Below are positions 1-41,805 of a stretch of DNA of 41,805 nucleotides, one piece after another; positions within the stretch are counted from its first letter, which is position 1, and each line of letters starts with the position of its first letter. Below the pieces are notes generated by a model. The model was not told where the DNA came from. It did no database searches and saw nothing but the letters and a program-made list of their open reading frames with translations. The stretch lies in assembly GCA_031285685.1 (NCBI GenBank), contig JAITVS010000337.1:1-41805 (forward strand), given 5' to 3'. The position numbers were made by a program, and so were the translations under genes. Origin of the DNA: Tannerella sp. GTDB lineage: Bacteria; Bacteroidota; Bacteroidia; Bacteroidales; Tannerellaceae.

Positions 1-89
1 TTTCTATCCATACCGCAAATATACTAATTAATCATTTGAATGCCAAATAATTGAATGTGTTTGTCCTGACTTTTGCGCTCGTTTTTTTA
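1..89 (-). mobile_element. Probable insertion-element end interrupting the sensor gene
   Basis: Reading on the minus strand, the sensor homology stops at codon GAT (92-90) and is followed at once by TAA and sequence that no longer resembles a beta-propeller. The next bases carry a clean promoter pointing away from the sensor and an ATG at 11-9. A foreign promoter and gene start directly against a broken gene is what an insertion sequence produces. No transposase is visible because the window ends, so the family is unknown. Inference; moderate to low confidence. Confidence 0.4.
16..47 (-). promoter_or_regulatory. Bacteroidota-type promoter facing the left edge
   Basis: On the minus strand, TTTG (47-44) is followed after 20 bases by TATATTTG (23-16), an exact match to the phylum pattern TTTG/TAnnTTTG. 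An ATG lies at 11-9, so close that the transcript would be nearly leaderless. The true start codon may therefore lie further on, outside the window. Confidence 0.55.
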
Positions 90-1937
90 ATCTGTTAAAG
101 TAGAATTATTAATAAGTCCATGTCTGGTATTATAGCATTCAAACTCATAAAGATCCGTGTTTGAAGGTTTATATTTGTAAATCCCATTACCGTTACTTCC
201 GATCCAAACCGTACCATCAGCGCTCTCATAAAGACAGGTGATTCTTTCCCTTATCCCTGACTCCGGCTCATCAAGCTTATATTTCAACTGACGGTACGTA
301 AACCGGTTATCATGCCTCGAATACAGATCGATAATAAATATTCCGTCAACAGATCCCATCCACAACGTTCCGTCAGAAACAAGAAGTGCGCCAAGCGGAC
401 TGTATGTTTTATCCACAACGTCATATTCTATCGGAGATATGAGCTCTTCCGTACTTAAATCATAAAAATAAATACCCGGGCTTGCTCCGATCCACACTCC
501 ATTGTTATAAGGATCATAACATAAAGAGCCTATGAAACTGGTTAAAAGATTTGGATACTCATAAGTATTAATATATTTCACGACCTTATAGCGACGGTTA
601 TTAAGATCAATTACCGTGATGCCCCACCCCCAGGTCCCGACCCAAAGCCTGTTTTCTCCATCTATTATCAGCGAACTTACGGTATTGTGACTAATGCTTA
701 ACGGAGTCTCGGTCGTATAATGGATAAAACGATCGCTTCCCGGCTCTTTTCTGTTCAATCCGCCTTCGACAGTCCCCACCCACAATACGCCATCATGATC
801 TTCACAGATTGCATTTACAAGATCCTGCGACAGACTGTAAGGATTATCTTTGTCATGAATATAGTTATGTAATAATAATTCCCGGGGTGTTATTTTATTT
901 ATCCCGCCGGTCGCACTACCAATCCAGACAATATCATGGTCAACCAGCATACAGTTGATAAAATTTGAATTAAGAGAATTCCCGTTCGGATGATCATGAT
1001 AGGAAATACGTTCAAAATCATCAGTGACGGGATTATATATATTGATACCTTGCAATGTACTGGCTATTAATTGCGCGCCGTTTACCACAACATCCGAAAC
1101 AAAATTCTGGGATATTGAGCGGTGGTTTTCCCGTTGATAATTATAAAGCTTGACTGTTTCCTCATTTCGATTATAGCGCAACAAGCCGCTGTTTGTAGCA
1201 ATCCATATCTCACCTTCTTTTCGACAAAACGCATGAACAACCATATTCTCACTGATTTTTAAAGCGGAGGATACAGGCCGCATATTCAATTCTCCATCTT
1301 CCGAAGTATATACCTTACAAATATCAGCTCCGTAACCCATCCAGATATCCCCATCTTCATCCAGATCTTTAAGAGGACAATCAAAACCATGCACATAAAT
1401 ATCGTCCAGCATCAATATTGAAGCAATTTCTCCATTCTTGTCAAAGCTGATTTTATGCAAAGAAGAGCCGCCATACAGCCAGATATTCCCCTGGCTGTCG
1501 TTCATAACATTAACAGAGGGTTTGCTCAGTATGTTCTTTAAATTTACAGACTTAGAGGTTGGCATTACTAACCGCATTGTTTTCAAATCCAACACATCGG
1601 TCCCTTCTCCGGAAACAATCCACAAACGATTAAAATTATCCTCACAAACAGACAACACAAAATTAGTACGCAAGCTTACCGGAGACGTATTCGTATTAAA
1701 ATGAATAAAATCATATCCATCATATCTGGATAACCCGCCGCCGGCAGTAGATATCCAGAGAAACCCCAGCTTATCTTTATAAATATGCTCCACATTATTA
1801 TGCAACAACCCATCATCCATCGTCACATAAGAAATATTATAATGCGAAGTAAATTGCTCCTGTGCATATAGTGGCCTATATATTCCAGGAATAATACTTA
1901 ATAATAACAGCAAACTTAGCTTTTTTTGGTTCATCAT
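87..1937 (-). CDS. Truncated hybrid two-component sensor (beta-propeller part only)
   Basis: This is the periplasmic sensor half of a hybrid two-component system (HTCS), the SusR-like one-protein regulators that detect glycan breakdown products and switch on polysaccharide-utilisation genes. Residues 1-25 form a signal peptide ending in A-Q. The rest is a run of Reg_prop repeats, with blade motifs such as WISTAGGG, WIATNSG, WIGSATGG, WVGTVEGG, WIGASPG and WIGSNGNG; about eleven are recognisable. Full-length members add more blades, a Y_Y_Y domain, a membrane segment, a kinase core, a receiver and an AraC-type DNA-binding domain, all missing here. The reading frame ends at NNSTLTD, where sequence of mobile-element character begins. 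It lies divergent from GH43 and GH51 genes, so an arabino-oligosaccharide ligand is plausible. As it stands it cannot signal and is best treated as a broken gene. Confidence 0.85.
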   Translation of the reverse strand: MMNQKKLSLLLLLSIIPGIYRPLYAQEQFTSHYNISYVTMDDGLLHNNVEHIYKDKLGFLWISTAGGGLSRYDGYDFIHFNTNTSPVSLRTNFVLSVCEDNFNRLWIVSGEGTDVLDLKTMRLVMPTSKSVNLKNILSKPSVNVMNDSQGNIWLYGGSSLHKISFDKNGEIASILMLDDIYVHGFDCPLKDLDEDGDIWMGYGADICKVYTSEDGELNMRPVSSALKISENMVVHAFCRKEGEIWIATNSGLLRYNRNEETVKLYNYQRENHRSISQNFVSDVVVNGAQLIASTLQGINIYNPVTDDFERISYHDHPNGNSLNSNFINCMLVDHDIVWIGSATGGINKITPRELLLHNYIHDKDNPYSLSQDLVNAICEDHDGVLWVGTVEGGLNRKEPGSDRFIHYTTETPLSISHNTVSSLIIDGENRLWVGTWGWGITVIDLNNRRYKVVKYINTYEYPNLLTSFIGSLCYDPYNNGVWIGASPGIYFYDLSTEELISPIEYDVVDKTYSPLGALLVSDGTLWMGSVDGIFIIDLYSRHDNRFTYRQLKYKLDEPESGIRERITCLYESADGTVWIGSNGNGIYKYKPSNTDLYEFECYNTRHGLINNSTLTD

Positions 1938-1957
1938 AATTCGTACTTACAGTGTTA

Positions 1958-1989
1958 CAAATTTACAACGATATTGTAAAAATACTAAA
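1958..1989 (-). promoter_or_regulatory. Probable promoter of the sensor gene
   Basis: On the minus strand TAAATTTG (1965-1958) fits the TAnnTTTG box about 20 bases upstream of the sensor ATG. The partner box about 20 bases further upstream reads TTTAG rather than TTTG, so the match is imperfect. Confidence 0.4.
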
Positions 1990-1993
1990 AAAA

Positions 1994-2018
1994 ATGGCTA
2001 TTTTTGAAAATCAGCCAT
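1994..2018. promoter_or_regulatory. Inverted repeat between divergent sensor and GH43 genes
   Basis: ATGGCT (1994-1999) and AGCCAT (2013-2018) are perfectly inverted, with an inner ATTTT/AAAAT pair. The site lies between the two divergent promoters, where an activator site or operator would be expected. It could also be a chance hairpin in AT-rich DNA. Confidence 0.3.
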
Positions 2019-2072
2019 AGATTGTCCTCTTTTCAGACACAAATGTCCACCCCTGGTTCTCTTTTGATTGCA

Positions 2073-2080
2073 TAATTTTG
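2073..2080 (+). promoter_or_regulatory. Possible -7 box for the GH43-GH51 pair
   Basis: TAATTTTG fits TAnnTTTG 47 bases upstream of the GH43 start. No good TTTG box sits at the proper distance upstream, as expected if the promoter depends on an activator such as the divergent sensor. Confidence 0.35.
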
Positions 2081-2127
2081 TCAACATTCTTTAATATTGA
2101 TACTTCAACAAATTAGATCCAAATAAT

Positions 2128-3606
2128 ATGAAACAACACATCATTCCTGTACTCTTTCTGGTATTTTACATTTCGGGATGTCATCAGGCGACTTTTAAAC
2201 CGACACCAAATCCCAATCCATGGGAAGACAACTATCTCGCAATTTCCGGAATGGAGCACTACAAACATTGGGGCGCCTATAATGTGCATGACCCGGCCTG
2301 TAAAAAAATCGGAGGTTATTATTATACATACTCTACGGATGCGATATACAATGAAAACAGAAAAGAAGCCGCGGAAAAGGAGATTCCTATAGGATACATC
2401 CAAATCAGAAAATCCAAAGATCTGGTAGACTGGGAGTTTGTCGGATGGGCGTTATCCAAAATTCCGAGAGAAGCGACAGAATGGGTACACCAACATTCGG
2501 GAGGCCGGGAAGCTACAAATATCTGGGCGCCTTATATAGTTCAACACAATGATGTATACAGGCTTTATTATTGCGTTTCCGCTTTCGGGCGCAAGACTTC
2601 ATACATAGGTCTCGCGGAGTCCCCCTCACCTGAAGGTCCCTGGGATCTTAAAGGATGCGTAGTGCGTACAGATAATGAAAGTATAATGAACGCAATCGAT
2701 CCCAGCGTCATCGTTGATCCCGAAACAGGCAAATGGTGGATGCACTACGGATCGTTTTTCGGTGGGTTGTTTTGTGTGGAACTGGATCCGGCAACCGGAC
2801 TGACGAAAACAGAAAATGACCAGGGACATCTTATCGCACGTCGTGCAAATTACAGGAAAGACAATCTGGAAGCTCCGGAAATAATTTATCATCCCGGACT
2901 TAAAAAATATTTTCTGTTTTATTCATACGATCCGCTGATGACAACTTATAATGTGCGTGTAAGCCGTTCGAATAGTCCTGAAGGCCCTTTCTACAATTTC
3001 AGCGACAAAGATGTCAGGGATACGATCAATAGTTTTCCTATTTTAACAGCGCCCTACAGGTTTGAGGGTCATTCCGGCTGGGCCGGAGTCGCACATTGCG
3101 GAGTAGTTGAAGACAACGGACGCTATTTCATGCTTCACCAGGCTCGCCTCTCCCCGCAAAATCAGTTAATGGTATTACATATCCGTGAAATATTTTTCAA
3201 TTCCGACGGATGGCCGGTTGTATCGCCGGAACGTTATGCGGGTACAACTCCCAGATCATTCCGGACACACGACATAGCAGGAGAATGGGAAATGATCCGC
3301 ATCATTGAACCGCTGCATGAAAGACAACTGGAGGCCGGACAGATATTATGGGGAGAAGGAGAGTTAAAAGATAAAGAATGTAATAAATCTTTCAAATTAG
3401 ACCTTCGGAAAAACGGATCCGCCGGTACAAACGGAAAATGGAGTTTTACGGAACAGAAACAGATTTTAAAATTAACAATTGACAATGAAGAGATACAGGA
3501 ATTAATTATATTTGCAGGACAAGATTGGGAAAATGAACAAGAAACCATACTTTTTACCGGACTGGACAGCAGAGGCCGTTCTGTCTGGGGGAAAAGAGTT
3601 AAATAA
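2128..3606 (+). CDS. GH43-family arabinan-degrading lipoprotein
   Basis: A glycoside hydrolase family 43 five-bladed beta-propeller enzyme, most likely an endo-1,5-alpha-L-arabinanase or alpha-L-arabinofuranosidase acting on pectic arabinan. The signal sequence ends in a lipobox with Cys18, so the protein is probably lipid-anchored, usually in the outer membrane in this phylum. The catalytic triad can be placed: base Asp55 in NVHDPAC, pKa-tuning Asp191 in AIDPSV, and acid Glu248 in NLEAPEI. The His-bearing segment near GHSGWAGVAHCG fits the arabinanase calcium/chloride site region. The last 100 or so residues form an extra beta-rich domain. The start follows a possible -7 box. The downstream GH51 gene begins 64 bases on, with no terminator between, so the two are probably cotranscribed. 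Family assignment is firm; exact substrate is inference. Confidence 0.85.
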   Translation: MKQHIIPVLFLVFYISGCHQATFKPTPNPNPWEDNYLAISGMEHYKHWGAYNVHDPACKKIGGYYYTYSTDAIYNENRKEAAEKEIPIGYIQIRKSKDLVDWEFVGWALSKIPREATEWVHQHSGGREATNIWAPYIVQHNDVYRLYYCVSAFGRKTSYIGLAESPSPEGPWDLKGCVVRTDNESIMNAIDPSVIVDPETGKWWMHYGSFFGGLFCVELDPATGLTKTENDQGHLIARRANYRKDNLEAPEIIYHPGLKKYFLFYSYDPLMTTYNVRVSRSNSPEGPFYNFSDKDVRDTINSFPILTAPYRFEGHSGWAGVAHCGVVEDNGRYFMLHQARLSPQNQLMVLHIREIFFNSDGWPVVSPERYAGTTPRSFRTHDIAGEWEMIRIIEPLHERQLEAGQILWGEGELKDKECNKSFKLDLRKNGSAGTNGKWSFTEQKQILKLTIDNEEIQELIIFAGQDWENEQETILFTGLDSRGRSVWGKRVK

Positions 3607-3670
3607 ATATATTTCACTTATATTTAAACCTCCATACAGTAAACATTTATATTAAACATAAAAATATCGT

Positions 3671-5665
3671 ATGAACATGAAAAAAAAATTATTTGCCGCA
3701 CTCCTACTCCTCCTTTCTTCAGGAATATTTCTGAACGCTCAAACGAATGAGATGATCATTCAGACAAAAAAAACAGGCGCAGAGATACAACCGACCATGT
3801 ACGGTTTATTTTTTGAAGACATTAATTACGCTGCTGACGGAGGGCTTTACGCTGAATTAATCAAGAACCGCTCTTTTGAGTTTCCTCAAAACCTGATGGG
3901 ATGGCAAACATTCGGCCATGTAACCGTCAAAGAAGACGGACCGTTTGATCGCAATCCTCATTATGTACGTCTATCCGACCCCGGCCACGAACATAAACGT
4001 ACCGGCTTACAAAACGAGGGTTTTTTCGGTATCGGTATAAAAAAAGGAGAGGAATACAGATTCTCCGTATGGGCACGATTACCGGAAAATAATGGGACAT
4101 CAAAGATTCTCGTTGAAATCGTTAATCCCAAAAGTATGGGAGAACAGCATACGCTTGCCGGTAAAGAGATTGAGATTGACTCCAAGGAATGGAAGAAGTA
4201 CGAGGTGATCCTGAAAACCGAAATAGCCGAACCGAAAGCCGAACTTCGCATCTTTCTAAAATCAAAAAACAGCGTCGACCTCGAACATGTTTCGCTTTTC
4301 CCCGTCAATACATGGAATGGTCATGAGAACGGGTTACGCAAAGATTTGGCGCAGGCGCTGGCAGACATTAAACCGGGCGTATTCCGCTTTCCCGGCGGAT
4401 GTATTGTAGAAGGAACCGACCTTGATACACGTTACGACTGGAAAAAAAGTGTGGGACAGGTAGAAAACCGTCCGCTCAATGAAAATCGCTGGCACTATAC
4501 CTTCCAACACCGCTACTATCCTGACTATTATCAGAGTTACGGACTTGGATTTTATGAATATTTCCTGCTGTCCGAGGAGATCGGAGCAGAACCTCTGCCT
4601 GTATTAAGTTGTGGCCTGGCCTGTCAGTTCCAGAATAGTGACTCTTCGGCCCATGTTGCCGTCTGCGATTTAGGCGGTTACATCCAGGATGCACTTGACC
4701 TTATCGAATTTGCAAACGGGGATGTAAATACCACATGGGGAAAAGTCCGTGCAGATATGGGACATCCAAAATCCTTTAACCTGAAATTTATCGGAATAGG
4801 AAACGAACAATGGGGACCTGAATATCCGGAACATCTGGCGCCTTTCATTAAAGCCATCCGCGCAAAATATCCGGAAATCAAAATCATCGGAAGTTCCGGA
4901 CCAAACTCCGAAGGAGAACAGTTCGATTACTTATGGCCTGAGATGAAAAAATTAAAAGTGGACCTGGTAGACGAACATTTCTATCGTCCGGAACAATGGT
5001 TCCTGAATCAGGGAGCGCGCTATGATAATTATGATCGCAAAGGGCCGAAAGTATTCGCCGGCGAATACGCATGTCACGGAAGAGGTAAAAAATTCAACCA
5101 TTTCAATGCCGCTCTCCTCGAAGCCGCTTTTATGACGGGACTTGAAAGAAATGCCGATATTGTTCACATGGCAACTTACGCTCCTCTCTTTGCTCATGTG
5201 GAAGGATGGCAATGGCGTCCCGACATGATCTGGTTTGATAATATGAACTGTGTACGCACGGTTAGTTATTATGTACAACAGCTATATGCACTCAACAAAG
5301 GAACTCATACACTTACCCTCACGATGAATAAGAAAAACGTAACGGGAGCCGAAGGACAGAACGGCCTGTTTGCGAGTGCGGTTTGGGATAAAAATACACA
5401 GGAATATATCGTAAAAGTAGCGAATACGTCCGACCAAAAGCAATCCGTGACTCTCAATTTCAATGAATTGGGAAAGAAAGAACAGTTGACCAACGGAAGG
5501 CGCATTGTCTTAAAATCAAATGATCCGGACGCAGATAATACAATCGAAAATCCCAATCGGATTCATCCGGAAGAAAGTTCTGTCTCCGTCAATGGAAACG
5601 TAGTCAGCACGGAACTGGAGCCTAATACTTTCGCGGTCTATAAATTTACAAAAAGTACAAAATAA
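3671..5665 (+). CDS. GH51 alpha-N-arabinofuranosidase
   Basis: Releases terminal alpha-L-arabinofuranose from arabinan or arabinoxylan fragments. Residues 1-23 form a signal peptide (lysine-rich start, leucine run, cleavage near LNAQ), so it is exported, probably periplasmic. An N-terminal carbohydrate-binding-like region (about 30-215) precedes the (beta/alpha)8 barrel. The acid/base is Glu379 in GIGNEQWG and the nucleophile Glu465 in FAGEYACHG, both typical of GH51. A beta-sandwich domain ends the protein. The length of 664 residues is normal for Bacteroidales members with this extra N-terminal module. It follows the GH43 gene on the same strand and is closed by a strong hairpin at 5708-5755. 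Together with GH43 and the divergent sensor it forms a small arabinan-use locus; no SusC/SusD pair is present. Confidence 0.92.
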   Translation: MNMKKKLFAALLLLLSSGIFLNAQTNEMIIQTKKTGAEIQPTMYGLFFEDINYAADGGLYAELIKNRSFEFPQNLMGWQTFGHVTVKEDGPFDRNPHYVRLSDPGHEHKRTGLQNEGFFGIGIKKGEEYRFSVWARLPENNGTSKILVEIVNPKSMGEQHTLAGKEIEIDSKEWKKYEVILKTEIAEPKAELRIFLKSKNSVDLEHVSLFPVNTWNGHENGLRKDLAQALADIKPGVFRFPGGCIVEGTDLDTRYDWKKSVGQVENRPLNENRWHYTFQHRYYPDYYQSYGLGFYEYFLLSEEIGAEPLPVLSCGLACQFQNSDSSAHVAVCDLGGYIQDALDLIEFANGDVNTTWGKVRADMGHPKSFNLKFIGIGNEQWGPEYPEHLAPFIKAIRAKYPEIKIIGSSGPNSEGEQFDYLWPEMKKLKVDLVDEHFYRPEQWFLNQGARYDNYDRKGPKVFAGEYACHGRGKKFNHFNAALLEAAFMTGLERNADIVHMATYAPLFAHVEGWQWRPDMIWFDNMNCVRTVSYYVQQLYALNKGTHTLTLTMNKKNVTGAEGQNGLFASAVWDKNTQEYIVKVANTSDQKQSVTLNFNELGKKEQLTNGRRIVLKSNDPDADNTIENPNRIHPEESSVSVNGNVVSTELEPNTFAVYKFTKSTK

Positions 5666-5707
5666 ACTTAAACAACGTTTTTCTGTTTGCTACTGAAAGC
5701 AGATGTG

Positions 5708-5755
5708 ATTTCCCCAAGGATAAAAGAACTTCAGCATCTTTATCTTTGGGGAAAT
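5708..5755 (+). terminator. Hairpin terminator after the GH51 gene
   Basis: The 17-base arms 5708-5724 and 5739-5755 pair almost perfectly around a 14-base loop (left arm begins ATTTCCCC, right arm ends GGGGAAAT). The following sequence is T-rich. It separates the arabinan genes from the NlpC/P60 gene. Apart from this hairpin, the 270-base gap holds no convincing gene. Confidence 0.7.
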
Positions 5756-5892
5756 TTGTTTTGCATTGCTCTCTGCTTTTGCAATCTTTACTCAAAAGGA
5801 TGAAGATCGGCTGCATTTCAGAAACGTTCTTTTGAATATCTATTAATGGCGCCTTCTGAAAGGGAGCAATGACAAAAGAAAGCGACCATTCT

Positions 5893-5924
5893 CTTGTCAT
5901 TGTGTTCAATTTGCACTATCTTTG
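5893..5924 (+). promoter_or_regulatory. Promoter of the NlpC/P60 gene
   Basis: TATCTTTG (5917-5924) is an exact -7 box; CTTG (5893-5896), 20 bases upstream, is a one-mismatch -33 box. The box position makes the earlier in-frame ATG at 5869 unusable and supports the start at 5932. Confidence 0.6.
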
Positions 5925-5931
5925 CAGACAG

Positions 5932-6468
5932 ATGAAAAAAGTTATAAACATATTCCTTCTCTGTATTGCCCTTTTAGGCATTGTTTCGTGTACCGCGCGC
6001 AAACAGAGTAAATCCCATACAAAATACGATAACCGGACCATATCGCGATTATCGAAACAATTCGGTTTACGTCTGACACAAGCGGATAATATAACATTAT
6101 ACGATGCATGCAGCGGCTGGCTGGGGGTCAAATACCGTGGCGGTGGAAATTCGAAGAAAGGTGTCGATTGCTCAGGATTAGTCTCCATATTGTACAGACA
6201 GGTTTACGGAATCAAACTTGAACGCAACTCAGCAGGTATACTCCGCAAAAACTGCGCCTCCATTAACCGCAATAATCTTCGGGAAGGAGATCTTGTCTTT
6301 TTCAAAACCCTGGGTTCAGGTAGTCCCAAAACTCCCACCCACGTAGGCCTTTATCTTAAAAATGGAAAATTCATTCATGCAAGCACTTCGAAAGGCGTAA
6401 TAATCAGCAGCCTGTCCGAGCCATATTATGTGCGCACATGGATTACCGGAGGAAGGGTAAAGAGATAA
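5932..6468 (+). CDS. NlpC/P60 cell-wall hydrolase, lipoprotein
   Basis: A gamma-D-glutamyl-diamino-acid endopeptidase-type cysteine peptidase that cuts or trims peptidoglycan stem peptides. The start at 5932 gives a lipoprotein signal with lipobox GIVSC (Cys20), and it lies just after a promoter; the longer in-frame start at 5869 would bury this signal. The catalytic domain fills residues 55-178. Cys80 in VDCSGL is the nucleophile, His137 in THVGLY the base and His149 in FIHAS the third catalytic residue. The C-terminal catalytic layout matches the Spr/MepS-type lipoproteins of Gram-negative bacteria. It is a single-gene unit between a terminator and the serS promoter. Confidence 0.88.
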   Translation: MKKVINIFLLCIALLGIVSCTARKQSKSHTKYDNRTISRLSKQFGLRLTQADNITLYDACSGWLGVKYRGGGNSKKGVDCSGLVSILYRQVYGIKLERNSAGILRKNCASINRNNLREGDLVFFKTLGSGSPKTPTHVGLYLKNGKFIHASTSKGVIISSLSEPYYVRTWITGGRVKR

Positions 6469-6477
6469 AAAAATATT

Positions 6478-6508
6478 TTTGCATTACACTCAACTTTCGC
6501 TATCTTTG
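6478..6508 (+). promoter_or_regulatory. Promoter of serS
   Basis: A textbook Bacteroidota promoter: TTTG (6478-6481), a 19-base spacer and TATCTTTG (6501-6508), with the serS ATG 25 bases downstream. This placement rules out the upstream start at 6438. Confidence 0.75.
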
Positions 6509-6533
6509 CACATCAATACTAAAACTTAAAAAA

Positions 6534-7805
6534 ATGCTTACTCTCAAAACGATTACGGAAAATCGGGATGAAGTGATACGCCGTCTGGCAGTCAAACACT
6601 TCAATGCAACTGAATACATAGACAATGTTATCGAACTGGATATTACGCGACGCAATACACAGTCTGAATTGGATGCTAATCTGGCAGAGATAAACGGCAT
6701 TTCGAAGCAGATCGGCGCGCTGATGAAAGAAGGTAAAAAGGATGAAGCCGAGGTTGCAAAAGCAAAAGTTACCGAATTGAAAGAGATCAGCAAAAAATTG
6801 AACGAAACAAAAGAAGACGCTGAAAAAAAGATTCACGAAATACTGGTATCGATACCCAACCTGCCCCACAATTCTGTTCCGGAAGGCAAACATGCGGAAG
6901 ATAATGTATGCGAGAAGATGGGAGGAACAATACCTACATTATCCGAAGATGCGCTCCCACATTGGGATCTTGCAAAAAAATATAACCTCATTGATTTCGA
7001 ACTGGGCGTCAAAATAACGGGAGCGGGTTTTCCTGTATACCTGGGATACGGTGCCCGTCTGCAACGCGCGTTGATTGATTTCTTTCTGGATAATGCACGC
7101 GAAGCCGGATATCTGGAAGTACAACCTCCCTACGTAATTAACTCCGACTCCGGTTACGGGACAGGACAATTACCTGATAAAGAAGGACAAATGTATCACT
7201 GTGGGCTTGATGATTTATATCTTATACCGACAGCCGAAGTACCGGTAACCAACATGTATCGTGATGTTATTCTCGATAAGGCGTCTTTGCCGGTAAAAAA
7301 TACAGCCTACTCGGCATGTTTCCGTCGGGAGGCCGGTTCGTACGGCAAAGATGTACGCGGATTAAACCGCCTGCATCAGTTCGATAAAGTTGAGATCGTA
7401 CGTATTGACACACCGGAACACTCTTACCAGTCTTTACAGGAAATGGTTGATTATGTTGAATCGCTTGTCGATAAACTCGAGTTGCCGTGGCGTATTTTGC
7501 GCCTTTGCGGTGGAGACATGAGTTTTACATCATCTCTCACATTCGACTTTGAAGTATTTTCGGCTGCACAGAAGCGATGGCTGGAAGTCAGTTCCGTATC
7601 CAATTTCGAAAATTACCAGGCCAATCGCCTCAAATGCCGTTACCGCGACGAAAATAAAAAAACGCAATTGTGCCATACGCTTAATGGAAGCGCACTCGCC
7701 CTGCCGCGTATCGTTGCCGCTATACTTGAGAACAATCAGACCCCCGACGGTATACACATCCCGAAAGCCCTCATTCCGTACACCCGGTTTGAAATGATAA
7801 AATAA
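6534..7805 (+). CDS. serS: Seryl-tRNA synthetase
   Basis: Charges tRNA-Ser (and tRNA-Sec where present) with serine; cytoplasmic class II synthetase. Starting at 6534 gives 423 residues, the usual length, with the N-terminal long coiled-coil arm (about residues 30-105) that recognises the tRNA. Motif 2 is visible in FRREAGSYGKDVRG and motif 3 in NGSALALPRIVAAILENN. The 6438 start would add 32 residues that overlap the promoter and the end of the upstream gene, so it is rejected. The gene stands alone behind its own promoter. Nothing unusual. Confidence 0.96.
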   Translation: MLTLKTITENRDEVIRRLAVKHFNATEYIDNVIELDITRRNTQSELDANLAEINGISKQIGALMKEGKKDEAEVAKAKVTELKEISKKLNETKEDAEKKIHEILVSIPNLPHNSVPEGKHAEDNVCEKMGGTIPTLSEDALPHWDLAKKYNLIDFELGVKITGAGFPVYLGYGARLQRALIDFFLDNAREAGYLEVQPPYVINSDSGYGTGQLPDKEGQMYHCGLDDLYLIPTAEVPVTNMYRDVILDKASLPVKNTAYSACFRREAGSYGKDVRGLNRLHQFDKVEIVRIDTPEHSYQSLQEMVDYVESLVDKLELPWRILRLCGGDMSFTSSLTFDFEVFSAAQKRWLEVSSVSNFENYQANRLKCRYRDENKKTQLCHTLNGSALALPRIVAAILENNQTPDGIHIPKALIPYTRFEMIK

Positions 7806-7866
7806 ACTTCTGATAATACAAGCAGAAAGCGAAATAGGATTGAAGTTTGATAAACAAATAATTGAT

Positions 7867-8460
7867 ATGGAAGTTGCAGTTTTGCTATTTGATAATTTTG
7901 AAACATTAGACGTTTTTGGCCCGGTTGAAATTTTTGGAAGACTTGTTGATTTATATTCAATAAAATTCGACTCCTTGAATGGTGGAAATATCAATAATAA
8001 ACACGGCATCTCTATTTTAACTTCTAAATTAGAGGAAATAACAGAAAATGTCGAAGTATTTTTAATACCAGGTGGTATTGGTACTCAAAAAGAAGTCGAT
8101 AACCCTCTGCTTATTAGAAAAATAAATGAGATAGCGGAATATAGCAATTACGTATTAACTGTTTGTACGGGTAGCGCATTGCTTGCAAAGACTGGTTTAT
8201 TGAACAATAAACAGGCGACCTCAAATAAAAGAGCATTTGCCTGGGCCACAACAAATGGAGAAGATGTATTATGGAATAAAAAGGCTCGATGGACTGTTGA
8301 TGAGAAATTTTATACTTCGTCAGGTATCAGTGCAGGAATGGATATGTCATTTGGTTTTTTAGCTGATAAATATGGAATTGAGTTTGCACGAAGAATTGCA
8401 TTTGAACTTGAATATCATTGGATTGAAGATAAAAATAATGATACGTTCGAAGCGGAATAA
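7867..8460 (+). CDS. DJ-1/PfpI family protein, isonitrile hydratase-like
   Basis: A glutamine-amidotransferase-fold protein of the DJ-1/PfpI superfamily, closest in pattern to isonitrile (isocyanide) hydratases and GATase1-like regulator domains. The ATG at 7867 puts the first strand (VAVLLFDNFETLDVFGP) at the N-terminus as usual; a TTG at 7840 would add nine residues of no obvious role. Features are the acidic residues in DVFGPVEIFG, the PGG turn, and the nucleophile elbow with Cys100 in TVCTGSALLA. The GISAGMDMS motif also matches the hydratase group. No AraC-type domain is attached. The gene is clearly more AT-rich than serS upstream, suggesting recent acquisition. Substrate is unknown. 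Confidence 0.8.
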   Translation: MEVAVLLFDNFETLDVFGPVEIFGRLVDLYSIKFDSLNGGNINNKHGISILTSKLEEITENVEVFLIPGGIGTQKEVDNPLLIRKINEIAEYSNYVLTVCTGSALLAKTGLLNNKQATSNKRAFAWATTNGEDVLWNKKARWTVDEKFYTSSGISAGMDMSFGFLADKYGIEFARRIAFELEYHWIEDKNNDTFEAE

Positions 8461-8491
8461 ATACTACTGCAAATCGCTGAAATACGCATGG

Positions 8492-9145
8492 TTACGAACA
8501 TCCCCGACGTTTCCCCACCATCGAGTATACGATTTGTTTATCTACAACCGTATATTTCAAGGTATTAACGGCAATCAGGTCGCTTAATATATTCCGTGCG
8601 GTAGGATACTTTATATGAGCCACACGGCAAAATTGCCGTATATTAATATACGGATGGGATTCCAGATAATCCAGTATCTTTTTTACCGGACGTGTCAACG
8701 GCAGTAATAACCCGTCTGTACGCTCCTGCTTCTTCCATGAAAGGAGCAACACTTCGTTTGCCAGCTTATTTTCATCAGCGACACGTATATATGCCTTATA
8801 TTTATCATCTTTATCCGGGGCCGTATGAGGTTTTTTTTTGCTTGGAGCAATATATACTTCAAGGACTGTTTTTCCGTTTATTTCCCAACGCGTGGCGGTA
8901 AAAGGCACACTCGGACGGGTGTACATCGTTGAAGCCGCTTCGATCATATAGAACTCTTCTTCACTACGCACTCCGGCTATATTGCCATTATCTTTCACAC
9001 CGATCAGCAACCTTCCTCCGTCGGTATTAGCAAAAGCGCTAAGCGTACGCGCAATTTTTTTACTATCGCTCACTTCAAACTTAAAGTCAAGCTGCTGGTG
9101 CTCTCCCTGCGCTATCAATGCTTCTATCGGATGACCATTCTTCAT
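8492..9145 (-). CDS. AlbA_2 (Schlafen-type) domain ATP-binding protein
   Basis: A small cytoplasmic protein with an N-terminal AlbA_2 domain (about residues 10-125). The recognisable core is GEHQQLDFKFE, followed by TLSAFANTDGGRLLIGVKDNG, the signature of the divergent AAA_4/Schlafen family thought to bind nucleic acid or nucleotide. The C-terminal third (about 150-217) looks like a winged-helix domain and would fit DNA binding. The start at 9145 is preferred because the 22 extra residues from 9211 are hydrophobic and aromatic and lack family similarity. The gene is convergent with the DJ-1 gene and ends 31 bases from it. It is probably a transcriptional or stress-related regulator, but function in this family is not settled. 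Confidence 0.75.
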   Translation of the reverse strand: MKNGHPIEALIAQGEHQQLDFKFEVSDSKKIARTLSAFANTDGGRLLIGVKDNGNIAGVRSEEEFYMIEAASTMYTRPSVPFTATRWEINGKTVLEVYIAPSKKKPHTAPDKDDKYKAYIRVADENKLANEVLLLSWKKQERTDGLLLPLTRPVKKILDYLESHPYINIRQFCRVAHIKYPTARNILSDLIAVNTLKYTVVDKQIVYSMVGKRRGCS

Positions 9146-9234
9146 TTTCGTCAGATTGAAAGGGTAAAAATACAAATAAAATACTAACTTTACAAACTCA
9201 AATTGAAACACTTACATCATGAAACGAGCGTTTT

Positions 9235-9310
9235 AAATTCCAGGTTCAAAATTCCAGATTTCAAGTTCCAAATAAAAACATTGAACTTTGAACATGAAAC
9301 CTTGAACTTA
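9235..9310. repeat. Degenerate TTCCA/TTGAAC repeat patch
   Basis: In 76 bases the words AATTCCA, TTCAAA, CAAGTTCC, TTGAACTTTGAAC and CCTTGAACTT recur in both orientations, giving several overlapping short inverted repeats. The rest of the gap between the AlbA_2 gene and kdsB is AT-rich and contains the palindrome CTCGTACGAG at 9311-9320. Such patches are often members of dispersed non-coding repeat families, but this cannot be tested from one window. Confidence 0.4.
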
Positions 9311-9360
9311 CTCGTACGAGTTCTATATTACTTTAATGTTAAATTTTAATTTTTGTAAAT

Positions 9361-10119
9361 ATGAAATTTCTCGGAATAATCCCGGCACGCTACGCGTCCA
9401 CACGTTTTCCCGGCAAACCGCTGGCGGATATGGATGGTAAATCTATGATACAACGTGTTTATGAACAAGTCCTGTCAACAGTCGATCAACTGTATGTCGC
9501 CACCGACGACGGACGCATCTGTGAAACCGTTAAAAATTTCGGAGGTCATGTAGTCCTTACATCCGAAGAACATCGAAGCGGAACAGATCGCTGTTACGAA
9601 GCATTTCAAAAGATCGGCAGCAACTTTGATGTCATAATCAACATACAAGGAGATGAACCGTTCATTCAACCGGAGCAGATAGAGCTATTAAAAAATTGTT
9701 TTTCCGAAACAGATACACAGATAGCAACATTAGTCAAACCCTTTGATAAAAACGGAGATTTCGAACAAACTTTATTTAACCCTAACACACCTAAAGTTGT
9801 TCTTAACAATCAAAGTGAAGCGATGTATTTCAGCCGCTCCATTATTCCTTACATCCGGGGAGAAAAACATACCGGGTGGCTAAAGGCGCATCCGTTTTAC
9901 AAGCACATCGGATTGTATGCTTATCGTTCCGATGTCCTGAAAGAAATAACCGCATTGCCCCAATCAACACTCGAATTGGCAGAAAGCCTCGAACAACTAC
10001 GCTGGCTCCAAAACGGATATAAAATAAAAGTAGCCATAACCCACCAGGAAACAATCGGAATAGATACACCCGAAGATATGGAAAAAGCGTTGGAGTATTT
10101 CCGTACCCGGAAACTGTAA
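9361..10119 (+). CDS. kdsB: CMP-KDO synthetase
   Basis: 3-deoxy-manno-octulosonate cytidylyltransferase: activates KDO with CTP so it can be attached to lipid A, in the cytoplasm. The N-terminal nucleotide-binding loop IIPARYASTRFPGKPL (residues 5-20), the VATDDGRI strand, NIQGDEPFI (metal-binding Asp), and the C-terminal TIGIDTPEDME motif all match KdsB. Its 252 residues are the normal length. It faces the convergent yidC gene, with a bidirectional terminator between them. Confidence 0.95.
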   Translation: MKFLGIIPARYASTRFPGKPLADMDGKSMIQRVYEQVLSTVDQLYVATDDGRICETVKNFGGHVVLTSEEHRSGTDRCYEAFQKIGSNFDVIINIQGDEPFIQPEQIELLKNCFSETDTQIATLVKPFDKNGDFEQTLFNPNTPKVVLNNQSEAMYFSRSIIPYIRGEKHTGWLKAHPFYKHIGLYAYRSDVLKEITALPQSTLELAESLEQLRWLQNGYKIKVAITHQETIGIDTPEDMEKALEYFRTRKL

Positions 10120-10123
10120 CAGC

Positions 10124-10165
10124 AATAAAAAACAGTAACCGCAGAACGATTACTGTTTTTTTATT
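10124..10165. terminator. Bidirectional terminator between kdsB and yidC
   Basis: AATAAAAAACAGTAA (10124-10138) pairs with TTACTGTTTTTTTATT (10150-10165). The hairpin has A-rich and T-rich flanks, so it would terminate both the plus-strand kdsB and minus-strand yidC transcripts. Confidence 0.75.
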
Positions 10166-10202
10166 GCCGGAGTATTTTGTTTAAAACAATCCCGCTCTTA
10201 TG

Positions 10203-12131
10203 CTATCTTTTACTCGAATGCTGCTTTTTTTCACGTTCTTTCTGTTGCTTACGCGCCTGTTCCTGTTGCACACGCTGTGCTTCTTCCAGACGTTGCATAA
10301 AGCCGGATTTCTTTTTGGGCTTCTTCTTGTTCGCCTCTAATTTTGCCAATAATTTATCTTCATTAATTCCAAAACGGAATATCATCGTCTGTCCGATCGT
10401 AATCAATGTGGAAACAAGAAAGTAATAACTAAGCCCGGCCGAATTCTGATTAAACATAAAGAAAAACATAAATGGCATGATATACATCATCATATTCATC
10501 CCCGGCATCTGTTGCTGGCCGGTATTAGACATATTCATATTTACCTTTGTATAGATAACATTTACAATCGTCATCAGCAAACAAAACAGACTTATATGGT
10601 TTCCCAGAAATGTACTGATAAGAGGAATATTGAAATCCCATGATATAATCGCGTCATAAGTCGAAAGATCTTCCGCCCAGAGAAATCCCTGCTGACGAAG
10701 CTCAATCGCCGTCGGAAATAACCAGTATAATGCAATAAGGATCGGCATCTGAAGCAACATCGGCAAACATCCGCTCAACGGACTCGCCCCGGCGCTGCTG
10801 TATAACGCCATGGTTGCCTGCTGGAGTTCCATCGCCTGTTCTTTCTTAGGATATTTCAGCTTTAATGCCTCTACCTGCGGACGTAAAACGCGCATCTTCG
10901 CCTGCGACATATATGATTTATAGGTAAGCGGAAACAATACCAACTTCACTGCCAGTGTAAGAAGCAATATGATAAGGCCGTAGTTAGACATAAATTTCCC
11001 AAGAAAATCGAATATCGGCAGAATAAAAAACTTATTGATCGGACGTACCCACTTATAACCCATCGGAACCAGATTATCGAGATCCAGTTGATTATCTGCG
11101 TCTACTCCTTTATCATACGAACGTAACAACCTGTATTTATTCGGCCCGAAGAAATAACGGAATCCGATAGATTCATCCTTTGTGATATTAAACGCCACTG
11201 CCGTCGCCGTACTGAACTCTTTCAAATAATTTGCATCGGTCGCATTCTGTTTAGCTGAAAGGACAGTTCCCGCAAAAGAGGCATCTGCTATAAGCGCTGA
11301 TGTAAAATATTTATTCTTATAACCAATCCATTTCAAACGGTTTGAGATCTGTTTATCCTCATCTTTAGCTTCTCCGAAGTGCTCCACATCATCAGCCAGA
11401 TACTTATAATACAATCCGGTATACTGATTCTCCAGCTTACGTCCTTTTTCCTGTATCCGCATTTTCTGGCTCCATTGTATATCCAGTGCATTTGTCGAAT
11501 GAGCAAGAACGCCGTTCAATCCACTTGTCTTAATCGTAAAATTAAGCATGTAATCATCCGGATTCAAGGTATAAACAAAATCCACAACCCCATCATCACC
11601 CACATTTAAACGCATTGTAACAGAATTCTGCGATGTATTTTTTACCGGAGAAAAATACAGATCCGATGTATTTACGACACGATTCGTAGTTGTAACAAAT
11701 GTAATATTAAACTTTGAATCGTCACCTTCAAACAAGATCAGAGGCTCTTTCTCGTAGGTCACATAGTCTTTCACACGGGCATAACATACATACCCTCCCT
11801 TGCTGTTTATTTTTATTTCAACATTGTTATTTTCAAGCGTTATGATTTCTTCCGTTCCGGTTGCCGCCGAAGCAAATGCCCCAAAATTATTCTGTAATTT
11901 AACCTGACGAACCGTATCGGATAACTCATCCAGAGGCACATCACTGATAACAGCTTCTTTATTTGCCTGCTCCAGAACAGCAGCCTGCTGCATTTCACGT
12001 TGCACCATGGCGACGGAATCCTGATAGCGGCGCTGTGTTTCAATCTGCTCCTGAGACGGACGATTCAGCCAGGTAAAACCGATTAAGACTAACCCTATTA
12101 AAACAAAACCTATGATTGTATTTTTATCCAT
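10203..12131 (-). CDS. yidC: Membrane protein insertase YidC
   Basis: Inserts and folds inner-membrane proteins, alone or with SecYEG. The 642-residue protein has the Gram-negative layout: an N-terminal membrane segment (5-22), a large periplasmic domain (about 60-345), then a five-helix core starting at FFILPIFDFL. The conserved SYMSQAKMRVLRPQVEALK cytoplasmic loop and the GCLPMLLQMPILIALYWLF helix are diagnostic. The C-terminus is a long basic tail rich in Lys, Arg and Gln, suited to ribosome contact. It lies 29 bases downstream of pyrG on the same strand, so the two probably share a transcript. Ends at the shared terminator with kdsB. Confidence 0.96.
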   Translation of the reverse strand: MDKNTIIGFVLIGLVLIGFTWLNRPSQEQIETQRRYQDSVAMVQREMQQAAVLEQANKEAVISDVPLDELSDTVRQVKLQNNFGAFASAATGTEEIITLENNNVEIKINSKGGYVCYARVKDYVTYEKEPLILFEGDDSKFNITFVTTTNRVVNTSDLYFSPVKNTSQNSVTMRLNVGDDGVVDFVYTLNPDDYMLNFTIKTSGLNGVLAHSTNALDIQWSQKMRIQEKGRKLENQYTGLYYKYLADDVEHFGEAKDEDKQISNRLKWIGYKNKYFTSALIADASFAGTVLSAKQNATDANYLKEFSTATAVAFNITKDESIGFRYFFGPNKYRLLRSYDKGVDADNQLDLDNLVPMGYKWVRPINKFFILPIFDFLGKFMSNYGLIILLLTLAVKLVLFPLTYKSYMSQAKMRVLRPQVEALKLKYPKKEQAMELQQATMALYSSAGASPLSGCLPMLLQMPILIALYWLFPTAIELRQQGFLWAEDLSTYDAIISWDFNIPLISTFLGNHISLFCLLMTIVNVIYTKVNMNMSNTGQQQMPGMNMMMYIMPFMFFFMFNQNSAGLSYYFLVSTLITIGQTMIFRFGINEDKLLAKLEANKKKPKKKSGFMQRLEEAQRVQQEQARKQQKEREKKQHSSKR

Positions 12132-12160
12132 TCGCTTCTTTGTGATTTATAATTAGTGAG

Positions 12161-13915
<1,755 letters not shown>

Positions 13916-13980
13916 TTATTTTTTTTATACTTTTCCGGACATAATGGGCGCGAATGTCAGGTGAATACAAAAATAATAAT

Positions 13981-13988
13981 TACATTTG
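13981..13988 (+). promoter_or_regulatory. Probable -7 box for the DUF3078 gene
   Basis: TACATTTG matches TAnnTTTG 18 bases upstream of the first ATG. No clear TTTG box is found 19-20 bases further up, so the assignment is tentative. Confidence 0.45.
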
Positions 13989-14005
13989 CATTTTGAAATT
14001 GTTTA

Positions 14006-15424
14006 ATGAATATGATGATGAATTATATAAATAACTATTTGATGATGAATCATATAAATAACTACCATAGATTCTGCGCTTTATTTTCCGCCTTCGTATT
14101 ATTTTTCATTACCGACACAGATGCGCAATACCGAAAAACAAGCGGACTACCCCCGGAAGTTATGGCATGGACAGTTTCTACAATGGAACCATGGCCTCCA
14201 CACAGATATAAATCTCTTAAAGAGGCCATGATCGACAATAAAATTTTTATTCCGTTAGTCTTTCGTGGAGGCATGTTTCCCGAGTTTGATTATAAATATA
14301 GCCGTGACTCTATAAAAATAACGGACGCCCCTCCCATTCCTCCGGCCTTCGAATATAAAAGTAAACGCATCAGACCGATGTTCAGGCATTATAAGTTTGA
14401 CAAAATGCTGAACGATCTGGTCTATAAAAACGTAATGCTTCAAAATCCGGAAAAATTCAAATACTCGTTAAGACAATTGCCCGAAACAATCATCAAACCG
14501 CAAAGTATAGACAAATCCAATGAATATGTCGGAATAAATATCAAGGCGCCAGTTACGACTCCTCCTGAAAAGGTAGATCCCGTAATTAAATTCATTCCCG
14601 ACAGAAAATACTGGACTTCATCATTCTCGGCCGATATCAAATTTTCGCAGAACAGAACCTCGGACAACTGGTACAAAGGTGAAATAAATAATATGAATAT
14701 TTATACCAACACGATTACATCATACAACTATTCGAGAGACAAAATATCATTAACAAACACATTGTCCACGACTTTTACCATCAACAATGCGCCGAATGAT
14801 ACCATGCGCAACTATACGATCGGCAGTGACGAACTACGTCTCCGAAGCAATTTCGGATTGAAAGCGATCAGTAACTGGAACTACTCTTCTTCCGCAGAAT
14901 TTATCACATCCATGGGTAACAAATATGTAGCGAATTCGAAAGTAAAGAATTCCGCATTCCTCTCGCCATACACGATCAATGCCGGTATAGGTATGACTTA
15001 TGCGGTAAAACCTAAATTCAAAAAGAAAGACCGTTCCATGAATTTATCTTTATCGCTTGAACCGCTTTCATTTAAGTATATGTACAGCAAAGACAAAAAA
15101 ATCAATCTTTCGGCATATTTTGAAAAGGATGAAAACGGCAACTACGAACATGTACTGAGAACGTTCGGTTCGACTATAACAATGACAAATACCATCCAGT
15201 TCAATAAAAATGTGAGTTGGTATTCACGCCTGTATTATTTTACAAATTACGAACGTGTGTTAAGCGAATATGAAAACAAACTGGATTTAGCTCTGAGCAA
15301 ATATTTCTCCACAACTTTCTATTTATACCTGCGATACGACGATGGCGTCGAAAAAACCGAAGGATCAGATACATATCTGCAAGTGAACGAGATGTTTTCA
15401 TTCGGATTTAGTTACAAATGGTAA
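14006..15424 (+). CDS. DUF3078 outer-membrane beta-barrel protein
   Basis: A Bacteroidota family protein of unknown function, recognised by the DUF3078-like barrel region beginning YWTSSFSADIKFSQNRTSDNW and its position divergent from pyrG. After a hydrophobic signal sequence (FCALFSAFVLFFITDTDAQ) comes a 150-residue soluble region and then about 270 residues of alternating polar and aromatic beta-strands, ending in the barrel-like ...FSFGFSYKW with a terminal aromatic residue. Probably an outer-membrane protein. The N-terminus is uncertain: it contains a 27-base tandem duplication, so translation could start at 14006, 14012 or within the second copy (14042); the later starts give a more usual signal peptide. 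Function unknown. Confidence 0.75.
   Translation: MNMMMNYINNYLMMNHINNYHRFCALFSAFVLFFITDTDAQYRKTSGLPPEVMAWTVSTMEPWPPHRYKSLKEAMIDNKIFIPLVFRGGMFPEFDYKYSRDSIKITDAPPIPPAFEYKSKRIRPMFRHYKFDKMLNDLVYKNVMLQNPEKFKYSLRQLPETIIKPQSIDKSNEYVGINIKAPVTTPPEKVDPVIKFIPDRKYWTSSFSADIKFSQNRTSDNWYKGEINNMNIYTNTITSYNYSRDKISLTNTLSTTFTINNAPNDTMRNYTIGSDELRLRSNFGLKAISNWNYSSSAEFITSMGNKYVANSKVKNSAFLSPYTINAGIGMTYAVKPKFKKKDRSMNLSLSLEPLSFKYMYSKDKKINLSAYFEKDENGNYEHVLRTFGSTITMTNTIQFNKNVSWYSRLYYFTNYERVLSEYENKLDLALSKYFSTTFYLYLRYDDGVEKTEGSDTYLQVNEMFSFGFSYKW
14014..14067 (+). repeat. 27-base tandem duplication in the DUF3078 start region
   Basis: 14014-14040 and 14041-14067 are near-identical copies of a 27-base unit beginning GATGATGAAT, differing at a few positions. 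The unit length keeps the frame and doubles a nine-codon segment (MMNYINNYL then MMNHINNYH) just before the signal peptide core. Confidence 0.85.
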
Positions 15425-15472
15425 ATTTTGCTTACAAGTTATAATCTTTAACAAAAAATATTACTTGTATAT

Positions 15473-15503
15473 ATTGCCCATATACTTTTAATTACTATTT
15501 TTG
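15473..15503 (+). promoter_or_regulatory. Promoter of the rnf operon
   Basis: TATTTTTG (15496-15503) fits the -7 box exactly. ATTG (15473-15476), 19 bases upstream, is a one-mismatch -33 box. The first gene of the operon starts 38 bases downstream at 15541. Confidence 0.6.
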
Positions 15504-15508
15504 CGCCG

Positions 15509-15532
15509 AATTGCAAAGTAGAGTTTGCAATT
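15509..15532 (+). promoter_or_regulatory. Perfect hairpin at the rnf transcript start
   Basis: AATTGCAAA (15509-15517) and TTTGCAATT (15524-15532) form a perfect nine-base stem with a six-base loop at the predicted transcription start. It could be an operator palindrome or a stabilising 5' RNA stem. Confidence 0.5.
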
Positions 15533-15540
15533 TTAAGATT

Positions 15541-15984
15541 ATGACTAAAGATTATATTCGACATCAGGGCAAAGTTGAAAGGATTGAAAAACACAAAGTG
15601 TACGTCAGAATAGAACAAAAGGCGGCATGTAGTGATTGTCATGCAAAATCCGTATGCCTTGCTTCAGACAAAAAGGATAAAATCATAGAAGTGAATGATA
15701 ACTCCGGATGCTACTCTCTCCAGGAGGATGTTATTATTTCAGCCCGGTCGTCCATGGGACTTTTCGCAGTCATCATCGCCTTTGCCATACCGCTTATCCT
15801 GGTAATCGTTTCACTGATTGCCGGCATGAACACCAGCGGAAACGAAGTTATAGGAGGATTGGTCGGACTCTCGGTCCTTATTCCCTATTATTTTATATTG
15901 TATCTCTTTCGGGATAAATTAAAGAAAAAATTTATATTTACACTGTCAAAAATACCCGGGCTAACCCATAATCAACAAACGTAA
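15541..15984 (+). CDS. SoxR-reducing system / RseC-MucC family protein
   Basis: A small membrane protein found upstream of rnf genes in Bacteroidota and related to RseC, which in other bacteria takes part with Rnf/Rsx proteins in keeping SoxR reduced. Residues 1-75 are cytoplasmic and carry clustered cysteines (AACSDCHAKSVC), able to bind an iron-sulfur cluster. Two membrane segments follow (about 78-100 and 108-128). The ATG at 15541 is used because it lies after the promoter and hairpin; a TTG at 15511 would fall inside the hairpin. It is 13 bases from rnfB, so it is the first gene of the operon. Its role is probably in assembling or coupling the Rnf complex. Confidence 0.85.
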   Translation: MTKDYIRHQGKVERIEKHKVYVRIEQKAACSDCHAKSVCLASDKKDKIIEVNDNSGCYSLQEDVIISARSSMGLFAVIIAFAIPLILVIVSLIAGMNTSGNEVIGGLVGLSVLIPYYFILYLFRDKLKKKFIFTLSKIPGLTHNQQT

Positions 15985-15997
15985 CTAATTATTTATA

Positions 15998-16837
15998 ATG
16001 TATATAGCAATTATTTTATTAGGTATTATAGGAGCCGTAGCAGCTCTAATCCTGTTCTTTTTATCAAAGAAATTTGAAGTAAAGGAAGATCCTCGTATAG
16101 CCCAGGTTCTCGAAGCCTTACCGGGTGCCAACTGTGGCGGATGCGGATATCCGGGGTGCGGAGGTTTTGCCGTGGCATGTGTGAAAGCCGAAACCCTCGA
16201 AGGTTTATCCTGCCCGGTCGGTGGAGCAGACACAATGAAAAGCGTCGCTGTGATAATGGGCCAGGATGCCGGAGAAACGATTCCTCAGGTAGCGGTCGTG
16301 CGCTGTAACGGAACATGTGAAGTCCGCCCGCGCACAAATACTTATGACGGGGCTCAGAGTTGCGCCATCGCCTCGTCCTTGTATAGTGGCGATACGGGAT
16401 GTTCATTCGGATGTCTCGGACTGGGCGACTGTGTAGATGCCTGTGCATTCGATGCCATACACATAAACCTTACGACAGGTCTTGCCGAAGTAACTGAAGA
16501 AAAATGTGTAGCCTGCGGAGCATGTGTAAAAGCATGTCCGAAAAACATTATCGAAATGCGTAAAAAAGGCCCGAAATCACGCCGTATATTCGTATCATGT
16601 ATTAATAAGGACAAAGGCGGAGTCGCACGAAAAGCGTGTAAAAGTGCCTGCATCGGTTGCGGTAAATGTGAAAAAGAGTGTGCTTTCGAAGCTATCACAA
16701 TCACAAACAATCTGGCATATATCGATGATACTAAATGTCGCCTATGCCGCAAATGTGTGGCTGTATGCCCGACAGAAGCCATCCATGAATTGAATTTTCC
16801 TCCGCGCAAAACAGCGGTAGAAAATACGAATAACTAA
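15998..16837 (+). CDS. rnfB: Rnf complex subunit B (ferredoxin-type)
   Basis: Electron-entry subunit of the Rnf complex, taking electrons from reduced ferredoxin. An N-terminal membrane helix (residues 2-22) anchors it. The next domain binds a [4Fe-4S] cluster through CGGCGYPGCGGF and a later CPVGG cysteine. The C-terminal half holds several ferredoxin motifs: CLGLGDCVDAC, CVACGACVKACP, CIGCGKCEKEC and CRLCRKCVAVCP. The 279-residue length is typical of the anaerobe-type RnfB. The gene is followed by rnfC after 31 bases. Confidence 0.95.
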   Translation: MYIAIILLGIIGAVAALILFFLSKKFEVKEDPRIAQVLEALPGANCGGCGYPGCGGFAVACVKAETLEGLSCPVGGADTMKSVAVIMGQDAGETIPQVAVVRCNGTCEVRPRTNTYDGAQSCAIASSLYSGDTGCSFGCLGLGDCVDACAFDAIHINLTTGLAEVTEEKCVACGACVKACPKNIIEMRKKGPKSRRIFVSCINKDKGGVARKACKSACIGCGKCEKECAFEAITITNNLAYIDDTKCRLCRKCVAVCPTEAIHELNFPPRKTAVENTNN

Positions 16838-16868
16838 TTACTCATTACTAACTACTAAAAACTATAAA

Positions 16869-18197
16869 ATGCGCACCTTTCGAATTGGAGGCATACATCC
16901 ACCGGCAAGTAAACTATCGGCAGGTCAGCCGATACAAACGATAACACCGTCCGAGACCGTTGTTATACCATTAGGCCAGCATATAGGCGCTCCGGCATCT
17001 GCGGTAGTAGCAAAAGGCGATAAAGTCAAAGTCGGCACGCTGATCGGAAAAGCCGAAGGATTCGTTTCGGCAAACGTTCATTCGTCGGTGTCCGGAACCG
17101 TAGCTAAAGTTGATAGTATGACCGATGGTTCCGGCATTTCACGCCTTGCTGTATACATCAACACGGAAGATGACGAGTGGGAACCAGGCATCGACCGTAG
17201 TGAAACGTTGGTCAAAGATTGTAACCTGCCTGCAGCAGAAATCATAAAAAAGATAGAAGCCGCCGGTATTGTCGGTATGGGAGGAGCGACATTTCCTACC
17301 AAGATCAAATTGTCGCCTCCTCCGGGAAGTACCGCCGAAATTCTTATCGTTAATGCCGTAGAATGTGAACCTTACCTGACTGCCGATCATTCGCTGATGG
17401 TTGAAAAAGGAGAACAGATCATGATAGGAACGACAATCCTCATGAAAGCCATAAACGTCAGTCGCGCCGTAATAGGAATCGAATGCAACAAGCCGGACGC
17501 AATAGAACAGATGACAAAACTTTCGGCCGACTATGAAGGGATCGAAATAATGCCCCTCAAAATGCAATATCCGCAAGGGGGAGAAAAACAACTGATCGAC
17601 GCCGTTATACGCCGTCAGGTAAAAAGCGGAGCGCTTCCTATATCCGTAGGAGCGGTCGTCCAGAACGTCGGAACTGTTTATGCGGTTTATGAGGCCGTAC
17701 AAAAAAACAAGCCGCTTATCGAACGCGTCATCACGGTAACAGGAAAAAGTGTCGTGAAACCGTCTAACTTCTCCGCCCGTATCGGTACGCCTGTAAGTGT
17801 TCTCATCGATGCGGCGGGAGGGTTACCGGAAAACACCGGAAAAATAATCGGTGGAGGCCCCATGATGGGAAGAGCTATGATAAACACCAATGTACCTGTA
17901 ATGAAAGGTAGCTCGGGCATTCTGCTGATGACAAAAGAAGAATCCGTACGGCGTCCGATGCGCGATTGTATACGATGCACCAAATGTGTCGGCGCCTGCC
18001 CGATGGGCCTCGAACCAAGCCTGCTGATGAATCTTACGGAATATAAAGCATGGGAAGATGCTGAGAAAAACTACATAACAGATTGCATTGAATGTGGCTC
18101 GTGTAGCTATACATGCCCTGCCAACCGTCCCCTATTGGATTATATACGTATGGGCAAGAGTACTGTTATGGGCATCATCAGAACAAGAAAACAATAA
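16869..18197 (+). CDS. rnfC: Rnf complex subunit C
   Basis: Peripheral cytoplasmic subunit that exchanges electrons with NAD+/NADH and holds FMN and two [4Fe-4S] clusters. The nucleotide-binding region has GIVGMGGATFPTKIKL and the NAVECEPYLTADH segment, both shared with the NuoF/RnfC family. The clusters are bound by CIRCTKCVGACP and CIECGSCSYTCP. The 442-residue form lacks the long alanine-lysine tail of proteobacterial RnfC, as usual for anaerobes. Confidence 0.95.
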   Translation: MRTFRIGGIHPPASKLSAGQPIQTITPSETVVIPLGQHIGAPASAVVAKGDKVKVGTLIGKAEGFVSANVHSSVSGTVAKVDSMTDGSGISRLAVYINTEDDEWEPGIDRSETLVKDCNLPAAEIIKKIEAAGIVGMGGATFPTKIKLSPPPGSTAEILIVNAVECEPYLTADHSLMVEKGEQIMIGTTILMKAINVSRAVIGIECNKPDAIEQMTKLSADYEGIEIMPLKMQYPQGGEKQLIDAVIRRQVKSGALPISVGAVVQNVGTVYAVYEAVQKNKPLIERVITVTGKSVVKPSNFSARIGTPVSVLIDAAGGLPENTGKIIGGGPMMGRAMINTNVPVMKGSSGILLMTKEESVRRPMRDCIRCTKCVGACPMGLEPSLLMNLTEYKAWEDAEKNYITDCIECGSCSYTCPANRPLLDYIRMGKSTVMGIIRTRKQ

Positions 18198-18245
18198 CCA
18201 GATGAAATCAAGACTAATCATTCATACTAACTATATTTACATCGG

Positions 18246-19253
18246 ATGGAAAAAATAATTATATCCCCTTCGCCTCATATCCACAGCGGCGACACCATAA
18301 GCAAAAACATGTACGGAGTACTGATCGCGCTTATTCCTGCATTTCTGGTATCGCTCTATTGTTTCGGTCCGGGGGCATTGATTGTCACATTTGTATCGGT
18401 TGTATCCTGCGTCCTTTTCGAATACCTCATTCAGAAATTTTTATTCAAAAAAGAACCGACGGTATATGACGGATCCGCGATATTAACAGGAGTACTTCTG
18501 GCATTCAACCTGCCGTCAAATCTGCCGGTTTGGATCATTATACTGGGGGCGCTCGTTGCAATTGGAATCGGAAAAATGTCATTTGGCGGACTTGGGAATA
18601 ATATATTCAACCCGGCACTGGTCGGCCGTGTATTCCTGCTGATATCTTTTCCTGCACAGATGACGACATGGCCGGTGGCAGGAAGTTTTCCGATGACCTA
18701 TCTCGATGCACAAACCGGAGCGACAACATTGTCTCTTATCCATTTCAGCAACGACTATGCAACGCTGGGAAATTCGGCAATCGGGCTGACAGGTGGAAGT
18801 CTCGGGGAAATCAGTGAAATAGCCCTGCTTTTAGGTCTGGTATTCATGCTCTTCCGGAAAATAATCACATGGCACATCCCCGTATCCATACTCGGAACTG
18901 TTGCGGTATTCACCGGTTTACTTTTTGCCGGTACGATGCTTCATACCTACTACACATCCGGAATTACCGACATGCAAACGCTGATGGACTCCGCCAGAGT
19001 TTATAATCCCCTGGTACATCTCACCTCCGGAGGTTTAATGCTCGGGGCCGTATTTATGGCAACAGACTATGTAACATCCCCCATGAGCAAAAAAGGCATG
19101 GTTGTTTATGGCATCGGTATCGCAATAATCACAGTTGTCATACGCGCATTCGGAGCGTATCCCGAAGGTATGTCTTTCGCTATTCTGATTATGAATGCCT
19201 TTACACCGCTGATTAATACATATATAAAACCAAAACATTTCGGAGGAAAATAA
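18246..19253 (+). CDS. rnfD: Rnf complex subunit D
   Basis: Integral membrane subunit, part of the ion path, with about ten helices. The covalent-FMN motif is DAQTGATTLS, with the flavin expected on Thr160. The conserved YDGSAILTGVLLAFNLP and FGGLGNNIFNPALVGR segments are present. It overlaps no neighbour; only one base separates its stop from rnfG, so the two are translationally coupled. Confidence 0.95.
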   Translation: MEKIIISPSPHIHSGDTISKNMYGVLIALIPAFLVSLYCFGPGALIVTFVSVVSCVLFEYLIQKFLFKKEPTVYDGSAILTGVLLAFNLPSNLPVWIIILGALVAIGIGKMSFGGLGNNIFNPALVGRVFLLISFPAQMTTWPVAGSFPMTYLDAQTGATTLSLIHFSNDYATLGNSAIGLTGGSLGEISEIALLLGLVFMLFRKIITWHIPVSILGTVAVFTGLLFAGTMLHTYYTSGITDMQTLMDSARVYNPLVHLTSGGLMLGAVFMATDYVTSPMSKKGMVVYGIGIAIITVVIRAFGAYPEGMSFAILIMNAFTPLINTYIKPKHFGGK

Positions 19254-19254
19254 G

Positions 19255-19977
19255 ATGGAAAAAGTGAAATCGACATTGCCGAATATACTATTGTCGCTGA
19301 CAGTGATCTGTCTTATAGCAGGTGTTGCATTATCGGCTGCAAATAAATATACGGAAAGCGCAATCTTAGCATCAAAGGCCGCTGAACTTCAGAGTGCGAT
19401 CAAAAACGTAACGCCCGAATTCGATAATAATCCTACGGAAGAACAATACAGGATCGCTGCTGCGGGAGGCGATTCCCTTACCGTATATCCGGCGAAAAAA
19501 GACGGAAAACTGGTCGGTTGCGCCGTCGAAAGCTATACAAAAAACGGCTTCAGCGGATTGATACGTATAATGGTTGGATTCGACGCCGGAGGGAAACTAT
19601 ATAATTATTCCGTACTGGAACATAATGAAACACCGGGGCTGGGCTCAAAAATGGAAGAATGGTTCCGGGAGGACAAAAACCAGCAAAATATCGTCGGACG
19701 CGACATGACGAAAGGCTCACTTCGAGTATCAAAAGACGGAGGAGATGTCGATGCGATCACAGCCGCAACCATATCTTCACGCGCCTTCCTGGACGCAATA
19801 AACCTTGCTTATGCCGCCTATTCAGGGAATACGGACGCCGTAAGCGGCGCTACGGGTGCTGATACCGGAACAGACGCTAACAGCGGAGCGACAATCCCTG
19901 AAGATGAAGATACGGATGCTACAAGCGGAGCGACCGATAGCACGAACAACACGGACAATATAAACGAAACAAAATAG
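19255..19977 (+). CDS. rnfG: Rnf complex subunit G with extra flavinylation-like tail
   Basis: Periplasm-facing FMN-carrying subunit. One N-terminal membrane helix (9-29) precedes the FMN-binding domain, whose flavin attachment motif is DAITAAT (166-172), with Thr172 as the expected acceptor for the transferase ApbE. The domain ends near residue 190, where the common form of the protein stops. Here a 50-residue acidic, low-complexity tail follows with three copies of TDAxSGAT (193-200, 206-213, 220-227), each an even better match to the ApbE consensus than the main site. Up to four flavins could therefore be attached. This is inference from motifs; the core assignment is firm. Confidence 0.95.
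   Translation: MEKVKSTLPNILLSLTVICLIAGVALSAANKYTESAILASKAAELQSAIKNVTPEFDNNPTEEQYRIAAAGGDSLTVYPAKKDGKLVGCAVESYTKNGFSGLIRIMVGFDAGGKLYNYSVLEHNETPGLGSKMEEWFREDKNQQNIVGRDMTKGSLRVSKDGGDVDAITAATISSRAFLDAINLAYAAYSGNTDAVSGATGADTGTDANSGATIPEDEDTDATSGATDSTNNTDNINETK
19831..19935 (+). repeat. rnfG: Triple TDAxSGAT repeat in the RnfG tail
   Basis: Three eight-codon copies spaced 13-14 codons apart encode TDAVSGAT, TDANSGAT and TDATSGAT. Their codons differ at many silent positions (GAC/GAT, AGC/AGC, GCT/GCG, ACG/ACA/ACC), so this is not a fresh slippage repeat; the amino-acid pattern has been retained. Confidence 0.9.
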
Positions 19978-20036
19978 CATTAACCCAATCGCACCTTGTA
20001 CATTTCACACATAGTGCTTTGTAAAAACAGATTAAA

Positions 20037-20624
20037 ATGAAATATTTAAAGATAGTAAAAAACGGTATAATAGACGAAAACCCTGCATTCGTCCTACTGT
20101 TAGGCATGTGCCCTACCCTCGCGACAACATCGTCCGCTATAAACGGAATGAGCATGGGATTAGCCACAGCGTTTGTTCTTATCTGTTCCAATACGGTTAT
20201 ATCAGCAATCAAGAAGCTGATACCTGATCAGGTACGTATACCGGCATATATTGTCGTTATTGCTTCTTTTGTAACCGTTCTGCAGATGTGTATGCAGGCA
20301 TTCCTGCCCGATCTGTACAAAAGTCTCGGATTATTTATCCCGCTTATCGTTGTGAACTGTATTGTTCTCGGACGCGCCGAATCTTTCGCATCCAAAAACG
20401 GTGTCATATCTTCCGGACTCGACGGGCTGGGTATGGGGTTAGGATTTACACTGGCACTAACACTACTCGGACTTATCCGTGAATTTCTCGGAACAGGAAA
20501 AGTTTTTGGACTGACGCTATTTCCGGAAAACTACGGAGCCTTGTTATTTGTTCTTGCACCCGGCGCATTTATCGCGTTAGGATATCTGATCGCAATCATC
20601 AATAAAATAAATAAAAAGAACTGA
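20037..20624 (+). CDS. rnfE: Rnf complex subunit E
   Basis: Polytopic inner-membrane subunit (about six helices) that with RnfA forms the membrane-embedded redox and ion path. The family start GIIDENPAFVLLLGMCPTLA and the CSNTVISA segment are clear, including the conserved membrane cysteine region that binds the [2Fe-2S] cluster shared with RnfA. Length (195) is typical. It lies 59 bases after rnfG and 26 bases before rnfA. Confidence 0.94.
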   Translation: MKYLKIVKNGIIDENPAFVLLLGMCPTLATTSSAINGMSMGLATAFVLICSNTVISAIKKLIPDQVRIPAYIVVIASFVTVLQMCMQAFLPDLYKSLGLFIPLIVVNCIVLGRAESFASKNGVISSGLDGLGMGLGFTLALTLLGLIREFLGTGKVFGLTLFPENYGALLFVLAPGAFIALGYLIAIINKINKKN

Positions 20625-20650
20625 CAACTAATCCTTAATAACTAAAAAAA

Positions 20651-21223
20651 ATGGAATACATTATCATATTTATCGCCGCCGTATTTGTTAACAATATCGT
20701 TTTGTCACAGTTCCTGGGAATATGCCCGTTTTTAGGCGTATCGAAAAAAATTGACACAGCAATAGGCATGGGGATGGCTGTAACATTCGTACTCACGATT
20801 GCTACAATCGTTACATTCCTTATACAAAAATATGTGCTTGATGTGTTCGGACTCGGATACCTTCAGACAATCGTATTCATTCTTATCATTGCCTCTTTAG
20901 TACAAATGGTTGAAATAGTATTGAAAAAGGTATCGCCGTCACTTTATCAGGCATTAGGCGTATTTCTCCCTTTGATAACCACAAACTGCGCAATACTCGG
21001 AGTTGCCATACTTGTCATACAGAAAGAATATAATCTGATACAATCGATCGTTTATGCCATATCGACAGCTATCGGTTTTGCACTTGCGTTGATTATATTT
21101 GCAGGTATACGCGAACAACTGGCAAGAACCAACGTTCCGCCGGCTATGCAGGGAAGACCTATCGCCCTTGTAACAGCCGGGCTTCTCGCCATGGCATTCA
21201 TGGGATTTTCAGGAATTGTGTAA
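20651..21223 (+). CDS. rnfA: Rnf complex subunit A
   Basis: Polytopic partner of RnfE. The FVNNIVLSQFLGICPFLGVS start and the TTNCAILGVA segment with its conserved Cys are diagnostic and supply cluster ligands shared with RnfE. The length is 190 residues and it has six helices. It ends the rnf genes; the galE promoter overlaps its last codons. Confidence 0.95.
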   Translation: MEYIIIFIAAVFVNNIVLSQFLGICPFLGVSKKIDTAIGMGMAVTFVLTIATIVTFLIQKYVLDVFGLGYLQTIVFILIIASLVQMVEIVLKKVSPSLYQALGVFLPLITTNCAILGVAILVIQKEYNLIQSIVYAISTAIGFALALIIFAGIREQLARTNVPPAMQGRPIALVTAGLLAMAFMGFSGIV

Positions 21224-21246
21224 AAAAAAAATATTTCATATCTTTG
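21215..21246 (+). promoter_or_regulatory. galE: Promoter of galE
   Basis: ATTG (21215-21218), a 20-base spacer and TATCTTTG (21239-21246) give galE its own promoter, overlapping the rnfA stop codon. galE may also be read from the rnf operon, since no terminator separates them. Confidence 0.6.
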
Positions 21247-21265
21247 GTGACTTAAACATATAGTC

Positions 21266-22288
21266 ATGAAGAAAAAAATATTAGTAACCGGAGGTACCGG
21301 ATACATTGGTTCACATACCACAGTAGAGCTGCAGAACGCAGGATATGAAGTTGTTATCATCGACAACCTGTCAAACTCGAACATGAATGTTCTTGACGGG
21401 ATAGAAAAAATCACAGGTATACGTCCTGTTTTCTCACAAACCGACTGTAACGACCAGAAAGCTGTAGAGAAAGTCATCGCGGACAACCCGGGTATTCTCG
21501 GAATTATTCACTTTGCGGCAAGTAAAGCCGTAGGAGAATCTGTACAGAAACCGTTACTGTACTACCGCAACAACCTGGTTTCCCTGATCAATTTATTGGA
21601 GTTAATGCCGCAACACAATATCAAAGGGCTTGTATTCTCCTCTTCATGTACGGTTTACGGACAACCGGATATCCTCCCCGTTACGGAAGATGCGCCGATC
21701 AAACCGGCCATGTCGCCTTACGGCAATACGAAACAAATCAACGAAGAAATCATACGTGATACGATCTATGCCGGTGCTCCATTCAAGAGCATCATGTTAC
21801 GCTATTTCAACCCCATAGGTGCGCATCCGTCCGCAGAGATCGGAGAATTACCGATCGGAGTGCCCCAGAACCTGGTTCCGTTCCTTACACAGACAGCAGC
21901 CGGTATACGTCCGGAATTAAGCGTATTCGGTGATGATTATGATACCCCTGACGGCTCCTGTATACGCGACTATATCAATGTCGTAGACCTGGCCAAAGCG
22001 CATGTTATTGCTATCGACCGTATGCTCGGTGACAAATCAAAAGATAATCTCGAAATATTCAACCTCGGAACCGGAAATGGAGTTTCTGTCCTCGAGCTGA
22101 TCAACACATTCGAAAAAGCGACCGGAGTAAAAGTGCCTCATAAGATTGTAGGCCGTCGCGAAGGCGACATCGAAAAAGTATGGGCCAACCCGAAACACGC
22201 AAACGAAGTACTCGGCTGGAAAGCACAGGAAACGCTGGAAGACACCCTTCGTTCCGCCTGGAAATGGCAACAAAAATTAGCAAAGTAA
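21266..22288 (+). CDS. galE: UDP-glucose 4-epimerase
   Basis: Interconverts UDP-glucose and UDP-galactose (possibly also the N-acetyl forms) using tightly bound NAD. The Rossmann motif GGTGYIGSHT is at residues 9-18. The catalytic Ser lies in FSSSCTVYG and the Tyr152-x3-Lys156 pair in PYGNTK. The 340 residues match the usual length. It supplies sugars for envelope polysaccharides. It is followed by a strong terminator. Confidence 0.95.
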   Translation: MKKKILVTGGTGYIGSHTTVELQNAGYEVVIIDNLSNSNMNVLDGIEKITGIRPVFSQTDCNDQKAVEKVIADNPGILGIIHFAASKAVGESVQKPLLYYRNNLVSLINLLELMPQHNIKGLVFSSSCTVYGQPDILPVTEDAPIKPAMSPYGNTKQINEEIIRDTIYAGAPFKSIMLRYFNPIGAHPSAEIGELPIGVPQNLVPFLTQTAAGIRPELSVFGDDYDTPDGSCIRDYINVVDLAKAHVIAIDRMLGDKSKDNLEIFNLGTGNGVSVLELINTFEKATGVKVPHKIVGRREGDIEKVWANPKHANEVLGWKAQETLEDTLRSAWKWQQKLAK

Positions 22289-22372
22289 CCGGTTTGTAAA
22301 CTATCAAGCACAGACCAATAACACTTTCCGGATTTTAAAACCGGCATCAGTCACATTTAACTTACGAATACG

Positions 22373-22438
22373 GATTTCGTTATCATTCACCTTATTCACA
22401 TAGCCGAATAAAAGTAAATGACAACGAAATCTTTTTTT
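22373..22438 (+). terminator. Long-stem terminator after galE
   Basis: GATTTCGTTATCATT (22373-22387) pairs with AATGACAACGAAATC (22417-22431) with one mismatch, and a run of seven T follows (22432-22438). The loop holds a smaller TTATTC/GAATAA stem. It is a strong intrinsic terminator for rnf-galE. Confidence 0.8.
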
Positions 22439-23144
22439 GATTAATATCTGATGTATCAATTGCCTTATGCTTATTCGAAATGCGCAAAACTAGTCAATCT
22501 CTTTATCCGTCGCCATCTTTTTCGTAAAGCTGCAAATCCAGGCAAATCTACCCATTCCGGGCATGCTACGTTTCGACTGTACCGTTTCGTACTTACCGGC
22601 TTTTGCAGAATTTACTTAAAATCTGCAGCAGACCTTTTGAACGACAAATTAAATCGTTCACATATTACTGATTTACAATCACATACTTTTACATAACGCC
22701 TCAAAACCAGGCATTCACACGCCAACATACAGAACAAACTAACTAAAAATCCCAAGCAAAACACAAATAAATAAAATAACAATACATAGACTACATTAAA
22801 TACAAATCATACATATGTACTATTTTTTAAGACCAAAAAAAATCAGAATTACAAACACTCAGATAGCAGAGTAAAAAATCTAGATAAATTCTCACAGAAA
22901 CATAGCTGATCACAACAAAGACATGCAAAATTTCAGAAGAAAAGATTTCATATACACATTTAAATCACTATTAATAAGCAATTAACAGAAAACAATCAAC
23001 AGCATTAAATCACAAAAGGGACACAAATTAATCAATAAAACCAAATCAAAAAAAATGCTCACAAAATCCCGCATTCATATTGTTTGAATTCAATCATTAA
23101 TCCACAATAATAGAATATTACTAAATAATCTTTTATTTAAAATA
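22439..23144. other. AT-rich stretch with no convincing gene
   Basis: About 700 bases of very AT-rich DNA. The only notable open frame (22451-22696, 81 codons) has no recognisable domain, no promoter box and a composition unlike neighbouring proteins. No tRNA, small RNA fold or mobile-element gene could be identified. It separates the conserved core region from the accessory sulfatase region, so it may be an old insertion boundary. Confidence 0.5.
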
Positions 23145-23176
23145 TTTGTAATAATATAAAACATTTATTATATTTG
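23145..23176 (+). promoter_or_regulatory. Promoter of the first lipoprotein/barrel pair
   Basis: TTTG (23145-23148), a 20-base spacer and TATATTTG (23169-23176) match the consensus exactly. The gene starts at 23393, giving a leader of about 210 bases, unusually long. The leader contains a 27-codon open frame at 23240-23323 of unknown meaning. Confidence 0.7.
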
Positions 23177-23392
23177 CATACGAATAGCCTGAATTAAACA
23201 AGGAATGAAGCTACAAACATTTAACTATCAGAGCAGAAAATGACAACTCGCTGCTATTTGTTAAAAAGTAATCATTCAATATCAGGACAAATGGTATATG
23301 ATTTTCTTGTTTTATGTAGGTGAATTTAAAATTAAGATATCTTATGTTAGACAAAAATGAAACTTATTTTAGCAACTAAATTATTTAAATGT

Positions 23393-24046
23393 ATGAAAAA
23401 CAAATTCAAAATCGGATTAACAACAATCCTGCTTTCGGGACTTTTTTTCACCGCGTGTGAAACATACCCTGACGAAGATGCATATGTATACGAACAACTT
23501 GCATCAGTAACGGCCTATGACACTTCTGTCCAATTTAAAGGAACAGGCAAAAGGTTCAATACCTACGCGATTGGAGAAAACGTGATTTATGTGGGGGATA
23601 ATGACACCACTCTTATTCCCAAAAACGATCCCAGGGTAGCTTCATTTGTTTCTAAAATAGAAACAAAAATGGAGAAATACTTAGGTTACCAGGAGATTAC
23701 TAATGGAATCACCAATCCGGATATGGGCATCTCCATTACCGTTCTCAAGTTAGACAACTACATTATAGACTACTATAATCCTTATTGGTGGGATTGCGGG
23801 TATTACTATTTCTACTGGTGGGATTGCGGATATTATCCGTACTATCCATACTACTATCCGACTATTGTCGGTTCATATACCACCGGTACCGTATTCGTAA
23901 ACATGATTGATTTGACTAGTGGCTCGGATAAGAAAGATGTCGTCTGGAGCGGAGTAATAAGAAGTCTGTTAACGGGAACAGAAACTGATGCTGACGTAGA
24001 CAGTGCCTTGGAAGACTGTTTCTCACAAACAAAAGCATTTAATTAA
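23393..24046 (+). CDS. DUF4136-like lipoprotein with aromatic repeat, copy 1
   Basis: A 217-residue exported lipoprotein: the signal sequence ends in lipobox FFTAC (Cys22). Spacing of conserved segments (YDTSVQF, TYAIGENV, FVSKIE.KMEKYLGY, and the C-terminal VVW.GVIRSLLTGTE) resembles DUF4136-type outer-membrane lipoproteins; I am only moderately sure of the family. Residues 127-157 are striking: YWWDCGYYYFYWWDCGYYP followed by more tyrosines, a doubled aromatic motif with two cysteines. The start at 23393 is chosen because it places the lipoprotein signal first and matches copy 2 exactly in length; an ATG at 23357 is rejected. It is paired with a small beta-barrel gene 31 bases downstream. 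Function unknown. Confidence 0.75.
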   Translation: MKNKFKIGLTTILLSGLFFTACETYPDEDAYVYEQLASVTAYDTSVQFKGTGKRFNTYAIGENVIYVGDNDTTLIPKNDPRVASFVSKIETKMEKYLGYQEITNGITNPDMGISITVLKLDNYIIDYYNPYWWDCGYYYFYWWDCGYYPYYPYYYPTIVGSYTTGTVFVNMIDLTSGSDKKDVVWSGVIRSLLTGTETDADVDSALEDCFSQTKAFN

Positions 24047-24077
24047 CAGATGTTTAACATTAAAAGATGATAACGAT

Positions 24078-24698
24078 ATGAAAAAAATAATTTTAATTAT
24101 GCTGTTTGCCCTTATTGGCTTATCGACAACTTTGCAGGCGCAAAGAAGGCAATACTATAGTGCGGGTTGGGACGTAGGTTTTCCCATGGGTAAATTTTCT
24201 GATTTTATTTCCGATGCGAGCTTAAGAAGTTTCTTCTTTTCAGGTAATGTGTTTGTAACAGACGCCTTCTCTGTCGGATTTAAATTCGGATATAATTCCT
24301 ATCACGAAAATAAAGATCGCGCAACTTATTACATCGACAACGGACTGGCCATGACAGCCGCAAGTTATAATTATGCCGTAACGGTCCCAATGCAGGCAGG
24401 AGGGTATTACCATTTCAATGTGGGGAATATGATCGAACCTTATATAGGACTCGGATTAGGTGTGAATTATATAAACGAAGAAGTTATTGTCCAGGATTGG
24501 GAAATTTATGACAACCAGTGGACCTTTCTTTTAAATCCGGAAATAGGTGTTCGCGTTTCATTCGGCGAATCGCCTGTCGCTCTCGGAATAAGATGCGGAT
24601 ATAATTATAACTTCAATTCATTCGAAGCTTTTGGGGTAGAATACAATAACTTTCAATCCCTCAATCTGGGGATCTCTTTAAGTTACACGATAAAATAA
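24078..24698 (+). CDS. Small outer-membrane beta-barrel protein, copy 1
   Basis: A 206-residue porin-like protein: signal peptide (1-22, ending LQAQ), then alternating strands with motifs such as SAGWDVGFPMG, FSVGFKFGYNS, MQAGGYYHFNVG and IEPYIGLGLGVNY, ending in LGISLSYTIK. It resembles the OmpX/OmpA-type eight-stranded outer-membrane barrel domain. The ATG at 24078 places the signal at the N-terminus; the upstream in-frame start at 24003 lies inside the lipoprotein gene and is rejected. It is almost identical to copy 2 (five amino-acid differences by hand count), although the DNA differs at many silent sites. Probable partner of the lipoprotein encoded just upstream. Confidence 0.78.
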   Translation: MKKIILIMLFALIGLSTTLQAQRRQYYSAGWDVGFPMGKFSDFISDASLRSFFFSGNVFVTDAFSVGFKFGYNSYHENKDRATYYIDNGLAMTAASYNYAVTVPMQAGGYYHFNVGNMIEPYIGLGLGVNYINEEVIVQDWEIYDNQWTFLLNPEIGVRVSFGESPVALGIRCGYNYNFNSFEAFGVEYNNFQSLNLGISLSYTIK

Positions 24699-24713
24699 CG
24701 AATTAACTCTGTA

Positions 24714-24756
24714 AGAAAGAAGTTGTATATTTAATTTATATACAACTTCTCTTTCT
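24714..24756 (+). terminator. Terminator after pair 1
   Basis: The arm 24714-24730 pairs with 24738-24756 with a two-base bulge, around core AGAAGTTGTATAT/ATATACAACTTCT. The same AGAAGTTGT core is used in the hairpin after pair 2. Confidence 0.65.
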
Positions 24757-24833
24757 ATAAAACAGAAAATTATCTATCAAAAGTAAACTACAATATATTT
24801 AACAATTCAATTCAGAAAATTTCACAAATAAAA

Positions 24834-24865
24834 TTTGCAAAATGCAATATTTTTTGGTATATTTG
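24834..24865 (+). promoter_or_regulatory. Promoter upstream of the maturase relic and pair 2
   Basis: TTTG (24834-24837), a 20-base spacer and TATATTTG (24858-24865) match the consensus exactly. The relic ATG follows at 24955, so the relic may still be transcribed together with pair 2. Confidence 0.65.
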
Positions 24866-24954
24866 AAATATTGTCGATGAAGTCCGAATCAAGCCTACAG
24901 CCTTTTTCTATAATTCCTCCGGGTGGTTATATTACACTATAACAGAATTATATT

Positions 24955-25353
24955 ATGGCAAAATTAGACAAAATAAATCAAGTTCCTTTCTGCAGTAGGC
25001 CTTTATTACAAATGGATATAAAAATAAAAGCAACAGGATCTGTTTGTCATTTAAACTGCAGCGATTACACTTGTTTGAGTAAAGAACAATCGCTCAATAA
25101 CGGCTACCACCGGCATATATCAGATAAAACATTTAAAAATTTCATAAAACAATATATTGAACAGCAAAATGCGCATGCACTTCTTATGGAATGCCGGGAG
25201 TCCCAATACTTGTTCGCCCATGCCGGCGAATACTCTAAAAATCGTTTATTAAAAACATCTTCAGGAGAATTAGGACTGAATAATTGATGTAAGGCTTGTA
25301 CAAATATTTCAGTCGAATAGATCCTTATACAAGAAAAATATTAAATTATTTAA
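24955..25353 (+). pseudogene. Shrunken anaerobic sulfatase-maturase relic
   Basis: An open frame of 110 codons (24955-25287) matches the first 76 or so residues of the intact maturase at 35227 (FIKQYIEQQNA is identical) and then jumps to its last 80 residues (KNRLLKTSSGE). About 280 internal residues are deleted, including most of the radical-SAM barrel. The radical-SAM motif CNLNCGYC has become CHLNCSDYTC. The C-terminal CRECRYLFACSGEC has become CRESQYLFAHAGEY, losing three of four cysteines. DNA similarity continues past the stop (25285-25287) to about 25353, where the lipoprotein gene begins. It cannot be an active enzyme. It is either a relic carried with the duplication or a small protein kept for another role. 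Confidence 0.85.
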
Positions 25354-25357
25354 AAGT

Positions 25358-26011
25358 ATGAAAAACAAATTCAATATCGGATTAATGACAATCCTGCTCT
25401 CAGGACTTTTTTTCACTGCATGTGAAACATACCCTGACGAAGATGCATATGTATACGAACAACTTGCATCAGTAACGGCCTACGACACTTCTGTCCAATT
25501 TAAAGGAACGGGAAAAAAATTCAATACTTATGCGATTGGAGAAAATGTCGTTTATGTAGGAGATAACGATACGGTAATGATATCAAAAGACGATCCCAGA
25601 GTAGCTTCATTTGTTTCCAAAATCGAGGACAAAATGGAGAAATACTTAGGTTACCAGGAGATTAAGAATGGATTTATTATTCCGGATATGGGAATTTCCA
25701 TTACGGTTCTTAAGGTTGACAACTACATTATTGATTACTATAATCCTTATTGGTGGGATTGCGGGTATTACTACTATTATTGGTGGGATTGCGGATATTA
25801 TCCGTACTATCCATACTACTATCCGACTATTGTCGGTTCATATACCACCGGTACCGTATTTGTGGATATGATTGATTTGACCGGCAGTTCAGATAAAAAG
25901 AATGTTGTCTGGACCGGAGTAATAAGAAGTCTGTTAACAGGAACAGAAACAGATGCTGATATAGACCGTGCTTTGGAAGACTGTTTCTCACAAACCAAAG
26001 CGTTTAATTAA
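25358..26011 (+). CDS. DUF4136-like lipoprotein with aromatic repeat, copy 2
   Basis: Paralogue of the gene at 23393, 217 residues, same lipobox (FFTAC, Cys22) and same doubled YWWDCGYYY motif at residues 131-149, the only change there being Phe140 to Tyr. The two copies differ mainly at residues 73-108 and in the 170-204 region. The gene begins immediately after the maturase relic and has no promoter of its own closer than 24834. It is followed 31 bases later by barrel copy 2 and, like copy 1, is probably anchored in the outer membrane. Function unknown. Confidence 0.75.
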   Translation: MKNKFNIGLMTILLSGLFFTACETYPDEDAYVYEQLASVTAYDTSVQFKGTGKKFNTYAIGENVVYVGDNDTVMISKDDPRVASFVSKIEDKMEKYLGYQEIKNGFIIPDMGISITVLKVDNYIIDYYNPYWWDCGYYYYYWWDCGYYPYYPYYYPTIVGSYTTGTVFVDMIDLTGSSDKKNVVWTGVIRSLLTGTETDADIDRALEDCFSQTKAFN

Positions 26012-26042
26012 CAGATGTTTAACATTAAAAGATGACAACGAT

Positions 26043-26663
26043 ATGAAAAAAATAATTTTAATTATGCTGTTTGCCCTTATCGGCTTATCGACGACTTTGC
26101 AGGCTCAAAGAAGGCAATACTATAGTGCGGGTTGGGACGTAGGTTTTCCCATGGATAAGTTTTCTGATTTTATTTCCGATGCGAGCTTAAGAAGTTTCTT
26201 CTTTTCCGGTAATGTGTTTGTAACAGATGCCTTCTCTGTCGGATTTAAATTCGGATATAATTCCTATCACGAAAATAAAGACCGTACAACTTATTACATT
26301 GACAACGGACTGGCCATGACAGCCGCAAGTTATAATTATGCCGTAACAGTCCCGATGCAGGCAGGAGGGTATTACCACTTTAATGTAGGGAATATGATCG
26401 AACCTTATATAGGACTTGGGTTGGGCGTAAATTATATCAATGAAGAGGTGTTTGTTCAGGATTGGGAAATTTATGACAATCAGTGGGCTTTTCTTTTAAA
26501 CCCGGAAATAGGTGTTCGCATTTCATTCGGCGAATCGCCCGTAGCTCTCGGAATAAGGTGCGGATATAACTATAACTTCAATTCATTCGAAGCTTTTGGG
26601 GTAGAATACAATAACTTTCAATCCCTCAATCTGGGAATATCTTTGAGTTATACTATAAAATAA
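26043..26663 (+). CDS. Small outer-membrane beta-barrel protein, copy 2
   Basis: Paralogue of the protein at 24078, 206 residues, with the same signal peptide and strand pattern. Differences are confined to a few positions, for example MGK to MDK, RAT to RTT and VIVQ to VFVQ. High protein identity with scattered silent changes indicates the sequence is being conserved, not simply duplicated yesterday. It is closed by a very strong hairpin, so the following sulfatase is a separate unit. Confidence 0.78.
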   Translation: MKKIILIMLFALIGLSTTLQAQRRQYYSAGWDVGFPMDKFSDFISDASLRSFFFSGNVFVTDAFSVGFKFGYNSYHENKDRTTYYIDNGLAMTAASYNYAVTVPMQAGGYYHFNVGNMIEPYIGLGLGVNYINEEVFVQDWEIYDNQWAFLLNPEIGVRISFGESPVALGIRCGYNYNFNSFEAFGVEYNNFQSLNLGISLSYTIK

Positions 26664-26676
26664 CGAATTGTCAACA

Positions 26677-26716
26677 AAGGAGAAGTTGTCTATTTATGAA
26701 TAGACAACTTCTCCTT
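26677..26716 (+). terminator. Strong terminator after pair 2
   Basis: A perfect 18-base stem: AAGGAGAAGTTGTCTATT (26677-26694) pairs with 26699-26716, with a four-base TATG loop. No long T run follows, but the stem is strong. Confidence 0.75.
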
Positions 26717-26777
26717 CAATGAAATATAATAGATTTTGAACTACTGATTCACATTAATATTTTTAATTTTATCAATT

Positions 26778-28382
26778 ATGAGCTTAAAAGAAAAACTGAA
26801 AAACTGTGGTAAAATTGCCGCAGTAGGCGCAGTTCTCGCCGCAGGAACAATTGTTTCTCAAACGGCGGAAGCACAACAAACCAAAGGAGGAAAGCCGAAT
26901 ATCCTCGTTATTTTCGGTGATGATATCGGTTATCATAATATCAGTGCATATAGTTTGGGGCTTATGGGCTTTAAAACTCCTAATATCGACCGCATAGCTA
27001 AAGAGGGTATTCTTTTTACCGATTATTACGGACAACAGAGCTGCACTGCAGGGCGTGCCGCCTTCATCACCGGGCAATGTCCGTTTCGAACCGGTCTGAC
27101 AAAAGTGGGAATGCCGGGCGCACCGGTCGGGTTGCAGGCAGAAGATCCTACGATTGCCGAATTTCTGAAACCATTAGGCTATGCAACAGGACAGTTCGGT
27201 AAAAACCACCTGGGAGATCAGGACAAATATTTACCAACCAGGCATGGTTTTGATGAGTTTTTCGGTAACCTCTACCACCTGAATGCGGAAGAAGAACCGG
27301 AACAACCTGAATATCCGAAAGATGCCGCTTTTCTTGCGAAACATAAACCTCGTGGCGTATTGCGTTCCACGGCCGATGGGAAAGTAGAAGATACAGGCCC
27401 GTTGACCAAGAAGCGTATGGAGACCGTTGATGAAGAATTCCTGGCTGCAGCCAAAGACTTCATCACCCGGCAGGTAAAGTCCGGAACTCCTTTTTTCACA
27501 TGGTTTAATGCCACCCGCATGCATGTCAATACTCATCTGAAACCGGCATCTCAAGGTAAGACAGGATTAGGATTACAGGCTGACGGTATGGTAGAACATG
27601 ATGCCATGGTCGGTGATCTGCTCAAGTTGCTGGACGATCTGGGAATTGCAGATAATACAATTGTTATTTACACAACTGACAACGGCGCGATGAAAAATCA
27701 GTGGCCCGACGGAGGTGTATCTCCTTTCCGTTCAGAAAAAGATACCAACTGGGAAGGAGCGGTACGCGTACCTTGTGCAGCGCGTTGGCCGGGACATATT
27801 CAGCCGGGAACCATCAGCAATGATATTGTCTCTGCCGAAGACTGGTTACCAACACTTGTAGCAGCGGCCGGTGGTAACACCAATTTAGTACAGGATGCGC
27901 CCAAAGGTGTTTCTGCCGGAAACAAATCATTCAAAGTTCATTTAGACGGATACAACCAATTACCTTACCTTACCGGAAAGGCTGATAAATCACCACGCAA
28001 TGAGTTTTATTACTTTGATGACGATGGAAATCTGGTCGCCGCCCGCAAGGGACAATATAAAGTCACATTCGCATTGCAGGAAGCTACAGGAATGGCTATC
28101 TGGAGGACAAAACTCAGCACATTGAAGGCTCCTTTCCTGATTGATTTGCGTCAGGATCCGTATGAATATGCTTATGACGGTTCTACCAACTACGAAAAAT
28201 GGATGTTCGATAAGAACTTCCTGATATTCGATGTTATCGACATGGTGAGTGGTTATCTGGCAACATACGAAAATTTTCCTCCCCGTCAAAGTCCGGCAAG
28301 CTTCACGATCGACAAGGTGACCGAAAACATGAAAGCTGCCGCAGATGCAAGAAACGCCGCGGCATCACGTAGTGCCAAATAA
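26778..28382 (+). CDS. Type I sulfatase with shared island leader (sulfatase 1)
   Basis: An arylsulfatase-family (S1) enzyme that removes sulfate esters from a carbohydrate or other organic sulfate. The catalytic motif is SCTAGRAAF, with Cys89 to be turned into formylglycine; its CxAxR form is a substrate for anaerobic radical-SAM maturases. Calcium-site residues include Asp48-Asp49 (FGDDIG) and the TTDNGAMKN segment; GKNHLGD supplies the active-site Lys. Residues 1-33 form an unusual leader, KLKNCGKIAAVGAVLAAG, nearly identical in the two other sulfatases, ending in AEAQ as a cleavage site, so the enzyme is exported. A separate unit between two hairpins. Most similar to sulfatase 2 (shared DEFFGNLYHLNAEEEPE). 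Substrate unknown. Confidence 0.92.
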   Translation: MSLKEKLKNCGKIAAVGAVLAAGTIVSQTAEAQQTKGGKPNILVIFGDDIGYHNISAYSLGLMGFKTPNIDRIAKEGILFTDYYGQQSCTAGRAAFITGQCPFRTGLTKVGMPGAPVGLQAEDPTIAEFLKPLGYATGQFGKNHLGDQDKYLPTRHGFDEFFGNLYHLNAEEEPEQPEYPKDAAFLAKHKPRGVLRSTADGKVEDTGPLTKKRMETVDEEFLAAAKDFITRQVKSGTPFFTWFNATRMHVNTHLKPASQGKTGLGLQADGMVEHDAMVGDLLKLLDDLGIADNTIVIYTTDNGAMKNQWPDGGVSPFRSEKDTNWEGAVRVPCAARWPGHIQPGTISNDIVSAEDWLPTLVAAAGGNTNLVQDAPKGVSAGNKSFKVHLDGYNQLPYLTGKADKSPRNEFYYFDDDGNLVAARKGQYKVTFALQEATGMAIWRTKLSTLKAPFLIDLRQDPYEYAYDGSTNYEKWMFDKNFLIFDVIDMVSGYLATYENFPPRQSPASFTIDKVTENMKAAADARNAAASRSAK

Positions 28383-28409
28383 GAAACTACAGATGGTGCT
28401 ATAAAATGG

Positions 28410-28448
28410 GACCGTACTTAAAAAGGGGATCCTTTTTTAAGTACGGTC
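28410..28448 (+). terminator. Terminator after sulfatase 1
   Basis: GACCGTACTTAAAAAGG (28410-28426) pairs with CCTTTTTTAAGTACGGTC (28431-28448). The remaining 135 bases up to the MoxR gene should hold that operon's promoter, but no exact TAnnTTTG box was found; ATAGTTTG near 28515 is the nearest. Confidence 0.75.
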
Positions 28449-28583
28449 TTTCGCTAAAAAGGCTATCGAAAACACTCGTTATTCTTTAAAAATACGCAGC
28501 ATGGGCACTATAAAATAGTTTGATCAATAAACAAATCAGATATTTTCCTTTGATGAATAATTATAACAATAACCGAATGAATT

Positions 28584-29543
28584 ATGACAGGACTTGAACA
28601 AATCCTCACCCTTCAAAAAAATATGGGTAAAAGCATCATCGGGCAAGAAAATGTAATATCCAAAATCATTATTGCTCTACTCACGGACGGCAATGTCCTG
28701 CTGGAAGGGTTGCCGGGACTGGCAAAGACACGTGCAGTTAAAAGTCTTGCCGCAAACCTGAATTGTAGACTAAACAGGATACAGTTCACTCCGGATTTAT
28801 TGCCATCTGATATTACAGGAACTGAAATTTACCAGCCTCAGACGGAGCAAAAATTTGTTTTCCAACCAGGACCTATTTTCAGCAATCTGGTGTTGGCGGA
28901 CGAAATCAACCGTGCTCCTGCAAAAGTTCAATCCGCACTCCTGGAGGCAATGGAAGAAAGACAGGTATCCGTTGCCGGAAAAACGTATAAGATGGAACCT
29001 TTGTTTATGGTGCTGGCGACACAGAACCCCATCGAGCAAGAAGGGACTTATCCCCTGCCCGAGGCCCAGCTCGACCGTTTCATCATGAAAATCTTGATTG
29101 ATTATCCGAGTTCGGAAGAAGAAGCGAAAATAGTAGAACTGGTACGGAACGAGACAAAAGGAGAAATATCCAAAACGATGCCTATAGACCAGAATACAGT
29201 GCTTGACGTACGTAAGGAAATTAATAATGTACTGGTCAGTCAGGCTGCGGAAAAATATATGGTTGATCTGGTAAGTGCGACCCGTTATCCGGACAAAATC
29301 AATAAAGATCTTGCCCGGTGGATTGCCTACGGAGCCAGTCCGCGCGGTACAATCGCCTTAGACAAATGTTCCCGGGCCGTTGCATGGCTGGACGGCCGTA
29401 ATAGTGTTACTCCCGATGACACCCGCTATATCGTCCACGATGTACTGCGCCACCGCGTTATCCTGTCTTATGAAGCCAATGCCGACAGAGTCGATATCAA
29501 TTCCGTTATCGATCATATTCTGAAGAACGTTGCGGTTATTTAA
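28584..29543 (+). CDS. MoxR-family AAA+ ATPase
   Basis: A cytoplasmic AAA+ ATPase of the MoxR type, which works with VWA-domain proteins as a chaperone for folding, cofactor or metal insertion in client proteins. Walker A is GLPGLAKT (42-49), Walker B LVLADE (102-107), followed by INRAPAKVQSALLEAMEE and the ATQNPIEQEGTYPLPEAQLDRF sensor region, all diagnostic. It heads a run DUF58, DUF4381, VWA, VWA, BatD, the usual Bat order. Here that run leads straight into sulfatase-maturation genes. The length (319) is normal. Confidence 0.93.
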   Translation: MTGLEQILTLQKNMGKSIIGQENVISKIIIALLTDGNVLLEGLPGLAKTRAVKSLAANLNCRLNRIQFTPDLLPSDITGTEIYQPQTEQKFVFQPGPIFSNLVLADEINRAPAKVQSALLEAMEERQVSVAGKTYKMEPLFMVLATQNPIEQEGTYPLPEAQLDRFIMKILIDYPSSEEEAKIVELVRNETKGEISKTMPIDQNTVLDVRKEINNVLVSQAAEKYMVDLVSATRYPDKINKDLARWIAYGASPRGTIALDKCSRAVAWLDGRNSVTPDDTRYIVHDVLRHRVILSYEANADRVDINSVIDHILKNVAVI

Positions 29544-29564
29544 TCATTCTTTTTTGTAATTCAT

Positions 29565-30509
29565 ATGGGTACAACAACATATCCGGCAAAAGTCGTAACC
29601 AACCTCAGTGACCTGATGCGTTTCGAATACATGGTTCAGGCAGGTAATATCCTGCCTAAACGCAACATATATTCGATACTGGCAGGACAACATGCAGCCA
29701 AAATGCGCGGACGGGGTCTCGACTTTGAAGAAGACCGCCTGTATGTTCCCGGTGATGATATCCGTAACATCGACTGGAAAGTAACTGCCCGTACCAACGA
29801 GACTTACTCCAAAGTATTTAATGAAGAAAAGGAACGGCCGACTTTTACCCTGCTTGATCAAAGTACAATGATGTTTTTCGGTTCACAATTATATGTAAAA
29901 TCGGTTACGGCAGCTCATGTTGCGGCATTAACCGCATTTTACACAATTAAACGCGGGGACCGGTTCGGCGGCCTTATTTTTAATGAAGACGGATATGATT
30001 ACGTTGAACCTAAACGAAACAAAGCGCTGGTGGAACATTTTCTTCAGTTAGTGGTAGAACGTAATAAGGTATTGCCTTTAAGAAAAAAGATTGCCCTAAA
30101 TTCCGCATTACTGGAAGATATGCTGAACAGAACCAGATCATTAATTACCCATGACTATGTGATTACAGTGATTACCAACCTGCTGATCCTGGATGAAGAC
30201 TGTAAGCATTACCTGAAAAGCATGGCCAATAACAATGATATCATTCTGGTACATGTGGAGGACCCGATGGACAGGCAACTTCCCCCGGGAAAACTGATAC
30301 TGACCGACGGGAAAAAACAGATTTTCTGGAAAAACAGCAATAATAACTGGGGAGAAAAATACAGTTCATTCTATGAATCCCGTCTGGATGCCCTGATTGA
30401 AGAGTTCAGGCATTACAGGATTCCGGTTTCTATTATGAGTACAGCTATACCTGTTGAAAAGCAAATCAAATCAGGAATAGGAAGACGTGTCAAAAAAGAT
30501 TCTAATTAA
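29565..30509 (+). CDS. DUF58 domain protein
   Basis: A cytoplasmic DUF58 protein, the normal partner of MoxR ATPases, with a VWA-like fold. The diagnostic stretch GRGLDFEEDRLYVPGDDIRNIDWKVTART is present (residues about 47-76), as is the FNEEKERPTFTLLDQS strand with the acidic metal-binding-like residue. It lies 21 bases after MoxR and 5 bases before the next gene, so it is cotranscribed and probably bound to the ATPase. Confidence 0.92.
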   Translation: MGTTTYPAKVVTNLSDLMRFEYMVQAGNILPKRNIYSILAGQHAAKMRGRGLDFEEDRLYVPGDDIRNIDWKVTARTNETYSKVFNEEKERPTFTLLDQSTMMFFGSQLYVKSVTAAHVAALTAFYTIKRGDRFGGLIFNEDGYDYVEPKRNKALVEHFLQLVVERNKVLPLRKKIALNSALLEDMLNRTRSLITHDYVITVITNLLILDEDCKHYLKSMANNNDIILVHVEDPMDRQLPPGKLILTDGKKQIFWKNSNNNWGEKYSSFYESRLDALIEEFRHYRIPVSIMSTAIPVEKQIKSGIGRRVKKDSN

Positions 30510-30514
30510 CAGAT

Positions 30515-30844
30515 ATGAACGATACAATACCGGCATTAGGACAATTTATCGAACCTTCACCCATCAGGTTTATACCTGAGGCTCCGGGATGGTATGCTCT
30601 GGCAATCGTATGCCTGATCATATTATTGTTCGCAGGACTACTGATCCGGAAATATCGTAAAAAAAACCGTTATCGCAGGCTGGCTTTAAACTGGCTGGAC
30701 GGAGAAGAAAAAAAATGCTGGAAACACAGGATTATACACGGCTTATTTACACGGCCGATATGCTTGCCAAAAAAATCAGCATCCAACTATACGGCAGGGA
30801 GAATACAGCCCATCTTGGCAGCCGGGAGTGGCTGGATTACCTGA
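30515..30844 (+). CDS. DUF4381 protein, membrane-anchor part (frameshifted)
   Basis: Residues 1-64 match the N-terminal half of DUF4381 proteins of Bat clusters: EPSPIRFIPEAPGW, then a membrane helix (about 26-45) and the KYRKKNRYRRLALNWLD cytoplasmic flank. After the eight-A run at 30708-30715 the frame no longer makes family-like sequence (residues 68-109 are nonsense). The family sequence resumes in the -1 frame at 30715. The gene is thus broken by one missing base, or translated by slippage at the A run. Confidence 0.7.
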   Translation: MNDTIPALGQFIEPSPIRFIPEAPGWYALAIVCLIILLFAGLLIRKYRKKNRYRRLALNWLDGEEKKCWKHRIIHGLFTRPICLPKKSASNYTAGRIQPILAAGSGWIT

Positions 30845-31005
30845 ATAAAACCTGCCCGTCCGTCTCATTTTCAAATGAAGATGAAACACTGGTGAAAGCC
30901 ATTTATGATCCGGGGATAAGTATCAGCGAAAAACAGGCCGTTACTTTTACCGGAAAAATCAAACAATGGATCAAAAAACATCCGGCTCACGGATCTAATA
31001 AATAA
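30715..31005 (+). CDS. DUF4381 protein, soluble C-terminal part
   Basis: A 96-residue open frame continuing the DUF4381 family after the frameshift: TADMLAKKISIQLYGRE, then REWLDYLNKTC. It has its own ATG at 30715, overlapping the A run, and a GGAGAAG sequence at 30701-30707 at Shine-Dalgarno distance, so it could be translated as a separate protein. One added A would fuse it to the upstream part in frame through ...GEEKKMLETQ. The VWA gene begins two bases after its stop. Confidence 0.65.
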   Translation: MLETQDYTRLIYTADMLAKKISIQLYGRENTAHLGSREWLDYLNKTCPSVSFSNEDETLVKAIYDPGISISEKQAVTFTGKIKQWIKKHPAHGSNK

Positions 31006-31006
31006 A

Positions 31007-32026
31007 ATGAATATGTTTCCCGAGATAGCCAATAGCATGCATTTTGAAGTAGCTCATAAATGGGTATTTATCCTTCTGCCTTTACCCATCCTGATTTATT
31101 TACTACTTCCGGCGTTACACAAACGCAGGGTAGCCATGCTTGTTCCTTTTTTCAACAGGGCGACACATGTATCCGGCCAGCATCCGAGAAAAGGTGCATG
31201 GATCGGACATAAAAATATCATATCCTGGCTGGTCCTCTGCCTGTGCTGGATATGCCTGATCGCCGCAGCTTCATCCCCTCAATTTGTAGGGCAGCCCGAA
31301 AAAAAGACACGGACCGTAAGAAGCTTCCTGATCGCGGCCGATATTTCATTCAGTATGGCACAACGCGACTGGTCGGTAGACGGGAAACCGATGACACGAT
31401 GGGAAGCCGTCAAATACCTGATGAAAGATTTTATCAGGGAAAGAAAAAGCGACCAGGTAGGACTTGAGATGTTTGCTACTCATGCCTATCTCCAGGCCCC
31501 GTTAACAACAGACCTGGAAACGATTAACTGGCTGCTCGACCAGACAGAAGTCGGCATGGCGGGACAAATGACCAGCATCGGTGAAGCAATTGCCTATGGC
31601 ATCAAAATATTCCGGCAGGATACGGTCAAACAACGGGTGATGTTATTAATGACCGACGGTGTGGATGCCGGAAAGGAAATCCTTCCTTTGGATGCGGCAG
31701 CGGTTGCTAAACAGGATAGTATTATGATTTATACACTCGGTATAGGAAATTCCTCCGGCGGAGGTTATGCCATTGACGAACAACTGCTGACACAAATCGC
31801 AGAAACGACCGGCGGCAAATATTTCCGGGCCGACAGCCAACAGGAAATGCAACAGGTATATGCGGAACTCAATAAGCTACAACCGATCGAGTATGAAGAA
31901 AACACATACAAGCCTGTCGTTTTGCTTTATATGTACCCACTGGGAATTGCCATCATCCTCTCTCTCATGTTTTATTTCCTGAGCGGATCTTTCAATTTAT
32001 TAAAAGAAATAGGGTCGAACCGTTAG
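31007..32026 (+). CDS. batA: BatA-like VWA membrane protein
   Basis: A VWA-domain protein anchored in the inner membrane at both ends (helices about 18-36 and 73-92, and near 302-322), the VWA facing the periplasm. The metal-ion-dependent adhesion site DISFS (112-116) is complete, with the TDGVDAG strand further on. A BatA-type subunit of the MoxR/VWA assembly. It is followed after 50 bases by the second VWA gene. The symbol is by family resemblance. Confidence 0.85.
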   Translation: MNMFPEIANSMHFEVAHKWVFILLPLPILIYLLLPALHKRRVAMLVPFFNRATHVSGQHPRKGAWIGHKNIISWLVLCLCWICLIAAASSPQFVGQPEKKTRTVRSFLIAADISFSMAQRDWSVDGKPMTRWEAVKYLMKDFIRERKSDQVGLEMFATHAYLQAPLTTDLETINWLLDQTEVGMAGQMTSIGEAIAYGIKIFRQDTVKQRVMLLMTDGVDAGKEILPLDAAAVAKQDSIMIYTLGIGNSSGGGYAIDEQLLTQIAETTGGKYFRADSQQEMQQVYAELNKLQPIEYEENTYKPVVLLYMYPLGIAIILSLMFYFLSGSFNLLKEIGSNR

Positions 32027-32076
32027 ATAATGGGGAGTTAATGAAATCAGATTATTAAAAATAAGCATATAGTCCA

Positions 32077-33420
32077 ATGAAAACATTCATACATCATATC
32101 ACATCTATAGACTGGCATGTTTTTCATTTCCTTCGTCCGTGGGCATTGTGGCTGTTTATTCCATTGGGGGTTATTGTCATTATTCTGTTACTGGGAAACC
32201 GTGAACAGAAGAAATGGAAGAAAATAATCGCTCCGGCGCTGAGGCCTTTTATGTTTAGTAAAGGGAATCAGAATGCCATTTTATTACCGCTTATCTTTCT
32301 TGTTTCAGGTTTAAGTTGTATGATCCTGTCACTGGCCGGTCCCACATGGAAAAAACGTGAGATTCCGGAAGAAAAAATACCATCAGTCGTCATGATTTCA
32401 CTGGATCTTTCCAGATCAATGACGGCAACCGACATACAGCCATCACGGCTGGAGCGGGCAAAAATGAAAATAACCGACTTCCTGGATGCAAATCCCCGCT
32501 CAAGAGCCGGGTTAATAGCATTTGCAGGAACTCCTCATACGGTTCTGCCTTTTACCGGTGATTATAAACTGATCAAACATCATGCTGCCAGTTTATACAA
32601 TTGGGAGATGCCGGTCCAGGGTACTGATATGGTCCTGAATTTTGCTCTTATCGACACTATGATGAAAAATGTGGAAGCGCCGAGTACGATCCTGTTAATG
32701 ACGGATGCAATCGATAACAATGAGGCAACCTTCCTGTCCGACTATATTCATAATTCGATACACAGGCTGGAGATACTTCTGTTTTCAACTCCGGACGGAG
32801 CGCCTGTTCCCGGTGTGGAAGCCGTCATTTCTAAACAAGATCCGGTTACACTCAACAACCTCAGACAAAACGAAAAGATTACGGTCACCCCGATTACATT
32901 GGATAAATCTGATGTGGAAGGTATAGCCCAAAAGATCAGTGATAACCTGATATTTGAAAAAGAAACAAAAGAAAAGGCGAAAGACTGGGACGATATGGGA
33001 TGGATACTCCTGATACCGGCTTTATTAATCACCCTGTTCTGGTTTCGGAAGGGCTGGGTCGTTCAATGGTGCTGGATCCCACTGGTATTCCTTTCCTTTT
33101 CGTCCTGCGGTGTGGATAGTAAATATCCGGATCTGTGGTATACCAAAGATTATCAGGCCGAATTGTGGTATGAAAAAGGAGATTACGACAAAGCTGCCGA
33201 ATTATTTCAGGATAATCCTCATAAAGCAGCAGCGTACATCAAAGCAGAAGATTTTCTGTCTGCCGCAATCCTGCTGGCTGATGACACCACGGCAAGCGGA
33301 AAATACAACTATGGCCTCGCTCTGGCAAAATTAGGACTTTACGACGATGCGATCAGCGCTTTTCAGGAGGCGGCATCCAAAGATCCTGACCTGCAGAATA
33401 AAGCCTATCACAATATCTAG
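32077..33420 (+). CDS. batB: BatB-like VWA protein with TPR tail, amber-terminated
   Basis: N-terminal membrane helices (about 22-40 and 68-88), a VWA domain with DLSRS at 110-114, a further helix (about 308-325), a short cysteine-containing segment (FSSCG), then tetratricopeptide repeats with YEKGDYDKAAELF and LAKLGLYDDAISAF. The frame ends at TAG (33418-33420) inside a TPR helix (AYHNI), not at a natural domain end. The same frame stays open afterwards through 33813. The N-terminal VWA part is intact and is a BatB-type subunit; the TPR part corresponds to BatC. Confidence 0.82.
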   Translation: MKTFIHHITSIDWHVFHFLRPWALWLFIPLGVIVIILLLGNREQKKWKKIIAPALRPFMFSKGNQNAILLPLIFLVSGLSCMILSLAGPTWKKREIPEEKIPSVVMISLDLSRSMTATDIQPSRLERAKMKITDFLDANPRSRAGLIAFAGTPHTVLPFTGDYKLIKHHAASLYNWEMPVQGTDMVLNFALIDTMMKNVEAPSTILLMTDAIDNNEATFLSDYIHNSIHRLEILLFSTPDGAPVPGVEAVISKQDPVTLNNLRQNEKITVTPITLDKSDVEGIAQKISDNLIFEKETKEKAKDWDDMGWILLIPALLITLFWFRKGWVVQWCWIPLVFLSFSSCGVDSKYPDLWYTKDYQAELWYEKGDYDKAAELFQDNPHKAAAYIKAEDFLSAAILLADDTTASGKYNYGLALAKLGLYDDAISAFQEAASKDPDLQNKAYHNI

Positions 33421-33432
33421 GCGTCACAATTA

Positions 33433-33813
33433 ATGAAAGATCAGGCCTCTTCGGTACTTCGATTTCATCCTCATGTAAATCCTCTTGACAGTGTCCTGAA
33501 AAATACGGAGAAGGAAAAACTGAAGGAACGGAAACCGACCGCAGAAGATGAACAATTATCTTCTGATACGGAAGTAAAAAAGTTACCTACGACCGGAGAC
33601 AGAATGAGTGACGAAGTAGCCAGTGATATACACAGGGCCAAAGAACAGGAATTTCCCCCTAAGGATTTTAGCTTAGAGAACCAGATGCCTATTGAAACGA
33701 AGGTCCTGATGCAAAAGACAAATGCAGATCCGGGAGAATTTCTTCACCGCCGCTTTAAAATACAAAAGCAGAAATATTATCCGGATGTCAAACAAGGAAA
33801 AGAAACCTGGTAA
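33433..33813 (+). CDS. Small ORF in frame after the amber stop (BatC-like remainder)
   Basis: A 126-codon frame in the same phase as the VWA-TPR gene; codons 33421-33432 between them have no stop. Its first residues (ASQLMKDQAS when read across) complete the broken TPR helix. The rest is charged and low in complexity (KEKLKERKPTAEDEQ) and ends in a basic segment, as in the tail of Bat TPR proteins. It is either the lost C-terminus of the upstream protein or a separately started soluble piece. No domain of its own is recognised. Confidence 0.55.
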   Translation: MKDQASSVLRFHPHVNPLDSVLKNTEKEKLKERKPTAEDEQLSSDTEVKKLPTTGDRMSDEVASDIHRAKEQEFPPKDFSLENQMPIETKVLMQKTNADPGEFLHRRFKIQKQKYYPDVKQGKETW

Positions 33814-33825
33814 CACTTTCTAAAG

Positions 33826-35187
33826 ATGAAAAAGAGCTTATCAAAATACATTCAACAGGCTTTGTCGCTGGTATTATTATGTTTTATCTACAATACAGGG
33901 ACAATAGAAGCCCAGGTATTCTCCAGTGTAGATCTGAACCGGAAATCGGTCTATATCGAACAGCCTTTCCGTGTCACGGTCACGGTCTATACCAAAACAT
34001 GGTTTACTGCTCCTGTTGAATTCGGGAACCTTCAGATCCCCAACACGTTTATCATTCCTTTTGATAAAACGCAACCGGGAATGTTTACTGTGGGAGGAAA
34101 ACAATACCCCGGAATACAGTTCTATTATATTGTATTTCCCTATAAAGCAGGAAATTTCACCGTCCCGGCACTGGAGTTAACAGTCCAAAGCCCGCCGGAA
34201 GGCAGCTCCCAGGCACAAAAACTCACACTAAAGACTACACCCCAACCATTTATTGTCAAAGATGTTCCTAAAGAACTCAAGAGTAAGGGCGCATGGTTCG
34301 TAGCGACAAACGTAACGATGCATGAAACATGGAATCCCTCTTCTACTGACTACAAAGTCGGGGATGTTGTAAAACGCATCATCACCATTGATGCCAAAGG
34401 AACCCTGCCTCAATTCATTCCTGACATCAGTAAACAGGAACCGCTGAAGTGGGCCGGCATCTATCCGCAGGATCCTGTACTGACTGATACCAGAAGCGGA
34501 GGTGATGCCAACGGAAGAAGCGTCCAGACCATCACATACCTGATGGAAAAAGCCGGGGATTTCACAATGCCTGAAATTTCAGTTTCATTCTGGAACCCTT
34601 ATACTGCCAAAATAGAAACAAGATCGACCGGAAATGTCAGGATACATGTGAATGACAACCCCAATCTCGGTATCCTGACAACGCTGAAAGATAGTCTAAA
34701 GACTACGATTTCAGCCCATGCGACGGAAGCGAAAGCAAAAACGCCGTTCCTTATTCTCGGAATAAAGTGGTATCAATTTGCCGGAGGCCTTGCTATCGCT
34801 CTCATTCTGCTGTACTTCCTGATTAAATGGGGAAGGAAAGGGTGGTTAAAAATCCGCTCCAAACGAGAAAAATACCGAAACAGCGAACCTTACTTCTTCA
34901 GCCGGTTTCAACACACAGGCAAGGAACCGGAAGCATTTGTAAATGCTTTATACAGCTGGTGGGATCATTACAACGGTAAATCGTTTGCTTCTGTGAGTAA
35001 ATCGTTAAGTGCAGAAAACAAGCAAAAAGAAAATGAAGATTTTATGCGCTTCCTCGAAAAGACAGTGAATCATGAAAAAACGGACGATCCTGAAAAAATA
35101 AAGCAGGAGTTGAAGAAATTCAGGGCGGAGAAAGAACAGCAACGCCTGAATAAACATCGTTTCGAAAACCTATTCGATAATTTGTAG
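33826..35187 (+). CDS. batD: BatD family protein
   Basis: A BatD (oxygen-tolerance) protein: signal peptide (to about residue 30, IEAQ), large periplasmic region of Ig-like strands (for example YIEQPFRVTVTVYTKTW), one membrane helix (about 312-335), and a cytoplasmic helical tail rich in Lys/Glu. It completes the MoxR/DUF58/VWA/BatD set. It is followed after 39 bases by the sulfatase maturase gene with no terminator, which ties the set to sulfatase maturation. The function of BatD is not biochemically settled. Confidence 0.88.
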   Translation: MKKSLSKYIQQALSLVLLCFIYNTGTIEAQVFSSVDLNRKSVYIEQPFRVTVTVYTKTWFTAPVEFGNLQIPNTFIIPFDKTQPGMFTVGGKQYPGIQFYYIVFPYKAGNFTVPALELTVQSPPEGSSQAQKLTLKTTPQPFIVKDVPKELKSKGAWFVATNVTMHETWNPSSTDYKVGDVVKRIITIDAKGTLPQFIPDISKQEPLKWAGIYPQDPVLTDTRSGGDANGRSVQTITYLMEKAGDFTMPEISVSFWNPYTAKIETRSTGNVRIHVNDNPNLGILTTLKDSLKTTISAHATEAKAKTPFLILGIKWYQFAGGLAIALILLYFLIKWGRKGWLKIRSKREKYRNSEPYFFSRFQHTGKEPEAFVNALYSWWDHYNGKSFASVSKSLSAENKQKENEDFMRFLEKTVNHEKTDDPEKIKQELKKFRAEKEQQRLNKHRFENLFDNL

Positions 35188-35226
35188 CCGGATGAAGTTC
35201 ATTTATTTAAAACCCAAAAGTATCGT

Positions 35227-36537
35227 ATGAGTAATACTTCTCTACATAAATCGCAGCAAATGTTCCGGGGAAAACCCATGGTGCGGATGCATACAATGAT
35301 AAAGGCTACGGGACCTGTCTGTAATCTGAACTGTGGCTATTGCTATTATCTAAGCAAAGAACAGTTGCTTAGTACCGACAGTCATTGGCGTATATCAGAC
35401 GAGACACTTGAACGTTTCATAAAACAATACATCGAACAGCAAAATGCGCGTACGGTCGTATTTTCATGGCAGGGAGGAGAGCCTTCGTTGTTGGGATTAG
35501 ATTTTTACAAAAAGGTTGTCGAATTACAAAAGAAATACGCACCGTCTTATGTACGGTGTGAAAACGACCTGCAAACCAATGGCACGCTTTTAGACGATAA
35601 GTGGTGCGAATTCCTCAGGGAACACGACTTCCTGGTCGGTTTAAGTATTGACGGGCCAAAACATCTCCATGATGCATATAGAACCTATAAAGGAGGGAAA
35701 GGATCATTCGATCGCGTTTTGGAGTCGGCCAAATTATTAAATAAACATCAGGTAAAGTTTGCTACACTAACAGTAGTGAATGATATAAATGCCGGACATC
35801 CGCAGGAAGTATATCAATTCCTGAGAGACGAAATCAGGAGTACGCAAATGCAATTTATTCCTATCGTAGAATCCCGGGATTTTCAAACGACAGCTCCTCA
35901 ACATTGGGATTCAGGCAAATTACCGGATGAAAATTCCCAAAGGGTAAATCCCAAACACCCCGACTCGTTTCTTGCGGAATGGTGTGTAGAGCCCACCGAT
36001 TACGGCAATTTTCTGATTAAAATCTTTGACGAATGGTATAAAAATGATTTCGGCAAGATTTACATCCCGTTTTTTGATAGCGCTGTGGAACAATGGATGG
36101 GAAGACCATCACCGCTGTGTATTTTTTCACCGATTTGCGGTAAAGGTTTAGCGATGGAACACAACGGGGATATTTATGCCTGCGACCACTATGTTTATCC
36201 TGAGTACAAACTGGGTAATATCAACAAAACGCCCCTGATTGACATGGCATTGGCGCAGGAACAGGAAAGGTTCGGGTATAGCAAGGATTTCATGTTGCCC
36301 ATGAAATGCAGGGAATGCCGGTACCTGTTCGCCTGTTCCGGTGAATGTCCTAAAAACCGTTTATTAAAAACATCATCAGGAGAATCGGGTCTGAATTACT
36401 TATGCAAAGGCTTGTATAAATATTTCAGCCACATAGATCCATCCATAAGAAAAATAGTAAATAGATTGGGTTATGAGGTCGCGGATGATGTTCCTCCATT
36501 GAGTGAAAATATAAAAGAAAAAGAGGTCCTAAAATAA
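35227..36537 (+). CDS. Anaerobic sulfatase-maturating radical SAM enzyme
   Basis: Converts the catalytic Cys or Ser of type I sulfatases to formylglycine without oxygen, using S-adenosylmethionine and three [4Fe-4S] clusters. The radical-SAM motif CNLNCGYC is at residues 32-39. The GGEPSLLG motif follows near residue 82. The C-terminal SPASM domain is complete: CIFSPICGKG, YACDHYVYPEY and CRECRYLFACSGEC. The length (436) is typical of anSME. It lies 6 bases before a trigger-factor-like gene and upstream of two sulfatases with CTAGR motifs, its expected clients. A truncated second copy lies at 24955. Confidence 0.94.
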   Translation: MSNTSLHKSQQMFRGKPMVRMHTMIKATGPVCNLNCGYCYYLSKEQLLSTDSHWRISDETLERFIKQYIEQQNARTVVFSWQGGEPSLLGLDFYKKVVELQKKYAPSYVRCENDLQTNGTLLDDKWCEFLREHDFLVGLSIDGPKHLHDAYRTYKGGKGSFDRVLESAKLLNKHQVKFATLTVVNDINAGHPQEVYQFLRDEIRSTQMQFIPIVESRDFQTTAPQHWDSGKLPDENSQRVNPKHPDSFLAEWCVEPTDYGNFLIKIFDEWYKNDFGKIYIPFFDSAVEQWMGRPSPLCIFSPICGKGLAMEHNGDIYACDHYVYPEYKLGNINKTPLIDMALAQEQERFGYSKDFMLPMKCRECRYLFACSGECPKNRLLKTSSGESGLNYLCKGLYKYFSHIDPSIRKIVNRLGYEVADDVPPLSENIKEKEVLK

Positions 36538-36543
36538 ATTTAT

Positions 36544-37302
36544 ATGAAAACGATTGTAAATGATCTCGGAAATCATAAGAAAGAGTTGTGTGTCATGGTT
36601 TCATGGGATATGATCAAAGCAGACTATAATGATCTCCTGAAAAGATATGCCGGCTTACCGGTAAAGGGATTTCGTTCGGGAAAAGCCCCGGCAAATACAA
36701 TTGAAACAATATTTAGAAGTCATTTAAAATATGATCTCCTAACAAGGGTTTCTACCCGTTTATGCAGAACTGCATTAAAAGAAATAAATATGGTAGCCGG
36801 CTCACCGATCGAATTGTCCGATAGCAAACTGAAAAAAAACGAAAGCCTTGAATTTAAGGCCTGTTTTATCGAAATGCCCCGGTTCGTATTACCTGAATAC
36901 AAACATCTGAATTTGCAATCGGAAGATACGGAAAACAAACTGGACGAAATATCAGAAAAACTACTGGAACAAACAGATATTTCTTTACCTGATTCATTTA
37001 TAGACAGCGAATTGAAATATTCGGAAATACAGGACAACCCTTTTCCCGATATGGAAAGAAAAGCAGCGGCAGATCGAATTAAACTGATGTTGATTCTAAA
37101 GAAGATCGCTAATCAGGACAATATAGAAATCGATGAGAAAGATATTGAAAAAAGGATAAAAATTATAGCAGAAGAAAATGATGTGACACCGGAAGAACTG
37201 AAAGAATTTTTGATCGCAAATAATGGATTGTCCCGTCTGGCTGATACTTTAACAGCCGAAGCCGTATTGGCTTATATCATTGATATACAAAATCCAGAAT
37301 AG
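36544..37302 (+). CDS. Trigger factor-like chaperone lacking the PPIase domain
   Basis: A 252-residue relative of trigger factor, about 60% of the normal length. The N-terminal ribosome-binding domain is recognisable (about 1-115), including the ribosome-docking signature GFRSGKAP at 42-49 and the AGSPIEL turn. The central FKBP-type PPIase domain is absent: after LPEYKHLNL a short linker leads straight to the substrate-cradling C-terminal helices (about 140-252; LPDSFIDSE, ERKAAADRIKLMLILKKIA, EAVLAYIIDI). A ribosome-associated or free cytoplasmic holdase is likely. It is cotranscribed with the maturase and precedes two sulfatases, so it may serve them in particular. A separate general trigger factor is expected elsewhere in the genome. 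Confidence 0.82.
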   Translation: MKTIVNDLGNHKKELCVMVSWDMIKADYNDLLKRYAGLPVKGFRSGKAPANTIETIFRSHLKYDLLTRVSTRLCRTALKEINMVAGSPIELSDSKLKKNESLEFKACFIEMPRFVLPEYKHLNLQSEDTENKLDEISEKLLEQTDISLPDSFIDSELKYSEIQDNPFPDMERKAAADRIKLMLILKKIANQDNIEIDEKDIEKRIKIIAEENDVTPEELKEFLIANNGLSRLADTLTAEAVLAYIIDIQNPE

Positions 37303-37355
37303 AAACACTTATTTATTCTTTATTTAATTATTTATTAACTTAAAACGGTATAAAA

Positions 37356-39074
37356 ATGACACTTAAAGACAAATTGAAAAGATGTGGTATGGTTGCAGCA
37401 GTAGGAGCCGTTCTGGCGGCCGGCGCCATTGTACCGCAAAAGGCAGATGCACAAAAAAATGCCAAGCCCAATATCCTCGTTATTTTTGGCGATGATATAG
37501 GAACAACCAATGTAAGTGCATACAGTGGAGGGCTTATGGGGTATGAAACACCCAATATTGATAGGTTGGCAAAAGAGGGACTTAAATTTCAGCATTATTA
37601 TGCAGAACAATCCTGTACTGCAGGAAGAGCGGCCTTTTTGACCGGGCAGCACGGTATCCGGACAGGATTAACGAAAGTAGGATTTCCCGGAGCTCCTATG
37701 GGAATGAGTCAGGAAGATCCCTCTATCGGCATATTTATGCAAAGCCTGGGATATGCTACCGGACAGTTCGGTAAAAATCATGTGGGCGACCGCAACGAAT
37801 CTCTTCCAACCGTAAATGGTTTTGACGAATTTTTCGGAAACTTATATCACTTAAACGCGGAAGAAGAACCTGAGCTTCCTGATTATCCGAAAGATCCCGC
37901 CTATCGTGCAAAATTCGGACCGCGCGGCGTATTGGATTGCAAAGCTTCCGATAAGGACGACCCTACAGTAGATCCCCGTTTCGGAAGGATCGGGAAGCAA
38001 ACGGTTAAAGATACGGGACCGCTGACGAAGAAAAGAATGGAGACAATTGATGACGAAACTTCGGCAAGAGCAATTGATTTCATCAAAAGACAGGCAAATG
38101 ATGGTAAACCGTTCTTCTGCTGGTTCAATTCAACCCGTATGCATTTACGCACACATGTAAGAGATTCACATCGCGGAAAATATCAATATGGAGATAGCGA
38201 GTACATCGACGGAATGATTGAGCATGACGCAACGATCGGCGAAATATTAAAAACGCTGGATGATCTGGGTATTACCGAAAATACGATTGTTGTGTATACG
38301 ACCGATAACGGACCTCATATGAACACCTGGCCCGATGGGGCGATGACTCCCTTCCGTTCGGAAAAGAACACCAACTGGGAAGGCGCTTTCAGGGTACCTT
38401 GTTTGGTTCGCTGGCCGGGACATATAGAGCCGGGAACCGTTACTAACGAAATAATGAGCCATAACGACTGGATTCCGACTCTTTGCGCTGCCGCCGGAGA
38501 TGATGCGGTTGTCAGTAAATGTTTAAAAGGTTATACATATAAAGGCAAAACATACAAAGTTCATTTGGACGGCTATAATCAATTACCTTTCTTAACGACA
38601 GTGAAGGGAAGCGCGGCAAATAACAATGGAGTAAAGAGCGCCCGGGACAATTTCTTTTATTCCGATGATGACGGCCTGTTAGTAGCCTACAGAAAAGGTG
38701 CCATGAAATATGTGTATGCAGAGCAACGGTTGCCAGGTACCATGGGACTATGGGCGGAACCATTTACTCAATTGCGTTTACAAAAATTATTTAACCTGAT
38801 GCAGGATCCTTTCGAACGTGCAGACATCACCTCAAACACGTATTGGGATTGGAACTTGACTCAAGTTGGCGCTGCATATGGCACTATGCAGGATGTCTTT
38901 GATTTTGTCGAAACATTTGAAGAGTATCCTCCGCGATCATTCCCTCCGAGCTTTGTACCTTCTAAAATAATGGAACAGGAAAAAACAAAAATCAAAGCAA
39001 AAAGGGCACTCGAAAATTATGAGAAAAAAATGATGCCGCAAGATGGTCAACAGTCCCAATCAAAGAAGAAATAA
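37356..39074 (+). CDS. Type I sulfatase with shared island leader (sulfatase 2)
   Basis: S1-family sulfatase, 572 residues. The maturation motif is SCTAGRAAF, with Cys87; Asp46-Asp47 (FGDDIG) and TTDNGPHMN are calcium-site segments, and the HVGD and RMHLRTH segments provide active-site His/Arg. The leader KLKRCGMVAAVGAVLAAG, ending ADAQ, is nearly that of sulfatases 1 and 3. It resembles sulfatase 1 most, with a 40-residue insert near residue 195 and a longer basic tail. It comes 53 bases after the trigger-factor-like gene and is probably in the same operon. Substrate unknown. Confidence 0.92.
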   Translation: MTLKDKLKRCGMVAAVGAVLAAGAIVPQKADAQKNAKPNILVIFGDDIGTTNVSAYSGGLMGYETPNIDRLAKEGLKFQHYYAEQSCTAGRAAFLTGQHGIRTGLTKVGFPGAPMGMSQEDPSIGIFMQSLGYATGQFGKNHVGDRNESLPTVNGFDEFFGNLYHLNAEEEPELPDYPKDPAYRAKFGPRGVLDCKASDKDDPTVDPRFGRIGKQTVKDTGPLTKKRMETIDDETSARAIDFIKRQANDGKPFFCWFNSTRMHLRTHVRDSHRGKYQYGDSEYIDGMIEHDATIGEILKTLDDLGITENTIVVYTTDNGPHMNTWPDGAMTPFRSEKNTNWEGAFRVPCLVRWPGHIEPGTVTNEIMSHNDWIPTLCAAAGDDAVVSKCLKGYTYKGKTYKVHLDGYNQLPFLTTVKGSAANNNGVKSARDNFFYSDDDGLLVAYRKGAMKYVYAEQRLPGTMGLWAEPFTQLRLQKLFNLMQDPFERADITSNTYWDWNLTQVGAAYGTMQDVFDFVETFEEYPPRSFPPSFVPSKIMEQEKTKIKAKRALENYEKKMMPQDGQQSQSKKK

Positions 39075-39094
39075 TATAGTAGCAGACCTGATCT

Positions 39095-39131
39095 ATACTT
39101 ACCCTATACACATAAAGTATAGGGTAAGTAT
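39095..39131 (+). terminator. Perfect hairpin between sulfatases 2 and 3
   Basis: ATACTTACCCTATAC (39095-39109) and GTATAGGGTAAGTAT (39117-39131) form a perfect 15-base stem with a seven-base loop. No T run follows, so it could be a partial terminator or an mRNA-stabilising end. Confidence 0.6.
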
Positions 39132-39169
39132 CAATAGAAATAAACATATTCATTAAAAAATAAAGAGTT

Positions 39170-40768
39170 ATGGGAATCAAAGAAAAACTAAGAAATTGTG
39201 GTAAGGTTGCTGCCATAGGAGCAATACTTGCTGCCGGCGCCATCATTCAGCCATCTGAAGCGCAGGCACAGAAAAGTCCTACGCAAAAGCCAAACATCAT
39301 TGTTATTATGACAGATGATGTCGGGTATGGAGATTTAGGAAGTTATGGTGGAGGTATAATGCGTGGCGCTCCCACTCCAAACCTCGACCGTATGGCGGCC
39401 GAAGGTATGAGATTTACAAATTACTATGGACAGGCCAGCTGTACGGCGGGCAGAGCCTCCTTCATTACCGGACGGATTCCGATCCGTACTTCCATGTCCT
39501 CGGTGTTGGCCCCCGGAGATCCTAACGGATTGAAAAAGGAGACTCCGACGATAGCCCAGGCTATGAAAAATGTAGGATATAAAACGGTACAATTAGGAAA
39601 ATGGCATTTGGGTGACAAGGAAGAAAATTTCCCGACATCCATCGGCTTTGATGAAATGTACCACATGACACCCTACTATGCCGGCGTTTATGCATATGAA
39701 GACCCGGAATTACATCCGAATTTTCCAAGAAACGATGCTGCTTTCATGAAAGAATGGCGGGCATTAGCCGTTCTCTCTGAATTTAAGGGCGTTGCAGGTA
39801 AAAAGGCAGAGGTTACGGTTGAGAACTTCAATTATGGAAATCTGAAAACCGGGGATGACAACATGCGGGCTACTGCAATCGATTGGATTAAGAAGAATGC
39901 GAAATCGGATCAACCCTTTTTTATGTACCTGAACTTTCTGAAAGTACACAACCCGAATAATCCTTCCGACCGTTGGAAGGGCAAAGCTCCCGGAGGTATG
40001 CCTTATCAGGACGCCTTAATGGAAATGGACGACAATAGCGGACAAATTATTCAGGCGATACGTGATTTGGGCCTTTCCGAAAATACCTTAATTATATGGA
40101 CAACTGACAATGGAGCATGGATTGACGCGTGGCCTGATGCGGGCTATACTCCATTTCGAGGCACGAAGGGAACACCTTTTGAAGGTGGTTTTCGCTGTCC
40201 TGCCATTGCCTGGTGGCCGGGGCATATTCCGGCAGGCTCGGTCGCTCACGACATGATGTTTCACATGGATTGGTGGCCAACCTTTGTAAAAATAGCAGGT
40301 GGTGAAGCGCCTCCGTATTATTGGAAAGATAATAATGGAAAGAAAATTATTTTCGACGGTATAGATAACAGTGACCTGATATTAGGAAAAGGCCCGGGTA
40401 AACGTGACTTTTTTGCTTTCTTTAATGATCAAAAATTCGGAGCGATCCGTTATACTAACCTGAAAATGGTTTTTACAGCTAAAGATACGTGGTTAGGCCC
40501 TGAGCTTGACTTAAACCCTCCGGCTATTTATGATTTGTGGCAGGATCCGGGAGAAAATTATGACTTGATTTTTAATGGAGCAGCTCCAACCCGGGGTGAG
40601 TTAAAATCATCTCCGGGACGTTATTCCGGACAGGACAATGCATGGATGGCGATTAAGATGAATCCGCCATTGATAAAATTTCTGGAAGAATTCAGGGAAT
40701 ATCCCAATATACCCTATCAACCTTGGGGCATGGGGTTAACAAAAGTGATTCCTGAAGATTTCAAATAA
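39170..40768 (+). CDS. Type I sulfatase with shared island leader (sulfatase 3)
   Basis: S1-family sulfatase, 532 residues, more distant from the other two. The motif is SCTAGRASF with Cys91. The start of the mature domain, TDDVGYGDLGSYGG, is of the common arylsulfatase type; GKWHLGD and TTDNGAWID are further active-site segments. Despite the different catalytic domain, the leader KLRNCGKVAAIGAILAAG and the AQAQ cleavage site match the other two. It follows a hairpin and is closed by another, so it may be expressed at a different level. Substrate unknown. Confidence 0.92.
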   Translation: MGIKEKLRNCGKVAAIGAILAAGAIIQPSEAQAQKSPTQKPNIIVIMTDDVGYGDLGSYGGGIMRGAPTPNLDRMAAEGMRFTNYYGQASCTAGRASFITGRIPIRTSMSSVLAPGDPNGLKKETPTIAQAMKNVGYKTVQLGKWHLGDKEENFPTSIGFDEMYHMTPYYAGVYAYEDPELHPNFPRNDAAFMKEWRALAVLSEFKGVAGKKAEVTVENFNYGNLKTGDDNMRATAIDWIKKNAKSDQPFFMYLNFLKVHNPNNPSDRWKGKAPGGMPYQDALMEMDDNSGQIIQAIRDLGLSENTLIIWTTDNGAWIDAWPDAGYTPFRGTKGTPFEGGFRCPAIAWWPGHIPAGSVAHDMMFHMDWWPTFVKIAGGEAPPYYWKDNNGKKIIFDGIDNSDLILGKGPGKRDFFAFFNDQKFGAIRYTNLKMVFTAKDTWLGPELDLNPPAIYDLWQDPGENYDLIFNGAAPTRGELKSSPGRYSGQDNAWMAIKMNPPLIKFLEEFREYPNIPYQPWGMGLTKVIPEDFK

Positions 40769-40778
40769 CGCATAATTT

Positions 40779-40806
40779 ATCGGGTAATACTTTTGTGTTG
40801 CCCGAT
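40779..40806 (+). terminator. Hairpin after sulfatase 3
   Basis: ATCGGGTAA (40779-40787) pairs with TTGCCCGAT (40798-40806), extendable by a few bases, followed by T-rich sequence (TTATTATTTATTTT). Confidence 0.6.
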
Positions 40807-40842
40807 ATTATTATTTATTTTGCATAATATAATACTTGAGCA

Positions 40843-41703
40843 ATGAAAACAAATCTATCAATTATTCCAATCGCATTTATTTTATTATTCACCGGATGTG
40901 ATCCGGGTATTAAGCCAGACAACAAGGTGGTGGACAACAAGGTGACAAAAGATCCGTTGCCTTCATGGAATAATACGAATAATAAACAAATGATTCTCGA
41001 CTTTGTGGCGAAAGTGACAGACTCCTCAGGTAAAGATTTCGTACCGGAAAAAGACCGGATAGCAGTATTCGACAACGATGGTACTTTATGGTGCGAACAA
41101 CCCCTTTATTTTGAGTTTGTCTATTCTTTCAATGTAATGAAAGATATTATACCGAAACATCCTGAATTATTAAAAAAACCTGAAATAAAAGCGTTGGCCG
41201 AGGGAGACAAAATGACTTTCCTGAAATCAGGGGAAAAGGGATTACTGGAAGTATTCGCATTAAGCCATACAATGCAGGATATCGACAAATTCCGAGAAAC
41301 AGCAAAGAATTGGTTAGATACCGCTACACATGAGAAATTCAAAAAAAAATATGTTGAATTGACCTATAAACCGATGGTGGAACTTTTAGAATATTTGCGC
41401 GCCAACGACTTTACAACTTACATCGTATCAGGAGGATCGAGCATGTTTATTCGTAATTTCAGTGACGAGGCTTATGGAATCCCTTCGGGACAAGTGATAG
41501 GAAGCATGTTGAAGGCGGAGTTTGTTCAGAAAGACAGTACTTTCCAGATTAAGCTTTTGCCGGATGTTTTTCATATCGACGACAATGTCGGAAAACCAGT
41601 AGGAATTTATCAGTTCATCGGAAAAAAACCGATTCTGGCATTCGGCAATTCGGACGGTGATTTACAGATGCTGCAATGGACTACAACTGCATATTCCGTT
41701 TAA
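40843..41703 (+). CDS. HAD-type phosphatase-like lipoprotein, C-terminus lost
   Basis: A secreted haloacid-dehalogenase-superfamily protein. The signal sequence ends in lipobox FTGC (Cys19). All four HAD motifs are present: FDNDGTLW (nucleophile Asp), VSGGSS, the Lys of VGKPVGI, and GNSDGDLQML. Proteins of this lipoprotein group normally continue for about 40-50 residues after motif IV (region following LQWTT). Here the frame ends after TTAYSV, where the TAA is formed at the junction with repetitive, GC-rich DNA that looks like an insertion-element end. Probably a phosphatase with role unknown, last gene of the sulfatase island, now truncated and perhaps inactive. A 15-base tandem repeat doubles the DNKV segment near residue 28. 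Confidence 0.8.
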   Translation: MKTNLSIIPIAFILLFTGCDPGIKPDNKVVDNKVTKDPLPSWNNTNNKQMILDFVAKVTDSSGKDFVPEKDRIAVFDNDGTLWCEQPLYFEFVYSFNVMKDIIPKHPELLKKPEIKALAEGDKMTFLKSGEKGLLEVFALSHTMQDIDKFRETAKNWLDTATHEKFKKKYVELTYKPMVELLEYLRANDFTTYIVSGGSSMFIRNFSDEAYGIPSGQVIGSMLKAEFVQKDSTFQIKLLPDVFHIDDNVGKPVGIYQFIGKKPILAFGNSDGDLQMLQWTTTAYSV

Positions 41704-41805
41704 GCTGACCCCCATTCCGGGTCAAGCTGACCCCTCCAATCCCGGAGGGCAAATCGAAGGTCATTTCTTTTTTGATTTATCAAAAAAGACAAGTACAAAA
41801 TTATC
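41695..41805. mobile_element. Probable insertion-element end (IS21-like) at the right edge
   Basis: Directly after the broken HAD gene comes AAGCTGACCCC repeated at 41702-41712 and 41724-41734 (22-base period), then AATCCCGGAGGG and a perfect hairpin with arms CTTTTTTGAT (41767-41776) and ATCAAAAAAG (41779-41788). Multiple short direct repeats of this kind near a terminus are typical of IS21-family elements. No transposase is visible in the window, so the family call is tentative and the exact junction is not certain. Confidence 0.5.

Follow-up and report, generated by a model that had tools for sequence, protein, structure and literature searches.

The window, meaning the whole 41,805 nucleotide stretch of a Tannerella contig analysed here, closes with a run of same-strand genes comprising an anaerobic sulfatase maturase, a short homologue of trigger factor (TF), two S1-type sulfatases and a HAD-type hydrolase (Table 1). 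Translation of the short TF gene gives an intact open reading frame of 252 aa. Between the maturase stop codon and its start lie 6 bases, and between its end and the start of sulfatase 1 lie 53, the same spacing as had been given in an initial, sequence-only reading of this DNA. A third sulfatase, encoded upstream in the same putative accessory island, is possibly a further client of the short TF. All three contain the maturation motif CTAGR, of the CxAxR type. Over the first 35 codons the leaders of these sulfatases are very alike, conforming roughly to K-K-L-x-x-C-G-x-x-A-A-x-G-A-x-L-A-A-G, whereas the enzymes themselves are more divergent. The frequency of promoter-like and terminator-like sites in the window did not exceed that in shuffled sequences; a terminator-like stem of 13 pairs is situated downstream of sulfatase 2, ahead of the HAD gene.

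Table 1. Features of the window discussed in the text, in order of position.
Feature	Position	Strand	Basis
DUF4136 gene and outer-membrane beta-barrel gene, tandem duplicate	23357-24698 and 25358-26663
Maturase remnant, 110 aa frame	24955-25287		Identity to G181 maturase
Sulfatase 3, signal-like leader, CTAGR	26778..28382	+	PF00884, translation
MoxR/DUF58/DUF4381/BatA/BatB/BatD-type cluster	28584-35187	+
Anaerobic sulfatase maturase (radical SAM / SPASM), without SEC-C tail	35227..36537	+	TIGR03942, 487.9 bits (cut-off 349); Pfam
Short TF: N-domain, linker, trimmed Arm1, Arm2, without middle domain	36544..37302	+	Pfam, alignment, model
Ribosome-docking signature of short TF	36667..36690	+	Translation
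Sulfatase 1, S1-type, signal-like leader, CTAGR	37356..39074	+	PF00884, translation
Sulfatase 2, S1-type, similar leader, CTAGR	39170..40768	+	PF00884, translation
Terminator-like stem	40778-40807
HAD-type hydrolase	40843..41703	+	PF12710

The contig can be assigned to the host genome from its sequence: its CTP synthase gene, the sole strong copy in that genome, is 94% identical to that of a relative in the same genus (G009), ruling out assembly contamination, while identity to G009 is 95% for serS and 91% for kdsB, and the rnf genes, along with galE in one relative, are found in a shared order among relatives. The part of the contig from position ~23 kb to its end had no counterpart in up to 20 kb around the same genes in relatives, the sole exception being weak, short sulfatase matches of 31-37% in L112, and on this comparison looks like an accessory island. 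Upstream of sulfatase 3 within it, a 110 aa frame corresponds to two distinct segments of the maturase, with 55-60% identity to the maturase of G181, a genome from another family of the same order, and is an internally deleted maturase remnant; it is flanked by the tandem duplicate of a DUF4136 gene and an outer-membrane beta-barrel gene. The interval between sulfatase 3 and the maturase is occupied by a second cluster of the MoxR/DUF58/DUF4381/BatA/BatB/BatD type, which is divergent and may be a further device of the island for maturation or assembly. Its MoxR reaches only ~50% identity with any MoxR encoded in 25 genomes, among them the host genome.

In Pfam searches, residues 1-140 of the short TF matched Trigger_N (67 bits, cut-off 22.2) and residues 167-246 matched Trigger_C (62.8 bits, cut-off 22.7), both scores being at least 40 bits above the cut-offs; the best Trigger_C stretch corresponded to profile positions 82-161 of 162, that is, to the second half. 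FKBP_C had no Pfam match in the protein, and the NCBIfam model of full-length tig (TIGR00115) scored 108.6 bits, below its cut-off of 180.2. The absence of an FKBP_C match is insufficient to establish loss of the middle domain, because full-length Bacteroidota TFs give none either; the loss is concluded instead from contiguity and from a structural model. A profile of the two known short TFs aligned with residues ~1-124 and then ~291-406 of E. coli TF, no residues remaining between the N- and C-terminal parts for a middle domain. Set against the published limits of E. coli TF (N core 1-111, linker 112-149, PPIase 150-245, HA1 linker 246-302, Arm1 303-359 and Arm2 360-415; PMC4626277), this alignment indicates a protein made up of the N-domain, linker, last turns of HA1, a shortened Arm1 and Arm2, the PPIase head and most of HA1 having gone. 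The sequence-only reading was therefore right that the central FKBP domain is missing; its statement that the cradle helices are kept holds for the arms, with Arm1 shortened, but not for most of the HA1 back helix. It had also placed a ribosome-docking signature, GFRSGKAP, at residues 42-49, as the translation confirms. GFR is present in both short TFs and in all compared TFs in which the motif was found, and the positions after it vary in the short TFs as they do in full-length TFs. Judged by its two domains, the protein belongs to the TF superfamily but falls outside the definition of a canonical three-domain Tig.

Structure prediction of the short TF alone, one of the checks suggested with the sequence-only reading, recovered the TF fold. 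The AlphaFold model from a 10-sequence alignment (mean pLDDT 88, pTM 0.69) superposed on E. coli TF (1w26) over 245 residues with a Z score of 12.8, on the TF N-domain structure 1oms with a Z score of 12.6 and on the Thermotoga maritima C-domain (2nsa) with a Z score of 11.4 over 138 residues, the next matches being MPN555 (Z 9.7 over 137 residues) and SurA (Z about 7). Because the aligned sequences were distant full-length TFs, the model was partly guided to the TF fold, and a single-sequence model (pLDDT 37.8) was useless; the model hence supports the domain assignment rather than details.

Eight full-length Bacteroidota TFs, including that of the host, possess a middle segment of the right length with no FKBP_C match at E limits of 0.01 and 0.1 (L001, L065, L009, L019, L031, L035, L036 and L040), and a TF from a contig titled Ruminococcus matched FKBP_C with 67 bits. 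The PPIase domain of these Bacteroidota TFs may be degenerate, and the middle domain may long have been so in the host lineage; as the Bacteroidota TFs tested have no recognisable FKBP, the loss in the short TF is less drastic than it appears. What sets the protein apart is that its middle domain is wholly gone and that its Trigger_C score exceeds that of the host's full-length TF (20.2 bits). A recent copy of the host TF is ruled out as its origin by an identity of ~22% over 82 residues and by phylogeny. Among the 73 TFs of a tree, both short TFs grouped in one clade (support 100), on a long branch, separate from the clade of Bacteroidales TFs (support 100), deep support being moderate.

The second short TF, of 250 aa and 46% identical to the first, is found in G181 (assembly 97% complete, 1% contaminated), where the gene order is that of the window: maturase, short TF, sulfatase and HAD. 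Between the two genomes the maturases are 76% identical, sulfatase 1 and its counterpart 81% and the HAD proteins 33-34%; sulfatase 3 is 53% identical to the G181 cassette sulfatase. The leader of the G181 sulfatase is related to those of all three window sulfatases. Both genomes additionally have a full-length TF, located on another contig in the window genome, and these are 36-37% identical to one another; the short TF is thus less conserved than the maturase and sulfatase, though not less so than full-length TF. The outer neighbours of the cassette are a MoxR/DUF58/BatA/BatB/BatD-type cluster in the window and two DUF1254/DUF1214 proteins in G181, and third codon positions of the cassettes are just 36-45% identical; these differing flanks and near-saturated positions imply that the linkage is old. 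The maturase and sulfatase are more alike than the core gene for CTP synthase (62% identical), from which it follows that the cassette was probably moved by transfer. Both cassettes may go back to a single event (n = 2), and the linkage, although old, may thus have arisen only once.

It might be argued from the contrast between 46% identity for the short TF and 76-81% for its neighbours that it is a decaying relic, a functionless TF fragment carried along with the cassette. This reading is largely refuted by frames that are intact in both families and nearly equal in size (252 and 250 aa), and by the pattern of codon positions within the short TF gene, where second positions are 69% identical between the genomes and third positions, at saturation, 36%. 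The GFR motif and a C-terminal stretch common to both proteins, GLSRL-AE-YII, have likewise been retained, and we regard a relic as very improbable. Two intact copies of the same architecture in two families also rule out a pseudogene or a truncation produced by sequencing error.

Short TFs are rare. Nearly all of 295 genomes of the order have one Trigger_N gene, two being found only in the window genome and G181, and the short TF profile was matched in 2/393 genomes of the order, 1/125 of the window's family, 1/8 of G181's family and 1/325 of the class, where the order, family, class and phylum samples overlap. A phylum sample of 395, queried with the short TF protein alone, gave only full-length TFs as other matches. 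Two scans of genome contigs detected no new short TF, these being weak negatives owing to the poor patterns obtainable from two rows or a single sequence; viral contigs contained none, a broader query returning only full-length TFs, and plasmids no further example. No TF-like gene was present in the neighbourhoods of 28 less related maturases, indicating that the pairing is particular to this lineage. The genome survey that had been suggested for short TFs and their neighbours yielded a single homologue, in the same cassette order, and the cassette is both rare and accessory. The maturase and sulfatase neighbourhood is therefore conserved in more than one lineage, namely the window genome (G000) and G181, from different families, with the limit that n = 2 and that this is possibly one transferred cassette.

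This distribution bears on the possibility that the short TF is a second general ribosome-associated chaperone, present in the island by chance and serving many nascent chains. It has the domains of a general chaperone, E. coli TF engineered to lack the PPIase domain is described as still aiding folding (Gupta et al. 2010, as cited in PMC4626277), and there are only two cases of linkage. Against this, it is rare (2/393 genomes of the order) and occupies an identical place in two families despite reshuffled flanks and near-saturated nucleotides, and we consider the explanation unlikely.

We propose instead that the short TF is a variant without the middle domain that serves the sulfatases encoded in the same cassette, in their co-translational maturation or export, a reading to which we would assign a probability of about one half on the sequence evidence. 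The N-domain would use its GFR loop to dock at the ribosomal exit site, either alongside the normal TF or following it. With its trimmed arms the protein would then keep the emerging sulfatase open, slowing its folding as well as its transfer to Sec, and the radical SAM maturase encoded next to it could thereby oxidise the CTAGR Cys while the chain is still in the cytoplasm, prior to export. From other systems it is established that formylglycine formation takes place on the unfolded chain (PMC5066984) and that TF delays the delivery of many Sec substrates (PMC8076867). Ribosome binding by the short TF, its choice of client, its effect on the maturase and the handover to export are each inferred; its anatomy, its coexistence with a full-length TF and the gene order that it shares with maturase and sulfatase across two families are observed.

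The sequence-only reading had stated that its idea of a dedicated role would fail if close homologues were the only TF of their genomes and usually lay away from maturase or sulfatase genes. The survey gave the opposite picture: the one homologue stands in the same order, beside maturase and sulfatase, and both genomes have a separate full-length TF. The dedicated role is thereby supported, with two members that are perhaps the product of one ancient event spread by transfer, whereas the proposed holdase mechanism is a conjecture, so that the reading as a whole is partly supported. The holding function is further called into question by the reduction, in the short TF, of the Arm1 tip and most of HA1, which are the substrate-holding parts of the TF cradle (PMC4626277). 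A neighbouring possibility is that of a cassette-dedicated export or solubility chaperone, which would keep pre-sulfatases soluble and Sec-competent, or aid their folding, with no particular effect on the maturase. The short TF directly precedes a sulfatase in both genomes, TF is a known chaperone of the secretory pathway (PMC8076867), and such a function requires fewer assumptions than a link to the maturase while fitting the genes almost equally well. It leaves unexplained the position after the maturase in both genomes, however, and related sulfatases elsewhere in the order do without a short TF; we view it as conceivable, but on the improbable side.

A different type of accessory was found on some related maturases of the same order, 7/28 of which have a SecA-like SEC-C motif at the C-terminus in Pfam searches (L076, L077, L079, L083, L092, L094 and L096; for example, CPCGSGKKYKQCC). 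Neither of the maturases linked to a short TF, in the window or in G181, has this tail. The metal-binding tail of SecA interacts with ribosomes (PMC6620043) and with SecB (PMC8076867), and by analogy the SEC-C tail could possibly link the maturase itself to the ribosome, SecB or export. Like the short TF, it would offer a route from maturase to nascent or exported chains, although it acts in cis and its fold is unrelated. The presence of the tail on a subset of maturases hints that such coupling has been selected in these enzymes, and the two arrangements together suggest that it may exist in more than one way in the order, although this is a correlation in which one side has n = 2. The more specific proposal is a tentative one: that anaerobic sulfatase maturases meet nascent, export-bound sulfatases at the ribosome by at least two alternative routes, through a SEC-C tail in cis or a dedicated TF lacking its middle domain in trans. 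The majority of related maturases have neither short TF nor SEC-C tail, which means that such help is not generally needed.

TF is regarded as a generalist chaperone. If the proposed role in sulfatase maturation is correct, the cassette would provide a natural TF tied to one protein modification, such that exit-tunnel chaperones can be client-specialised, and the installation of formylglycine would be a ribosome-coupled step. The hypothesis makes it testable how a cytoplasmic radical SAM enzyme meets a sulfatase before the latter is folded or exported, and were the short TF to raise formylglycine yield, it might aid the production of active sulfatases or aldehyde-tagged proteins.

Literature searches, largely of open-access papers, found nothing relevant on TF together with sulfatase and formylglycine, and gave plant Tig2 as the nearest to a natural bacterial TF without a PPIase domain. 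With bacterial TF (Tig; TIGR00115, PF05697 and PF05698), the short TF has in common the N-domain with GFRxG, the linker, the arm helices and a fold extending over 245 residues; it differs in having no middle domain, little of HA1 and a shortened Arm1, in being the second TF of its genome and in lying between a maturase and a sulfatase. The engineered PPIase-less E. coli TF, as described in the citing account (Gupta et al. 2010, in PMC4626277), similarly joins the N-domain to the C-domain, but is a laboratory construct with the whole C-domain, whereas the short TF is natural and is missing most of HA1 as well. MPN555 of Mycoplasma and SurA are structural relatives of the TF C-domain that share its arm-type helical chaperone module; the matched region is without the TF N-domain in both, and SurA is periplasmic.

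The nearest described natural truncation is Tig2 of plant chloroplasts, which, like the short TF, is a truncated second TF beside a full-length one (PMC11731035). As a natural example of a TF that was truncated and took on a different role, Tig2 raises the possibility that the short TF is a ribosome assembly or protection factor, guarding the exit site instead of acting on nascent chains. Such a function appears most improbable, as the short TF retains the arm domain and, unlike a core ribosome factor, is rare and tied to sulfatase genes. Tig2 consists of the ribosome-binding domain alone and has a role in ribosome biogenesis (PMC11731035), while the short TF has a Trigger_C match, modelled arm helices and a place in a sulfatase cassette.
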